Shown here: positions 1 through 64,000 of the stretch, one piece after another
Position numbering within the stretch: the first letter of the stretch is position 1
How the letters are laid out: each line of letters opens with the position of its first letter
DNA from: Plicaturopsis crispa FD-325 SS-3
Taxonomy: Eukaryota > Basidiomycota > Agaricomycetes > Amylocorticiales > Amylocorticiaceae
Assembly (NCBI GenBank): GCA_000827205.1
Contig: KN832562.1
Span: 529,829-593,828, forward strand
Reading direction: 5' to 3'
DNA length: 64,000 bases
The notes under the pieces: generated by a model
What the model was told of the DNA's origin: nothing
Database searches by the model: none
Seen by the model: only the letters and a program-made list of their open reading frames with translations
Made by a program: the position numbers and the translations under genes

Positions 1-357
1 GGTCAAATTCTGTCACTCCCACTAAGGATTTAAGAGGCCTCTGCATTGGTAATCATTGCCCACGCTCCGGTCTAACAGTGCTTCCGTACAACCGGATCCG
101 CTCCAGGTTCAGTGGGGGTCCCCGTACCTCTGCGAGGATGCTGTTAGGTTCCACACCGGTACAAGTATTCACTTGAGTGGGGGTGTCAGAAATACAAGTT
201 CCATCACTTGTACCTGATGCTAGCTAACATCAGTCTAATACACGGACTGGTAGCTCAGTTGGTTAGAGCGTTGCCATGTGTGCTAAAGGTCTCGGGTTCG
301 ATTCCCGGCCAGTGCATGCCTTTTATCCTTTATACAGAATAGGTCAAATTCTGTCAC
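1..357. mobile_element. SINE-like insertion with tRNA-related segment, flanked by 16-bp direct repeats
   Basis: The 16-mer GGTCAAATTCTGTCAC occurs at 1-16 and again at 342-357, bracketing 325 bp. Read on the minus strand, the ABC transporter coding continues through the 342-357 copy (…[11 protein letters not shown]), so the repeat looks like a target-site duplication made in coding DNA. The insert holds a tRNA-like sequence near its right end and no protein. Retroposition of a small tRNA-related RNA is the simplest reading. A tRNA-derived SINE would normally carry the tRNA part at its 5' end, so the internal 3' position is odd. The unit length of 341 bp is not a multiple of three. Confidence 0.6.
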
Positions 358-3300
358 GTCGTATTCATCGAACACGTCAAGTGTGGACCGCAAGGTTCCA
401 CTTAATATGGTAGGGTCCTCTGCTCCAGAAATAAGTCTCTGTTCATTCCTTAGTGATAGGTCACGACTTACGGGGTATGATAGTCAACTTGGTTCTCAGG
501 TCGGACAAGCCGATGTTAGCAATGTCTAGTCCATCGACAAGGATTCGTCCCTCGGTCGCCTCCACGAATCGGAAAAATGACAGAGCAAGAGTACTCTTGC
601 CTATAAGGACATATACATCAATATGCGCACGGGATAACAGACTTGGTAGATCTCACCCGAGCCAGTTCTACCAAGGATTCCAACCTGGATTTCAAGATTG
701 TAGCTTTTCGAACGGATGCATGTAGTAATTACCTACCTTTTCCCCGGGGAGGATGTCGAAGCTTATGTTATGAAGAACACTCGGGAGCTCGGGCTACACA
801 TTATCTGTTGAGTTCAGAAACACTGGGTGCAGAAGTATTGAACGTACTGCATATTTGATCACTAGGTTCTCACACTGGATCTTGCCCTCGGACGGCCAAG
901 TAGGCGGAGGTCGTGGTTCAACAAATTCGGGGGGCTCGCGGGGAAGTTCAGAATATTCTTTCACGCGCTCTAAAGCAACCTGGTGGATGCACAGTGTCAT
1001 TAAAAAATAGAAAAGGAGAATCCCACTTGCTTACCATCGACTGTTCCAAACCAACAAATCGCCGTACCTAAAAAAACACTGTTAGCCCCAGAGGTAGAGA
1101 AGTCATGTTATCTCCCACTTACAAGGAACAGCAACTGCGAGGGCGCAATCAGTAATTTTTACAATGAAAATGACTCAAAGAAGAGCTCACATCGCCTGTA
1201 ATGGTTGACGCGAAGGTAAGAGCGAATCCCGCGGTAGAAGCACTAATGGTGGGCGTAAGGATAGCAACTAATCCAGTTACCCCAACGACAGCCGCCGAGA
1301 GAAGGTTAAAGCGAGAAGACAACCAACGATTGACTGAGCATAATACTGTTAACGGTGGCTTGAAGTTCAGTTGAGGTAGAATGACGCACCACCCCACATC
1401 CAATAGTAAGGGTTAGCGTTCTGTAACAAGCTATGCATTAGTTATTGGACAAAGTGAAGCGAGTGGATAGCTTACAGTGTCGGCACATCTCAGCATATCC
1501 CGTAGAAACTTGGAAGATGCTCCAAATGAGCGCAATATGGTTACCCCTGAGATAGTCTCTCCGTAAATGGAGTAAAGAGGAGACCGAGTAACTGAATCTA
1601 AGCGCCTAAGGTCTCTTGAGGTTTGGCCATAGACCTACACCAAAAAAGTCTGTGAATACTTTCGAAGGGGCCTCAGATTTCTCGGCATACCTTTGCAACT
1701 GAAAGAAAATAAAACTGAGGGGGCATGTCAAAGCAAAACCGAGGAATGTACGTACCACTGTAGTAAAGTATACCCAGGACAATAGCGGCGAATACGAAGG
1801 GCAGCCCACCCACAACACTGATTGTCACGAAAGTGGTCGCAGCAGAAAGGCCGTACATGACACTGCGTCCAAAGTTGTCCGACAAGCTGCTGTCGATGCC
1901 TTCAAAGTCTTTACCAAACCTATGTTCACACATCATTATCAGTCTGAGCCAGTCAAATGATGTGCAACCTTACCTATTAAGGAGGCGACCTCTCGATACT
2001 GTGTCGTGGAAACGAATGTTCGCAAAAAGTACGGTTTCCAATAACCCTATTTTCGCGTTATGTTTGTATAGCAATATTGAAAATCAAAATCTGCATACGT
2101 TCGTAGAGCACCGTCGACGCGTGTATAGAGCCAGAGTCTTGCAACGCCCAAGTGAGCAAGGGGACGCACTAAGTCATCAGTGACGACTCACAGAGAATGA
2201 ACCAGCGAAGTGTGGTAATAATTAAACCGGCCGTGGTGATCTACAGCGTGTAAGATGCAATACGACAGGGACATGAGAGAGCTCGTGCTTACCGCGGCAT
2301 AGACTCCGATGTAGTATATAGGACCCCTTCTATCATCCCCTTCCTGCTGCGCAGCGGACCAAAGTCTGTACGACAACCTGTCAGCAAACAGCCTTGCCTG
2401 GAAGTGCATCGTGCAAAAGCTGACTTTATCCAGCCGTTCTCGAGGACAGGACTCAGGGCAGCCACAACAAGAACACCGCCGAATATCGACCAATACCATG
2501 CGTTGCCACATGCTCTGATATATGTCTCCCATATATCACGGCTGATACGACCAACAGCACATTTCTCTTCCTCCATCAGCTTGCGAGCCGGTTTCTTTGG
2601 TTCGACTTTGGAGTCTGAGAGGGGAGTAGGCGCTGCAACGGTAGAGCTTGACTCGGAGCCTGCAGCCGAATCATGAGCGTCTACGGGAGGTGGTTTCAAG
2701 TCCTCGATGGCTCCTTCTTCTTTTTCGTCTTCGGCCTCCCTTTCCGTGGCACCAGATTGAACTAGCGTGCTCATAACTTCGGAGTTCTGGAAGCCTTCAC
2801 GGTCACCTGCGTACTCAAGTCGGCTACGTTGCGTGTCAGTACCATAGAAATCGAGGACGAGGGGTTCGTCGTACCCGTTTTCAAGAGCGACGACATAGCT
2901 TGCTCCGGGGGCACAAAGCTGTACATGATGAGAGACTAAAATCACGGTTTGTCCTCGCATGAGATCGCCTTTGAGGCATTGGTGGTATAGGTGATGTGCG
3001 GTATGCGCGTCGACTAAAAAGGACAATGAGATATTGAAGAAGACGACGACGTTGATGCTCATACCTGCCGATAAAGCGTCGTCCAATAGGAGAATCGAGG
3101 CTCGCGAATAAACCGCCCGCGCGAGAGAAACTTGCAAAAAAACTGCTCAGCAATCACTAGTATTGGGAGACGCACGGCAACTCACCCCTCGCCTTTTGTC
3201 CACCAGACAAGTTGACCTATGAGACAGATTCAGAAAGAGGCTTCACAATAAGCATCGCTGGGCGCCGCTTACACCTCGTTCCCCTATCTCAGACTCGTCG

Positions 3301-6300
3301 CCGTCTTCCAAGATCTTCAAGTCGCTCACAAGCACCTGATGCTGTAACCACTTTGCAAAGGAACCTGCGATAAGCCCTGGGCCGTGATGCAAAGGAACTG
3401 GGCATTTCCCTGCACAGCCACATACAAACCGTTTGGGCAGCTCGGCAGCTTCGGCTTGCCCGGCACCCTTGCGCTAGCCTTCGGAACTTGAAATTTCCTT
3501 TGCTAATGCCCACTGCCGCCTCGGATGGCTCACGCGCCCTCGGCATCGCTGCAGGGCCCTGCTCGCCGTGCCTCGAGGCTCACATAATGTATTTTTAGCT
3601 CAGTGCAAGCCTTGGAGGGCACACCCTACTCCTCGAAAATTCAGGGAAATTTTTTAAATTACTATCTACTGACGACAACATAAAACGGGCACAAAAAATG
3701 CCCCACATCATCTATGCAGAAGATGTGGGGTTTATGTACACGGGCACACCCTTACCCTCATACCTCCCAGTTATGACCACGGAGACCAGGATTAAAACCC
3801 GGTTGGGTCAAGGTGGGGAGGTACAGGCAGGGTGCATCCGTGCACGCTGGTGCGTGCATGGAAAGCACACATATGACTACTGCGGCACCCAGGACGGTAG
3901 TGTCCTGAGCACCGCCGTAGCCGTACACAAGCCAGCGCGCCGCTGGAGGGACCGGCGCGGTCTACCTCGCTACATGGCGGAGTGCTTCCGCGGACGTGGT
4001 ACTGAGAACGGTCGGCGTTGTGTGGATACACGACGCCGTGACTTTTCCCTCGAGCGCCCTGGCGCTAGCGTATGTGCTACTGCGCGGCGCGAGGGGGGTA
4101 AGCTGCTCGTCATGTTTGCACCACCGTGCAATGGAGGGGTGACGTCGTTGAGCCGTGTCACGCTGTGGTGGCGGTTGTCGTTGTCGTGCTGCAAACGGCA
4201 GGCGAGGTGGGCGCTGGTCGTCACAGCCGGACGTTGTGCTGTAGCGCGATGAGCGCGGTCAAGGTGCTGTGGCAGCCGGGTATTGTGCTGCAGCATGAAA
4301 GGTCGGGGGTCCGTACCCATGCTGAATTATTGCGGGGTCATGCTGCGGCGCGACGGGAGGATTTGGTGGGTAGGGGCCGTGCCATCATGTGGCGAGCTGT
4401 TTTCGTACCAAGCTGCCAGCTGTTGCACACTGTGAGACTGGCAACCAGCGGGTGTGCTCCGCTGTGGGTGCACGCTGGCGCTCCGCGCCGCGAGTCAGTG
4501 AGAACTGAGAAAAAAAAGGAGAAAAGCCGCTGCCGCGCGCGTTCTGCTGCCCAGGGTCGTGCTTTCATACTAGCACGCGGCATTGGGGAAGAAAGGGGGG
4601 AGGAAAAGAAAGGGAAGGAGGCTTACCTATGCCCTGTGCGCACACGCTCATCGGCGACGTGGCAACCCCTACTGAAAAAAAAACTCGGGGGCGACTGGCC
4701 GGCGTCGGTGAAGCGGGCGCTGAGACGAAGCGTAGGAGCGGCAACGCGACGGTGAAGAAGGACGACAGCGGTGAGGCGGCAAGCAGACACGATGCTGGGA
4801 GTGAGCAGAGAGGTTGGAGGATGCGGGCAACAACGACGAGGCTCAAAAACGAACCGTGGGAACGTTGCTCGGACTTCGCCGCGCGGTGGCGCTGGCTCCG
4901 ACAACGCCGACTATCTTTCCTCAACGCTCATAGGGGCGTTTTTTTGCAAATAAAATTGAGATTAGTAGTCGAACATATGTATAGATAAGCTGTACAAATT
5001 TTCAAATTTTTCCATCGCATGAGGAGCGAGTACGATGCGAAACAATGCGACGAGATCGCAAATTATCGCAAACCCACTGTGGCTTTGCAATGAATTTGCT
5101 CTGCGTTCTCGTTCTGTGCAGTATTTCTTCTCGAAAAATTTATATTCGTACTCGGGGGACAGGATTACATGGTCTCCCAGCTTACAGTTTGTATCCGACC
5201 TGTGTGGCCAGTGCTCGACCCCGAATCGCGCTCGAAAGCACAAAGATCGAGCATTCCGATTATCTGGAATGCTCGATCTTCGTGCTTTCGAGCATGATTC
5301 TGTGTCTTGCATTGGACACACTGGTTGGATCTTCTCAGTAAATTTGAATACGGTACAATGAAGCCCTCCACGCATGAATATGATTTTTTTGGATTTAAAA
5401 AACGCGAGGGAGAATGGCATAGCTCGAAATCGTACCCAAAAGCACGCTAAAGGGACAAATTTGGCACCTTTTGATTTACTGGCTCGTTTTTCGCCGTTGA
5501 AAAAATTTAAAACTTTTCGTACAGTACGTGGGACTACCTACGAGCACGAATATATTTTTTTCCGAGCAAGCAGATGCACTGCAAGCTATGGAGAATGGAT
5601 TCGACGCTGGGAGGCCAGCGTTCGGGCGACGCCGGCGGAGTTTGAAAATCAAAACCAACGCGTCGTCGCTGTTGGCTTTGGCTTTCCTCATCGTCGTACA
5701 CGTCGCTCACGACGTTCCGCGCAACGACGCCATCCCACCCCCTGCAACTTCGCAGGGGGTGCCTCCTTATGTATCTTTTTTATTTGTAAGTTTTCTTTTT
5801 CTTTTTCAACCGTTGGTTAACGCGCTAAAACGCGTTTTTTAGCCCACCTCACAACGACGACGACCGCTCCCACCTGTGCCGCGTCCAGGTGCCCCAGGCC
5901 GAGCTCGCCTACCCACTGCGGACGCCCGCGCACCTTCGCGCAGGCTCAGCAACGCCGTGTCCCCATCCCATGGCCCGACCCACGACCACCGTGCCAGCGA
6001 ACCGGCAACCACCACCACCGACGGCAAGCGCGCGAGCACGCCGCTCGCGCTAGGCCGCTCACCACGGCAGCCCACGGCAGTGGGCTCGCGCCTCAACTCG
6101 CCGTCAGCGCGGTACGCCGCAAGGACACGACGCCACCGCACACAACGACACCACCCACGCCCCCCGTAGCAACCCAATCCCCGGCGCATCAGCTCAGGGG
6201 TACAGCAGCACGGAGCGACGGGAAGGAGGGGTGGGGCGCGCAGGTGACACGAGCACGGCGAGGGACACGAGCGCGACGAGGGACACGAGCGCGACGAGGG

Positions 6301-9300
6301 ACGCGCGCGCGGAGGTGCCGCACGACGACAGCGGGCTGCACGGAGCGACGGGAAGGAGGGGTGGGGCACGCAGGTGACACGAGCACGGCGAGGGACACGA
6401 GCGCGACGAGGGACACGCGCGCGGAGGTGCCGCACGACGACAGCGGGCCGCTACGCGGTAGGGAAGAGCACAGCAGCAAAGCGCGCGACGGCGGCGAGCA
6501 CAGCGCAGCGGCAATAGTCCGCTGCGCTGTGTGCGTCGTTTGTTGCGCGGCCTCACCGCCGCTGCTGTCTTCTTCCCGACTGTCGTGTTCGCGCTAACGG
6601 CGTCGGTGGTGCCGCCCTCGTCCTCGCGAAGCCCTCATTAGATACAACATTAATATATTCATTTTTACAATGCCCTACGAGACCCGCCTACCAATAAGTA
6701 TCACAGCCCGATGAGACAAAAATAAAAATCGAAAAAAACACGAAAAAATCGGAATATATTCACGGCGCGTAGGGGACTGTACCGTGTACGCTATCGAAAA
6801 TCACATGTACCGGATGCCCGAGTTGAGCCCGAGCCCGGGCTGCGAGGCGCAAAAATACTTTGAAGTTGCGTTAGGGGCTAACGCTTCCCAGAACAGATGC
6901 CCGAGGTATGCCCGAGGGTGCGCGGCTAGAGTCCTGGTAGGTTTAGGGGCTGTATAGCCGTTTTCAGAAGCCAAAAAACGCGCCAGGATTTGGTTTTGAA
7001 AATTTCCAAGTCCGATCTGCAGATATGCTGACAAATCAGATCCGGTTGGCAGGAGATCTGGTTTGCGCGTTCCTTTGCATCGCGGCCACTGGGTCATTGC
7101 AGGTTCCTTTGCAAATTACTTACAGCAATGGCTGTCACAAGAGCGCATACCTACAACATCGCGGTCAAGGTCATGGGTGACAAAGGGAATTGCAATGAGT
7201 ACCTCAAGCGTCTTCTGATACCTTTCCTGGTCAAACGGCAAGTTGAACAGGATGTTGTCTGTTCAAGGATAAGGCTGACGTTAGTTTATCTCCCAAGATA
7301 GTGTTCACTCACTCACCCTTAATCGACGCATTCCGGAGCCACGCAGCCTGGGGTACATATGCACAGATGCCCTCGACGATCCAATCTTCGGGAGACACTT
7401 CCACCTCGTCGGCGAAATTCGCGAGAGCGTCGGGAGGTGACCGCGGGCACATGCTCTGACCCGTTAGTAGGTCGGCTTCACCTAAGAGCGCCAGCAGAAG
7501 CAGGGTTTTTCCACTGCCCAACTTGCCACAAATGAGGGAAAGCTCGCCACGGGGGAACTGTAACGAGATGTCCTGAAGGATGAATTTGTGCCGAGGGGTA
7601 GGCGCAGCGCTCGGTGCGGCACTTTGCTGAGAACGGTCCTGTGGCCAAGTGATCGTGGCGGATTGAAGCGCGATGATTTGCGATTGATCAGACAGACGCG
7701 GGACGGGGCTGACTTCCGCGCCAAGCAGATACTTTTCGATGCGACGCAAAGAGACAAAACTTTGAAGCATGCTCAAGAATGTCTCCGGAAGTGCGTTGAG
7801 CGCGAATTTCATCTCCGTGAATATCATGATCTGCAACACATGTAAACGAGAGGAGGAAGAAATATGAGAAGCAGCGCACCGAAGTAAAAGCAATAGACGG
7901 GGTCAAGTACTGCTGCCGTATGACGGTAAAATGCCAGAAGCTGACGAGCGTGACGAGGATCGGAGATCCATTCCAGATTGCGTTCCAGAGTGTCTGTGGG
8001 ACAGAGATGTTTCCTGTCAGCGCTAAGTTCAAATAACATGTACAAGGTGAGTATAGCTGACCTCAATTAAGTAATTGAGTTTTTGGTATTTGAGTTCCTT
8101 TTTGCGAATCTCCAAAACCCGCTTTTCGAAGCTGCGTTCCCATGCCATGAACTTGAGCATACGGATACCGCCAAGAATCTGGTATCGATGCACAGGGTGA
8201 GCCAGGTCTAATGCACCAGCGAAGCCGTTGCGACTAACCTCATTCATGAGGGCAACCCGCTCGTCACGGGCTTTCATTAGATTGTCCTGTGCACCCACAA
8301 CAACCTTACCGGCGAAGTGGTTCATGGGCAGGAAGAGGCACGTCACGGCAAGCCCGAAGAAACAGGACACGCCTACATGGCAGGTTAAGCTAAGTGACTA
8401 AATACAAGAGGGGACATGTCACATACCGAGTAGTTTGTAGAGGAAGGTTGATCCGATGATGATTTCAATTGGACTGTCGACAAGACTGAATATATATGTG
8501 CTGAACTCGCTGACACGATTCACGTCGGTGGTCATCAATGTCATTACCTTCCATACGCCGTTAGCATTGCGTATTTTTGTGAGCAAAGGATGGTGTGTTA
8601 CCTGGGCCTTACTCGAAAACTCCGCGTCATCGTCATCAGAATCTTTCTTTTGACCAACCTCGACGGGCTCAGCAGGCTTAGGGCTCCCATCATCGGTTTT
8701 CGCAGCAGGTGCAGCAGCCGAGGAAGCTACATCCTTTCGCACGAGCGTTTTCGCAAAAAGGATGGAGTTCAACTGCAGACGCAGGCGAACCTGAATCGTC
8801 GTTGTCGTCAGCGACCAGACCTGGCCAGTGACTGCGCGTAGAAGTCAGCAAGCTATTAAAAGGATCTGAGAGGCTAAATTACTTAGGTACATAAAGGCGT
8901 TTACAGAGAACAGCCCGATAACCCAGACCCACCCCCAAGACCGATCTGTCCTCTCCGGGTCGGTTTCTAGATACAGCACGAGCCGCTGTAAGAAGAACGC
9001 GGGGGAGTAGAATAGACACGCGACAACGCATGACAAGGCGACCTCGGCGGCAAACGCGTGCATGTTCACCCACGCGAGGGTGTACAATAGTTGCCACCCG
9101 CTCCCCGTCTTCGGCTTCCATGTACCGATTTTGAACTTGGCTGTCCGTAACGCGTGCTTCATCTTGGCATATATGACGGGCGCGCGCATGTTCGCGGGGA
9201 CGATGGGGAGATCTCCAATCTCCAACGAGATCGAGTTGTTACCGAGCATGACCACCTTGGTCGTGTACGAGAAGAAAAGGATTCCCCAAACGGAAGCGAC

Positions 9301-10179
9301 GGTCATACCGCATACGTTGTCGGGATCCATATTGGTCGTCGATGCAAGAGTTTTCTCAGAATATATTTGTGTCGGGGGGAAATGCAGCGCGGGGCCAGCA
9401 GGAGCAGTCATAGAGAGAACTAGTGCAGCAGCGTAGAGCGCAAGTGTGGCGTACCAGAGGTTGCGAAGAGCAGGAAGGGTCTCCAGAATCTTGATGACCG
9501 GTGGGGGTGTCGATGGTAGGATGGACGTGGTGACTAGTAGTACAAAGGCGACGAAATTGAGTCCGGAGAGATGGATCATGGACTCTGAGTGGTAGGGCAC
9601 ATTGTCCTGATTGATAGAGCGCACTGAAAGCACTAGAAGATAAAGCGAGAACGTGCCGCTAAGCGCGTACACTGCGACGCTCTCTCCCTCGTTCAACGAG
9701 GCGGACCACCCTAGCGACATCATTGCGATGAAGACAATTACCGCATACAGGAGCGCGAGAATTATCTTCGTGAAGCGCATCTGCTCACGACATGAATGAT
9801 TGTACATGAATGATTGTACGCCGTCTCAAGTAGCATGAGCACGCACCTTGATCCAGAATTTCTCTGCATCTATGGGATAACCGTCAATCGTATCTTCTGG
9901 CTTTGTCACATCGAATGGGTCCTTGGCCAACGACTCTTCTCCGTTGGCATGGACAGGTAGCTTGATGTCGCCTTCTTTTGCATTCGTCAGCACGAAAAGC
10001 AACAGGCTAATGCCGGCGCAAACGACCAAGGCAATAGCGACCTCGAGCTGGAATCGAGGCATGATGTCGGTGACTGGCAAGAACCTGAACATGTCGCCTC
10101 TATAAGATATAGGACAAGTTGCCGCACAGCACAACCAGGGTAAAGGGCGCCGAACAGCTAGGGTAAAGGGAGCAGACAA
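1..10179 (-). CDS. ABCC-family (MRP/Ybt1-like) ABC transporter, C-terminus beyond the window
   Basis: Full-size ABC exporter, probably moving anionic conjugates or bile-acid-like substrates across the vacuolar or plasma membrane, by similarity to the yeast Ybt1/Bpt1 group. About 17-20 exons read leftwards. An N-terminal membrane region (about 10.1-8.8 kb) is followed by TMD1 (8.8-7.7 kb). NBD1 has Walker A GKLGSGKT (near 7.5 kb), signature NLSGGQKAR (near 3.2 kb), Walker [11 protein letters not shown] and H-loop VSHH. Then come an acidic linker, TMD2 (2.6-1.0 kb) and NBD2, whose Walker A GRTGSGKST is split by an intron near 620-650. The start is uncertain: ATG at 10179, 10092 or 10062; the first hydrophobic helix follows all three. 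Two insertions lie in the gene: one in the NBD1 intron 3342-7202, one in NBD2 coding sequence at 17-341. The second shifts frame unless spliced out, so the locus may be inactive. Family call is secure; substrate is not known. Confidence 0.9.
244..316 (+). tRNA. tRNA-like sequence, probably a degenerate tRNA or SINE promoter
   Basis: A 73-nt segment with a D-arm/A-box (TAGCTCAGTTGG), a T-arm/B-box (GGTTCGATTCC) with a 5-bp stem TCGGG/CCCGG, and an acceptor stem GGACTGG/CCAGTGC that pairs at six of seven positions with one G-G mismatch. The anticodon arm is about one base short and does not form a clean five-pair stem, so no anticodon can be assigned. It lies inside the repeat-flanked insertion, which argues for a pseudo-tRNA or retroposon promoter over a working gene. 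Confidence 0.5.
3352..3398 (+). repeat. Left terminal inverted repeat of the intronic element
   Basis: The first 17 bases equal the reverse complement of 7099-7115. After a diverged stretch the motif GATGCAAAGGAAC recurs in the same place at both ends, suggesting a repeated transposase-binding site. Confidence 0.8.
3701..3730. repeat. Short hairpin, 9-bp stem
   Basis: CCCCACATC at 3701-3709 pairs with GATGTGGGG at 3722-3730 across a 12-base loop. It lies inside the intronic element, next to an A/T-rich stretch. No function is visible. Confidence 0.5.
5183..5335. repeat. Large palindrome, possible nested foldback MITE
   Basis: Two arms of about 65 bp fold around a centre near 5262. The inner 30 bases are almost perfect (GCTCGAAAGCAC at 5230 against its complement near 5280); the outer parts are about three-quarters identical. 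Weaker symmetry continues outward: the stretch near 4990-5015 resembles the reverse complement of 5495-5525, so the original element may have been about 540 bp. No protein is encoded; translations of both strands look alike only because of the symmetry. Confidence 0.6.
6208..6450. repeat. GC-rich minisatellite: two copies of a ~110-130-bp unit with 18-bp subrepeats
   Basis: The stretch starting GCACGGAGCGACGGGAAGGA at about 6208 recurs at about 6339. Within each unit the 18-mer GACACGAGCGCGACGAGG is repeated two or three times. The copies differ mainly by one subrepeat, as expected of slippage or unequal exchange. It lies near the right part of the intronic element. There are no conserved spacers, so it is not a CRISPR. 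Confidence 0.7.
7069..7115 (-). repeat. Right terminal inverted repeat of the intronic element
   Basis: Reverse complement matches the left end: 17 exact terminal bases, then GTTCCTTTGCATC as the subterminal motif. It ends about 85 bp from the splice donor of the host intron. Confidence 0.8.
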
Positions 10180-11692
10180 GTGAGAGGAGGAGTCAAGCCG
10201 CCCTCGACCACGACGGGACCGGAACCTAGTCTACTACCCGACGCGCGACCTTAGTGGGAGGTCGTTTTTTTTAATCGGAGCTTGAACGGCGCCGCGGGGC
10301 TTGAAGTGGTGAGATTTGCAGCCCCTGCAAGCATTCGTTCAGCTCTTCATACCGTCTACGCTCAATATATCTGCTTTCAACATTCGCGTACTCTCTCCTG
10401 GATGCAAATCGATGCCTCAAACAACCGCTGTCTAAAATTGAACGGATGCATCCGCATGCAGCGACTCCAAACCACCCGAGCCCGACCGACGACGAGGCAT
10501 GTCAAGCATAGTGCGCAACTGACAGCTGACGTGCTGTGACGTGCTATTCGGTGCTAGCCTAGACGTGAATGGTAAGCGTCCCCTCATGCCTTGGATTGCT
10601 GCGACGCGCTTGGTTCAAAGAGACCACTTGGCTTGAAATCAGCATCGCGGCTCGCAAAACTTGCTGAGTCCGGCGACTGAGCTCAAGGCACACCTGGATC
10701 GACAGTGGCATAGCGAAGACATTGACCGTTTCGAGAAATCTTGTAGAAGTAAGTCACACATGCTGCCACTCGACGCACAGATTGCTCAATTCTACGCACT
10801 AGCTCGTTTAGAATGCTTTTAACATGACAGAACAAATACGCCTGCGCTCAGCGTGCGCTAAGGTGTTTCACTGACTCAGGCTCGTTGTAGCCCTCTGGGC
10901 CATCTCCCAGTCACGCTGTAATGTGTGCACCGTTGGCTTTTGCCAACGCCTCAGGCTGTATATGATTGGTATGCATCCGAGTCCCCTTGTCATATACTGC
11001 CAAGCTGACATGACCGCGACATCAGAAAGATACCTTAGGTGTCCTTGCTGAACCCAAAAGTCGGATGGTGCGTTTCTCGGTGGAACGGAGGGGAAACACG
11101 ACGCGCACGGACAACTTTCACCTTCAAGTTGTTTCACCGCGTGCGTTAGTCCTGTGGTTTCACTTGTCCTACACCATACAACAAATATCAAACTTGTTTA
11201 ACATTCACAGTAAACATTCACAATACGACTACATTATGGGTAGCTTGAAGAATAGACAGTAGTGCTTGCGGACAACTTGCGGAGGACGCGATTGAGCAGG
11301 CAGCGGCTTGATGCGGCATCTCGCGGCGTGAGATTTTTTGGTCGTGTTTGGCTCAAAACGTGATGTGCCGAAGCTCGGCGACCGACCCATCAGTAAGGAG
11401 GCGCGTCGGAAAGCAGACGTCAGACAAGGATATCCGAGCCCGCGAGGTTTGAAGGAATTGTTTCGACGGATGCTAAGGGAGACTACCGGAACCGCACTTT
11501 ACACAAATTTCAGGACACCGATAACACTCGGCTACTTTGCGATTAGGTCAGGCACAGTATTCGCGGGATCAGAAATTTCGGACTGAGTTTGAAACCACCT
11601 ATGCCGCACGATGCCGTGTCGCGTCCTGAGCAGCGCGGGATGCACGACTTTGCTCAACATTTCACACTTGCAAGCTAAACCTGCGCCTCGCC
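10180..11692. other. Intergenic region, no gene recognised
   Basis: About 1.5 kb between the ABC transporter start and the primase gene, holding the divergent promoters of both. Short open frames on both strands show no familiar motif or convincing splice pattern. A T-run at 10265-10272 is the only low-complexity tract noticed. Confidence 0.5.
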
Positions 11693-13192
11693 ATGGCTCA
11701 AGATGATTCCGAGGTGTCTCCTGAGATGATGCTCGCTTTCTATCGCCGACTTTACCCTTTCAAGTCGATTTTCACCTGGCTGAATCACGAACACCTCCCT
11801 ACGCGTCAATTCACGCATCGCGAGTTCGCGTTTACACTCCAGGGAGACGTGTATCTGCGCTACAACTCCTTCAACACTGCCGAGGAACTCAAAAAACAGG
11901 TCTGCCAGCTAAACCCGACGCGTTTTGAGATTGGGCCCGTCTACAGTGCAAGGGTAAGTGCCTGCCATGCACCCGCTGCACCCATGTGGCTCAATACGAT
12001 GCTTTCGACTAGCCGAAAGACAGAAAGACGGTCGCAGCGCGTCCAGGCGCGTTCAAGCCTCTTGCGCGCGAGCTCGTATTTGATATCGATATGACGGATT
12101 ACGATTCAATCCGCACCTGCTGCTCCGGCGCAGATATCTGCACTCGCTGCTGGGGCTTCATCTCTGCTGCCGTGCGCGTCCTCGATGCCGGTATAAGAGA
12201 TCAGTTTGGATACAACAGGCTGCTTTGGGTGTATTCTGGTCGTCGTGGGATACATTTATGGGTGTCCGACCCAGAGGCACTCGAACTCACCGACGAGCAG
12301 CGGAGAGCCGTGGTCGGCTGGTTGACGGTCATCCAGGGTGGGAAGGATATGCACAAGAAAGTAAATGTACGATTTGGCTCGAGAGCGTTAGCACCTTCAC
12401 TCCAGTACGTGTCCTCTTCCTATACCCTTTTATCAGCCTCAATGCCTTTCCAGAGACGCACTTGGACCCCTAGTTGAGGCATTTAGTGACCTCATTCTCG
12501 TGGATCAGGACTGCTTCGGGAGTGAGGAGGGCTGGGAGGGTCTCCTCCAACTCATCCCGGATCACAAGGCCGTCGATAATCTCCGCAAGAAGTGGACTGC
12601 AGACTCCGAGCGCTCGTCGGAGGACAAGTGGAGCGACCTGAAAAACGAGGTCAGAAAATACGACAAAGGTTCACCAGCACGGGTACGTCTTTGCCCTTCG
12701 AGGATTCTGCCTGCGATCTCATAACTATGCCCACCAGGTGGCCTTGATGGCTGCCATGGAGGACATCATTCTGCAGTACACCTACCCACGCCTCGACGCG
12801 GAGGTTTCGAAACACCGAAACCATTTGCTCAAGGCACCTTTCTGTGTCCACCCAAAGACTGGGCGCGTCTGCGTGCCCGTCGACCCCGCCCGAGTAGACA
12901 GATTCGACCCGGCGAAAGTGCCGACGGTTGCGCAGCTGTTGCGGGAGCTCGACGCGGACGCGGAGATGCACGTAGACACTGCTACCCCTGGCGAGGAGAG
13001 TGCCGACACCAAAGACATCAAACCCGATTGGCACAAGACAAGTCTAGGGCCATACGTGGACATGCTCGATCGGCACGCAGCTGGGCTTATGGAGGATGTC
13101 AGGAGAAATAGGAGCAAAATGGGTAAGCCGTCCGGTTCCAATTCGTCTGAACAATGCCTGACGCCTCGGACATCGCAGATATGACCTGGTGA
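11693..13192 (+). CDS. PRI1: DNA primase small (catalytic) subunit, Pri1/p48
   Basis: Makes the RNA primers for Okazaki fragments as part of the nuclear DNA polymerase alpha-primase complex. Five exons (11693-11953, 12013-12404, 12454-12682, 12738-13122, 13179-13192) join to about 426 aa, the usual length for p48. The catalytic acidic motif FDIDMTDYD and zinc-binding region CCSGADICTRCW lie about residues 105-130; SGRRGIHLWV and the conserved KVNVRFGSRAL follow, then LVDQDCFGSEEGWEGLL. The first ATG (MAQDDSEVSPEMML) directly precedes the conserved YRRLYPFK motif. The last exon adds only four codons (…DMTW). Its stop is 107 bp from that of the convergent hydroquinone reductase. Assignment is firm. 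Confidence 0.95.
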
Positions 13193-13299
13193 ATATGTCT
13201 AGTTGGTACATAGTGATGTATTTCTTCTGCTGTCTCGCTATCGACGTCGCGTTCAACCAATTGTAATATGTAATACCCGTAGTCTTGAGTGCCCAAAGT

Positions 13300-14765
13300 T
13301 TACAAGGGCTCAATAGGCGGCAGGGGGCCCACGGGAACAATCCTGTGTGGGTTATTCTGGACGCTCTCCTAAGAAAAGTCGCTTGACATGGATTCGGGCT
13401 ACGCACCGAAACAGACGACCAGTAGTACCCTGTCTTGATGTGCTCGAAGTCGGTTGATTCCTTGAACGCTGGGACAGTCCAGTAAAGCGCTTTCATCCAA
13501 CTGAAAGGTGTACCGCCGTCGACAAGGAGGATCAGATGCCGCAACCGGAGACGAAGACCCGACGCGCGCGCTTACGAGTTAAGTGCAGGATAACCGTCGC
13601 GGATGGTACGGATGTTACACTTGAATTGGCCGACGTATGCGGGGTCAAACCGAATCTTTGACCACAACAGTGAGCTCTAACTAGCAATGGTATAGGCGCA
13701 AGCGACGTACAAGAGTGACCCAAAGCTTTATATCTGCCTCGGTGAGAGAGTCGCCGACAAGGTACTTCCTTCCTTGCGATGCCTCTGGTTTGCCTCTCAA
13801 CCGTTCTTCAAGAGTATCCAACGCAGAGAAAACTTCGGCGACAGCTTGGCTGTATAGCTCCTGGGTGGAGGCAAACCCAGTTTTGTACACTCCAGCTAAG
13901 GTGTTTATTAGTGGAGTTGTGAGGTTCCGCCCACATGTAGCATAAAAGAGGATCATACCATTAAGCTTTTCGTACATCCACGCACTAAGCTCGTCGATCT
14001 CGGCGCGATAAGTAGAGGGGTAGAGGTCTAATTCTGCTGCCTCGGGCGCAACAGCGTCATTGAATGCACTGTTGAAGATACGGACGATCTCGGCACTGTC
14101 GTTGTTGACAATCGTATGTGTCTCCTTATCCCAAAGTACCGGGATAGTCGGTCTACGCATATCTATTGTCTGTTATGAGCCAATATACACGGTAAGAGCT
14201 TACCTGCCGGAGTAATCAGGATTCGCTTTGAGGTAGAGGTCCCGAAGGTATTTCGACCCGTATAGCGGGTCGTCCTCAGCACCGGGAAATGGACTGTCTT
14301 CATCCGCATTTGCGAAGGGGAATCCGTTTTTGCCAACTTTGGGAGATAGCACGGTTATAGCTGAGACAAATAGGCAATCGTCAACTTCAAGCAAATAGGA
14401 TGGAAACCCTGCGGCGTACGAATGATGTCTTCCAGGCCTTTCAATTTGCGAGCTATAAGAGTCCTGGTCGCGTATGCTACATTGGTAGCAAGCATGTTTA
14501 TTGTATGAATTTCGCTGCGTCACCGAGATGCACAAGTCACTGGTGATTGCACTTACGACATGTGTAGGAGACATAGAGATGGTATCGACCTGGATAGATA
14601 TTAGCACCCATGAGAGCAACGTGAACGAACCTCCTTCTTACCGCGTTCTGGTTCAAATTGTCCCCCCTTCTCGAGGAAATTTCGAAACGTTGAAACGTTC
14701 GCCTTGAAGGAGCCATCTGGGTTCGTCTCTCGCTTCGTAGGGTCCGTCTGCACCTGGGTTGACAT
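13300..14765 (-). CDS. Glutathionyl-hydroquinone reductase (omega-class-like GST, Ecm4/Gto type)
   Basis: Cytosolic GST-fold enzyme that removes glutathione from glutathionyl-hydroquinones, useful to fungi degrading aromatics. About eight exons. It begins MSTQVQTDPTKRETNPDG and continues with SFKANVSTFRNFLEKGG. The active-site motif CPYATRTL (Cys-Pro-Tyr) is made by joining exons near 14540 and 14470. Family hallmarks follow: GFPFANADE, YLRDLYLKANPDYSGR, PTIPVLWDKETHTIVNN, the C-terminal helical domain KTGFASTQELYSQAV, YLVGDSLTEADIKLW, FKCNIRTIRDGYPALN and a tail ending VGPLPPIEPL. It is convergent with the primase gene. No broken exon was seen. Assignment to the family is strong; the physiological quinone is not known. 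Confidence 0.92.
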
Positions 14766-17511
14766 TGTTTTCCTATGGCTGACAGGTGAGCGGTAGATTC
14801 TAAATATCTACCAGTGAGGTAGTCGAGATGGTAGCCTAGATTTGGAGGACAAGGTGTCCAAAGTGCAGCCGTGCGGGGAAAGATGCACGGCCGCGGATGA
14901 TTCACAGCTCTCGAAGGTGTGGCGTCCCGATTGCGCGTAGATTTCAGGCTTCTCTGGGTGCTCCATCTAGCGATACGTTTTGACACTCCGTGCCTCCGTG
15001 CAGACGGTACTAGATAAGTGTGTTGGACCTCGACTCGGTGAGTCCCTCCTGCATAAAATGCACGACCTGGGGAACGTTCAACTTTCAAGACCAAGACCAA
15101 TCCGATTCCCGATCCGTACTTATAGCCGGTCCGCCCTTTTTTGCCTCCGACACCAGATCGCGTACGGCGTCAAATTGTCAATGACTCTACCCGTACCCTT
15201 GTACATTTACTTCATGCAACCAACCCCATAATCCGGCTTTCCTCCTAGGCCTTGTAAGTGTGTTGGCACACATCAAGAAATTTCCTGTGCGCACACTGCC
15301 CTACTGGCATGGACCAGAGCATTCACTGCCGAATGCTTGTTTGACAAGAAACCATAGTGGGACCTGTGAAACGACGCGTTCGACGCGACATATCTACGCG
15401 ATGGGTGAGGGCGTTCGCGTCACTGCGCTGGTGAGCAAAGATAGCTAGCTGATTTAGCTATTTTTTGACCGTCAGACAAAAATCATTCGCCCTGGGTCCC
15501 ATGTCCTCGTGTGTTACGTGTTCACTTCCTCGAGCTGATACGAGATGATGGCCTCCAAACTACACAGGTAAGTACCCTCATTCCGAGCCATCAAGGCTGC
15601 TTCAATCTACGCATTTGGTTAGGGCGCCGTGCGCAACGTACCCTGTGCTTACGCGGAGAGGTCCGCGCGTCGGTTATGTATTCAACGCAGTGTATCACTG
15701 CGGGAGCTCTTCATAGTCCATTCTAGCGGGTGAGACCTTATTTGCCATGATAAGTATGTCCTGACACGGCTGAGAGTGCAGTAGGACGTACGACGGACAG
15801 AGCGGAAGGCCGCGATGATTGGACGCGTTTGAGGACTTCCCAGTGCCTGCCTGATGCACGTTTCGCGATATACTCGTCTGGGATGGGCCCTTGGGCATAT
15901 CATGAAGGCCTTGGCTCGTTTCAGCGCGAGGTTACATACTCAATATCCTCATGTGACAGGCGCAGCTAGTGCTTTGCACGGGTCTCGTCCGATCAGAACA
16001 TACGTCCCTGGGTGCGAATTGCGTTACGGTGCTGGGTGAGTCGTCCTTAAGTGACCGCGACTGATTGACTACTGACACCCGGTACATGAGGGCCGAAAAC
16101 CCTTAACATACGAGTTCTTTCGACAGGGTGATCGACCGCCTCTTTTCAGGATCCATTTCATCTGGTTACTCGGAGCAAGACGCCGAAGAAAATGCAGCGA
16201 GCACCTGCAGGCATTACACTGGCACCGTTAGGTGATCGCTGAAGAATTTTAATTGTGGATATCTCAGTCCAAGAGTGCGGAGATAAGCACCATCATATCT
16301 CGAAAATGCCTCATCGTCGTGCTGATGTTATTGAACCACAATCTGGCGACAAGCAATATTGCGGGACACAGTAAAGAGTGACGTGGATTCTCGGTCACAA
16401 ATGGACGCTGCGCCTCTACCTCCTGTGTGCACAACTCCAATATCCATCACCCTCCATCGTCCAGCTTCCAAACGCAGCTACACAGTCACAGCCGCCATAC
16501 CCAGTGCACCTCATCATTCGTCATTTCATACCCGAGGAGCATGGTCACGCGCCAACCTCGCCATGCCTCCGGTGTGGTCGAAACCCGGTATGGACAAAAC
16601 AATCGTTTCGACTAGCGACCTGCGCCGTCCAGCGGGTCCTGCGCAGTGTGCATCCACTGCAAACACCGACAGGGAACCCTCGCCTACCCTCGCTCGGGCT
16701 TTCTATCAGTCGGAGGCTCTTCGAGTCGCAGCTTCCGCGGTGGGAACGTGGGCGTCGAAGGGGCATGCAGCTGCATCAAATCGAGCATGGAAGTCCACAC
16801 TGCACACACGGTGGTGCTAGCATACACGTCCGGTGCGCGCTCTCCGAGTCTGCTGCTATACTATTCACGCCCGACGCAGGGCTCGCGGCGGATGGATGAT
16901 CCATGACCGCGGTCCGCTCACAGTCTGCGGGGTATAGATAAAGTGCGGTCGACCAGAGGGGCGGTACCGAGGGCTCATTAATGAACAGATAGCGTACTTA
17001 CTATGCACAATCTAGAGATCATGCGTGGGCCGTTTGAGAGATATGAACCGTTCCAATAAATTTTGGAAACATAATGAAGAGGTGCCTGCAGCTGCACCAT
17101 GCGGGTACTCGGCCCGGCGGTCCGAGACGACTTTCCGCGAGTCCCGGACACGGGTTCCATTTCGTTGTCGGCAAAAATTGCTCATTCCGTCCCCTTACTT
17201 GAAGTCGAAGAACAATTGTCACTGCGAGCACTGGTAAGAATTGCATGAGCAAGTGGGTATATGCGTTTCTTTTCGACAGCATGTGTAAGTATAAGTGGTA
17301 GATGTACAAGATGGCCCGTATAATAACCAAACCAAATGCGAGAGCAAGGAGTGCTGTTGTACAGTAGCGCAGCACCAAGGCAGAGTCCAAGTCTAAAGTT
17401 AGCGGATAGCAAGTGTGAGGGGAGCAGGGGAGGAGGTCCGGGAGTGGGGGAAAGGGGTAGAAATGTACAGTTGCAATCCGATAGCAGATAAGTTTTAAGT
17501 GTCCAGGTGTT
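14766..17511. other. 2.7-kb region without a recognised gene
   Basis: Between two minus-strand oxidoreductase genes. Short plus-strand open frames with plausible donors and acceptors occur near 15540-15620 and 15735-15785, and a longer frame at 16359-16820, but none gives a familiar motif and two competing frames overlap in the last. It could hold a lineage-specific spliced gene or decayed repeats; neither can be shown by eye. Confidence 0.35.
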
Positions 17512-18828
17512 TCACGAGGAAGAAGAAGACGATCCGATCATGACTTTAAGCACCATGTTGCCCTCGTCGTCCTTCCCCCGCGCGAGCAGCTCGAATGCGC
17601 GCGCCGACTCGTCGAGGGAGAACCGGTGCGTGATGAGCTTCTCGACGTTGTGCAGCTTGCCCGACGCAAGCAGGCTCAGCGCGGCAGGGTACGTGTTCGC
17701 ATAGCGGAACGAGCCCTGGATGTCGACCTCGCGCAGCGCGGCCGCGGAAAGGGGGAGCATTATGTTCGGCGAGCCCATGCCGACGAGCATGACTTTTCCG
17801 CCTGCAATTGCGGCCTGAGAATGAAACACGTCAGATGTGGAGCATGGAGAATGAGGGGCCTGGCTTACATGGACGGACATCTGGATGCACGGCTCCGCAC
17901 CTGTGCATTCGAAGACGACGTCGAAGCCGTCGGCCTCGCCGAATTCGGACAGCGCGGCCTGTGCTGTCTCCTTCGCACGGCGCAGCTGCTCGTCGGGGGT
18001 CTTCGCCCTTTCTGTCATGGGCAGGCAGTATGTCCGCGACGCGAATCCGTTCGCGACGGCGAAGTCAAGTCGCGTCTGGTTGATGTCGATGGCGACGACG
18101 CGTGATGCGCCGAGGGATTTTGCGAGAGCACACGCGAGGAGGCCGATGGCGCCGACGCCGAACACGAGAACAGACTGCCCTCGAGACAGGTCTGCTCGTC
18201 GGGAGGCATGAAGGAGAACGGAGAGGGGCTCGGCAAGGGCCGCTTGTTCAAAGGAACAATTATCGGGAAGTCTGTTCGGAGGACAAAAAGAAGGCCGGTT
18301 AGAAAGTTGGAGTGATACTTGTCAAATATGCAGACTTACGGATGGAGGACGTGTGCGGGGTGGTTCATGCGATCTTGGAGTGTGCCGTCCAGATGAGGGA
18401 ATGTTTTTGCGCTGCTGCAGAAGCGCATGCCTTTGCAGAGGTTGTACCGGCCCTTCGTGCAGTAATCGCAGTGGTTGCACATGATACCGGCCTCGATGGC
18501 GACTCGCTGGCCTGGTACGAGGTTTTTGACACCCGGACCGACAGCTGTGACGACGCCAGCTGCTTCGTGTCCGAGAACGAGCGGTGATTGTATGGCAAAG
18601 TCACCGTTCCTCCCCTTGAGGTAGTAGTGGACTGTTTGGAAAGAGTATGAGTAGATGAATACGTGGAAAGTGTTGTGCCTCACGATCACTTCCACAGAGC
18701 CCTGTAGAGGCTACAGCGACCTGGGCGTGGTTCTGGTGGGGTGGCCAGAGGGTGCGGTCCTCGACGCGGAGGTCTTTGGGGCCGTGTAGAACGGCAGCGC
18801 GTTGAGAGGGCAGTGCGACGGGCGACAT
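17512..18828 (-). CDS. Zinc-dependent medium-chain dehydrogenase, sorbitol/xylitol/arabinitol type
   Basis: Likely oxidises a polyol (sorbitol, xylitol or L-arabinitol) to the ketose with NAD+. Four exons starting MSPVALPSQRAAVLHGPKDL. Catalytic zinc ligands are Cys in GLCGSD and His-Glu in LVLGHEAAGVV. The structural zinc loop has four cysteines (CNHCDYCTKGRYNLC). The Rossmann motif GVGAIG lies in VLVFGVGAIGLLACALAKSLGA; SFRYANTYPAALSLL and a C-terminal polyserine complete it. In MDR polyol dehydrogenases an acidic residue after the second Rossmann strand (here VVAIDINQTRL) favours NAD over NADP. Divergently arranged with an SDR gene across 604 bp. Exact polyol cannot be chosen from sequence alone. 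Confidence 0.9.
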
Positions 18829-19432
18829 GGTGGATGCGGATGGGGGGGAAAGTGGAGAGAGGAGTGTTCTTGCTGGCCGTATTTAAGGGATCGGGCCCGG
18901 TAGTGCATTCTTCCTCGTGAGGAGGAGGAGTGGAAGAGAACACGACAGGGGGTCCCTCGCGTCGGACCGGGGTGCCGTACCTAGTTTACGCGTGACGTTA
19001 TAGTGCAAAACGCTGTCGTCCCCATTTTTTTAATGACAGATCCGGAACAGGGCTTAACGGCATTCCTGACCGGCGCCAGAGACGTTCGTTTTGGGCTGGA
19101 GTCGTTCTCGCGACCTTCCATCAGCGTTTGTCTTGATTCCCATTCGTCGTTCGTTCCTGCAGAACGAGTCGATGATGAGAGCGCGGCCGTGGCAAGCACC
19201 CTTGAACGCCTTTTTCTATCAGCGCGAAGTTCATATCAAACCATTTTCTTCGGGTCTTCGGTTCGCTCAACCGATGCGGGGTAAACGATGCGCTCTAGAC
19301 CTGGGGTAAACGTACGCTGCACTTTCCATCCCTCGGATCGGTCATGCAGTCGATGTCGAAGAGACAGACGGCGCTCGCCCCCGTTAAATAAGTACCGCTC
19401 GAGACACCCTCCATTCTCTACCAGCGAACACC
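18829..19432. promoter_or_regulatory. Shared divergent promoter region of the polyol dehydrogenase and SDR
   Basis: 604 bp separate the two divergent start codons and contain no convincing gene. Both neighbours are sugar-type oxidoreductases, so joint regulation is possible. A weak TATA-like GTATTTAAG lies near 18879 for the minus-strand gene and TTAAATAAG near 19384 for the plus-strand gene. Confidence 0.4.
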
Positions 19433-20884
19433 ATGGATCCTTCGCCTTCTGTCCCTTCACCTCAATTGTTCTCCTTGTCTGGCCAAAATGTCCTGGTCAC
19501 TGGTGCCACGCGCGGTACGTATTTCCTACCAAACGTGACTCGTCCAATTTCTCACCCTCCTAGCGGATCTTTCTCTTCTACTTACCCTCGGGCTCGCCTG
19601 TGTTGCCGGCGCACGCACTCCACTACGTCTTCGATACGTCCCACCATTGTCCTCGTCCATCCCCCAAATTCGTACCCTGTAGGCATCGGAGCCGCATGTG
19701 CAATCGCGCTGGCTCAAGCGGGAGCCTCCATATGTGTCGTTCAACGGCCTACCAGCGACGGCGCAAGTCCCAATTTAGAGACCGTCAATGTTATTCGCGA
19801 CTTGGGCGTCCGTGTTGAAGTCGTATACGCCGACCTCGGAGACCTTCAAGCCGTCAAGGGTCTGTTCCAGAAAGCTCTGGACGTAATGGGTGGAAATATA
19901 CATGTCCTCGTCAACTGCGCTGGCATCCAGCGGAGATCACCGAGCGTCGATTTCTCCGAGAACGACTGGGACGATGTGAGCAAGCGCTCCTTTACACCCC
20001 TTTCGAGCTCTAATGCTAACTTTGGCCCGTCCTGTCTTCGAATCGATCGTATCCGCTCCTCCTCCTCCTGCCCGATACGTCTGCATAGGTCCTCGATGTT
20101 AACCTCAAGTCCGTCTGGCTGCTATCCCAGGCAGCCGGTCGGCACATGGTTCCCCTTCGTCGAGGCAAAATCATCAACTTTTGCTCTCTTCTGACCTTCC
20201 AAGGTGGATTCACGGTTCCTGCATACGCCGCGGCAAAGGGCGGATTGGGCCAGCTCACGAAAGCTCTCAGCAATGAGTGGAGTCAACATAACGTTCAAGT
20301 GAACGGCATCGCACCGGGATACATCGCCACCGACATGTAAGTCTCTTCGTTAGTCCGCACTTCTGCCTCCTTCGATTGGCCATTCCCCTTCGTCGAGACT
20401 CTTCGTTCGGTTTTTACGACCAAGAGCGCCTACTCCCCAGACTCAGACGATCTTCTCTTTCCTTCTTGCATTCATTTTATTTGGAACTCCGCGACGCCGT
20501 CGTCCGTAGTCTTTCGCGCGCCTTAAGTGCTTGGGCACTAGACGAGCGTAGAAACCGCCTATTTGCCTGTCCCGTCGCTCCGTGCGAGCTATCTCTGACC
20601 CCTCCACCCTATTAATTTCAAATCTAGGAACGAGAAAATTCTAGCAGACCCGGCCCGTTTGCGCCAGATCTCCGAGCGTATACCAGCGGGGAGGTGGGGC
20701 GAGCCGAAAGATTTCGCGGGGCCTGTAGTGTTCCTGGCGAGCCAGGCCAGCCAGTACGTTTGTGGAGAGGTGCTCGTCGTCGATGGGGTGCGTGCGGCGA
20801 ATTCGTCTCCACTCTTTGCCTGGAATACGGTCGCTCACTCCGCCCCCCTTTGTTCTTGCTTCCTAGGGCTGGATGGGTCGATAG
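19433..20884 (+). CDS. Short-chain dehydrogenase, 2-deoxy-D-gluconate 3-dehydrogenase (KduD)-like
   Basis: NAD(P)-dependent SDR, similar in pattern to enzymes acting on keto-deoxy sugar acids. Exons start [20 protein letters not shown], with the nucleotide motif VTGATRG-IGAACA split by an intron of about 167 nt, then NCAGIQRR (NNAG equivalent), a Ser in [12 protein letters not shown], the catalytic YAAAKGG (Tyr-x3-Lys), [12 protein letters not shown], and a tail joined across a final intron to read VVDGGWMGR, a classic SDR ending. Intron 3 (about 20339-20632) is unusually long for this locus at roughly 294 nt. Divergent to the polyol dehydrogenase. SDR class is certain; substrate is inferred. 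Confidence 0.88.
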
Positions 20885-21530
20885 GCATTCTCGAAGGGGA
20901 CCACCGTGCATTCAAAGCTAAAGACGACTCTGTATTTTTGTTTCAATGGATGTGCTTATACGTACTTACTAGAGAACGATGTCATGCCCGCACAATGTCC
21001 GAGCGCAATTGAAGGCCGCGTCAGCGGTTAGCGCCCCCAGCGAGATACATTATCCGCTGAAGAGGATATATTATCGCTCCAGAAGGACACATTGAGCGTG
21101 GCGCGTGATGCACAGATATTACGCCTCGAGGCTCACGGGACCTGCAATCGCTATGTAGAAAAGGCTGGATAGAACTAGCACAGAACCGCGAGTGGGAGCG
21201 TACTGCGTCCGGGGCGTGGCCGTTCATCCATGCACCCTTACGTCGAGAAAGGCCGGGGTTAGTCTCCCCTAGCCAGCCCACACGATATCTACGGAAGACA
21301 GTCGTTCCGATCTATGTATGGTCTGCTTTGAGTCGCGCACCAAATACCGGTGCTGGGCATCAAGTGTATGATTTCGGCGTTATTCGGCTTTTTGCATCCA
21401 TTTTTGGCAGAATACGATTGTTTTGGGCAAGAAGTTAGGGGCTACTGGGATCGCATTTGCATGGTAGCATAGCGCAGGCAGAGGATAGAGACTGCAGTTG
21501 TTTACTTTACATCCTGTATAATGTCTGGCA
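20885..21530. other. Intergenic stretch, nothing recognised
   Basis: About 645 bp downstream of the SDR gene. No open frame with a recognisable motif, RNA gene or repeat was found. Confidence 0.4.
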
Positions 21531-22148
21531 ATGTCAGAAGGACCGCGAGCACCCCTCTCTCCGAAAGGAGCTCTGCGTGTCGTCGACGTATCCGCAGACT
21601 CCGTGGATGCAGGTCCTTTTTCGGACAGCCTAGCCTGGCATCGCGATCCGTATCGAACCGCTTTGCCCGCCGCGCGACAGACTCTGAAGCGCAGGTGCGG
21701 CGAGGAAAGACATGCGCCGCGTTCTGCGCCGGAGCCCTCGGGAGACCAGTCCACCCCTGCTAAGAAAAGGAAAGCCCGATCGGAGCTGTACGCGGAAGCT
21801 CGACCAGGTGCTTTACCGCGATTTAAGACGTTGGCTAGACCATGCCCGAATGCCTATACCGCCTCTTTGTACACGCGAAACAGGAAGCCGACTTTGCTCG
21901 AACGAGGCGCGGCACGAGAAATTCTCGGTAGCCACACCCATTACACCCCGGGTCATACCATTAACTTGTGGATGAACCATCCAGACGGAGCGTTGGCTGG
22001 TAATCACGCCGAATCCAACCTGATGTACAGCACGACAACATTGTTTTTAAATATGAAAACAGTGCATGCACGTCGCGAAACGAGCAAAGAGACGCGTACG
22101 CGACGCGCAAAAACTGGACGCGAGTCTGACAAATCACTACCCACGTGA
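21531..22148 (+). CDS. Hypothetical protein, 205 aa
   Basis: Single open frame starting MSEGPRAPLSPKGALRVVDV. It contains a basic patch PAKKRKARS (about residues 95-103) that would suit a nuclear localisation signal; the second half becomes compositionally plain and ends in a basic tail. An overlapping shorter frame starts ten bases upstream. No domain was recognised. The first 110 residues look more protein-like than the rest, so a spliced gene that leaves this frame is possible. Confidence 0.3.
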   Translation: MSEGPRAPLSPKGALRVVDVSADSVDAGPFSDSLAWHRDPYRTALPAARQTLKRRCGEERHAPRSAPEPSGDQSTPAKKRKARSELYAEARPGALPRFKTLARPCPNAYTASLYTRNRKPTLLERGAAREILGSHTHYTPGHTINLWMNHPDGALAGNHAESNLMYSTTTLFLNMKTVHARRETSKETRTRRAKTGRESDKSLPT

Positions 22149-25100
22149 TGTTTTTATCGCCGAAAGCTGAGCACCGGTATTGGCCTGGCAAGTAAAACTA
22201 GACTAGGCCGGGGTGCACGAACCTTAAACTAAGCTTGAGCGCCACCGCTCCCATGCGGCGAGCCGCGGAAAATGCCCACGGTGAGTGGATCAGGATGCAG
22301 GATGGATGGATCATGACTACGGAAGAGGAGGAGGGGTGAGCAGGTACGGACTCGATTTCGAAAGAGGAAGGACGCAGCGATACAGCACCCCATTAGCTGC
22401 AGCGATGGGACTTGCGGCACCACCGGGCCCGTGCGCCGCATGGTGTCGAGGCCGGAAGAAATCCGTGCACCCCTTCCAAGCGGCAGACAGCGCATCTCCG
22501 TGATAGAATCTGAGATCCAGACGCAGCGATGGTGAGTGAAGATACTCGATTGCAGATAGCAGGAGCGTTTGGCATCGAAGGACATCGGGGCCAGGCCTTG
22601 CAGATCCGTGAGCGAATAGAGGGGCGCTGGGGGTAATCTGTAAAGCGATAATTAAAAACGACATGTCGCGAGCATAGGTTAACGAGGATTAGAACGAAGA
22701 TGTGTGATGTTTGATTTCATGATGTGTGCTCTCCGGCCCGAAAGCTAGCAAGAAGAGATGAGAAGACGGATGGGAGAAATAAACACTGCGAACAAGGGAC
22801 CATGGTGGCGACAAGACACGCGCCAGCTCGTGAGATTCTTCGTACAAGCGAACGCAACGAGGATGAATCGACGATGAGCGTCCAGAAAAGGCATATGCGG
22901 TTTTGTGGCGGTGGATCGACATGAATGAAAGGCCAGTCTTTGCGGAAATGCGAGGCAAGCATGCGTAAAACCAGTCCAAGACCAATGGACCTTCAGCGAG
23001 AAGAATGGATATGAACGGTTCCCGGGCGCGCAATGTATGCAATTAAGGACCCACACATGGATTCAGGCAGTGTGATAAGAAGACCGCCTGCTGGCGGGGA
23101 AGTGTAGTGCACACATATGAAAGAAAGAGAACAGACGGCGACGATGGGTGGGAACTCACAGCATGACAGGTCTCGGTGATGCCAAACTGAGGACGCAACT
23201 CCGGTCCAGTTGGCCCGGCGCTTTGAGGAGGTATCGTGGGGGTTTCCGACAGCCACTACACGTAAAGAGAACGACCAGAGATGATGAGCGATGGGCCTCT
23301 TGCACCATGTCGGGGTATCTGTGGGGTGCCACTAGGTTTTGGTCAAACACCGGCTTGCGCTTACCGAGATGAATCGAAGGCACGACGTACCGATGCATGA
23401 GATCGAGTGGTCCACCTTTCTCATTCGCATTATCTATGCGGTCCGACATAGATAAATGACTATCTCCAGCAGACTTGGAGACAGTCCACTACCACGATCG
23501 GCACGGACCGAGGGCAAATCCACACGCACTCGAGGCAAGATAATTTGCACATGTGGGAATTTCACGATAGGCATCGTGAGCTGTGGGGCAGCGCGGCAGA
23601 AGACGAGGTATCGATGTTACGAGAGTACAGTAGACCGGATGACAGACAGTGACCGACAATCTTGAGACATTCCGTCTAATCGGGGCATCAAGCACATTTG
23701 TTGCTGTACGCAAGACGGTAAGCTCCACAGGCCATCATACGCACCTTCGTAGTCTGTAACAGGGCTCGTAGTTTGTAAAAAGACTCCGAGGCAAATGCCT
23801 CATCCAGAAACGAAGGAACTTCAGACGGACGTGCAGACACTTTGAGGAAATGCATCGCGTGACATTGTCAAGAAACGAGGCCGCAACGCGTCGGGAAAAT
23901 GCCGAGTCGGGGACCTATGTAGTGAACCATACCCTGTATGTGGGAGCGGCGACCTCCGGAAAATGCCATGGCTCGTCAACGTCCAGGATAACTCCAGTCC
24001 AGGAAAGGGCTAGCTGGCCATTCGGAGGAATTCGTGGATGACTTCCGTCTGTGTGACAGTGTGGATGCTCGGTCGTGGATATCTGATGGTCAGTGAGCGA
24101 CAAATGGCGATCGAGAACACGCAACAGATAGTAAACGAGGTTGATTCAGCATAGCAAAATTGTAATATGGCCCAGCTATCGTACCTTGCATGCGAGGAAC
24201 TAGGCGCTACCTTCTATGGCGTCATCCATTGAACGGAGAAAATCTAGTATGTACGATTAGTCTACAGTTCTTGGACTTTGATACACTCACTGGCAGTCCG
24301 ATGCTCCGTGAAGAGATGAAAGCTGAACGAAAATAAGTATATGGTGCAAGAAATGAGGGCACGTCACCATTTCACTTTCAATAAACGCATCGAGCGAAGC
24401 GGGCCGTACAAGACAGCGCGAGATACGATACCCCGGCGCTCTCGACATGAGTGTGTGTGTGGCGTATGTTGCCATTGCATCCTTGTTTCCTTCCGTCAGA
24501 AAGTTAGATTTCGAATGACTTGCATGAATCCAGTGGATTGCGTCACCGTATCTTTCACCACCGTTTTGTTTCGGCTTGGGAAGTCGGCGTCCTAGCTGAA
24601 TCGGCAAAAGGCGACGGCGTCCCATCTGTGAAGGTATCCTCAGGCATCCTCCCCGCAGTCTATCAGATCGCCGCGCAGAAAACACCGGTGACCAGTGACT
24701 GGTGGTACACTCGGCGACAGCCATGGTGTAGGAAGGTGACATGCGCAAGAGCCGCTAACGCCACACATATGAGTTCGTTGACCAGGCTCAGACACAGAGG
24801 CAGATAATTCCCAGTGGATACTTCACGCCATCATCGGGGAACTAGAGCGAGATATGGGCGGTTTCAAAAAAATACAACGGCGGCCGCGCGGGATACTGGG
24901 TGCCTCGACAGTTCAATATGGGAGACCTTGCTAGAAACAAAACATACCAGAGTACAGACGCCTTGATTCACCTCCATGAAACTTGACCTGACCCACGCTG
25001 GTTGCCACACTGGTGTTGGACCAGTTTCCTTTTCCGCGCCTACTTCGTTCATTTGGCCTTCGGGTCGGGATTCGGAATGCCGTTTAGCAGCTAATAATAG

Positions 25101-25593
25101 TGGTCGTCTGATTTGACGAGCAAAGTGGTTGCCCTTGTCCTCGTACGACGTTGACCACGGCTTTCCGACTGTCCAAATCGCCCAATAACTACTCGCGTTA
25201 TGCCCCGAGTACACGAAGTGACTCTCAAGATCGTGTTGAGTTTCGCGTTATTTTGAGTTTTTACTAAGGACTACCCGACATTCCCCCACCTCGATCAGCG
25301 TTGTGCGCCTTTTTAGCGTGCCAACCATCCGCTCGCCCGCAATCATGGGGTGAGTTTAGTTGGTTGTAATATCGGAAGAGACCGGGCATTTTGCTGGGGT
25401 AGGTCATCCGATATGGAACGCCGCTATCAATCGCGGTATACTACCATATCATAAAAGCAGGTCTACAACCGTTGCCAACTGCACTTTCAGCGTCGTCCTA
25501 TATCACTCCAGTTCGTGGCAACACCACTTGATATCTGTCACCATTTGCGCCCACTTCTGTCGACAACTGCTGCGTCGCGTCCAGAGCAGAGAC
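22149..25593. other. 3.4-kb region with possible unidentified spliced minus-strand gene
   Basis: Minus-strand reading gives scattered protein-like pieces: a hydrophobic segment (LVNELICVALAALAHVTF) near 24.75 kb, a Ser/Thr/Pro-rich piece starting MPEDTFTDGTPSPFADSAR near 24.65 kb, and MHFLKVSARPSEVPSFLDE near 23.85 kb followed by a good donor (GTGCGTATG). A possible intron (GTGAGTTCC...CCAGCAG) lies at 23.10-23.16 kb. They could be exons of a membrane protein, but I could not join them confidently or name a family. Confidence 0.3.
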
Positions 25594-27800
25594 ATGACTA
25601 TCATCTTGACCCCGTACTGGTCTAATGGCGTTCAAAAGCTCAGGGCGGCACCCCAACGTGCGTATATGTTCAGTTCGGTCGACTCGTATGAAGACTCAAT
25701 TGTTTGTTATAGCCCCTCCGAAGCCTCCGCGTGGTCTGACGCCGCCGGCACTGGACGACGCCATACACGCGCAAAGGTGTCTCATGCAGCTTCGTTCAAA
25801 GGACAAGGACATCGAGAAATATATCTATCTTTCTCAACTGAAGGATGCGGACCCTAACATGTTCTACCGCTTGTGCATGGAGAACATGTCGGAATTTACA
25901 CCGCTGATTTATACCCCCGTAAGCAGTTCGCTCATTCACTACCGAGTCATCTTTTACTCACGTTCATCCAGACCGTCGGCGATGCGTGCTTGCAGTTCTC
26001 ACATATATATAGGAGGCCAGAGGGGCTGGTATGCCTTATCCGATCTTCTTCACACCATTAAACTGAGAAAGTCAATTTGGACGTCCAGTTTGTCTCCATC
26101 AAAGACAAAGGAAAAATTGGCAGCGTCATTAGAAATTGGCCTCGCATCGACGAAGCGCGCATAAGCGTCGTCACTGATGGTGATTATGGTTTTATCTCTT
26201 AGCTTCAGGTCTGACCATCCAGATTCGTACTTGCAGGGTCTCGTATCCTCGGTCTCGGGGACTTGGGTGTCAATGGTATGCCTATCTCTATTGGGAAACT
26301 GTCGCTGTACATCGCAGGTGCAGGGTGCGTGTTCCAAAACGCGTCGTGCTATTTCTTTCGGTAGCTGACAATTGAGTTGTGTAGAATCCGACCCTCGTCG
26401 GTCGTTCCTATATGCCTCGACTTGGGGACAAACACGCAACGTTACCTTGACGACCCGCTCTATCTCGGGCACCGTGAAAAACGCGTATCAACGGAAGTCA
26501 TGACTGAGTTTATGGAGGAGTTCATGCACGAAATGTCTGTCGTATTCCCTAAACTACTCATACAGTTTGAGGTCAGTCATACATGGTTCTTTGGCCTTAA
26601 AAAGTTGTTGACGCAAAACGCTTGGGTCTTTCTAGGACTTCTCGACTGACTCCGCATTCCTGTATCTCGAGAAATTCCGCAATCGGTACCCGTTGTTCAA
26701 TGACGATATTCAAGGCACAGGAGCTGTCGTCCTCTCCGGCTTTGTCAATGCAGCAAAGCTATCGTCCGCGGCATCTGGAAGGCCCCTGAACACGCATCGT
26801 ATCCTGTTCTTGGGCGCTGGCTCAGCAGGCGTTGGTGTAGCAATGCAGCTCATGAGCTTCTTCACGCTCCAAGGACTTTCTGTCGACGAAGCGCGTGAGC
26901 GTATATATCTCGCCGACTCGCAGGGCTTGGTCTATGACGCTCGTGGTCCCATGGCCGAGCACAAAAAATGTAAGCGAGTGCTTCGCCCCCAGTTTATGCT
27001 TAGATATCGCAGGAACGCTAATGCATACCGCAGACTTTTCCAGGAAGGACTACTCTGGCCCGCCTTTGAAGGACCTAATGGACATTATCGCTCATGTGCA
27101 GCCAACGGCTTTACTCGGCCTTTCGACAATGAAGGTATGGCGCTTGTATCCCAACGCGGCTTTACATCAGCTAATTGAGTCGCGGGAAGGGTGCATTTAA
27201 CCAAGACGTCGTTGAGTATATGGCAGAGCTCAACCCGAGACCGATCATCTTCCCTCTCTCGAACCCTGTCAAACTCTCGGAGTGTGAGTTCCACGAAGCC
27301 GTAAAGTGGACAAACGGCACCGTCCTGTTCGCTTCTGGCTCGCCTTTCCCAGAGATTGACTACGCAGGACGGACCCTTTATCCTGGCCAGGGAAATAACA
27401 TGTACAGTGAGTGTTCTATTTCCCCCTCTCCCGCGTGCGGAATTTAACAAGATTGCAGTATTCCCTGGCCTCGGTCTTGGCGCTATTCTGTCTCGCGCCT
27501 CAGCTGTCACAGACAGCATGGTCGAAGCCGCGTCGCTGGGGCTTGCCGATGCGTTGACGCCTGACGAGAGGCAATACGATCTCCTTTATCCTAGAATAGA
27601 GCGCATCAGGGAAATCAGCGCGGACATCGCTCTGAAAGTAATCCGAGCTGCACAGAAGGCGGTGAGTTGTTTTACGCGCCTCTTTCTACAGGCTTGGGAC
27701 GTTGATATCCTCTCAGGGCGTGGACCGTTCTCCCGACCTTCGGGGCTTGGATGATACCGCGCTCTTGAACTTTGTCCAGAGCAAGATGTGGAGTCCTTGA
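25594..27800 (+). CDS. NAD(P)-malic enzyme (decarboxylating)
   Basis: Converts malate to pyruvate and CO2 with NAD(P) reduction. Start chosen at MTIILTPYW because a clean 55-nt intron (25658-25712) then joins it to [14 protein letters not shown], the conserved malic N-domain. Later exons give [85 protein letters not shown], the metal-site [15 protein letters not shown], the cofactor motif [12 protein letters not shown], and [13 protein letters not shown], ending FVQSKMWSP. About ten short introns; all hallmark residues are present. The N-terminus is short and no mitochondrial targeting sequence is obvious, so cytosolic placement is possible. Which cofactor is used cannot be told by eye. Confidence 0.92.
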
Positions 27801-28274
27801 TAATGTCCCGGGCCCATCTACCTCAGCGCAGACCTCGTCATTTTCCTCTACTCTTGCCTTCGATGCTTTTGGGGTTACAGGCCGTCCGGTTCGGCCTTTC
27901 TATCTGTTCTTTGCCTGCTTACAATACCTAATGGCCGATGGGAGGATTGCTTTAGACTGCTTCGAGATTTGACTACATGTTACATACTACATTCAAAAGG
28001 ATAATATTGGTGTCTCTTGGAAGTTGCTGGGCTGCGGGAAAGAGTTTGAGAGCGTGTGCGATGCGCAGCTCCTTGGTCGACAGACCGCTCGGCGCTACTC
28101 AACCATGTCTAAATCCGAGTTAAGTAGCCGATCCGAGGAAGCTTTTCTTAGCTTCCATCCGCCGAAATACCTTCCCATAACATGCGCGTGCGATGCGGCG
28201 GATACAAATTCTCAAGTCTGCGCTGGACGCCCTCAATCTAGCTCACGTCCAGCATATGCGCATCGTCCCAGAAT

Positions 28275-29013
28275 ATGCAGGCCACCATATGTGCCCCCTC
28301 TAGCTCGGTGTTGCAACCGCGCAATTTGGGAGGCGATCCGTCTACCGTTACGCCCACTGCCAGTGCTACCGCAAGCGCAGACAGTAGCAGCGGGGATGAC
28401 GACGGACTGATTACGCCGCCACAGGGATCGCCGCCCCTCATATTGGCCTTTCTAGCGGTTGGCATATTTGGTGCTGCCATGATTGGGGTATTGGGATGGA
28501 GGAGGTTCCGGTTTGGTCGAGGGCCGCCTTTAGCTCAGCAGGCGGACATACAGACTAGGAGTACGGGATTGGGAGCAAAGCCAGAGCTGTGGGATGTATG
28601 GATTGAGCCTTCGCAGTCTGCAGAATATAAATGGGCTGATCTTGTGGTATGCATTGAAGTATCTCTTGAATTGTTGGATTTAGGGACTGACTGCGGCGAA
28701 CACTTCTTAGCCAATTTCTGTCCAGAAATTATCGCATGGGCCACCCACGTGCCCCTCTCCTCCTAATCCCCTTCCAAGCGGCCTGGGGATTTCAGCACGA
28801 CCTCCTATGAGCCGTCTCTTCCAACCCCAGCGACACGACGAGAAGAAAGAGAAGGACAACATCGTACCAGAAGGCAACGCGTCTACACGCCTGCAGATCG
28901 CGGTCGCAATCGCGATGCCTTCACCGCGAAGGCACATATGCGAGCCTGGTGATGAGCTCGATGTAGCGCTTGGTCTGGTGGATATGCCGTGGTCACACGC
29001 CGGAGCGGGTTGA
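28275..29013 (+). CDS. Small single-pass membrane protein of a basidiomycete 'LWDxW' family
   Basis: Two exons, 28275-28646 and 28726-29013, in phase, about 219 aa. Order: a Ser/Thr/Asp-rich N-terminal stretch (about residues 1-50), one membrane helix (ILAFLAVGIFGAAMIGVLG), a short basic stop-transfer segment (WRRFRFGRG), the motif KPELWDVWIEPS, a Trp (YKWADLV), and a C-terminal domain containing LQIAVAIAMPSPRR and DELDVALGLVDMPW. A paralogue with the same order lies at 32201-32735 on the other strand. The N-terminus probably faces the lumen or outside. The start is the first in-frame ATG and may be further upstream. Function unknown. Confidence 0.7.
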
Positions 29014-29247
29014 CGCCGCTGCACCGCGGACTTCCAAGGACTCAATCCATTCATGCCCCCTCACGTCACGAAGAACTGTATTTTATCTAGACTTCAACGG
29101 TCTTGTTTTTTTGGACGCAGTCCGCACAGTCATTGACACCGTCGATAGATCTACAACTCGATAAGATAGTATAACAATACTCCGAAGTCCCAAAATACAA
29201 CTTGAACCCGTAATAAATAAACGGAAAAGGAGAACGTCAACTGCATG

Positions 29248-29784
29248 CTATCCGCTGACTGAGTTCCTGGAGAGTGTCAGGATACAAACGTTGCGACTTC
29301 CCCTCCGCACCACCGTCAGTCCCGCAAACCGCGTGTGCCCTAGAAGACAATCCGCCCGCACGACTCCGTTTAGACGCTCCCATTCAGGGTATTGACTCCT
29401 CCTCCATCGCGTATTGTACACGTATGTGATCCGACGCCTCTGCTTCTCCGACATCATCGCCCATTCCCCTGCGACAAGTGGACGCCGTGCAACCATGAAG
29501 ATGGTCTGCAGGACGTCAAAGACGGTAACGCCGCGCTCGTTACTCGCCTCGATGGGCCATTCGTATGGAAACACGTCACATACGATAGATAGCGTTGCGA
29601 CTGGGGGCCATGTCGCGATTTGTGCGAGCTGGAAGGTAGGAATGCGTGTCCCGGGTGCTGCTATGTGGGAAACGGAGAACGATGGCGGTAGGCGAAGATC
29701 CCAGATAATGGGACAACATTGATCATGCGTGGCTAGTGGATGGGTATATGCCAGATATGGGTGCAGCATGATTTCAGGAGGCAT
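29248..29784 (-). CDS. DUF6699 domain protein
   Basis: Intron-less, 178 aa. The pattern matches the DUF6699 family of Agaricomycetes: an N-terminal HPYLAY, then IIWDLRLPPS, a middle VATLSIVCDVFPYEWPIEAS, TVFDVLQTIFMVARRPL, and the C-terminal GVVRADCLLGHTRFAGL. Whole domain present, no breaks seen. The family has no known biochemical role and is often expanded in mushroom genomes. The start codon chosen gives the usual short lead before the domain. Confidence 0.8.
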   Translation of the reverse strand: MPPEIMLHPYLAYTHPLATHDQCCPIIWDLRLPPSFSVSHIAAPGTRIPTFQLAQIATWPPVATLSIVCDVFPYEWPIEASNERGVTVFDVLQTIFMVARRPLVAGEWAMMSEKQRRRITYVYNTRWRRSQYPEWERLNGVVRADCLLGHTRFAGLTVVRRGSRNVCILTLSRNSVSG

Positions 29785-30449
29785 CGTGTGCGGCGGGGTC
29801 GTAAGTAGAGGGACGACACAGCGCCGCTCCTCTTATACTGTACACCTTGTCCTTCGGAAATCCATAGGCATGTGGAATGTAAGGCAGCTGCTCCGGCGCA
29901 CTGCACAGGACGAGCCAGAGAGGGAATTAGCCTTCTCTGCGTCGGTGGGGCTGAAGAGCAGTGCTATACGCTAGGGCGTTCATATTGAGTCCTAGGGTGT
30001 ACAGCTCTTGGGAGTCAGTAAGGCGCTATGGTCTATGTAACATCGGTGGACGGGATGACGCACGCGTATGCTACGACCGTGGATCCCGACGATAGCAACG
30101 AGCTGTGTCAAGCCAGGGTGAACTGCCACAGACTGCCACGCGGGAAAAAGGCGGAAGCGAATCACGTTAATCATTGTAGGTCTCGCCTTTTGAGTTTGAT
30201 GTGTTCGCAGCGCCGCAATGGCCTCCAGCCGCGTCAGGCACAAATGTGGCAAGGCGAGCGCTCGAGCTCCGAGTCGGAGGCACATTTTTGAGAGTGACAG
30301 GCAGTATGCATGCGCCATGTCTAAACCAGGCCTGTGTTGAGCGCACGAACTTTTCTCAGCTGTGAAGATTTGGAAGAAGCACGCACAAGTACATCACAAG
30401 CCAGCACTACTCGCCAGGCAAACCCATACAGTGTATGATGCAGCAGTCG

Positions 30450-31363
30450 CTATGTCCTGGATACTTGGCATTGGTTTGAGGGGAAGCTGTTCGATATCCC
30501 CTTGACAAAAATCCCGAACTCCGCGGCCTTGGCATCAACCAAATCGGGAAATTGTCCTCGCAATTCACCTCCAAGTTGTTCCTGCTGCGAGCCTCGAGGC
30601 TCGATCGTCGATATGCCTTGGATTTATTCCGAAGCTGGAATGAAACGATCAGTATCACCTAAGTATTCCAGTTTGTCCAGAAGACAAAATAAAGGACAAA
30701 CTTTGACTCGCCAGGCATGCAGAGCGAGATGTAATGATAGCATCAACACAACATCTGCGTAGCAGGACACGAGCATTGAATTGGAGGGAATGAGCAAGCC
30801 CAAGTATCCAAGGGAATGACGGCACTGCGCTGGACGCAGAGGGGGTACCTCCCACGTCAACAGCGCTCACTGCGAGGCCAAAAACACTGCAAAACCTTGC
30901 TGCAGCGTAAACGCAGCCGGCGCTGGGGTAAGCTCAGGGCGGCGCACCGATGTGGCGTGCATTGCCTCAAATCCAGCTCCCAGCAGCCACACCAGAATGC
31001 TGCCCAGGGCATAATATAATGAGAGAGCACCGCGCCGCAACCATGTGAGCGTCAAGCCAGCGAAGAGCTTGGGCGGTGCAACAAGTGAGCCCGCTGAATG
31101 CATCGCACGGTGCTCTCGGCGTCTAACATACAATACAGAGTAAGAATGTGGCAACCAGTATCGTCGCGAAATGCATACTTGAATTGGGCATGCGTTAGTC
31201 AAGATTCAAGGACCAACGACAAGCAAACGTTGTAACATATTCACAGGGTCTGCTCTAAGGATAGCCCCCTCGACGCTGGTGGGAGTTGCGGACTACTGAG
31301 TGGGTCACGAATACCGAGCTTGTCGGGTATATTGAATGTATCGTGGCTCATGAGGATTGCCAT
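30450..31363 (-). CDS. Hypothetical multi-exon membrane protein
   Basis: Start MAILMSHDTFNIPDKLG near 31363. Joining GT...AG junctions in phase gives a first hydrophobic helix FATILVATFLLCI, then LFAGLTLTWLRRG and a second helix ALSLYYALGSILVWLLGAG, then a polar stretch. The last exon reads EQLGGELRGQFPDLVDAKAA and stops at 30450. Exon joins between 30.7 and 30.9 kb are ambiguous (several acceptors fit). At least two membrane helices; no family recognised. Could be lineage-specific. Confidence 0.4.
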
Positions 31364-32200
31364 TATATTCTCAGCGCGTTCAGCGCGATATGACCGGCAC
31401 CTGCGATACGGCTGTACAGCAGTAGTAGCACATCTCTGCGGTAAAGGTTTGCGTTAGTGCACGAGACGCGGAAATGGCGGACAGAGCCGTGCTTACCAGG
31501 TGCTTACGTTGTGGAGACGGCAAAAAGCAACGAAGCAATGGGTTGTTGGAATAGGATATGCGAATAGCGGATAGCAGAGATAAGCTATGCATATAAAGCG
31601 TGGAATGCAAGGGAGCAGCGCGGTTGATGGACGGAGAGTGACAATGCAAGGACTCAATGACAGTGCGACAGGAATGGTTTGCTTGGAAGAATCTGAATTT
31701 ATATGGCGACTTGAGTGGAGCGCTACACAATATAGTGCGCTAGTGCTGGTCGTTCATGGTAGGCGGGATACAGGGCTGCTAGTGTGCAGATATAGAACAC
31801 GGGGGCTACTGATACAAACACAAATTGCCTTCCGGAGCGTGCTGTAACATGTCTGAGAAAACAGCATGTCAGTTGCATAGTACGCCATGATGTTTCAGCC
31901 TAAATGGGTCGTACCGGTAGTTTATCGCAGTACAGAGGCTCTTTTGGTTCTAGAACGGATAATCGGCGTTTGCGGGTGTATTGGTAGAAGAGGTCGCCAG
32001 TTGCCTCTGGGCTGTGCCCAGTGACAAAGGGCAGAATGGAGAAGTGCGTAGGGAGGCAGTGAGATTATGAACCCGCCGGTGGATGCGGTAAGTCTCTGGA
32101 TATCCTGACGCTGCGTGGATGGTTGCGTTTTATTGCCCAAGAAATTGGAATCTGCAGCGGCTTCCGTGGAGAGGGTAACGTCGACGCTATGACATAGACG
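31364..32200. other. Intergenic stretch, nothing recognised
   Basis: About 840 bp between two minus-strand genes. Only short frames without motifs; likely holds the promoter of the hypothetical membrane protein. Confidence 0.4.
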
Positions 32201-32735
32201 TTACCAGTCGATACCATAGTCGACACCACGATATGGAACGAGGTTTGTACCCAGCGCATACTGGGTGTGCGTCATATTGGAAGATTCTCCAGGTGCGGAC
32301 TGTGGCGAAGACGGCGGATGAGGCATAGCAATTAGCACCGATACATGTGCTTTCTGTATATGCGGCGCTACAGTGTCCGCATCACGTTTTCGTAGACGAG
32401 AAGAGATCTCCAACGATAAGGGCTAGAGGTAAGTTTCGGTCAATACAACTGAATGAGGCACATATCGCGTACAGACTCACCAAAATATTTTCCCACTTCG
32501 TGTCTTCCAGCTTCGTGTCGCATACATCTGCGCGGTCGTCTCTGACCCATGTATCCCACAGCTGCGGGCGTTGTCGAGTACGCTCTCGAGCAGCTTGCGC
32601 TTCGTCCCATTCCCGCATCCACCGCGCCCGGCCTCGTCGATTGCGCCCTATGAGCATTATGAGGACGACACCAACTAGGCCCACGACTGCGACGACTGCG
32701 ACAAACGTCGAGTCTGAGGTATGAGACGAGGCCAT
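32201..32735 (-). CDS. Small single-pass membrane protein, paralogue of the 28.3-kb gene
   Basis: Start MASSHTSDSTFVAVVAVVGL: a very short N-terminus followed at once by a membrane helix (VAVVAVVGLVGVVLIMLIG) and a basic stop (RNRRGRARW). Then come a charged helix, RQRPQLWDTWVRDD, TKWENIL, an intron, and a second exon with VSVLIAMPHPPSS and YALGTNLVPYR, ending GVDYGIDW. The order (helix, PxLWDxW, W…L, hydrophobic strand then AMPxP) matches the plus-strand protein at 28275-29013, with little identity outside the motifs, so the duplication is old. Function unknown. Confidence 0.7.
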
Positions 32736-33412
32736 GGTGTGGTGGTAGGAGGACAACCACTGCGATTTCCTCGACTTCTGCCCGAACTTCCTGCGTCGCC
32801 CTTGGAAGTCCGGACTCCGTACGGCGTGACGAACCCAGTCTAGCTAGATATGACTCGAATCAGTCTCGAAAGCAAGCATACCTGCCCCACATTTTATGGG
32901 TGCATGTGGGGTCAGAAGAACACCGGAAGAAAGAACCTGCCAAGAACCTGTGATAGTCGCGCAAGAGGATCATGGATGCCGCGCCGGGACCGGCCGCGTC
33001 GCTCAGTGGGAGACTAAATTCTTCACCGAGAGACAAGGAACTATACGATCCACAGCCAATCGAAAGGGTATCTAATGTACGACGACGAGGGTCCAGCAAT
33101 AGGCGTGCACACTGCAAACACTGTGGCAAAGATTCCATACCATTTCGTGCAAGAGACACCCCCGCCTGGGGAGATAGTGTAAAGCTTCAATATGGTGACG
33201 GGCAACAGGAGAAGATTATCCTTTCAAGCGATGCGCTGAGAGCACAATGCATTGCAGGTCACAGGGTGGTCTCGATGCGGGAGAGCCGAGACTAGCAGGC
33301 GAGGAAGGTGAACCACGATACATGGCTGAATTATCAAAAAATCCATTTTGATTACAGGACGCCCGTCTGCGTGGGTACCCAATGCTCTGTAGTGGTAGAT
33401 GTATGGGAGCCC
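32736..33412. other. Intergenic stretch, unclear coding
   Basis: About 680 bp. A plus-strand frame at 32972-33295 and a minus-strand frame at 32860-33159 overlap; neither has a recognisable motif or consistent splicing. It likely includes the promoter of the small membrane protein and the 3' end of the p24 gene. Confidence 0.35.
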
Positions 33413-34351
33413 TCAGTCGATGAGGTACTTCCGCTTGAAGAAAGCGCGAAGATGCATTATTTGCCACGCGCCGAGCGCGACAAGTGCAGCTAGGGTGAAC
33501 CAGGCGAACGATTGAACACGCTGATTAGTGGATACTGTAATATATCGTCAGCAGTTGGTAGATGGATTTAAGAAGGGGGGGGATGGAAAGATCATGGTAA
33601 AAGGGCAAGGGAGAATCGGCGAAGCAGAGTTGAAGCATATGCATGCAGGGAGAAGTGCAAGGCTGGTGAGATAGACTGGCGCTTACAATTCGTGTCGGCG
33701 AAGCGTTCCTCGCGTAGTTTCAGGTAATTTGTCTCGTCGACTATTTCCTTGACAATCCCTTCAAGCTTGCGCATCTCAACTTCAAGGCCCGAAAGCGACT
33801 CCTGGTTCGCAATAGCACTGTGCAGAGGTATAATGTAAGGTCACAGGCGACAAGTAGCGCAGGGGCAACGCACTTGTAATCAACGGCGTCGGCACCAATG
33901 TCTACGTCGAGGTCCACGATTCGAGATTTCGTTTTAGCATCCATGGAAGGAACATCTACGTATGCGTGCATTTTTTGTTAAAAGACCGTCCTCTCAATGG
34001 AGACTGGCTGTACATACCACCATCCAAGTAATTCCGGAAGCATACACCGACCTCGCCCTCCTCATGCACCGTAACGGCGAGCCTCGTCTCGCCCTTAATA
34101 CCCTTCTTGCTAAGATATACGTTCTTCTTCGCAGAGGAGTCGACGATTTCCACGTCGACGCGCTGGCCGTCACCGGGACCAACATTCGCTGTCACGATCA
34201 CTAGCGCGTTTGGATGTGCGGCGTTCCAGATGCATTTTGCTGGTGGGTAGCGGTACGACTGGAGCGAGAATTTGATAGCGCTCGTTAGATGTGGGGCGGA
34301 AAGGAGGAGGAGGAAGAGGAGCCAGACAGGCGAGAACAGGTGCGAGGACAT
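33413..34351 (-). CDS. p24/emp24-gp25L family cargo receptor
   Basis: Type I membrane protein of the early secretory pathway that helps package cargo into COPII and COPI vesicles. Start MSSHLFSPVW chosen because it gives a compact signal peptide (WLLFLLLLSAPHLTSA) before the GOLD domain; an ATG 20 codons upstream is possible. The GOLD domain has paired cysteines (KCIWNAAHPN and VGVCFRNYLDG) and is followed by IVDLDVDIGADAVDYK, a coiled coil (LEGIVKEIVDETNYLKLREE) and a membrane helix in VQSFAWFTLAALVALGAWQI. The short cytosolic tail AFFKRKYLID carries the FF and basic residues typical of p24 coat binding. Several short introns. No defects seen. Confidence 0.9.
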
Positions 34352-34701
34352 GAGGGTGGAGGAAAGGCAGCGTTGCGCGCCTCCGACTCCGGGACGTTTC
34401 TTGACTTTCAAACTGCCACTTCATTCTGGCTTCCAGCTAATGTACACTGATCTCTCCATGTTCCTTCGCTGTTTGGCATGAGTATCTGGATGTCTTTACC
34501 ACAATGCTTATTTCACCATTGGCGCGAATACCAGCCACGTCGTCCATTCCCAGCAAACGCAATAGCGGCCCGAGTGGACTTGACAGCTGACTCGCCGGTC
34601 TCGAGCACGCTTCTGCTATCCTGCGCCGACATATAATACTTGATTCGGATATCCTTTCTGCGAGGTACATATCGTCGTAGTTGAACATAGCGTAACTCGC
34701 A

Positions 34702-36319
34702 ATGGTCCCCCCGAGCATAATCACGAAGTTGGAGGCGAGTCCATCTTCCACTTTGTGTCGACTCGAGCTATCTAACCGCCTACCCCGCATAGATATTCCG
34801 CGTTCCACCGCGCTGGCTGTTTGTACGTGTCGAAACCGACGACGGCGTCGTTGGGTGGGGTGAGGGAACCCTCGAGGGCCATACAGAAGCCGTCGAAGGG
34901 GCCTTCGCCGACTTGCGCGAACGCGTCATCGGGAAGGATGCAGATGGGATCGAGGATATCTGGCAGATGGCCTACCGAGCTCGATTTTATCGTGGCGGCC
35001 CCGTACTCATGGTAAATACACACGTAGTTTGTTCACTACTTTCTGGAGTATTGATGTCTTGCATATCAGTCCGCTCTATCTGGGCTCGATATTGCGCTTT
35101 GGGATATCAAGGGAAAGAAACTTGGTGCGTTGTCAGCGTTCGAAGCGATACCCTCAATGAATGGCATCGATAAATAACTCAGGCGTGCCCATATGGCAGC
35201 TTCTCGGAGGCAAAGTTCGCGATCGCGTCAAAGTCTACGGATGGGTCGGTGGCGACCAACCGAGACTCGCATTTGAAGCTGCCATGCTGCGTAAAAATGA
35301 AGGCTTCACCGCTGTTAAGATGAATGGGACTGGTATGTATCTGGAGCATCATGAAGACGCAGAGCCGGGCTAATTTGCGGGATGACAGATGCCTTAGGCT
35401 GGCTTGACTCTCCAGCTGCATTGGCGGACACTGCGGCACGCGTCAAAGATATACGCACGCTTGGGATGGATGTCGGCGTTGACTTCCACGGACGGTTGCA
35501 CAAGGCTATGGCAAAGCAGCTTGTGCATCTTCTCGAGCCATGTCAGCCCATGTTCATAGAAGGTAGGGTGTCCTACATTAGTCTACAGATCGAGAGTGCT
35601 CATGACCGAGGGACGCTCAGAACCGCTCCTACCAACCCAGGTCGATGAGATCGCCGACCTAGCTAGAAGCACGAGTACTCCGATTGCACTGGGTGAACGG
35701 TTGTTCACGCGTAGTGACTACCGGCCGTACTTTGAAAAGCGAGCAGTCGACATTGTACAGCCCGATGTAAGCACTCGTCTCTATCACCACTTAGCCACTA
35801 TCTCAACTTTGTGGACTTGTGTAGGTAGCACATTGCGGTGGCATAAGTGAAATGCGTCGCATTGCTAGCATGGCAGAGACATACGATGTAGCGCTTGCCC
35901 CGCATTGCCCACTCGGCCCCATCGCTCTGGCGGCATGTATCCAGGTAGCCCTCAATGCTCCGAACTGTGAGTATCACTCCCATGTCACTGGTTTTCTAGC
36001 TTCTTACACGGCGTTGATCGTGAAAAGTCGCGATCCAGGAGATGAGCTGGGGGATACACTACAACGTTGGCGCAGACCTTTTCACATATCTCGCATCAGA
36101 GAAGGTGTTCGGGGTCGTGGAAGGGCACATTGCAGCACTTCAAGGTTTGCCATTCCCATCCGATGTCCGTTTCTAGCTCCCGCTGAGTGTCTCGTTGTAG
36201 CTCCGGGGCTTGGTATCGAGATCAACGAGACCTTGGTGCGAGAAGCCGCTGCCGCGAATCCGGAAGCATGGAGGAATCCTGTGTGGAGAAATGTGGACGG
36301 GAGCATTGCTGAATGGTGA
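34702..36319 (+). CDS. Galactonate-dehydratase-like enolase-superfamily enzyme
   Basis: Dehydrates a sugar acid, by family similarity D-galactonate to 2-keto-3-deoxygalactonate. The 33-nt first exon (MVPPSIITKLE) is followed by a 58-nt intron with GC...AG ends, then IFRVPPRWLFVRVETDDG. Enolase-superfamily residues are present: VGVDFHGRLH (metal Asp plus His), MFIEEPLLP (metal Glu), PIALGERLF (metal Glu) and LAPHCPLGP (catalytic His). The tail reads PGLGIEINETLVREAAAAN and ends SIAEW. Eight or nine short introns, one between VQPD and VAHCGG. No break seen. The last exon (36201-36319) is duplicated as a fragment at 50.6-50.8 kb. Other sugar acids of the same subgroup remain possible substrates. 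Confidence 0.88.
34735..34792 (+). other. GC-AG intron in the galactonate dehydratase gene
   Basis: The donor reads GAG|GCGAGT and the acceptor GCATAG|ATA. The join keeps phase and links KLE to IFRV, matching the family's N-terminal strand. No nearby GT donor gives the same product. Confidence 0.55.
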
Positions 36320-36788
36320 TCAAAGGAGTACAATGACGCGTGTGTACACTCAGGAATGAAGCAAATGTACGTAAATATTGTAATTATAGTTGTCGTCGTG
36401 TTCTCCCTCATGAATATGCGTACACAAATAAAAGGGCAAAGTCTCAGACCTTCTCCTAGCGAAGGGTACCGCATATCCGTGCGGCCTTTGTTCGGGTTAG
36501 TGTGCGTGTGAACGTGGCATTGCGGCAGCTGGACTCTGGACTCTGGACAACGACTGGCCAAAGGGAAATTGCTCCAAGACCAACGACTTATCGGCAATAA
36601 ATATTGAAGGACCTGCACGCTCGCGGAGATCGAAAGTTTAGAAAGGAGGACGCAGTGGCTACTTCATGTTCGCCACTCGTCATTGTCTTGTCTCGTCTCG
36701 CAAGACCAAAACTTTCCGGTCAGCATTCGATATGTTTGATTATCAAAATTAATCTGCCACTCATCTCGATCTCAAGCGCACTGCCAAC

Positions 36789-39096
36789 ATGCTTCTGGAC
36801 GGCGATAGAGGCAATCCAGTCGGTGCTGTCAAGAAACCCCGGCCATATGAAGACCTCTCAAGTCAAGACAGTCACGAATCCGCTGGCAGTGCAGCAACAA
36901 AACTCAACGACGAGATGCGGTACGCATGGGTCGGCCCTATGCCTATCGAAGAATTCCTCGAATCTTTTTTACCCTCTGCTCCAACTCCTCGTTCTACGAC
37001 TAGCCACGATACCTGGCTCGAGACGTGGTGCAGCGCAGGTCCCAACTCCGGCGCACCTCATTCACAATCTGAGACGAACACAAAACTCGTAAGTATCTAT
37101 AACCTTTTCATTGCAGTGTGCTCACCCACAGCTACGTTACAGATCAAGGCTATCAAAAGAAGCAATCTCTGCCCAATGCTCAAGTTCTTCGACACGCACG
37201 CCGCAACCGACCAGTCCGCTGCCAGGTGTCGCGAAATTCAACCGGACTTGTGCGTATACAACGCAGACGACGCAGGCGACGTCGATGAAAAGGATCATGC
37301 CCACTGGTCTACCGTAGCTATGTGGTGGAAGGTACAAGGTTCAATCCGCCAGGCTGATCCATGGGGGTCATTTCTGCCTACGGTAGAGGACAGAGCGAGG
37401 ATGCGTGGACTACACGTCTTATGCAACGCCAAGATGTTCAATCGACAGCACCGCAATTTCGCATTCTCCGTCGCGATTATGGGTGACTTTGCTCGCCTCG
37501 TTCGCTGGGACCGCGCCGGCGGGATTGTATCCGAAAGGTTCGATTACAAGGAAACCCAACACCTAGGCGAATTCTTGTGGCGATTCAACCATATGAGCCC
37601 CGCCGCTCGCGGACTAGACTCGACCGTCACGAAGGCGTCCGACGCAGAGATTGTTCTCGCAAAACGCTTTCTCAGTAAATTTTCCTCGTCCAAGACCCCT
37701 CCTCTCAATATCGCAATCGAGGACGGCAGGCGCCACTACATCGTCTGGAAGCCTCTTGGAGATCCCCTCTCGTCCATCGGTCGCGCTACGCGTGGATACC
37801 CCGCCTTCGAACTCGAAGCTACGATTGCTAATCCGCACGAAGTTAAACTCGTCTTTATGAAAGATGTCTGGCGCATCGACTCAGAGGAATGGCTACCGGA
37901 AGGAACTATCCTCCAGGAGCTCAACGACGCAAAAGTCCGCTACGTGCCGGATCTACTATACCATGCCGATGTCGATCCCTTAGGCCGCGGCAGGACGAGG
38001 ACCAATGAGGATACGTTTGCTAAACATTCCTCGTGGGCCTCGAGGAATGTCCCTGTACTGATTCCTCGCATTCATTATCGCATGGTCACAAAGTTCTGCG
38101 GTGTCCCCATCTATCATTTCAAGGAGTCCTCGGAGCTGATGATCGCAACTCATCATGCGTATAAGGGTGAGTCTGGTATTTCCTCTGCCTGACACAACCT
38201 GACTTCGACGCGGGCAGCTCACCGTGACGCATTCGAGAAATGCGAGTACATACATCGGGATGTTAGTGCCGATAACGTCCTGATTGATTGGGACAAGGAT
38301 GGCAATCCGCGGGGAACGCTCATAGATTGGGAATTTGCGAGGAAGATCGGCGATATCCAAACGGAGCGCCGCCAAGTTACCCGCGCGGTAAGTCTTATTC
38401 ATTGTCGCATGGGTCTCTTCATTGCTGATCTCGCCTGGATTATAGGGGACATGGCAGTTCATGTCATGTCGACTCCTGCAGGATCCTCACAAACACCACG
38501 AAATTCAAGACGATATGGAGTCCTTCGTGCACATCGTCATGTGCGTTGGGCTGCGCTGGATTCCTCACAATCGCGTGAACGATCTCTACTCGATCTTCTC
38601 CTACGTCTACGACGCAGCGCGTCCCCTCAAGGGCGGCAAGATGGCTGGGGGTTCAGGCAAGAAAGAGCTGTTCAACGCGCTCGACCACATCCGCCCCGAC
38701 TTCGCTTTCGATGGAAAGGGTGATATGCCCCATCCCATGACCGCCTGGGTCCTCAAGTCGATCGAGGTCATCAACAAGTGGCTGACGTACTGCAGTGCCC
38801 GCGAATCGTATCCTCCGAAAGCGCTTGACGGCTACGACTGGGCTTCCGTAGATAACCTCACTAAGACTGCACTAGTCGAAGATCTCCCTGAAAACCCCCT
38901 CAAGGATCACGCGTGCATGGATCTCATATGGGATATTGTGCTGCAGAGGTTCTACGCCAAGAAATGCCAGTGGCCGAGGGGAGATAAAGTTGACGACCAA
39001 CTGCCTACAGCCCACCAACTCCATCATACGGAGATATCTGTTCCTCACGGACGAGTTCGCATTTCGGGCGCTCATTCGAATGATCCAACTTCATGA
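36789..39096 (+). CDS. FunK1-type fungal protein kinase, copy A
   Basis: Member of the fungus-specific FunK1 kinase family, expanded in multicellular basidiomycetes. Start MLLDGDRGNPVG. The N-terminal region YAWVGPMPIEEFLESFLP is a FunK1 hallmark. An intron near 37089-37142 is followed by FFDTHAATDQS, FNRQHRNFAFSVAIMGDFAR, GEFLWRFNHMSP, and IGRATRGYPAFELE. The catalytic loop IHRDVSADNVLIDW and the DFG-equivalent LIDWEFARK are intact, joined by short introns at about 38167-38218 and 38388-38444; then WQFMSCRLLQDP and DDMESFVHIVMCVGLRW. The C-terminus is short compared with copy B at 47.4-50.1 kb, lacking its acidic tail. All kinase residues looked for are present. Targets are unknown. Confidence 0.9.
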
Positions 39097-39503
39097 TAAT
39101 CTTCGACCCTCTGCCCGGCCATTCGTTCCTTGAATGCCTCTATCACTATGCAGCCCCGCCTGTTGATCATGCTAGAAAGCTGGCGAAGACAGTCGTTCAA
39201 TGAGTATTACCTTGTTCAAAGTACTTCATTGAATATGACCCAGTGCCAGTTTTATCTTGGAAATCGCATTTCTTGAGCTCGTTTAACTGCGTTCAACCAT
39301 CACACCGAGGGAGGGGCACTCTCTCTTTGAAGGGTTTCGGGCTATCGTCGATACGACATGTCGATTGACGTGAATTGCAGGAATGAAAGTAATTGGACAA
39401 GTACTAATGACAGAAAGACTCATGCGATAAAAGAGACAATGATACACCATACACCCAGCCTTCGTCCACCAACACCTTAGAGCCGTCAAATGCTGTCGGA
39501 CCA

Positions 39504-40217
<714 letters not shown>

Positions 40218-41446
40218 TGTTCAAAGGTCTGGCTGCTATGCCGAAGGTTGTTTCTACAATCGGTGACGGCGTGCCAGAGATCGAAGAAAATCGGATGGAT
40301 CGTGTGCGATTCGTTGTGCCCAAGATAGATAGTTTTGTAGGTGCGATTTGGAGTCGATTGGAAGGAGAGACAGGTATTCGTGAGGACGATTCAGAACGAC
40401 ATGAATGCGATGCAGCACTTACAGAATAGAACGGGAACGATTGCTGGCAGAGACAGCGGGACAAGATGGTGGTAGGACGCTAAGACGCGGAAGGAGGCAA
40501 GGCTGTATTTGTAACCGCCGATTTGGCGCTCAGCCACCCGAATCCGGCCCCGCCATCTATAAAACTCGGCGCTGACTTGCTTGCACTGGACAGCCTCGAC
40601 GCAGCACCATATTCCTTTAGGCATAAAGCTACAGCCTGTTGCTAAGTACATGCACAACTCCGTTCTTGTATTCGCATATATTTTGTACGGTCGTTTATGG
40701 AACAAAGCTCGGGGTTTTCCATAGCGCTGATTCTTGCCTTGTTTTGTCTGCCGTTCACCTGAACGTTCTCTACAGCTAAGTAGGACAGCCGTCGCATGAG
40801 AGCGGCGCGGTCCCCGGAGCCTTAACCTCTCAGACAAAACGATAGGGTGCGAGTGATCGTCCAGAAAATCGCGAGACTGCATGCCTCTGAGCGACCTTCG
40901 AGAACAAATTGGTTTCACTGAGGTTCGCTGAGGTCGGCATATTTTACCGCCTTCGTTGGTCATTTTTTCGCCTATCCGACGTTTTGCGCGTATGTAGTCT
41001 TGCAGCTAAATGAGATTTGGAAGTCAGTGCCATGCGTTATTCCAACCGCAATGCCATGCAGGAGCATACCTCGATGTCCCAATTTTCCTGAGACTCCCGC
41101 ATTTGTATAGTACGTTGTCCGAGCCCGGAGATACGTGCGCGAGCATCTTGCCACTTACGCTATAAGGTCACGTATGATATGAGATTCCACCGTTACACGG
41201 AGACCCTACCCGTCTCTTTCAAGTCGACCTGTCATTGAAGTAATAAGCTCGGAAGTGTCGCCAGTGATAGACTTGGAAAGGGCGTACCGTATACAGAATA
41301 GGAATGTGCCCATTCCAGTTCACAGAAGAGCGAGACTTGAATGCTCACCAGTAGCAGAAGAGTTGGCCACTATTGAGCGCTCGGCTATCCACCGAATTGA
41401 CACACCCGGTCTCGTCAAGGTAAAAGGCGGATAGATTTTGCATACA
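40218..41446. other. Intergenic stretch, nothing recognised
   Basis: About 1.2 kb between the E2 start and the 3' end of the NDUFS5-like gene. A 190-codon minus-strand frame at 40391-40963 has no recognisable motif and is arginine/serine-rich in a way typical of chance frames. Confidence 0.4.
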
Positions 41447-41979
41447 TCACTTCGCCGAATCGTCACTCGTAGCCTTTTGACTTTGAATCAAGCCTACGCC
41501 CACGACAACCCCATCCGCAAGTGATTCAGACACTTTCCGACCCTCCTTCGCCTGGTGCTCGGCCTTGCGCAGGAACTCCGCCTTCACGGCCTGCTGGCGT
41601 GCAATCTGTTTGTCTTTCGGTCAGTAGCGCCTCGACACGACATGCCTTCCGTCAAACAAAACGTACGTCCTGTGGATGATGTAGGCATTCTAGGTAGTCA
41701 TCCGCCTGGAGTCGGCATGCACTCGGGCTATCTGTTTCCGCGTAGCACTGCAGAGTCAAAGAGTCAGTACGCTGGCAATACAAATAGCGAAACGACGCAC
41801 TTTGGAGAACTCCTGCCAGTATGCGAAACAGCGCGAGCGACCTGTGTCACGCTAAGCATTCGTGTCAACGGGTGCGTTCGGCGACAAGCGTACCTCCTTT
41901 ATAGCCGTAACCCGACTTTATGCAGCAAACATGAGTATTTGGTTGAGTAGGTATAGGTATTTGGGACACGTACGGCCAT
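41447..41979 (-). CDS. NADH:ubiquinone oxidoreductase NDUFS5-like (15-kDa) subunit
   Basis: Small accessory subunit of mitochondrial complex I facing the intermembrane space. It is missed by long-frame searches because it is cut into five short exons. Joining GT...AG introns gives MA / SGYGYKG / GRSRCFAYWQEFSK / CYAETDSPSACRLQADDYLE / CLHHP… and a last exon reading QQAVKAEFLRKAEHQAKEGR that stops at 41447. Cysteines in RCFAYWQEFSKC and SACRLQADDYLEC form the paired CX9C-type motifs of the family. Length about 110 aa, as expected. One junction (after LHHPQ) could be placed two ways. Divergent with GET5 across 185 bp. Confidence 0.82.
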
Positions 41980-42164
41980 TGAATCGAGAGTGTTGTGGTT
42001 GTAGAACGAGAGTAGGTTCGGAGATGACGGTCAGGAAATGACTTCGGATTGATTGGCTTTGAACTTGAACTTTTCTTGTCTTGAACCGCGACTTGATCAC
42101 GACCACCGATACTCTATCCACGTCCCCGCCACAAATTCACGGATATTCTCCGTTATACCATAGC
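41980..42164. promoter_or_regulatory. Compact divergent promoter between NDUFS5-like and GET5 genes
   Basis: Only 185 bp separate the two start codons, so both housekeeping promoters must overlap. No TATA box was noticed. Confidence 0.45.
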
Positions 42165-43128
42165 ATGGCTGAACAAGCTGAACATGCGTTTATCAAGAAC
42201 TTCGCGAGCGCGCTAGCGTCCCAGCCCCTCACATACCCCCATGATTACCAGCAGCCCCCGCAGAACTCCCTCAAGAAAGTCCCCGTTCTTCCGGTATGCA
42301 GGGACGTTGCATTCGCGCATTATCACGTCAATGCCAACTTTCTATGCCGTCTAGATTGACCTCCCTGAGCCACCAGCACGTAAACAATCTGCATCGACTT
42401 CAGGTACATACGCTAGTTGATACACAGCCCCGCACGACTGCTGACCGCACGCAGACTCTATTACCATCACATTCAAATCCGCCAAACCACCGCAGTCGTT
42501 CAAGCTTCCCGTTCAACCCACCGACACCATCGCCGCAATCAAATCCCTCATCGCGACCCAGCCGAACGCCCCACCCGCTTCATCGCAGCGTCTCCTACTA
42601 AAGGGAAAGGCACTGTCCGACGCGAAATTGCTGAAGGAGTACGACGTCAAGGACGGCGATACCGTGAACCTGATGGTCAAACCCGGAGAGGCGACTGCAT
42701 CGCCTACTATCAACACCCCGCCCCCAGATAGCACGCCGTCGAAGCCGAGCAAGCATCAGCGCATTCCATCTGTAGTCCTCTCGCCTTCACCATCAGCCTC
42801 CTCTCCACTGAACGAGCCGAAACCCCTCGACATCACCCTCACGCTCGATGTGCCCCCGGCTCCTCTCGATTCCCATTCGACGTACCACACGACGATAGTC
42901 GACCCCACGTATTGGCTGAAACTACATGACTTCCTGAAGTTCGTATCTCGAACAAAATGTCCGCTGATGTGCACTGACAGATGTATGCGCAGATCTCAGT
43001 TCTTGAACGAGCACGACGCGCTGCTGGCCTTCGAGGACTACCTTCGAGCCAGCAAAGGCATGCTTAGCGCGAATGAGGTGGCTAAAATACGCGACGAGGT
43101 CGGTGTTGTCGGGATGGCGGGTACATAA
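42165..43128 (+). CDS. GET5: Get5/Mdy2-like ubiquitin-like protein of the GET pathway
   Basis: Links Sgt2 to Get4 in the cytosol for insertion of tail-anchored proteins into the ER. Start MAEQAEHAFIKNFASALAS, the first ATG giving the conserved Get4-binding N-terminus, followed by PHDYQQPPQNSLKKVPVLP, a hallmark of the family. Two short introns precede the ubiquitin-like domain (TITFKSAKPPQSFKLPV to KDGDTVNLMVK; its RLLLKGKALSD resembles the ubiquitin hydrophobic patch region). Then come a Pro/Ser linker and a C-terminal helical dimerisation region (HDALLAFEDYLRAS, ending GVVGMAGT). Layout and length fit Get5. No defects seen. Confidence 0.85.
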
Positions 43129-43427
43129 GCTAGCTGGCAAACGGGTTCTGGTTACCTCCAACTTTTTACGGATTGGTCAATGGCAGAGTCCAACTCTGTC
43201 TGTTATGGGTTCTGGGCATTTGTACATTATTCTCTACAATCCGCGCTCCACGACAGAATGAACGGTTTTCGCAAGGTTTTCGCGAGGCTGCCTTGCGCCG
43301 GTTATTTCCACCGTCAGGGGCGTGTTGGACCCACATCGCCAAATAAACGCAACTTTCAGCCAAGGCAGCAATTTCGAAAGCAAAAACTTGCATTGGCCTT
43401 GCGCTGGACTTATACCACAAACTTATA

Positions 43428-46400
43428 ATGGCTCTACACACGGAAGGTATAGGGTCGCTAAACTCACCTATAATCATATCAGACGAGGAGGAGGATGCCC
43501 TCGCAGTCGCACGCCAGCTCCAGCCCGAATCCGAATTTACCCCTCCCTTCGAGCCGGACCCCACTGCACACCTCAGAGATACGAAAGCGTACCGCATAAT
43601 GCTCTGGATGGGCTATGTTCCCGGTAACGGACTAGGGCGTGAACTTGATGGTACGTCTAGTGGTCTCCGTACACGCGCAGGACACCAGTTCTTACTGTTT
43701 TGTACTCTTAGGAGAGATAGAGCCTCTGCCGTGGGCGATTGTGTGGAGGCGCACGGAATGCGGCGTTGGGTTTCGCGAAGGAATCCTTTCTCGCCCTGCA
43801 TCCCCTATGGTCACGCACGGGTCTCCCGACATGCGCCCGCCGAAGCGTAAACGCGACCTCAGCCCCTTCACGCTTGATGACGGCCGCCCTGCCTGGTGGA
43901 CCAATGATATGCATGCAGACGCCCCCGGTGGTTCTGACTTACCTTCCTCCGCTAACGGGCTCTCTGGGAGACCGGCCCCCACATCCATGATGTCAAGGAA
44001 GAAGCGGCTGAAGCTGGAGCGCGAGATGGAGCTTGCAGAGCGACGCGAGGCTTCAAAGCCTCCGCGCCTGATCGATATAGCGCGCACCCTGCCCTGCTCT
44101 GCCTACTGCAGAGACCCAACGTGCAGAAAAATTCATCCAAGCTCGGGGAGCGGCCCATCCACCGGCGATATACAATTCAACGATGCCCTGCCTTCTAAGC
44201 GCGGGCCCCCATACCGCCCACGCTTGCCTACTCAGCAGTCCTCGATACCAGATGTTCCACATACCCAGCCAGCACTCGTCGATACCCGGGATGATACGAA
44301 ACCCATCGCTTCATCTTCCAGGCTTCCCCCACAGAAAAAGTCGTCTTTACCCATCGGAATGCGCCATTCGAGTGCAGCCGACAGTAAACATGGTTTATTC
44401 CCAAATGGCTCTTCGGTTTCTACTCCTACTGGCGAGCCTCATATTCCCAACCCATCCCGTACTCTTGTCATGGAGCCTCTTCCGAAAAAATTCCGTAATC
44501 CACACTGGGTGAAGGAGTGGTGCCACACTGCCGCAGGCGCGCACCCGGCCGCGGTTCACGTCGATGTTGACCCGAAAGCTGGGAAGGCGCTTATTGAGTT
44601 TACCCAGGAGGACCTTGCCGAGGCAGCGTTTAACAGCCCCCGGTTCCAGGACAGAGAGGGCAAGGGCGGCATAAGGGTGTGGTGGTATAGGACTGCCGCC
44701 GAGGTCGAAGATGGGGAAATATGCGAGGGCCAGGCACCGCCTGACAACGCTCCTCCCAAAAAGCCGAAGAAGAAAAAGGAGAAGAAGAAATCGGAACCTC
44801 CTCAGCATCAGCCAGCTTCTGTCGTCCCTATGGCCGGCACAAATGTTGATCTCGGCCTCCTGCCACACCTGCATGCCACTATGGGATTCCCGCCGCCAAA
44901 TGTGCCGATGCTTCAGAATTTTGCTGGCCAGGCGTCGTTCCCCACGTTTGCCCAATTCGTTCAAAATCCCGCGCAGTACATGGCGCCGTACGGGCTTCCT
45001 TACAGCGGCCTACCAGTGTACAACCCCGGCTATCAACCTACGACGCCCTCGTTCCCCTTAGCGAGCCCAATGGATGTCTCACCTGAGGAGCAAGACTATC
45101 TGATAGACGACGACAAGCTTAGCTATCCGCCCGAAGCACTTGATGATCCAATGGTGGGACAGGGTCCATCTACCGCTCCAGATGATGACCACGACCATGA
45201 CTCTATCGCTTCCTCGAGAGGTGGATCACCCCTCCCCTTGCATACAGCAACTCCTGGGCCAGTGGACGCTGAAGATTCTGCAGAGGATATGGACGTGGAA
45301 TCTCCTGTTAGCCATCGTGTCGCCCAGCGAAGTGGCCAGGGTTCGATTGACTTCTCTAGGAGCGATATCCCTCCACTACAAGACGGTGCGCCCGTCCCTA
45401 TCCACGCTGCTTCCTCCGCGGAAGTGACATTACACGAACCCGCACCTCACCACGCACACACATCCACGCTCAACCCTTATGCCATACCGTTCCCGTCTCC
45501 GGATGTCCCTGCGACAACATCACTACCGACTCCCTCGTTACCAGCTCCTATCTCGCCACCTCGATTGCCGCCTACTGTCACTCCGTTAAGACAGTCACCG
45601 GAGGCTCATTTACAGGACCCTATACTGCCGACAGCGTCCACGATGACCTTGCCAGTCGGGCCCCGTGCTATGAAAAAAGCCTCTGTAGAGCCGAAGGATA
45701 TCGTCAAACGATCTCTTCTAGAACGGCAAAAGGAGCTCGAAGAACGCATCTCACGGTCGAAAATGGAGCTCGGTGTTGCAGTCGAATCCGCCCATTCCCC
45801 GACAGTCAAGACATCGCATACCGTGCCTAGTGTGGCTGCCGCTTCGCCCACTGCGAGCGAGCCTCGCGTCGATAAGGTTGCGATGGAGGAGGCGTTACGG
45901 AAGCTGGTCCTACAGAGCAAGAACAGTAAAGCCCTGGCCCCAGGTGTAGCGCACCGAACTCTGCCATCCATCAAGGTAGAAACAGGTCCTCAATCTTTAC
46001 CGCCAACTTCTCCACCAGCTACCCTGTCGAAGACAAGTATCAAAGCCGGACACCCGGGGAAGGCCTCTCGCATTTCTCCAGCCTCCTCCTCGGAGTCCGA
46101 TCCCACAATTTCATCTGCGTCGTCCAAGACGACGCTTCCTGCTGCCATTCAAAGCCCTTTCGACGACTTGGCGGTGTCTTTTATCACCGAGACTCTCCAC
46201 ACTATCACGAAACCTGCCGCGTCGTCTCAGCGAAACGAACTAGCCGCGCGGCAAAAGCGGCTGGAGCAGCACATTGCAGAGAGCAAGGAGCTCATGCTCA
46301 AGCTGAATGCCGCGCGCACGAAGCAAGAAAAAGACATAATATTACGCATCATGCGGGAGCGAAGTCGGTGCGTGTTCGGCTCAGTCTTTTCCGTTGTCAA

Positions 46401-46646
46401 ACCCTTCGGGATCATCGTCGTGGGTAAGCTAAGAGGTATATGTCTAGGGCGATGGAAGACGATATGAAAGCTCCGCCCCCACCTGCACCTACGGTCAAGA
46501 ATGAAGTCCCCTCACGCCCTTCTTCGCAAAACAAGGACAATGGGTCGCTCAAGCCTCACGGGATCACCCAGATTCATTGGCCTGAAACGCGGCACGACGC
46601 GGGAGTCTTTGAAATCAGCGACGACGAGGATGACGGAGTCAATTAG
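43428..46646 (+). CDS. Large G-patch protein with RRM-like domain
   Basis: Probably nuclear RNA-processing protein. Start MALHTEGIGSLNSPIIISDE. The G-patch (MLWMGYVPGNGLGRELDGEI, about residues 63-82) crosses the first intron. A Cys/His cluster follows (CSAYCRDPTCRKIH, a possible CCCH finger), then an RRM-like segment from VMEPLPKKFRNPHWVKEW through HVDVDPKAGKALIEF to IRVWWYR. A long low-complexity Pro/Ser region and two predicted coiled coils (RQKELEERISRSKMELG; QKRLEQHIAESKELMLKL) complete it. The last intron ends TCTAG before GCGATGGAAGAC. Hydrophobic-acidic motifs at both ends (IIISDEEED and FEISDDEDD) resemble SUMO-interaction motifs. About 1,040 aa; role inferred from domains only. Confidence 0.82.
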
Positions 46647-47445
46647 GTTTATAGGTATGTTGTTTTATCGGCTGTGTGAGGACAGATGGGAAGTTCAGAC
46701 ATTGGGGCCCCGCCTGGTGAGGCATGCGTGCGTTACTATCTTATCAATAGTACACCTATCTCTTGAACATTACATTTGACGTAGGACAGCCTTGTACCTT
46801 CCTTGTTTTGAGCGTACGGTGAGTGTGCAAACATGATCATCGTATATCTAGTGCACTGACAATCGTCACTCTCCATAGATCATCCAATTTCGGGCGCGTT
46901 CTTGCTGGGAGATACCAATGGCCAACGTCTGTGCTTTCCGCTCCAAATGCTCTTCGGAGCCACGGAGCAGGACGCCGGCGCTCTGGCGGATACTTCGGCC
47001 TGTCGCAAACTAACTTCGAGCAGGGTTCAGTCGTTACGGCTGTGAGGCCTGAGGCCCCTTGAGGTCGATACCTACGCGCGTATACCTAGATACACTCTAA
47101 ACTGCATCTGTGTATAACTGCCGCTATACAATTTCAGTGGGAGTGATTCCGAGTGAATTCTACATATACCATGATACCCACGTGCTTGGGCAATTGCAAG
47201 TCAACAGCACAGACGAAGATACATATAAGCATGTAAGTTTGCTTGATGCACGGCGTAGCGTCTCGTTATCATCAGACCTGTGAGTACTTGAGTCGATGCA
47301 TTGTCGACACCAGTGAAATCCCCAAGCACATAGCTGAGACTCATATTCATAGTACATGGTATCATACATACATATAATGGCAACATAGGTGAAGCGATTC
47401 CTGCGGGCACTGACGAGAGCTAGTGCCTCAAAGGCTCAAGCTGAC
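46647..47445. other. Convergent intergenic stretch, nothing recognised
   Basis: About 800 bp between the G-patch gene and FunK1 copy B, which point toward each other. It holds both 3' regions; no RNA gene or repeat was noticed. Confidence 0.45.
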
Positions 47446-50137
47446 CTAAGAGTCGCTCTCGTCGTCCGAGTCATCGTAGGACTCGTCGTCGTCGTCGTCA
47501 TACTCGTCCGACTCGTCGTACTCGTCGTCGTCGTATCCCTCCATAGCCTCATCGTCCTGCTCTCCAAGCTCCGGTTCCTGCTGTTCGTGTTCCTCCTGTA
47601 TGCTTGGCAGTTGGGATTGATCGCCGACGACCGGTACCTCCGTGTGATGAAGCTCCCGGGCTCGGGGGAGTTGATCGTCCACTCTATCGTTGGTTGGCCA
47701 TTTTTGCTGGGTAACCTTCTTCAACACGATCTCCCAGACGTGGTCCAAAAACGAATGGTCGGGCAAGGGGTTCTTCTTCGGAACGAGGTCATCTTCGAGC
47801 TTGTACTGTTCGTTCAGCGCCTTGAGCTCGGCCTCTTCCTCCTCCTCCGATTCAACTTCTGGGGTAGGCGGTCTAGCGTCGCGAGCGTTGGCATACTGGA
47901 TCCAACGCTTCATGACCTTCACGGCTTCACGAACCCAGGTCGTCATGGGGTGCACACGCCCATCCTTGAGGTCGAAAGCGAAGTTGTTCCCAATGTAGCG
48001 GTTCTTGTAGAACATCTGTTCCTTGCCTGCTCCTCCAGTCATTTTCCCGCCCTTGAGCTCCTGCGATGCATCATATACATGCTTGAAGATTGAGTAGAGA
48101 TGATCGACGCGATTATGAGGGATCCATCGGAGTCCTATGTACATGACGATGTGCACGAAGGACTCTATATCGTCCTGAATCTCGTGGCGTTTGTCAGGGT
48201 CCTCCAGAAGCCGACACGACATGAACTGCCATGTCCCCTAGTGATTGGAATTAAGAACGCGACGTGACGGCGCAAAGAAAGTGTTGTAACTCACGGTACG
48301 GGTAAAGCGACGGTGGCTATTTTGAATGTCGTAGGTTTTCCTCGCAAATTCCCAATCGATGAGCGTTCCGCGTGGTTTCCCTTCTTCATTCCATTTGACA
48401 AGGACGTTGTTGGCGCTGACATCCCGATGTATGAATTCGCATTTTTCGAACGCGTCGCGATGAGCTGCGGGTATTGTAATCAGACGGTGTTGCGCAACAT
48501 ACAACACCAAGCTCACCTTGATATGCATGATGAGTCGCGATCATCAGATCCGACGACTCCTTGAAATCAAAGATACGGACACCACAGAACGTCATGATCA
48601 TGCGATAGTGGACACGAGGAATCAATCCAGATGTATTTCTTGGAGCCCACGAGGCTTTGGTGAAAGTCTTGTCGTTGGTTTTCGTTTTGCCGTACTTCAG
48701 AGGATCGACATCAGCATGAGACAGTAGGTCTGGCACGTATCGGACTTTGGCCTCGTTGAGCTCCTTGAGAATGATGCCTTCTTGCGGAGTGAACCCATCA
48801 TCGACACGCCAGACGTCTTTCATGAAAACCAGCTCAACGTCGTCCGGCTTGGCAAGTGCCTGTTCGAGGTGAAAGGCGGGATAACCACGCGTGGCGCGGC
48901 CAATGGATGAGAGGGGGTCACCAAGAGGCTTCCAAACAATATAGTGACATTTCCCCTGGTCCGAGTCGAAGGCGACCCTCAGCGGGCAGCTCTTCGAGGA
49001 GAAGTCTTTGAGGTAGCGCTTGGCGAGAGCAATCTCTGCATCGGAGGCCTGTGTGACAGTCGTGTCTAGTCCGCGATCGGCAGGGCTCATGTGGTTGAAT
49101 CGCCACATGAATTCGCCCAGGTATTGAGACTTCTTGTAGTTGAACTCCTCCGACACGATCCCACCGGCGCGGTCCCAGCGGACGAGACGAGCGAAATCGC
49201 CCATGATCGTAACGGAGAACGCGAAGTTGCGGTGCTGCTGGTTGAAAATCTCGGCGTTGTAGGAGATGTGTTGCCCACGCGCCTCGACCCTCTTCTTTGC
49301 CGTCGGGATGAAACCAGTCCGCGTGGAAGTCCCCTGGCAAATGTTGCCCGTTGTAGAAGGCGCTCGTCCCCTAGCAGAGGAAGCTCGCCCCCTAGCAGAG
49401 GACGCTCGCCCCCTGGTGGATGGCGCCCGTCCCCTAGCAGATGAAGCGCGTCCCCTCGCAGAAGGCGCTCGCCCCTTCGTAGCGGTCGTAGTAGGCTTAT
49501 GAGGGTCGTTCCAAGGATCAGCGACCACACGTTTGGCCTGTACTTCCCACCACATCTCCATGAACGCCCAGTGTGTAGGGTTGTCTGTCCGAACGCTGCC
49601 CACATCTCTCCCGTTGTAGGCACACAGGTCGGGCTTAACCTTGTGACCCTTGTTAGTGGAGCGATCCGCCCTGGAGTGCGTATCGAAAAAGCGAAGGTCT
49701 GGGCATATTTTGCTCTTATCGATGGCGTCGATCTGCGAGGTCACCATCAGTTAGTGTACAGAGTGCCATATTGGTATATATCAAGGCCTCACCAGTTGAG
49801 CGTACATGCCGATCTGCGGGTTCGCGCCCTTTCCAGGTTGGACGTTGTCCCACATCTTGAACCAAACGTCGTCGCTTGTGTATGGGCGAGGCTCTGGGGG
49901 AGCAGGCAAGAATGCTTCAAGAAATTCCTTGACGGGCATAGGTCCAACCCAGGCGTGTTGCATCTCGTAATTGAATTCTGTCCTGGCACGGTCAGCTTTG
50001 GGCTCTTGACTCGAGAAGCCTTCCGATGACCTGCCCCTCTTGAGAGCTGGGCCAACATATACATCGGGGACGCCGATATCGTCGGGGGGCCGCTTCAGAC
50101 CTCGAGGAGGGGCGGGCACTGGGTTTCGATCGGACAT
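47446..50137 (-). CDS. FunK1-type fungal protein kinase, copy B, with repeat insert and acidic tail
   Basis: Paralogue of copy A on the opposite strand. Start MSDRNPVPAPPRGLKRPPDD; then HAWVGPMPVKEFLEAFLP, FFDTHSRADRS, FNQQHRNFAFSVTIMGDFAR, GEFMWRFNHMSP and IGRATRGYPAFHLE, roughly 80 per cent identical to copy A over this core. Catalytic loop IHRDVSANNVLVKW and LIDWEFARK are intact. Two differences stand out: a run of about six seven-residue units of the type GRASSAR inserted after DPWNDPHKPTTTATK, and a long C-terminal tail rich in Glu, Asp and Tyr (EGYDDDEYDESDEYDDD). Introns match those of copy A. A truncated dehydratase exon lies upstream at the same distance as in copy A. Confidence 0.9.
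49356..49483 (-). repeat. In-frame 21-bp tandem repeat coding GRA(S/P)S(A/T)R
   Basis: About six imperfect 21-bp units within FunK1 copy B give Gly-Arg-Ala-Ser/Pro-Ser-Ala/Thr-Arg repeats. Unit length is a multiple of three, so gain or loss of units keeps frame. Copy A has a short non-repetitive segment at this site. Confidence 0.85.
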
Positions 50138-50608
50138 GTTGGATGGAAAGGAAAGCTTACCGAATATTATTGGGAGCTCCGGATTTTAAAGGCCCGTTCG
50201 ACACAATGCAGATAGAAGGCGAAATTGGGCGTCGGTTAGAGACAATGAATCGAAGGGGGTACTGGGACGGGCGATGTGGCATGGGTAGACATGCGTCAAC
50301 CTTCGACCTTTCTAGTGATTTTATAAGTCCGCGATTGTGGTGGTCTTGATTTTAGTCCGTGCCGATGATGCCGAGTTTTAGGGAACAAAGAACGGAAGCT
50401 TGTCCACCTGTTGTCCACAGTCCGAATGAGTATTGCACACACAATGCCCGGCGAATTTATGTGTGTACTCAGGCCGCACAAGCGACCCTGGGGATGAACT
50501 GTTTCGCCTTTATCCTTTCATCTCGGTCCGCACACGCATGAGGAACATGACAGAAAGCAGGATTACAGACTTACAGTCACGTACTGCCGCGGCGTGCATG
50601 GCGAGCAG
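50138..50608. other. Duplicated spacer between dehydratase remnant and kinase B
   Basis: 471 bp, against 469 bp in the corresponding place (36320-36788). Patches still align with the other copy when reversed, for example around the stretch GCGTGTGCGGACC near 50530, so this is the inverted duplicate of that intergenic region and probably contains the kinase promoter. Confidence 0.6.
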
Positions 50609-50760
50609 TCACCATTCAGCAAAACTACCATCAACATTCCTCCGCACAATCTTCCCCCATGCCCTCGAATTTGCGGCGGCGGCTTCTCGCAACAAGGCCT
50701 CATTGATATCGATGCCGAGTCCAGCCCTACGCGAGACTCAGCGACGATGCGTATTAGGAA
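50609..50760 (-). pseudogene. Broken last-exon copy of the galactonate dehydratase gene
   Basis: Minus-strand reading gives AGLGIDINEALLREAAAANS, then AWGKIVRRNVDGSFAEW and a stop at 50609. This matches the intact gene's final exon (GLGIEINETLVREAAAAN … WRNVDGSIAEW). The end of the preceding intron is also recognisable (TGAGTCTCGCGTAG against TGAGTGTCTCGTTGTAG). Upstream of about 50760 similarity is lost and no other dehydratase exon is present, so the copy is a truncated fragment created by a duplication break inside the gene. Confidence 0.85.
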
Positions 50761-51258
50761 TGATAAACGTTGCGGACCAGCGATAGGTCCTTCCAAGAAG
50801 GTGAACGTCCGTTCATTGTAAAAGGCATGTTTTCGTGCCGACGTGTTCCCCAGTTCATCTCATGTATCATACCATAACTGAAAAGTACTGTTGTCCCGCG
50901 TAAGACACAAGATAATATACCAGAAAATACGGAAGATTCCTTACAGTTCAGAGCATTGCCACTTTCAATTTTTCTTCGCGCCGCAAGCGGCGTACGTGCC
51001 AACGTTCTGCGGGCGTGCTGTGAATGAGATTCGCACACTGTAGATGTTGCAAAGAGTCTCCCAGAAACCAGAATATACCGAGGAAAGGCGACCTGGCTCC
51101 GACTCGTCGTATTTCCTCGGCGCGCCGCCCGCCAGAGTCCCATCCGAAGCCCGATTTCTGTGCCGCTCGTTCCTTGTGTCCCGAACTGTTCGACACGGTC
51201 GCGCGTCTTTTGTCTTGTTTCTTGTCATCTCGCCTTTGCTATCCGATCTGTCACACAA
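50761..51258. other. Intergenic stretch, nothing recognised
   Basis: About 500 bp between the dehydratase fragment and the Nup96 gene. Contains the Nup96 promoter; no motif recognised. Confidence 0.45.
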
Positions 51259-54200
51259 ATGGCGCGCTTTGGAGTCCCCACTAGTGACTCCAGTGACTCC
51301 GACGACGATTCCAAGTCTAGTTCCAACTCTTCTCAACAGGCTTCCTCGCATCGCTTCACAGGGCGCCCTCACGTAAATGAAAGCGAAGACGAGGAGAAGG
51401 ATGAAGAAGATGAGGACGAGGATGAGGACGAGGAAGATGAAGACGGTGACGATGACAGCGAGGACGACAGCGAAGATAGCTCGGAATCCTCAGAGTCCTC
51501 GGATATGCACGAGGACGAGCTCGTAGCATCTCCTCCTCGAAAACAAAAACCTACTCCGAACGCCCTGGTCGAGGACGAGGACGGTGATATACGTTTCGCG
51601 CACGAAATCGAACGACGTCCGCTCGCCGTGTCAAGGACTCGCGGAGACCCGACACTTGTTCCATGGGCTCAACAAGTCGGCGTAGACGCGCAGAGGATGC
51701 ATGTCATGCAAACTTCACTGTTTCGCATGCCAGAGGAGGCCGCAGCTTTGAGAGCTATGAACCAGCCAATATCACGCCCGCACCTTCTCCCACAAGCGCT
51801 AAACCGGAAACACAGCAGAGACTCTGACGGGGACTTGCGCATTGACGCTCGTGAGGTATGTAAAGGTGTCGATGTTGCGAGCGTATGCTCAAAACTACAT
51901 TCGTGAAGACGGCAAAGTTAATTCTTCGTTTTCAAGCGAGCGTCATTTGCGCATGACCTTGAGCCACCTGTCTACAGACCATCACGAAAATACGCGAGGG
52001 TGGAGGGGTCCGACTCTGTTGCCAATGGCAGCGAGGGTTTCGCGGTAGATGCAGGACTGGCTTTGGGCCGCTCATTTAGAGTAGGCTGGGGACCTGGCGG
52101 CACCTTAGTCCACTTGGGCCAAATTTGTGGCCCGTCTGGCAATTCGTAAGTCAATCAGACCCTACTGCATGCAATCAATGTCTGATATTCTGCCAGAAAA
52201 ACATCAGCGAACTCTTCTATAATATCTAAAACTACGCTGCCTGTCTTCGCTTCACCGACATCAGAGGAAGATAACCGTTTCACGAAGCTGCTACAACACC
52301 ACCTCACCAACTCCCCCATTGAGCCCGACGCCGACGGCATACCATTCGCCAATCCGTCCAGCGACCTCGATTTCGCATCATTTTCAAACTTATACCTACC
52401 GACCGACCGCTCGTACGAGGCCTCACTATTCCGTCTCGGCCACTGCCTGTTTGATGAAATCGACCTACGTTTATCTGATACTGTCACAGTGGACATCCGA
52501 AATCGCATAACCTCGTTGCGACGGAAGGCTGCTCTTTCCTCTTGGCTAGAAGAGATCGTGGCGCCGTCTGTGGACGTAGAGTTACGAGAAAATCTCTCAG
52601 CGACGTCTGCGGCGGTTGCATTTACGCACCTCACTGGGAACCAAATAGAGAAGGCATGTGAGGCAGCGATGGATGGGGGAAATGTGAAACTCGCGACTTT
52701 AATTTCCCAAGCTGGTGGCGACCTCGAATTCCGCGCGGACCTCAAAGAACAACTAACGTTGTGGCAGGAGCAACGCATCGACGTACACATCGACGAGGGT
52801 GTACGCAAGGTCTATGCTCTTCTCTCCGGCATACTAGACGTCGTCGAAGGCTCGAAAGGCGCAAGTCTCGAGCGATGCTCCGATATCGACGTCGCGAGCG
52901 GGCTGGACTGGAAACGCACGCTAGGTTTACACCTTTGGTTCTCGGAACCCATGGACACCTCTATTGCCCAGGTCTTCCAGTCCTACGATCGCCTATGGAG
53001 GGATTCTCCTGAACGAATAGCGGCTCCGCTCCCTTCATACTCCCAATCGTCATCACAGTGGAAATTGCCCACCTCCAAGCCTCCCCCAGACGCGTTGTTC
53101 TCGTTAATCAGGCTGCACGCTGAGCCGGCCTGCTCACTTTCTCAGATACTGTCCCCCTTCTCCTTCGGAGCGTCTCCCGTCGACTACTCCCTCCCCTGGC
53201 ACCTCTACATCGTTCTTTCTCGTTGTATGCGGGTGCGCGACTTCTCCGACCGCGGGGACCCAGGCCCCGCGTCCGACGATGGCGATGATGACGACGAATC
53301 GCGTGTCGAAGGTCACAGTCCGAGTGCTGATTTACTAGCGAGTAGCTACGCATTTCAGCTGGAGCAACTGGGAATGCTACAGGAGGCATTGTTTGTCCTT
53401 TTGCATATAGAAGGACCGGCAGGGTAAAGCGGCTCTTCGAATTGTCTGAAAGAAATACTCACAACATATAACTAGGCGGAAGAAAGCAGTGATGGAGATG
53501 CTTTCGCGCAACGCACCCAAACTTTACGACCCTTGGATGGTCCATGGTGTTGCCGGGAGCTTGCTCATCCCAATGGCATGGGTTGATGAGGCGAAGGTGC
53601 GCGTTAGTTTCTATCAGTCTTACACCATGAACCTTACCGGATCTACAGGCCATACACGCATTCGATAATGGTCGCGTCTACGAGGCGTACGAACTGTATC
53701 TGTCCGCACGGTTATTCAACCAGGCACATGAACTTGCTGTCCTTGAGCTCGCACCCGACGCTGTGATTCGTCAAGATCTCGATCTACTAAGCGAGCTCTT
53801 CGCCAAAATCGCAGGTCAGCCTGTTAATGGATGGCATATCCGTGGAAAAGTTCGTCTTCACGTTTTGAGCTATAGCGTTGGGCGATGACTCTGACCATAC
53901 GCATTGCAGGCATTCCTCGATTATGTGCATATCATGAACCGGCTCCCTGAGCTTCATGCACAGCTGAGTGAGCATGACGCTGTGCCCGATGCTTCCCAGG
54001 CTCTTGAGCTAGAGGAACTCACACGGAGTATACCAAAACTCATCGGCATCCTCCCCGACGTCCTCCGCGATCGTGCTGACCCGCGCCACAATGCAGCGCT
54101 CGCTGAGATGATCGCAGGGCTGATGTTGCGTCTGGATAAAGTAAAGCCTCTTGCCCTGGTACGTTGTTTCTTGTTTCCATTCATGCGGGATCTAATAGTT

Positions 54201-54320
54201 ATCTCCCTCGCACAGTCGCAAACGCAGGTTCGCCCTACATTGGTGGACGAAGCCACCCGTCTGCGACATATACATTCGACGGCGTACGAAAGGTTCATGA
54301 AGACCATCGAAGCCGTATAA
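51259..54320 (+). CDS. Nup96-type nucleoporin (Nup145C homologue)
   Basis: Scaffold nucleoporin of the Y-complex of the nuclear pore. Start MARFGVPTSDSSDSDDDSKS, followed by a long Glu/Asp/Ser-rich stretch, then RFAHEIERRPL and, after introns, FAHDLEPPVYRPSRKYARVE and GLALGRSFRVGWGPGGTLVH, which is the classic Nup96 motif. The helical Nup96 domain follows over several exons (NPSSDLDFASFSNLYLPTD, AFTHLTGNQIEKACEAAMD, GLHLWFSEPMDTSIAQVFQS, SYAFQLEQLGMLQEALFVLL, YEAYELYLSARLFNQAHELA), ending STAYERFMKTIEAV. There is no FG-repeat Nup98 part and no autoproteolytic HFS site upstream, so Nup96 is encoded alone here. No break seen. Confidence 0.88.
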
Positions 54321-54981
54321 TTCACCGGGGTTCTTGTCTTGTCAATCTGATATAATAGTGGATTATATGACTCAGATTCCTCGGTACCGTCGATTGCGTG
54401 AAGGGCGAATCCATAGCTAGCCAGGGATCATCTTCGAACACCGGACACTCGCTAACAGTCATTCACAGATACCATGATCGCTGCTGCCGAGCAGACGCGT
54501 TGTGCCGAGGACCCCAGCAGGTTCCTTTCTATGTTCCCGAGTAACCTCAGATGCGTTCTTTTTTCACTATCCTGGCTGAAGACGTGGTTCTTCTTCTGTG
54601 TACCGCTGTGGCGATGGCATTAGTTTGAGTTCATCATAACTCCCTTGTTTCCTCAGCGTGTATATTCACTTTCAGGACTAAGGTACGTGTGAGATATTAT
54701 CTAGGCCACCCTCTCTAATTTCGATTTTAAAGGTCATCGACAGTACGAGGTTTTCTGCCCACCAACATTCCCACTGGCAGTCCGTCTATCTCGTATTTGC
54801 AGCTCTCACGAGTCTGTCGGATGCTTCCAGTGAAAGTGACTTGCGTACGCCCTCGGCAGAAACTCTTCGATAGGACAGCATATGGGGAAGCCCGACCTAA
54901 TTCCGTCGCAAGAGCCAGTATAAAGGTGCCAAAATTCGCTCCAGTAGCATTGCACATCTTCTTGTCCACCCACCTTTAGCC
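54321..54981. other. Intergenic stretch with promoter of the first SDR
   Basis: About 660 bp. Besides a TATA box close to the SDR gene there is no recognised gene or repeat. Confidence 0.45.
54919..54925 (+). promoter_or_regulatory. TATA box of the first tandem SDR gene
   Basis: TATAAAG lies 63 bp before the start codon at 54982, a fitting distance for a short leader. Confidence 0.55.
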
Positions 54982-56377
54982 ATGGCAGACGCGATTCTTC
55001 AGCATCTCACCGCAACCAACATTTTTGACCTTTCTGGTATGGTGGCAGTCGTCACTGGCGGTGGTTCGGTGAGCAAACAAGTGCTGATTGACGAATCGAT
55101 GCTGATTCGCATGCAGGGGATCGGGCTCATGATCACTTCGACTCTTGTTGCCAATGGCGCTCGCGTGTATATAATAGGGCCTAAGCAAGATGATCTGGAC
55201 AGGCAAGTGTATATCATGTTTCCGTCGCTGCACATGCTAACGAGCAATGTTTGAAAGGATTTGCAAGGTCTACAACGACGTCGCCGAGGTGACACCTGGG
55301 CGGGGATGTATGTACGGCGTACAAGGCGATATCAGCCGCAAAGTGTGTTCAGGTCACCATGGATTCTGTTCCGCGCCGCTGAACATTTTCTCAGTCTGAA
55401 GCCATCCGCCTTGCCCACACAATTGGCCAGCGTGAGCAATATGTTACGGTCTTGTTCAACAACGCGGGCATATGCGAAGGCCGAGCTGTCTCTCCCCGTG
55501 AAAATACTGCGGCGTCCTTCAAAGCTGCCTGGTTCGAACCAATCACCCAAGAACAGTTCATTGATACTATCAACACAAATGCCGTCGGGCCGTACTGGAT
55601 GACATTTGTGAGTACCACGAAGTCTGCTTAATGGGTATGTATGTGACTGACGGATGGTTTTCAATATGCAGGCATTTCTTCCGTTGCTAGAGAAGTGGAA
55701 ACAGTCAGGCCCGGAAAATCCGGCTGCCGCCAAATTTGTGCCTCAGGTCGTGATGACGAGCAGCATGAATGGATGGACCAAGGTAAGAAGAAGCTTCTTC
55801 GAGTCTGGACACGATCACTTTACCAAATTTTGTCTGCAGGACCCCAAGACGTCGGGATCCTCTTTCCCGTACATGTTCTCAAAAAGTGCAATTGGCCAAG
55901 CAACGTCCTCTCTGGCTCATGAGCTCTTGCCCCTAGGAATTCGTGTCAACGGAATAGCACCAGGTATGCATCCTCTTTTTATCACGCCGATATGCAATGG
56001 CCGTTGATCTACGGAGTAGGCTACTTCCAGACCGAGGTATGTCTTCATTGTAACACTTTCAAATCTGTTGTGACTGAGTATTTCTTATAGATGGTCGCCC
56101 CTGGCACTGCAGACGCGCTCGGAAGATCCCATGTACCCGCTGATACAGATCGATTGGGCTTGGAATTGCCGTTAGTGCCCACCGGAGGCACCGATCGCGA
56201 CGTAGGCGCACTGGCCTTGTTCCTAGTGACTAACCACTATGTGAGCGGGGAGACGGTGCTCATCGACGGTGGTGTGAGTGAAAGACCTCTGTGGGACATC
56301 CGTCTTGCTCACAAAAGAGCTCATTTCTTGCCTTTCCCTTCGTGTAGACCATGCTCAAGCATCCATCCTCATGGTAA
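54982..56377 (+). CDS. Short-chain dehydrogenase/reductase, tandem copy 1
   Basis: NAD(P)-dependent oxidoreductase of unknown substrate. Start MADAILQHLTATNIFDLSG. The Rossmann motif VVTGGG-GIGLMI is split by an intron; ANGARVYIIGP follows; then VLFNNAGICEG, TNAVGPYWM, catalytic Ser in VVMTSSMNGW, catalytic YMFSKSA (Tyr-x3-Lys), LPLGIRVNGIAPG and VSGETVLIDGG. A last exon supplies TMLKHPSSW and the stop. About eight short introns. Very similar in order and exon structure to the gene starting at 56726, showing tandem duplication. All SDR residues are present. Confidence 0.88.
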
Positions 56378-56608
56378 ACATCACCGTCGGTTCGAAAAAT
56401 GTAGCGTGCGTATCTCTTATGCATTGTACTCCAGCGATCGATGAAACTGATTTGGTGTGAATTATATGCACAGTATCTTGTATGTACTTCTGTGCAAAGA
56501 TCTTGGAGCGTTCGAGAACATATAACTTGTGTGAGGACCGTTATTGGCAGCGATATCTCGCTGATAAGATCTTCACCTCAACGACGTCATGCGACCGTGT
56601 CCGCGACT

Positions 56609-56617
56609 TATATAAAG
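56609..56617 (+). promoter_or_regulatory. TATA box of the second tandem SDR gene
   Basis: TATATAAAG lies 117 bp before the start codon at 56726. Both tandem SDR genes thus keep TATA promoters, which often goes with inducible expression. Confidence 0.5.
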
Positions 56618-56725
56618 GACGCTGTCTCGAACTTGTCCCGTCCAGCGCTGTCCGCTATTCCCTTCCCACATTCTCCATCCAATTCCGCACGTCTAGGCTC
56701 AAGTAATTTCTAAGTCCTCGCAACC

Positions 56726-58156
56726 ATGGCTGCTGCAGTCCTCGAGCACCTTTCCGCTGGCAACATATTCGACCTCTCCGGGGTAGTTGCAGTGGTGACC
56801 GGAGGCGGAACGGTGAGCCCACAATATTGTAGCGATATCCGTGTGAACACTGACATCTGCTATGAACTTTCTAGGGAATTGGGCTTATGATCAGCTCGAC
56901 TCTGGTCGCCAATGGCGCTACTGTTTATATCGTAGGTCCAAAGCAATCTGATCTCGACTTGTGAGTAGTGCTGTACAGTGTTATCGACATCTTTCTGACG
57001 GGCCTTGGTTTCGTTCACACCAAATTTACTAGGGTTGCAAAGACATACAGCGATGCATCTGAGAAAGCGTCCAAGAAAGGGAGGATGTATGGCATTGAGG
57101 GCGACGTGCGCGTGAAGGTGAGGAGACCTGCCCTTAGCATGCTTGTTTTTCTCGACTGAGTGAGATGTGTCCCCTGTATCTCAGTCAGAGGCAAAGAGAA
57201 TAGCCGAAACGATCGGGGCGCGCTCGCCCTACGGGGTCACTGTTCTTTTCAATAATGCAGGCATTATGGCAGGCTCCTCGCCGAATCCTACGGAGCCTAC
57301 CGCTGCATCTTTTCTTGCCGCGCATTGGGATCCCGTAACCCAGGAGGATTTCAACAATGTTTTAAATACCAATGCGGTTGGGCCTTACTGGTTTACACTG
57401 GTCAGTACTCAGTCTTGACTGGCTCTTACAAATGCGATTTTTTGCCAACTTTTCGCGTACTTGTAGGCTTTCCTTCCGCAATTGGAGCGATGGAAGAACT
57501 CGGCAGCCCAAAATCCTGCGGCACAAAAGTTTGTCCCGCAGGTGGTTATGACGAGTAGTATGAACGGCTGGACTAAGGTTCGCCCATAAATATGTCCGTT
57601 CATGAGTTCTTACGCTTCATTGTGGGCTAGGACTCTAATACCGGGGGCCGTTCGTACCCGTACCTTTATTCGAAGAGCGCCATTGGGCACGCTACGTCTT
57701 CGCTGGCTCACGAGCTTCTGCCACTTGGAATTCGCGTGAACGGCATTGCCCCGGGTACGCTTTCGGATTTATATTCGACTGCTAATATGCCTCATGTACA
57801 ACACTTACAAAGGCCTATTCGCGACACCGGTGCGTACTCATAGAGAAACTGTGTGGCACTTTATCTGATGCTTTTATATATAAACATAGATGGCTTTCCC
57901 AAATGGGCAACGCGACGACACCGGAAACTGGATCGCAGACGATAAAAAACAGATATCTTTCGAGGTTCCGGCTGGCCTACAGGGCGGCTCCAATCGCGAT
58001 ATGGGTGCGACGGCACTATTGTTAGTGGCCAACCACTACATAAACGGGGAGACCATCCTTGTCGATGGAGGCGTACGTATCACCTTGTATTACAGCGCAG
58101 ACGCTGACGGATTCCTTGCTATCTAGACTTTACTCAAGCACCCCTCCTCATATTGA
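56726..58156 (+). CDS. Short-chain dehydrogenase/reductase, tandem copy 2
   Basis: Start MAAAVLEHLSAGNIFDLSGV. Motifs in order: VVTGGG-GIGLMI, ANGATVYIVGP, VLFNNAGIMAG, TNAVGPYWF, VVMTSSMNGW, the catalytic YLYSKSA, LPLGIRVNGIAPG and INGETILVDGG. A final exon gives TLLKHPSSY and stops at 58156. Compared with copy 1 it has an added stretch after the APG motif (MAFPNGQRDDTGNWIADD), placed where SDRs form the substrate lid, so the two paralogues may differ in substrate. Exon junctions mostly agree with copy 1. Complete as read. Confidence 0.88.
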
Positions 58157-59688
58157 TCTACGGGATAGCCTAACATCGCAAGAGAAGAAGATCAGCGCTT
58201 CGGAGATCCAGCACCCTGTCATTCATCATATGCGAACCCAATTATCTCGGTATGTAAAAGAAATGCCACATGTTTGGAAATGTACGAAAGTGCCATGTGA
58301 CCTCTGAAAGGGTTTTCTCGTCTGTCAAAATCCGGACAAGATCCCGAATTATCGCGTCGGTCTTAACGCCGTACGGCCGCTTATCAACAACCCCTTCAAG
58401 GCAGTTTGTATTTCGACACCATCCGGAGGTCAAGCCCTGGTGCTCGAAGTAAGAGTTTCTGCGCGACGATACTGCTGATGCGCAGCAGTGCAGGACGAAA
58501 CACATTTGTAAAGGTAGACGAAACCATTACACAACTTGTGATGTGATTCCTTGCTGATGAGCATAGACCGGCAGGCTAGCTGAGCATTGTAACAGCGTAT
58601 GGAGCCTTTCAAGGCGCAAATGCAGCCCATCTTACCCCATGTTTGGAGTGCGGGAGACATGGCTGGGACACGGCCTCGTCCCTAGCTCTCTGCGACACTG
58701 AACCTGGTGGTGCATTTCGATTTGGTCCCGGGGATGCCTTACTTCCCAAGCCTCAAGCTTCACCCCGGAGATTCTCTCAAAACCCGACGGTGTGCAGGGG
58801 ACTAGCCATGCAGGCAGGCAGGCCGTCGGTGACCTTGAATGCAGTCGCTCTCCGCCCGACCTATGAGCGCCTAGCTTCGGACCATCGGATCGGTCACGTC
58901 CAGTATCAAGTAACACGGACAGCATCGCTTTGCCTGAGCAGTTGACCGATTTCTGGTGACGAATACTCGCAGGACGGACCGACCCCGAGGACAACGAGCG
59001 CCGTGCAGCATGTTCACGGGCAACCTGTGAGGCTTTGTAGCGGTCGATTAGCGCATTGTCCTGCCAGTGAGTAGGCTTGACTAGGCTCCGTATGACCAAC
59101 GTCCTTTCTATTCACGCGTATGATTCCTCAGCATTATGGCAGGAGCTCGCTACGGTGTTCTATCCATTGTCTTCGGCACCGTGCGTGGAATTCTGTATGC
59201 CCGGGCCACGGTCCTTCAGCACATCTCGGACGGCCCTCATATCTCTCTCCCTTCCCATGCCCGTGACTCGCTTGAAGATGTGCTACAGAACGACACTTGC
59301 CTACCAACATTTTCCGACGGATATTTAGGCTGAGTCCTAGTGCTTCCCACTGCTATCTCGATAGACAGTACTTATTGCAAACTTCAAATTGCCGTTCGAG
59401 GGTGACCTAGAGTCACAAACGACAAGATTTCTCTGATACTTTCTGAACTTCGGTTTATGGTACATAGACCCTTGCACGAGTCATATCCGCATGGTATCGT
59501 CTCACTTTTTCGGGGCAAAGTTTCAAGTTCCAAAGCTTCACCGGCCAGTCTTGAACGTCTGAACTTACTTCCTGTCCTATCGCGTCCAACTTCTACCTGC
59601 CGCATTGGTTTGTTTACATCTCTTTGTTAGCACCTCCTTCAACGTCTCGGCTAAATATTGCTCGGCTGCTTCCACCGGATGACACTTC
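58157..59688. other. 1.5-kb intergenic stretch, nothing recognised
   Basis: No frame with a known motif on either strand. Small overlapping frames at 58632-59099 read differently on the two strands and lack splicing logic. Confidence 0.4.
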
Positions 59689-61500
59689 ATGTCGACGGGA
59701 CCGGACGCTCATGTACCGGCCCTTGGAGGGGAGCTCTTTACCTCTGCCATATTGCCATGCGGTATTTCCATCCGAAACAGACTTGTAAAAGTACGCGAAA
59801 CCGCAAGAACTTGGGATTTAGCTAACAAAAATGCTCACGTACCACTGTACCAGGTCGCGTTGGAGGAGCATCTAGCAACCTTGTTTGGGGGCCCTCCGAA
59901 CGCAACTCATTTGGCTCTATATTCAGAATGGGCGAAACATAATTGGGGTATGATTGTTACGGGGAATGTGCAAGTGTCCGACAAACACTTGACCCTGGGC
60001 CGCGATATCGTGGTTCCAAAGAGCATCTCGCGCGACTCAATCCGGCCATTCGCAGAGCTTGCACGCACAATCCATGGTTGCGGAGATACCTCCTCCCGCG
60101 CGCTAGCTATTATGCAGCTCTCGCACGCAGGTCGTCAGTCTCCCAACATCCTTGGAGGCCGTTTCCCATTTGCCCCGCCATTGGCGCCCAGCTCCATCCC
60201 TTTTGGATCGGACTCGGCCGCGTCCAGAAACATTATTACACGCGTATTTTACGCGCTCCTTTTCACGAAGCCCCGCGCAATGACTGTAGTAGATATTGAC
60301 GAGGTCGTTGACGCGTTTGTGCGTGGTGCAGTACTTGCGTCGGAGGCTGGATTTGACGGAGTTCAGCTGCACGTTGCACACGGATGTAAGTAAATTCGTT
60401 AGCGTATGTACTGGCAGAGAACTCACCGCGATAATGACGCAGATCTTCTTGCTCAGTTCATGTCCGCAAAGGTGCACCCGACACATCGCATTGCTCTTTA
60501 CTTATGCATCTAACTGATTGCTCCTTCGTAGACGAACATCCGTACAGATGAATGGGGGCAACCCCTTCGTCTCTTGCATCGCATAATAAATGCTGTCCGG
60601 GCTGCTGTTCCAACAAGGTTTGCTCTTGGCCTCAAAGTAAATGCCAGCGATTACGTTGGCGCAGTCGTGGGAGAGGGCATCGACTCGGACATCACCATAG
60701 TTGCATTGAATCATGTCCGTGAAATCGCAAGCTGGGGAGGCGTAGATTTCATAGAAATCAGCGGAGGGGACTATGAGGACCCTGGTTAGTCTCAAGAGAC
60801 TTACCATGCGCGTATGATTCAGCAACCAACTGACCGATCATTCTCAGAGTTTGTCTCGAGCTCCACCTCTCCGCGTCAAGCCTTCTTCGCTCGCTTCTCG
60901 CATCAAGCGCTGACGGCCCTCGCGTCATCGACGCTGTCCGCACCTCCTCTGGTCCTCCTCACTGGCGGTCTTCGGACACCTTTTATCATGCATACCGCCC
61001 TATCATCGCGTCACGCAGATCTTCTAGGGGTAGGACGAGGAGCGGTTCTTCGCCCAGATCTTCCTGAAGTCCTTCAGCACAGAGAACCGATGGATAAATT
61101 ATCATTCGGACACCCACCAGCTCTCGGCGAGCCATGGCCATGGATGGCGTCGTTTATGTGGACCTGCATCGGCAAGCCGAAAATCAAACTCGTCGGCGCA
61201 ACGTCTGAGGTAGCGTGGTACGTCGTGCGCATGCGATGGCTGGCCATCAATGTGTTGCGCAAGGAGAGAGGCCAGAAGCTGTCGTCCTGGAGCAGCGAAG
61301 ACGAGATGAGCGGGCTCGAGACTATTTTTCATATGTGGTGGTGGGCAGGTCCAGGTTCAGATGACGATGCTCCGCATGCGAGCGGCATAGCTGTGCCTCT
61401 CCTGGCATCGGCACAAGGGGCCTGGCCGATGGCTGCGCTTCTGGTCCTCGCTGGCATCATTGTAGGATATGCAACCGTGAGAGGACGTGGGATATCATGA
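59689..61500 (+). CDS. Old-yellow-enzyme-type NADH:flavin oxidoreductase with C-terminal membrane anchor
   Basis: FMN-dependent ene-reductase-like enzyme. Start MSTGPDAHVPALGGELFTSA. The barrel motifs appear in order: IRNRLVK, VTGNVQVSDKHLTLGRD, AIMQLSHAGRQSP (HxGR), VVDAFVRGAVLASEAGFDGV, QLHVAHGYLLAQFMSAK, TNIRTDEWGQPL, LGLKVNASDY, FIEISGGDYEDP and the phosphate-binding LLTGGLRTPF to LLGVGRGAVLRPDLP. The usual YGG after RTDE reads WGQ here, an unusual change. After the barrel comes an extra 130-residue region with a final hydrophobic helix (MAALLVLAGIIVGYATV) and a basic tip, suggesting membrane attachment. Four or five introns. Substrate unknown. Confidence 0.88.
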
Positions 61501-64000
61501 GGCTCGATGAGCTTGGGGGCTTCGCCCGCCCGACGTCGCCGGCGCATCTGTTTCGAGGATATTCAGGGCCTTTGACTTCGAGATGTAAGTATGTACGCGT
61601 CTTCACGACATCGAGATTCCGGTCTCACTATATCGTTACTTACAGTGCAAGATAATACGGGACGGGTAACGGGAGTGTCGGGTCGTCCGTCTCGATCGTA
61701 CGCGGACGATATGACGCAGCTCTGCTCTATCGCTAGTAGCAGTTCCGCGTTTGTGGTCGTTTTTGTCTCCGTCGGACCAGGTCAGGGCGGTGCATGGGGG
61801 TGCAAGCAGGATCCCAGAAGAAAGACACGTGAGTATCCGCCTTGTCCTGCCTCCGACACGAATAGCTTACTCACGTTGCCAGGTGTCAGTTTACTACTGT
61901 AGGGCACAACTCTAGAAATTGAATCCATTGCAAATGTCGAGCATCATTTCCACCGACTCAGTCCTGACACTCACTCCCCTACTCTCCCATCAGAACCGTT
62001 CATTCTTGGTCAACTCGCCCCAGCTGTTTTAGTGCTTGTGGTCATCGGTGTTGTGTAGCGTTGGCATGTCATATGCAAGACTTCAGCGTCTCCGGCATGG
62101 GACCCCTGCAAGCGCCGTCACCATGATAATCCTGGTTACAAGCTGTCTTTGCTCCCCGGTGCACATCCTCCGGTGTAACTTGTTCCTTCTCCCTGGCGCA
62201 CTGTGCGATATGCCCGATGCCGCTCACTCCGCGAATAACGGCCCTCGAACGCTTTCTACATTTCGATATGCTATTGATACCGACTTCCTACTTGCATTAG
62301 CATGCCCGCGCGTTTGTCGGCGCTTCGACAACGGAGTAGGTTGCCAATGATCGTGATATCGACTCAGTGCCTAGTACTTGCCGACCGCAAAGATGATTGC
62401 CGTGCAGGAACCTTCCCAGCCAGGACCACCTCTCTTTTCAACATCGACGGTGGACGTGTCTCTCCGGAATCCGCGTTCTTTCGCGGTGATGTCTGTGAGC
62501 ATCACTATGTCATCTTCCATGTGGCGATATCCCCTTTCTTCCCATATATCTGTGGTTGTTATCACTGCATATGTATGTACCATTTTTAGCTGGCTGCCTC
62601 TTCTGAATCCTGATAGTATGTACAGCCGGAGATCATAATGGCTGCCGCCGGAAAGTTTAGCTTCCTCTCCAGAGACAGCCACAGTGGTCTGTAACCTTCA
62701 GTAACCCGACATAGATGAAATGCGGGGCTCTGTACTCCGAGTCCGAGGCAGTGAGCATGCGGGGGCTTGGTCATGTCAGCTCCGTATACGCAGAACCTGT
62801 ATGATTTCCACTACTGTGCCCGTGCCAATTGTGTGCCGCCGGTGACTGTAATTGGACTTGAACGCGAGCTCCTTATGGATCTGTGACTGTTTCAATGTCT
62901 CCTCGAGCATACAGCCTGCCTTGCATGAGCACGGAGGTAGAATCGTTCCGATGCGAATTACGAGAAGTAGGAGACGGCGATACTTGCTCAGTAGGTACAA
63001 TGGTATTATCACAGACCAGATACCATCGACGCGTACTTTTCCCCAGTAAGCGGAGAAGCGCGTGTGGCCGCACTCCATGCAGTCTCGCCAGGCAGAGCAA
63101 AAAAGCTATGACAAAATTTTTAAGCCCTGTGTCCACAAGACTAAGTTGTACAAAGATCTCAACGACGAAAAGAAGCTAGGCAGGGATATTAAAACCACGC
63201 TTGTACTCGATCGAGAAGTTTGATATGCTCGAGGACCCCGGATGAGGCCAGGACGAAGGTTGTGATCATCGTACTTGCCATATGCGGTATGTTTTAGGTG
63301 ATTTCGCTTCAAGCCGAATGCCGGAGACCGGGGTCCTCGCGTGGGCATTGATGCAACCGTAAGTCGCATGGCAGTCGCATGGCAAAAACTGCGATGTGCC
63401 TACGCTGAACGCAGCCACTTGAGCTCGCATACTCTCTGATACGTTTCAAGTCCGTGTATCGTGGGCTTGGTGGTCATCGGAGGTCTCTGTTCTTGTACGA
63501 AATTCCCATATACTGACCCGAAGTCTATCTTCAGACACCTCCGCAGGTACTTCGCCCTCGAAACGGCCTGAAACTCGTGGCATCTTCCGCACTGCCATTT
63601 AGCGTAGCTAGCACGATGCCATAGCATTGGGAGCCACTAGGCAGTGGTCCTTTTTGCCGCGTAAAAATTCGTCGGACGGACCAAACGCCGCCATGATGCG
63701 GCTTTCCTTCGATGGGCTCTCCGCCCCCCTCGGTTGCCTACTATCCATTCATCTCCGACCACGACACGCCGTCCGGAACTCAAGCGAGCTGCTGAGGCTG
63801 TCGGATCCCTTTAAGCTCCCTAGGCACCGCGGGGCGCTTCGCTTTCCGATATGTCCGCCACGTGGGTTTGGCAACGTATACTTGTCTCGGCGCACTTGAA
63901 ACAGAACGCGTGCACGCTACCAGAGGAGACAAGAATCCATTCCATGCTTACATGGAAATACCTTCGAAAGTACATGCTCCATCTGGAGGTATGCCCGAGG
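61501..64000. other. Right-edge 2.5 kb, no gene assigned
   Basis: A minus-strand piece with a hydrophobic segment (GIWSVIIPLYLLSK near 62.99-63.03 kb) and a following frame to 62.78 kb could be exons of one gene, and another frame lies on the plus strand at 63627-63899. None matches a family I know, and splice joins are not unique. It may include part of a gene extending past the window. Confidence 0.3.

Follow-up and report, generated by a model that had tools for sequence, protein, structure and literature searches.

An old inverted duplication of a dehydratase gene end and a FunK1 kinase gene, with a transposon end beside the pseudogene

Duplicated (non-processed) pseudogenes retain introns and flanking sequence, and miniature inverted-repeat elements have TA target sites. 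FunK1 kinases expand by lineage-specific duplication, are enriched in non-syntenic DNA in Paracoccidioides and have, in the HRD loop, a serine instead of the lysine of ordinary kinases (PMC3203195). The locus described below lies in a window of 64,000 nt, the whole stretch of DNA that was analysed. As in the published FunK1 expansion, its kinases have multiplied by duplication and both carry the HRDVS serine; here, however, two inverse copies occur in one genome, and a piece of the adjacent metabolic gene was taken along. The dehydratase remnant of the second copy resembles duplicated pseudogenes in that introns and flank are kept, the 5' part is absent and exon lengths have changed, but differs in that a truncated transposon end stands right at its visible end. 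The transposon in turn is like miniature inverted-repeat elements in its size (~0.63-0.64 kb), its 15-bp terminal inverted repeats and its TA ends, but differs in its very low copy number, with two full copies and one fragment among the best-scoring candidates. We consider the locus to be best explained, with a probability of about 0.72, as an old inverted copy whose dehydratase became a pseudogene and was later truncated by a transposon-linked deletion.

Extent of the inverted duplication

The two arms match each other inversely in the dehydratase end, the spacer and the kinase. In self-blastn of the window, a self-comparison that the sequence-only reading had proposed, three arm-to-arm matches are in inverse orientation, namely, 36181-36319 with 50743-50609 (77.0% identity, E 7e-22), 36825-37028 with 50047-49850 (67.3%, E 2e-8) and 37377-38774 with 49306-47909 (73.0%, E 0). 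Arm 1 (35.95-39.1 kb, plus strand) and arm 2 (50.96-47.4 kb, minus strand) each consist of a dehydratase end, a spacer and a FunK1 kinase (Table 1). Spacer-to-spacer similarity reaches a score of 43 against a null maximum of 19.5 in 300 doublet-preserving shuffles. No arm-to-arm similarity is seen in the flanks past the kinases (401 and 446 bp; score 14, null maximum 18). In a repeat search of the assembly, the segments 46900-47445 and 39097-39460 at these ends of the arms hit nothing but themselves. Among the best-scoring candidates, the arm is matched at length at only these two places in the 33.2-Mb assembly. Since the collinear inverse similarity extends beyond one gene, the arms form an inverted segmental duplication, which confirms what had been claimed for the dehydratase tail and the kinase, with matches outside the kinase too. 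The comparison supports one inverted duplication of linked DNA rather than two independent FunK1 copies. The family is numerous, with 61 exon matches across the genome, so two FunK1 genes unrelated in place might be imagined, the dehydratase match being due to chance; this is next to inconceivable, as chance similarity is refuted by the dehydratase end and spacer, which match collinearly and far above chance, and by the sister relationship of the kinases.

The duplication thus stands, but not the outer limits first given for it, 36201 and 50760: the homology starts at about 35953 in arm 1 and 50958 in arm 2. None of 1000 random window segments attained the score of block 36020-36180 against arm 2, and 8 of 1000 attained that of block 35900-36040; the scores of five other blocks, 34700-34999 to 35830-35970, were reached by 84-841 of 1000, so that no homology is shown upstream of 35953. 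The previously noted spacer lengths of 469 and 471 bp agree with the stop-to-ATG distances, and their near-equality is in part a coincidence, because the arm-2 start codon aligns with an ATG at about 36732 and not with the arm-1 start at 36789.

The genes of the unduplicated block between the arms include an E2 gene (PF00179, minus strand), a ubiquitin-domain gene at 42.4 kb (plus strand) and a G-patch gene (PF01585, plus strand), among others. The E2 and G-patch assignments made earlier are borne out by these matches; the putative GET5 gene at 42.4 kb does have a ubiquitin domain. Three further open frames in the block, as well as a 943-aa frame, had no Pfam match.

Table 1. Features of the two arms and of the DNA between and beside them (positions in the window)
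Feature	Position	Strand	Remarks
D-galactonate-dehydratase-like gene, intact	34702-36319	+	9 exons, 384 aa, hand model
Arm 1 dehydratase part	35953-36319	+	exon 7 last 14 bp to exon 9
Arm 1 exon 7 end; intron 7; exon 8	35966; 35967-36027; 36028-36144	+	
Arm 1 intron 8; exon 9	36145-36200; 36201-36319	+	
Arm 1 spacer	36320-36788	+	469 bp; dehydratase 3' flank and kinase 5' flank
Arm 1 FunK1 kinase	36789-39096	+	714 aa, PF17667
Arm 1 kinase exons	36789-37088, 37143-38165, 38217-38387, 38446-39096	+	
Unduplicated block	39097-47445	.	8349 bp; no arm-to-arm similarity just past kinase stops
Arm 2 FunK1 kinase	47446-50137	-	840 aa, PF17667
Arm 2 kinase exons	50137-49793, 49732-48518, 48465-48295, 48237-47446	-	
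Arm 2 spacer	50138-50608	-	471 bp; similarity to arm-1 spacer
Exon 9 remnant	50609-50726	-	gap-free over last 37 codons, same stop as arm 1
Decayed dehydratase part	50727-50958	-	intron 8, exon 8, intron 7, exon 7 last 14 bp
Arm 2 intron 8; exon 8	50771-50727; 50884-50772	-	exon 8 boundaries set by hand
Terminal-inverted-repeat element end	50961-51044	.	83-84 bp; matches to C11 and C3 copies

The two FunK1 kinases

Both kinases score above the gathering cut-off of the PF17667 profile (74.0 bits for arm 1 and 67.8 bits for arm 2; cut-off 24.1), and their HRD loops read IHRDVSADN and IHRDVSANN, with serine in place of lysine. The arm-2 kinase has an arginine-rich repeat (49347-49475 in self-blastn) and a long acidic C-terminal tail, neither of which arm 1 has. 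The two arm kinases are sisters at 100/100 in a tree of 22 FunK1 rows, namely the two arms and 20 others, each joined from exon matches by script; the C9:458-kb and C9:642-kb fragments, which fall below the length limit, and FunK1 places without a built row were left out. Over the aligned codons dS is 1.39, dN 0.30 and omega 0.215, the differences in the kinase core lie mostly at third codon positions, and purifying selection on both kinases is shown at the level of this codon comparison.

The dehydratase remnant and the transposon end

The gene model of the intact dehydratase is open over 1155 nt, with a first intron that would be GC-AG. Its best PDB match is 3rr1, 'Putative D-galactonate dehydratase' (E 2.6e-128, residues 7-384), and it matches the MR/MLE group of the enolase superfamily over its full length, its substrate assignment being putative, as is that of 3rr1 itself. 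In a search of its own genome the gene carries PF13378; the only other PF13378 gene found, at C9:613.3-614.2 kb, presumably of the L-galactonate/fuconate dehydratase type, was rejected as a dehydratase outgroup.

The arm-2 copy had been described as a final exon with an intron remnant only, which falls short: it also retains, in decayed form, the final 14 bp of exon 7, intron 7 and exon 8. The rest of exon 7 and all of exons 1-6 were not detected at arm 2. Exon 9 has small gaps close to its start and differs from arm 1 by 10 amino acids over 37 codons, which contain no stop; RNPVWR, a motif common to the intact gene and 3rr1, is lost and reads GKIVRR. Exon 8 has undergone several length changes. 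With its coding capacity broken and its introns kept, the arm-2 dehydratase is a duplicated pseudogene. Its decay is uneven, as a simple uniform history does not predict: exon 9, gap-free over 37 codons, has d 0.25, against 0.45 with length changes for exon 8 plus intron 8; intron 7 with the exon 7 end gives 0.38 (the last two by pair-HMM).

Exon 9 has fewer changes than neutral decay predicts at most distances, and more than constant selection predicts at shorter distances. In simulations under a Jukes-Cantor-like model, with branches of equal length and the constraint taken to be 0.12, 10 or fewer changes under neutral decay of arm 2 since the duplication had P 0.092 at distance 0.4, 0.015 at 0.5, 0.003 at 0.6, 0.001 at 0.7 and <0.001 at 1.0 and 1.39, and at least 10 changes under constant selection had P 0.004, 0.012, 0.033, 0.071, 0.315 and 0.687 at 0.4, 0.5, 0.6, 0.7, 1.0 and 1.39, respectively. 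It is conceivable, at somewhat below even odds, that the whole dehydratase-FunK1 pair was duplicated, with both dehydratases long under selection and the second lost later through the transposon-linked deletion plus point decay. The limited change of exon 9 would fit such a history, as would its low neutral-decay probabilities from 0.5 onwards and its codon-position differences (8, 2 and 14; omega 0.21). However, neutral decay is tolerable at 0.4, constant selection on the two copies is a good match only at 1.0 and 1.39 and a poor one at the shorter distances, exon 8 is far more decayed than exon 9, and exon 9 would also be slowed by short gene conversion from arm 1 or by use of the exon in the kinase regulatory region.

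The last base of the remnant is 50958, where the similarity ends abruptly, and from 50961 a transposon fragment follows, its outer end toward the Nup96 side and its cut inner end toward the pseudogene. The 50961-51044 fragment is 98.8% identical to C11:27575-27657 and 95.2% identical to C3:439483-439566. The full copies in C11 and C3 span 634 and 644 bp and carry the 15-bp repeat TACAGTGTGCGAATC, inverted, at both ends; a TA at each end of both may be a target-site duplication or belong to the repeat itself, and the element may be of Tc1-mariner-like origin. The repeat occurs exactly 5 times in the assembly, twice per full copy and once at the fragment; one mismatch adds no hit, and two mismatches give 48 hits versus 28 control hits. 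Rfam has no match on 50800-51300. Past the fragment no dehydratase resumes: 51045-51264 scores 15 against 34680-35953 (reached by 68 of 500 random segments) and 9 against 35650-35953 (466 of 500), and for the DNA upstream of the dehydratase against that beyond the transposon end, 288 of 400 and 223 of 400 random segments scored equally high. On these scores, a deletion and an original boundary near this point would fit equally well.

The fragment appears recent relative to the arms, because it is 98.8% identical to the C11 copy while the kinase cores are 73% identical. For the same reason, a transposon-mediated origin of the duplication itself was rejected, the fragment being ~1% diverged from the other copy and the kinase cores 27%. 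The sequence-only reading had taken the end of the remnant as the break inside the gene, and the break as showing that the 36-kb copy is the source. Had the duplication broken inside the dehydratase in this way, the transposon would adjoin by chance; the gene is indeed intact at 36 kb, nothing dehydratase-like lies beyond 50961, and the start codon presumed for Nup96, at 51259, is only about 300 bp away from the remnant. We nevertheless hold this to be unlikely. The homology stops within 2 bp of a truncated transposon end that has diverged little and whose cut side faces the remnant; a chance placement and a deletion ending exactly there would be needed. The homology also extends deeper into the gene than first stated. 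The closeness of the remnant's end to a truncated, recent transposon end, only 2 bp away, makes a later deletion the best reading of the break. Nor does the break prove the direction of the duplication: the 36-kb locus kept its gene, but the second locus may also have had a complete one before part of it was lost.

Age and history of the two arms

Pair-HMM distances are 0.59 for the kinase introns and 0.67 for the 5' half of the spacer; the 3' half was unusable (optimum 0.06 with very high gap rates, profile flat to about 0.5). Since the kinase introns are weakly alignable, with all distances between 0.4 and 1.0 lying within about 2 log units for them, the age of the duplication is only bounded. 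Judged by divergence, the duplication is old, because the kinase dS is about 1.4, omega is about 0.2 and the longest identical stretch is 25 bp.

It had also been proposed that the arms could recombine and flip the block. They are inverse, with lengths of ~3.1 and ~3.5 kb, but efficient homologous recombination usually needs far more than 25-bp identity or 73% similarity, and these are the values of the longest identical run between the arms and of the longest conserved stretch, the kinase core. Moreover, sliding identity between the kinases is 0.45-0.82 per 40-codon window, with no sign of recent gene conversion, and the single assembly has one orientation. As the duplication is old, flipping is not to be expected now, and present-day recombination that turns the 8.3-kb block around is highly improbable.

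In the favoured reading of an old inverted copy with a later deletion, at least the end of the dehydratase gene, its 3' flank and the FunK1 gene would have been copied long ago, in inverse orientation and ~8.3 kb away. Both kinases would have stayed functional and diverged, arm 2 differing by its repeat and acidic tail; one dehydratase would have been kept intact while the second turned into a pseudogene. After a long interval, a DNA transposon of ~0.63 kb, which was probably non-autonomous, would have inserted near the pseudogene, and a deletion from inside the transposon into exon 7 would have joined an 84-bp transposon end to the last two exons. We infer the deletion, the order of events and a once-longer copied dehydratase.

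All this is ordinary genome evolution and involves neither a novel type of element nor a novel mechanism. The locus is a clear small example: what looks like a duplication breakpoint can be a deletion that came later and is marked by a transposon, so the intact copy need not be the source. If the whole pair was duplicated, the stepwise breakdown of a duplicated gene pair, with the kinases kept and their tails diverged, would still be legible in the sequence. For the family, the locus shows a way in which FunK1 kinases increase in number and acquire new tails.

Extent of the inverted duplication

When the window was compared with itself, 36.2-38.8 kb matched 50.7-47.9 kb in inverse orientation at three places. 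The end of the dehydratase aligned over 139 columns at 77.0% identity, the N-terminal region of the kinase over 205 columns at 67.3% and the kinase core over 1424 columns at 73.0%. When segments of the two arms were scored one by one against 300 doublet-preserving shuffles, the spacers were found to be related (score 43, null maximum 19.5), similarity was undetectable in the first kinase intron (6.5, null mean 6.5), and none was found past the kinase stops (14, null maximum 18). Since the diagonal is present outside the kinase, in the dehydratase end and spacer, the inverted duplication observed in the sequence-only reading stands.

To see how far the similarity reaches, we compared the scores of dehydratase blocks with those of 1000 segments drawn at random from the window. 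Block 36020-36180 scored 21.5 against arm 2, equalled by none of the random segments (null maximum 17), and block 35900-36040 scored 19, matched by 8 of them; for the five other blocks, which lie within 34700-35970, between 84 and 841 random segments scored as high. The alignment of the arms reaches 35953 / 50958, taking in exon 8, intron 7 and, by the gene model, the last 14 bp of exon 7. The second copy is therefore not confined to the final exon and a remnant of the preceding intron, as had been proposed.

Features of the window and of related loci in the same assembly
Feature	Position	Strand	Remarks
Arm 1	35.95-39.1 kb	+	dehydratase end, spacer, FunK1 kinase
Arm 2	50.96-47.4 kb	-	inverse orientation; dehydratase part decayed
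Dehydratase gene	34.7-36.3 kb		MR/MLE type, 384 aa (gene model)
Arginine-rich repeats	49347-49475		RGR-type units, arm-2 kinase only, between N-terminal region and core
Element fragment	50961-51044
Nup96 gene	from 51259	+	start codon presumed; PF12110 in 52186-53427
NUP98 autopeptidase	L049 346-1938 (C1)		PF04096, one match
Tandem duplication	54980-58074		direct; short-chain-dehydrogenase-like gene, 68-79% DNA identity; Pfam matches just below cut-off
Palindrome	5193-5330		138 bp, arms 82% complementary, 14-bp perfect core stem
59-bp repeats	3340-3398, 7069-7127		inverted pair, 83%, ~3.7 kb between
GC-rich tandem repeat	6205-6451
FunK1 fragment	C9:458.4 kb (L041 3840-4730)	-	same subfamily as arms
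Weaker FunK1 piece	L041 2777-3095 (C9)	+

Border of the dehydratase remnant

With 50750-51270 as query, matches elsewhere in the assembly were obtained for 50961-51043 on C11 (99%) and for 50961-51044 on C3 (95%), and both were found again with the short stretch alone. These two loci agree at 90.5% over 643 aligned columns; each has TACAGTGTGCGAATC as an inverted repeat at its two borders, and TA stands at both ends. The assembly contains this 15-mer exactly five times, two at each of these loci and one in the window (control 0); none was found with one mismatch, and two mismatches gave 48 matches against 28 in the control. The window thus carries one end of a terminal-inverted-repeat element, truncated after 83-84 bp. 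The fragment, being 98.8% identical to the C11 copy, is far younger than the duplication.

The cut side is separated by 2 bp from the dehydratase remnant, the end of which had been taken as a break inside the gene. The simplest reading is instead that a transposon inserted beside the pseudogene, and that a deletion then removed all of it but this end, together with the neighbouring part of the pseudogene. Beyond the fragment, nothing was found that resembles the dehydratase or the DNA upstream of it, which agrees with a deletion and does not prove it.

Elsewhere in the window, the palindrome and the GC-rich tandem repeat both lie between the inverted 59-bp repeats, which may represent the two ends of a mobile element. 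In this fungus, NUP96 and NUP98 seem to be encoded by separate genes, with the Nup96 domain in the window and the one NUP98 autopeptidase match on C1. The NUP98 open frame ends ...FTVEHF-stop, where an intron is possible; the natural HF/S self-cleavage site (HFS) would fall at this end. We found no description of such an arrangement in the literature searched, including the available text of PMC8421043 and PMC4758718, and it may be known.

History of the second dehydratase

Among solved structures, 3rr1, named 'Putative D-galactonate dehydratase', is the best match to the intact dehydratase (E 2.6e-128, residues 7-384). The C-terminal residues RNPVWRNVDGSIAEW of the intact protein correspond to RNPVWRHADGSVAEW in the 3rr1 chain, and the arm-2 remnant has GKIVRRNVDGSFAEW in their place. 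In arm 2, the last 37 codons of exon 9 have no length changes (small gaps occur in its first bases) and no stop; 10 of the 37 amino acids differ, and the differences by codon position are 8, 2 and 14. At neutral distances of 0.4, 0.5, 0.6 and 1.0, the probability of as few amino-acid changes in an arm 2 unconstrained since the duplication is 0.092, 0.015, 0.003 and <0.001, and that of as many under constant selection on both copies is 0.004, 0.012, 0.033 and 0.315. Both extremes fit poorly at the middle distances, and we lean towards a functional period followed by decay. However, exon 8 of arm 2, with several length changes, is much more decayed than exon 9, which speaks against this reading; possibly, conversion slowed the change of exon 9, or exon 9 has a regulatory role.

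FunK1 kinases and age of the duplication

Both arm kinases match PF17667 and contain HRDVS, the serine of which is common to FunK1 proteins according to PMC3203195. The arm-1 kinase lacks the arginine-rich repeat and the long acidic tail found in the arm-2 kinase. The genome has 61 FunK1 exon matches, and in a tree of 22 FunK1 rows the arm kinases pair at 100/100 and, with two genes that are neighbours on C2, form a wider group at 100/100. The C9 fragment shares 81% DNA identity with arm 1 over 133 bp; its N-terminal half was not seen within the ~440 bp examined beside it.

The arms share no identical run longer than 25 bp. Exchange between them by homologous recombination, proposed earlier to flip the intervening block, is not expected, and no sign of recent conversion was seen. 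The first spacer half gave a pair-HMM distance of 0.67 between the arms (the second half gave no usable value), the three kinase introns gave 0.59, exon 8 plus intron 8 gave 0.45, intron 7 plus the exon 7 end gave 0.38, and exon 9 gave 0.25. Over aligned kinase codons, pS was 0.633 and pN 0.247 (dS 1.39, dN 0.30, omega 0.215). Together with the short identical run, these values indicate that the duplication is old and that both kinases are under purifying selection.
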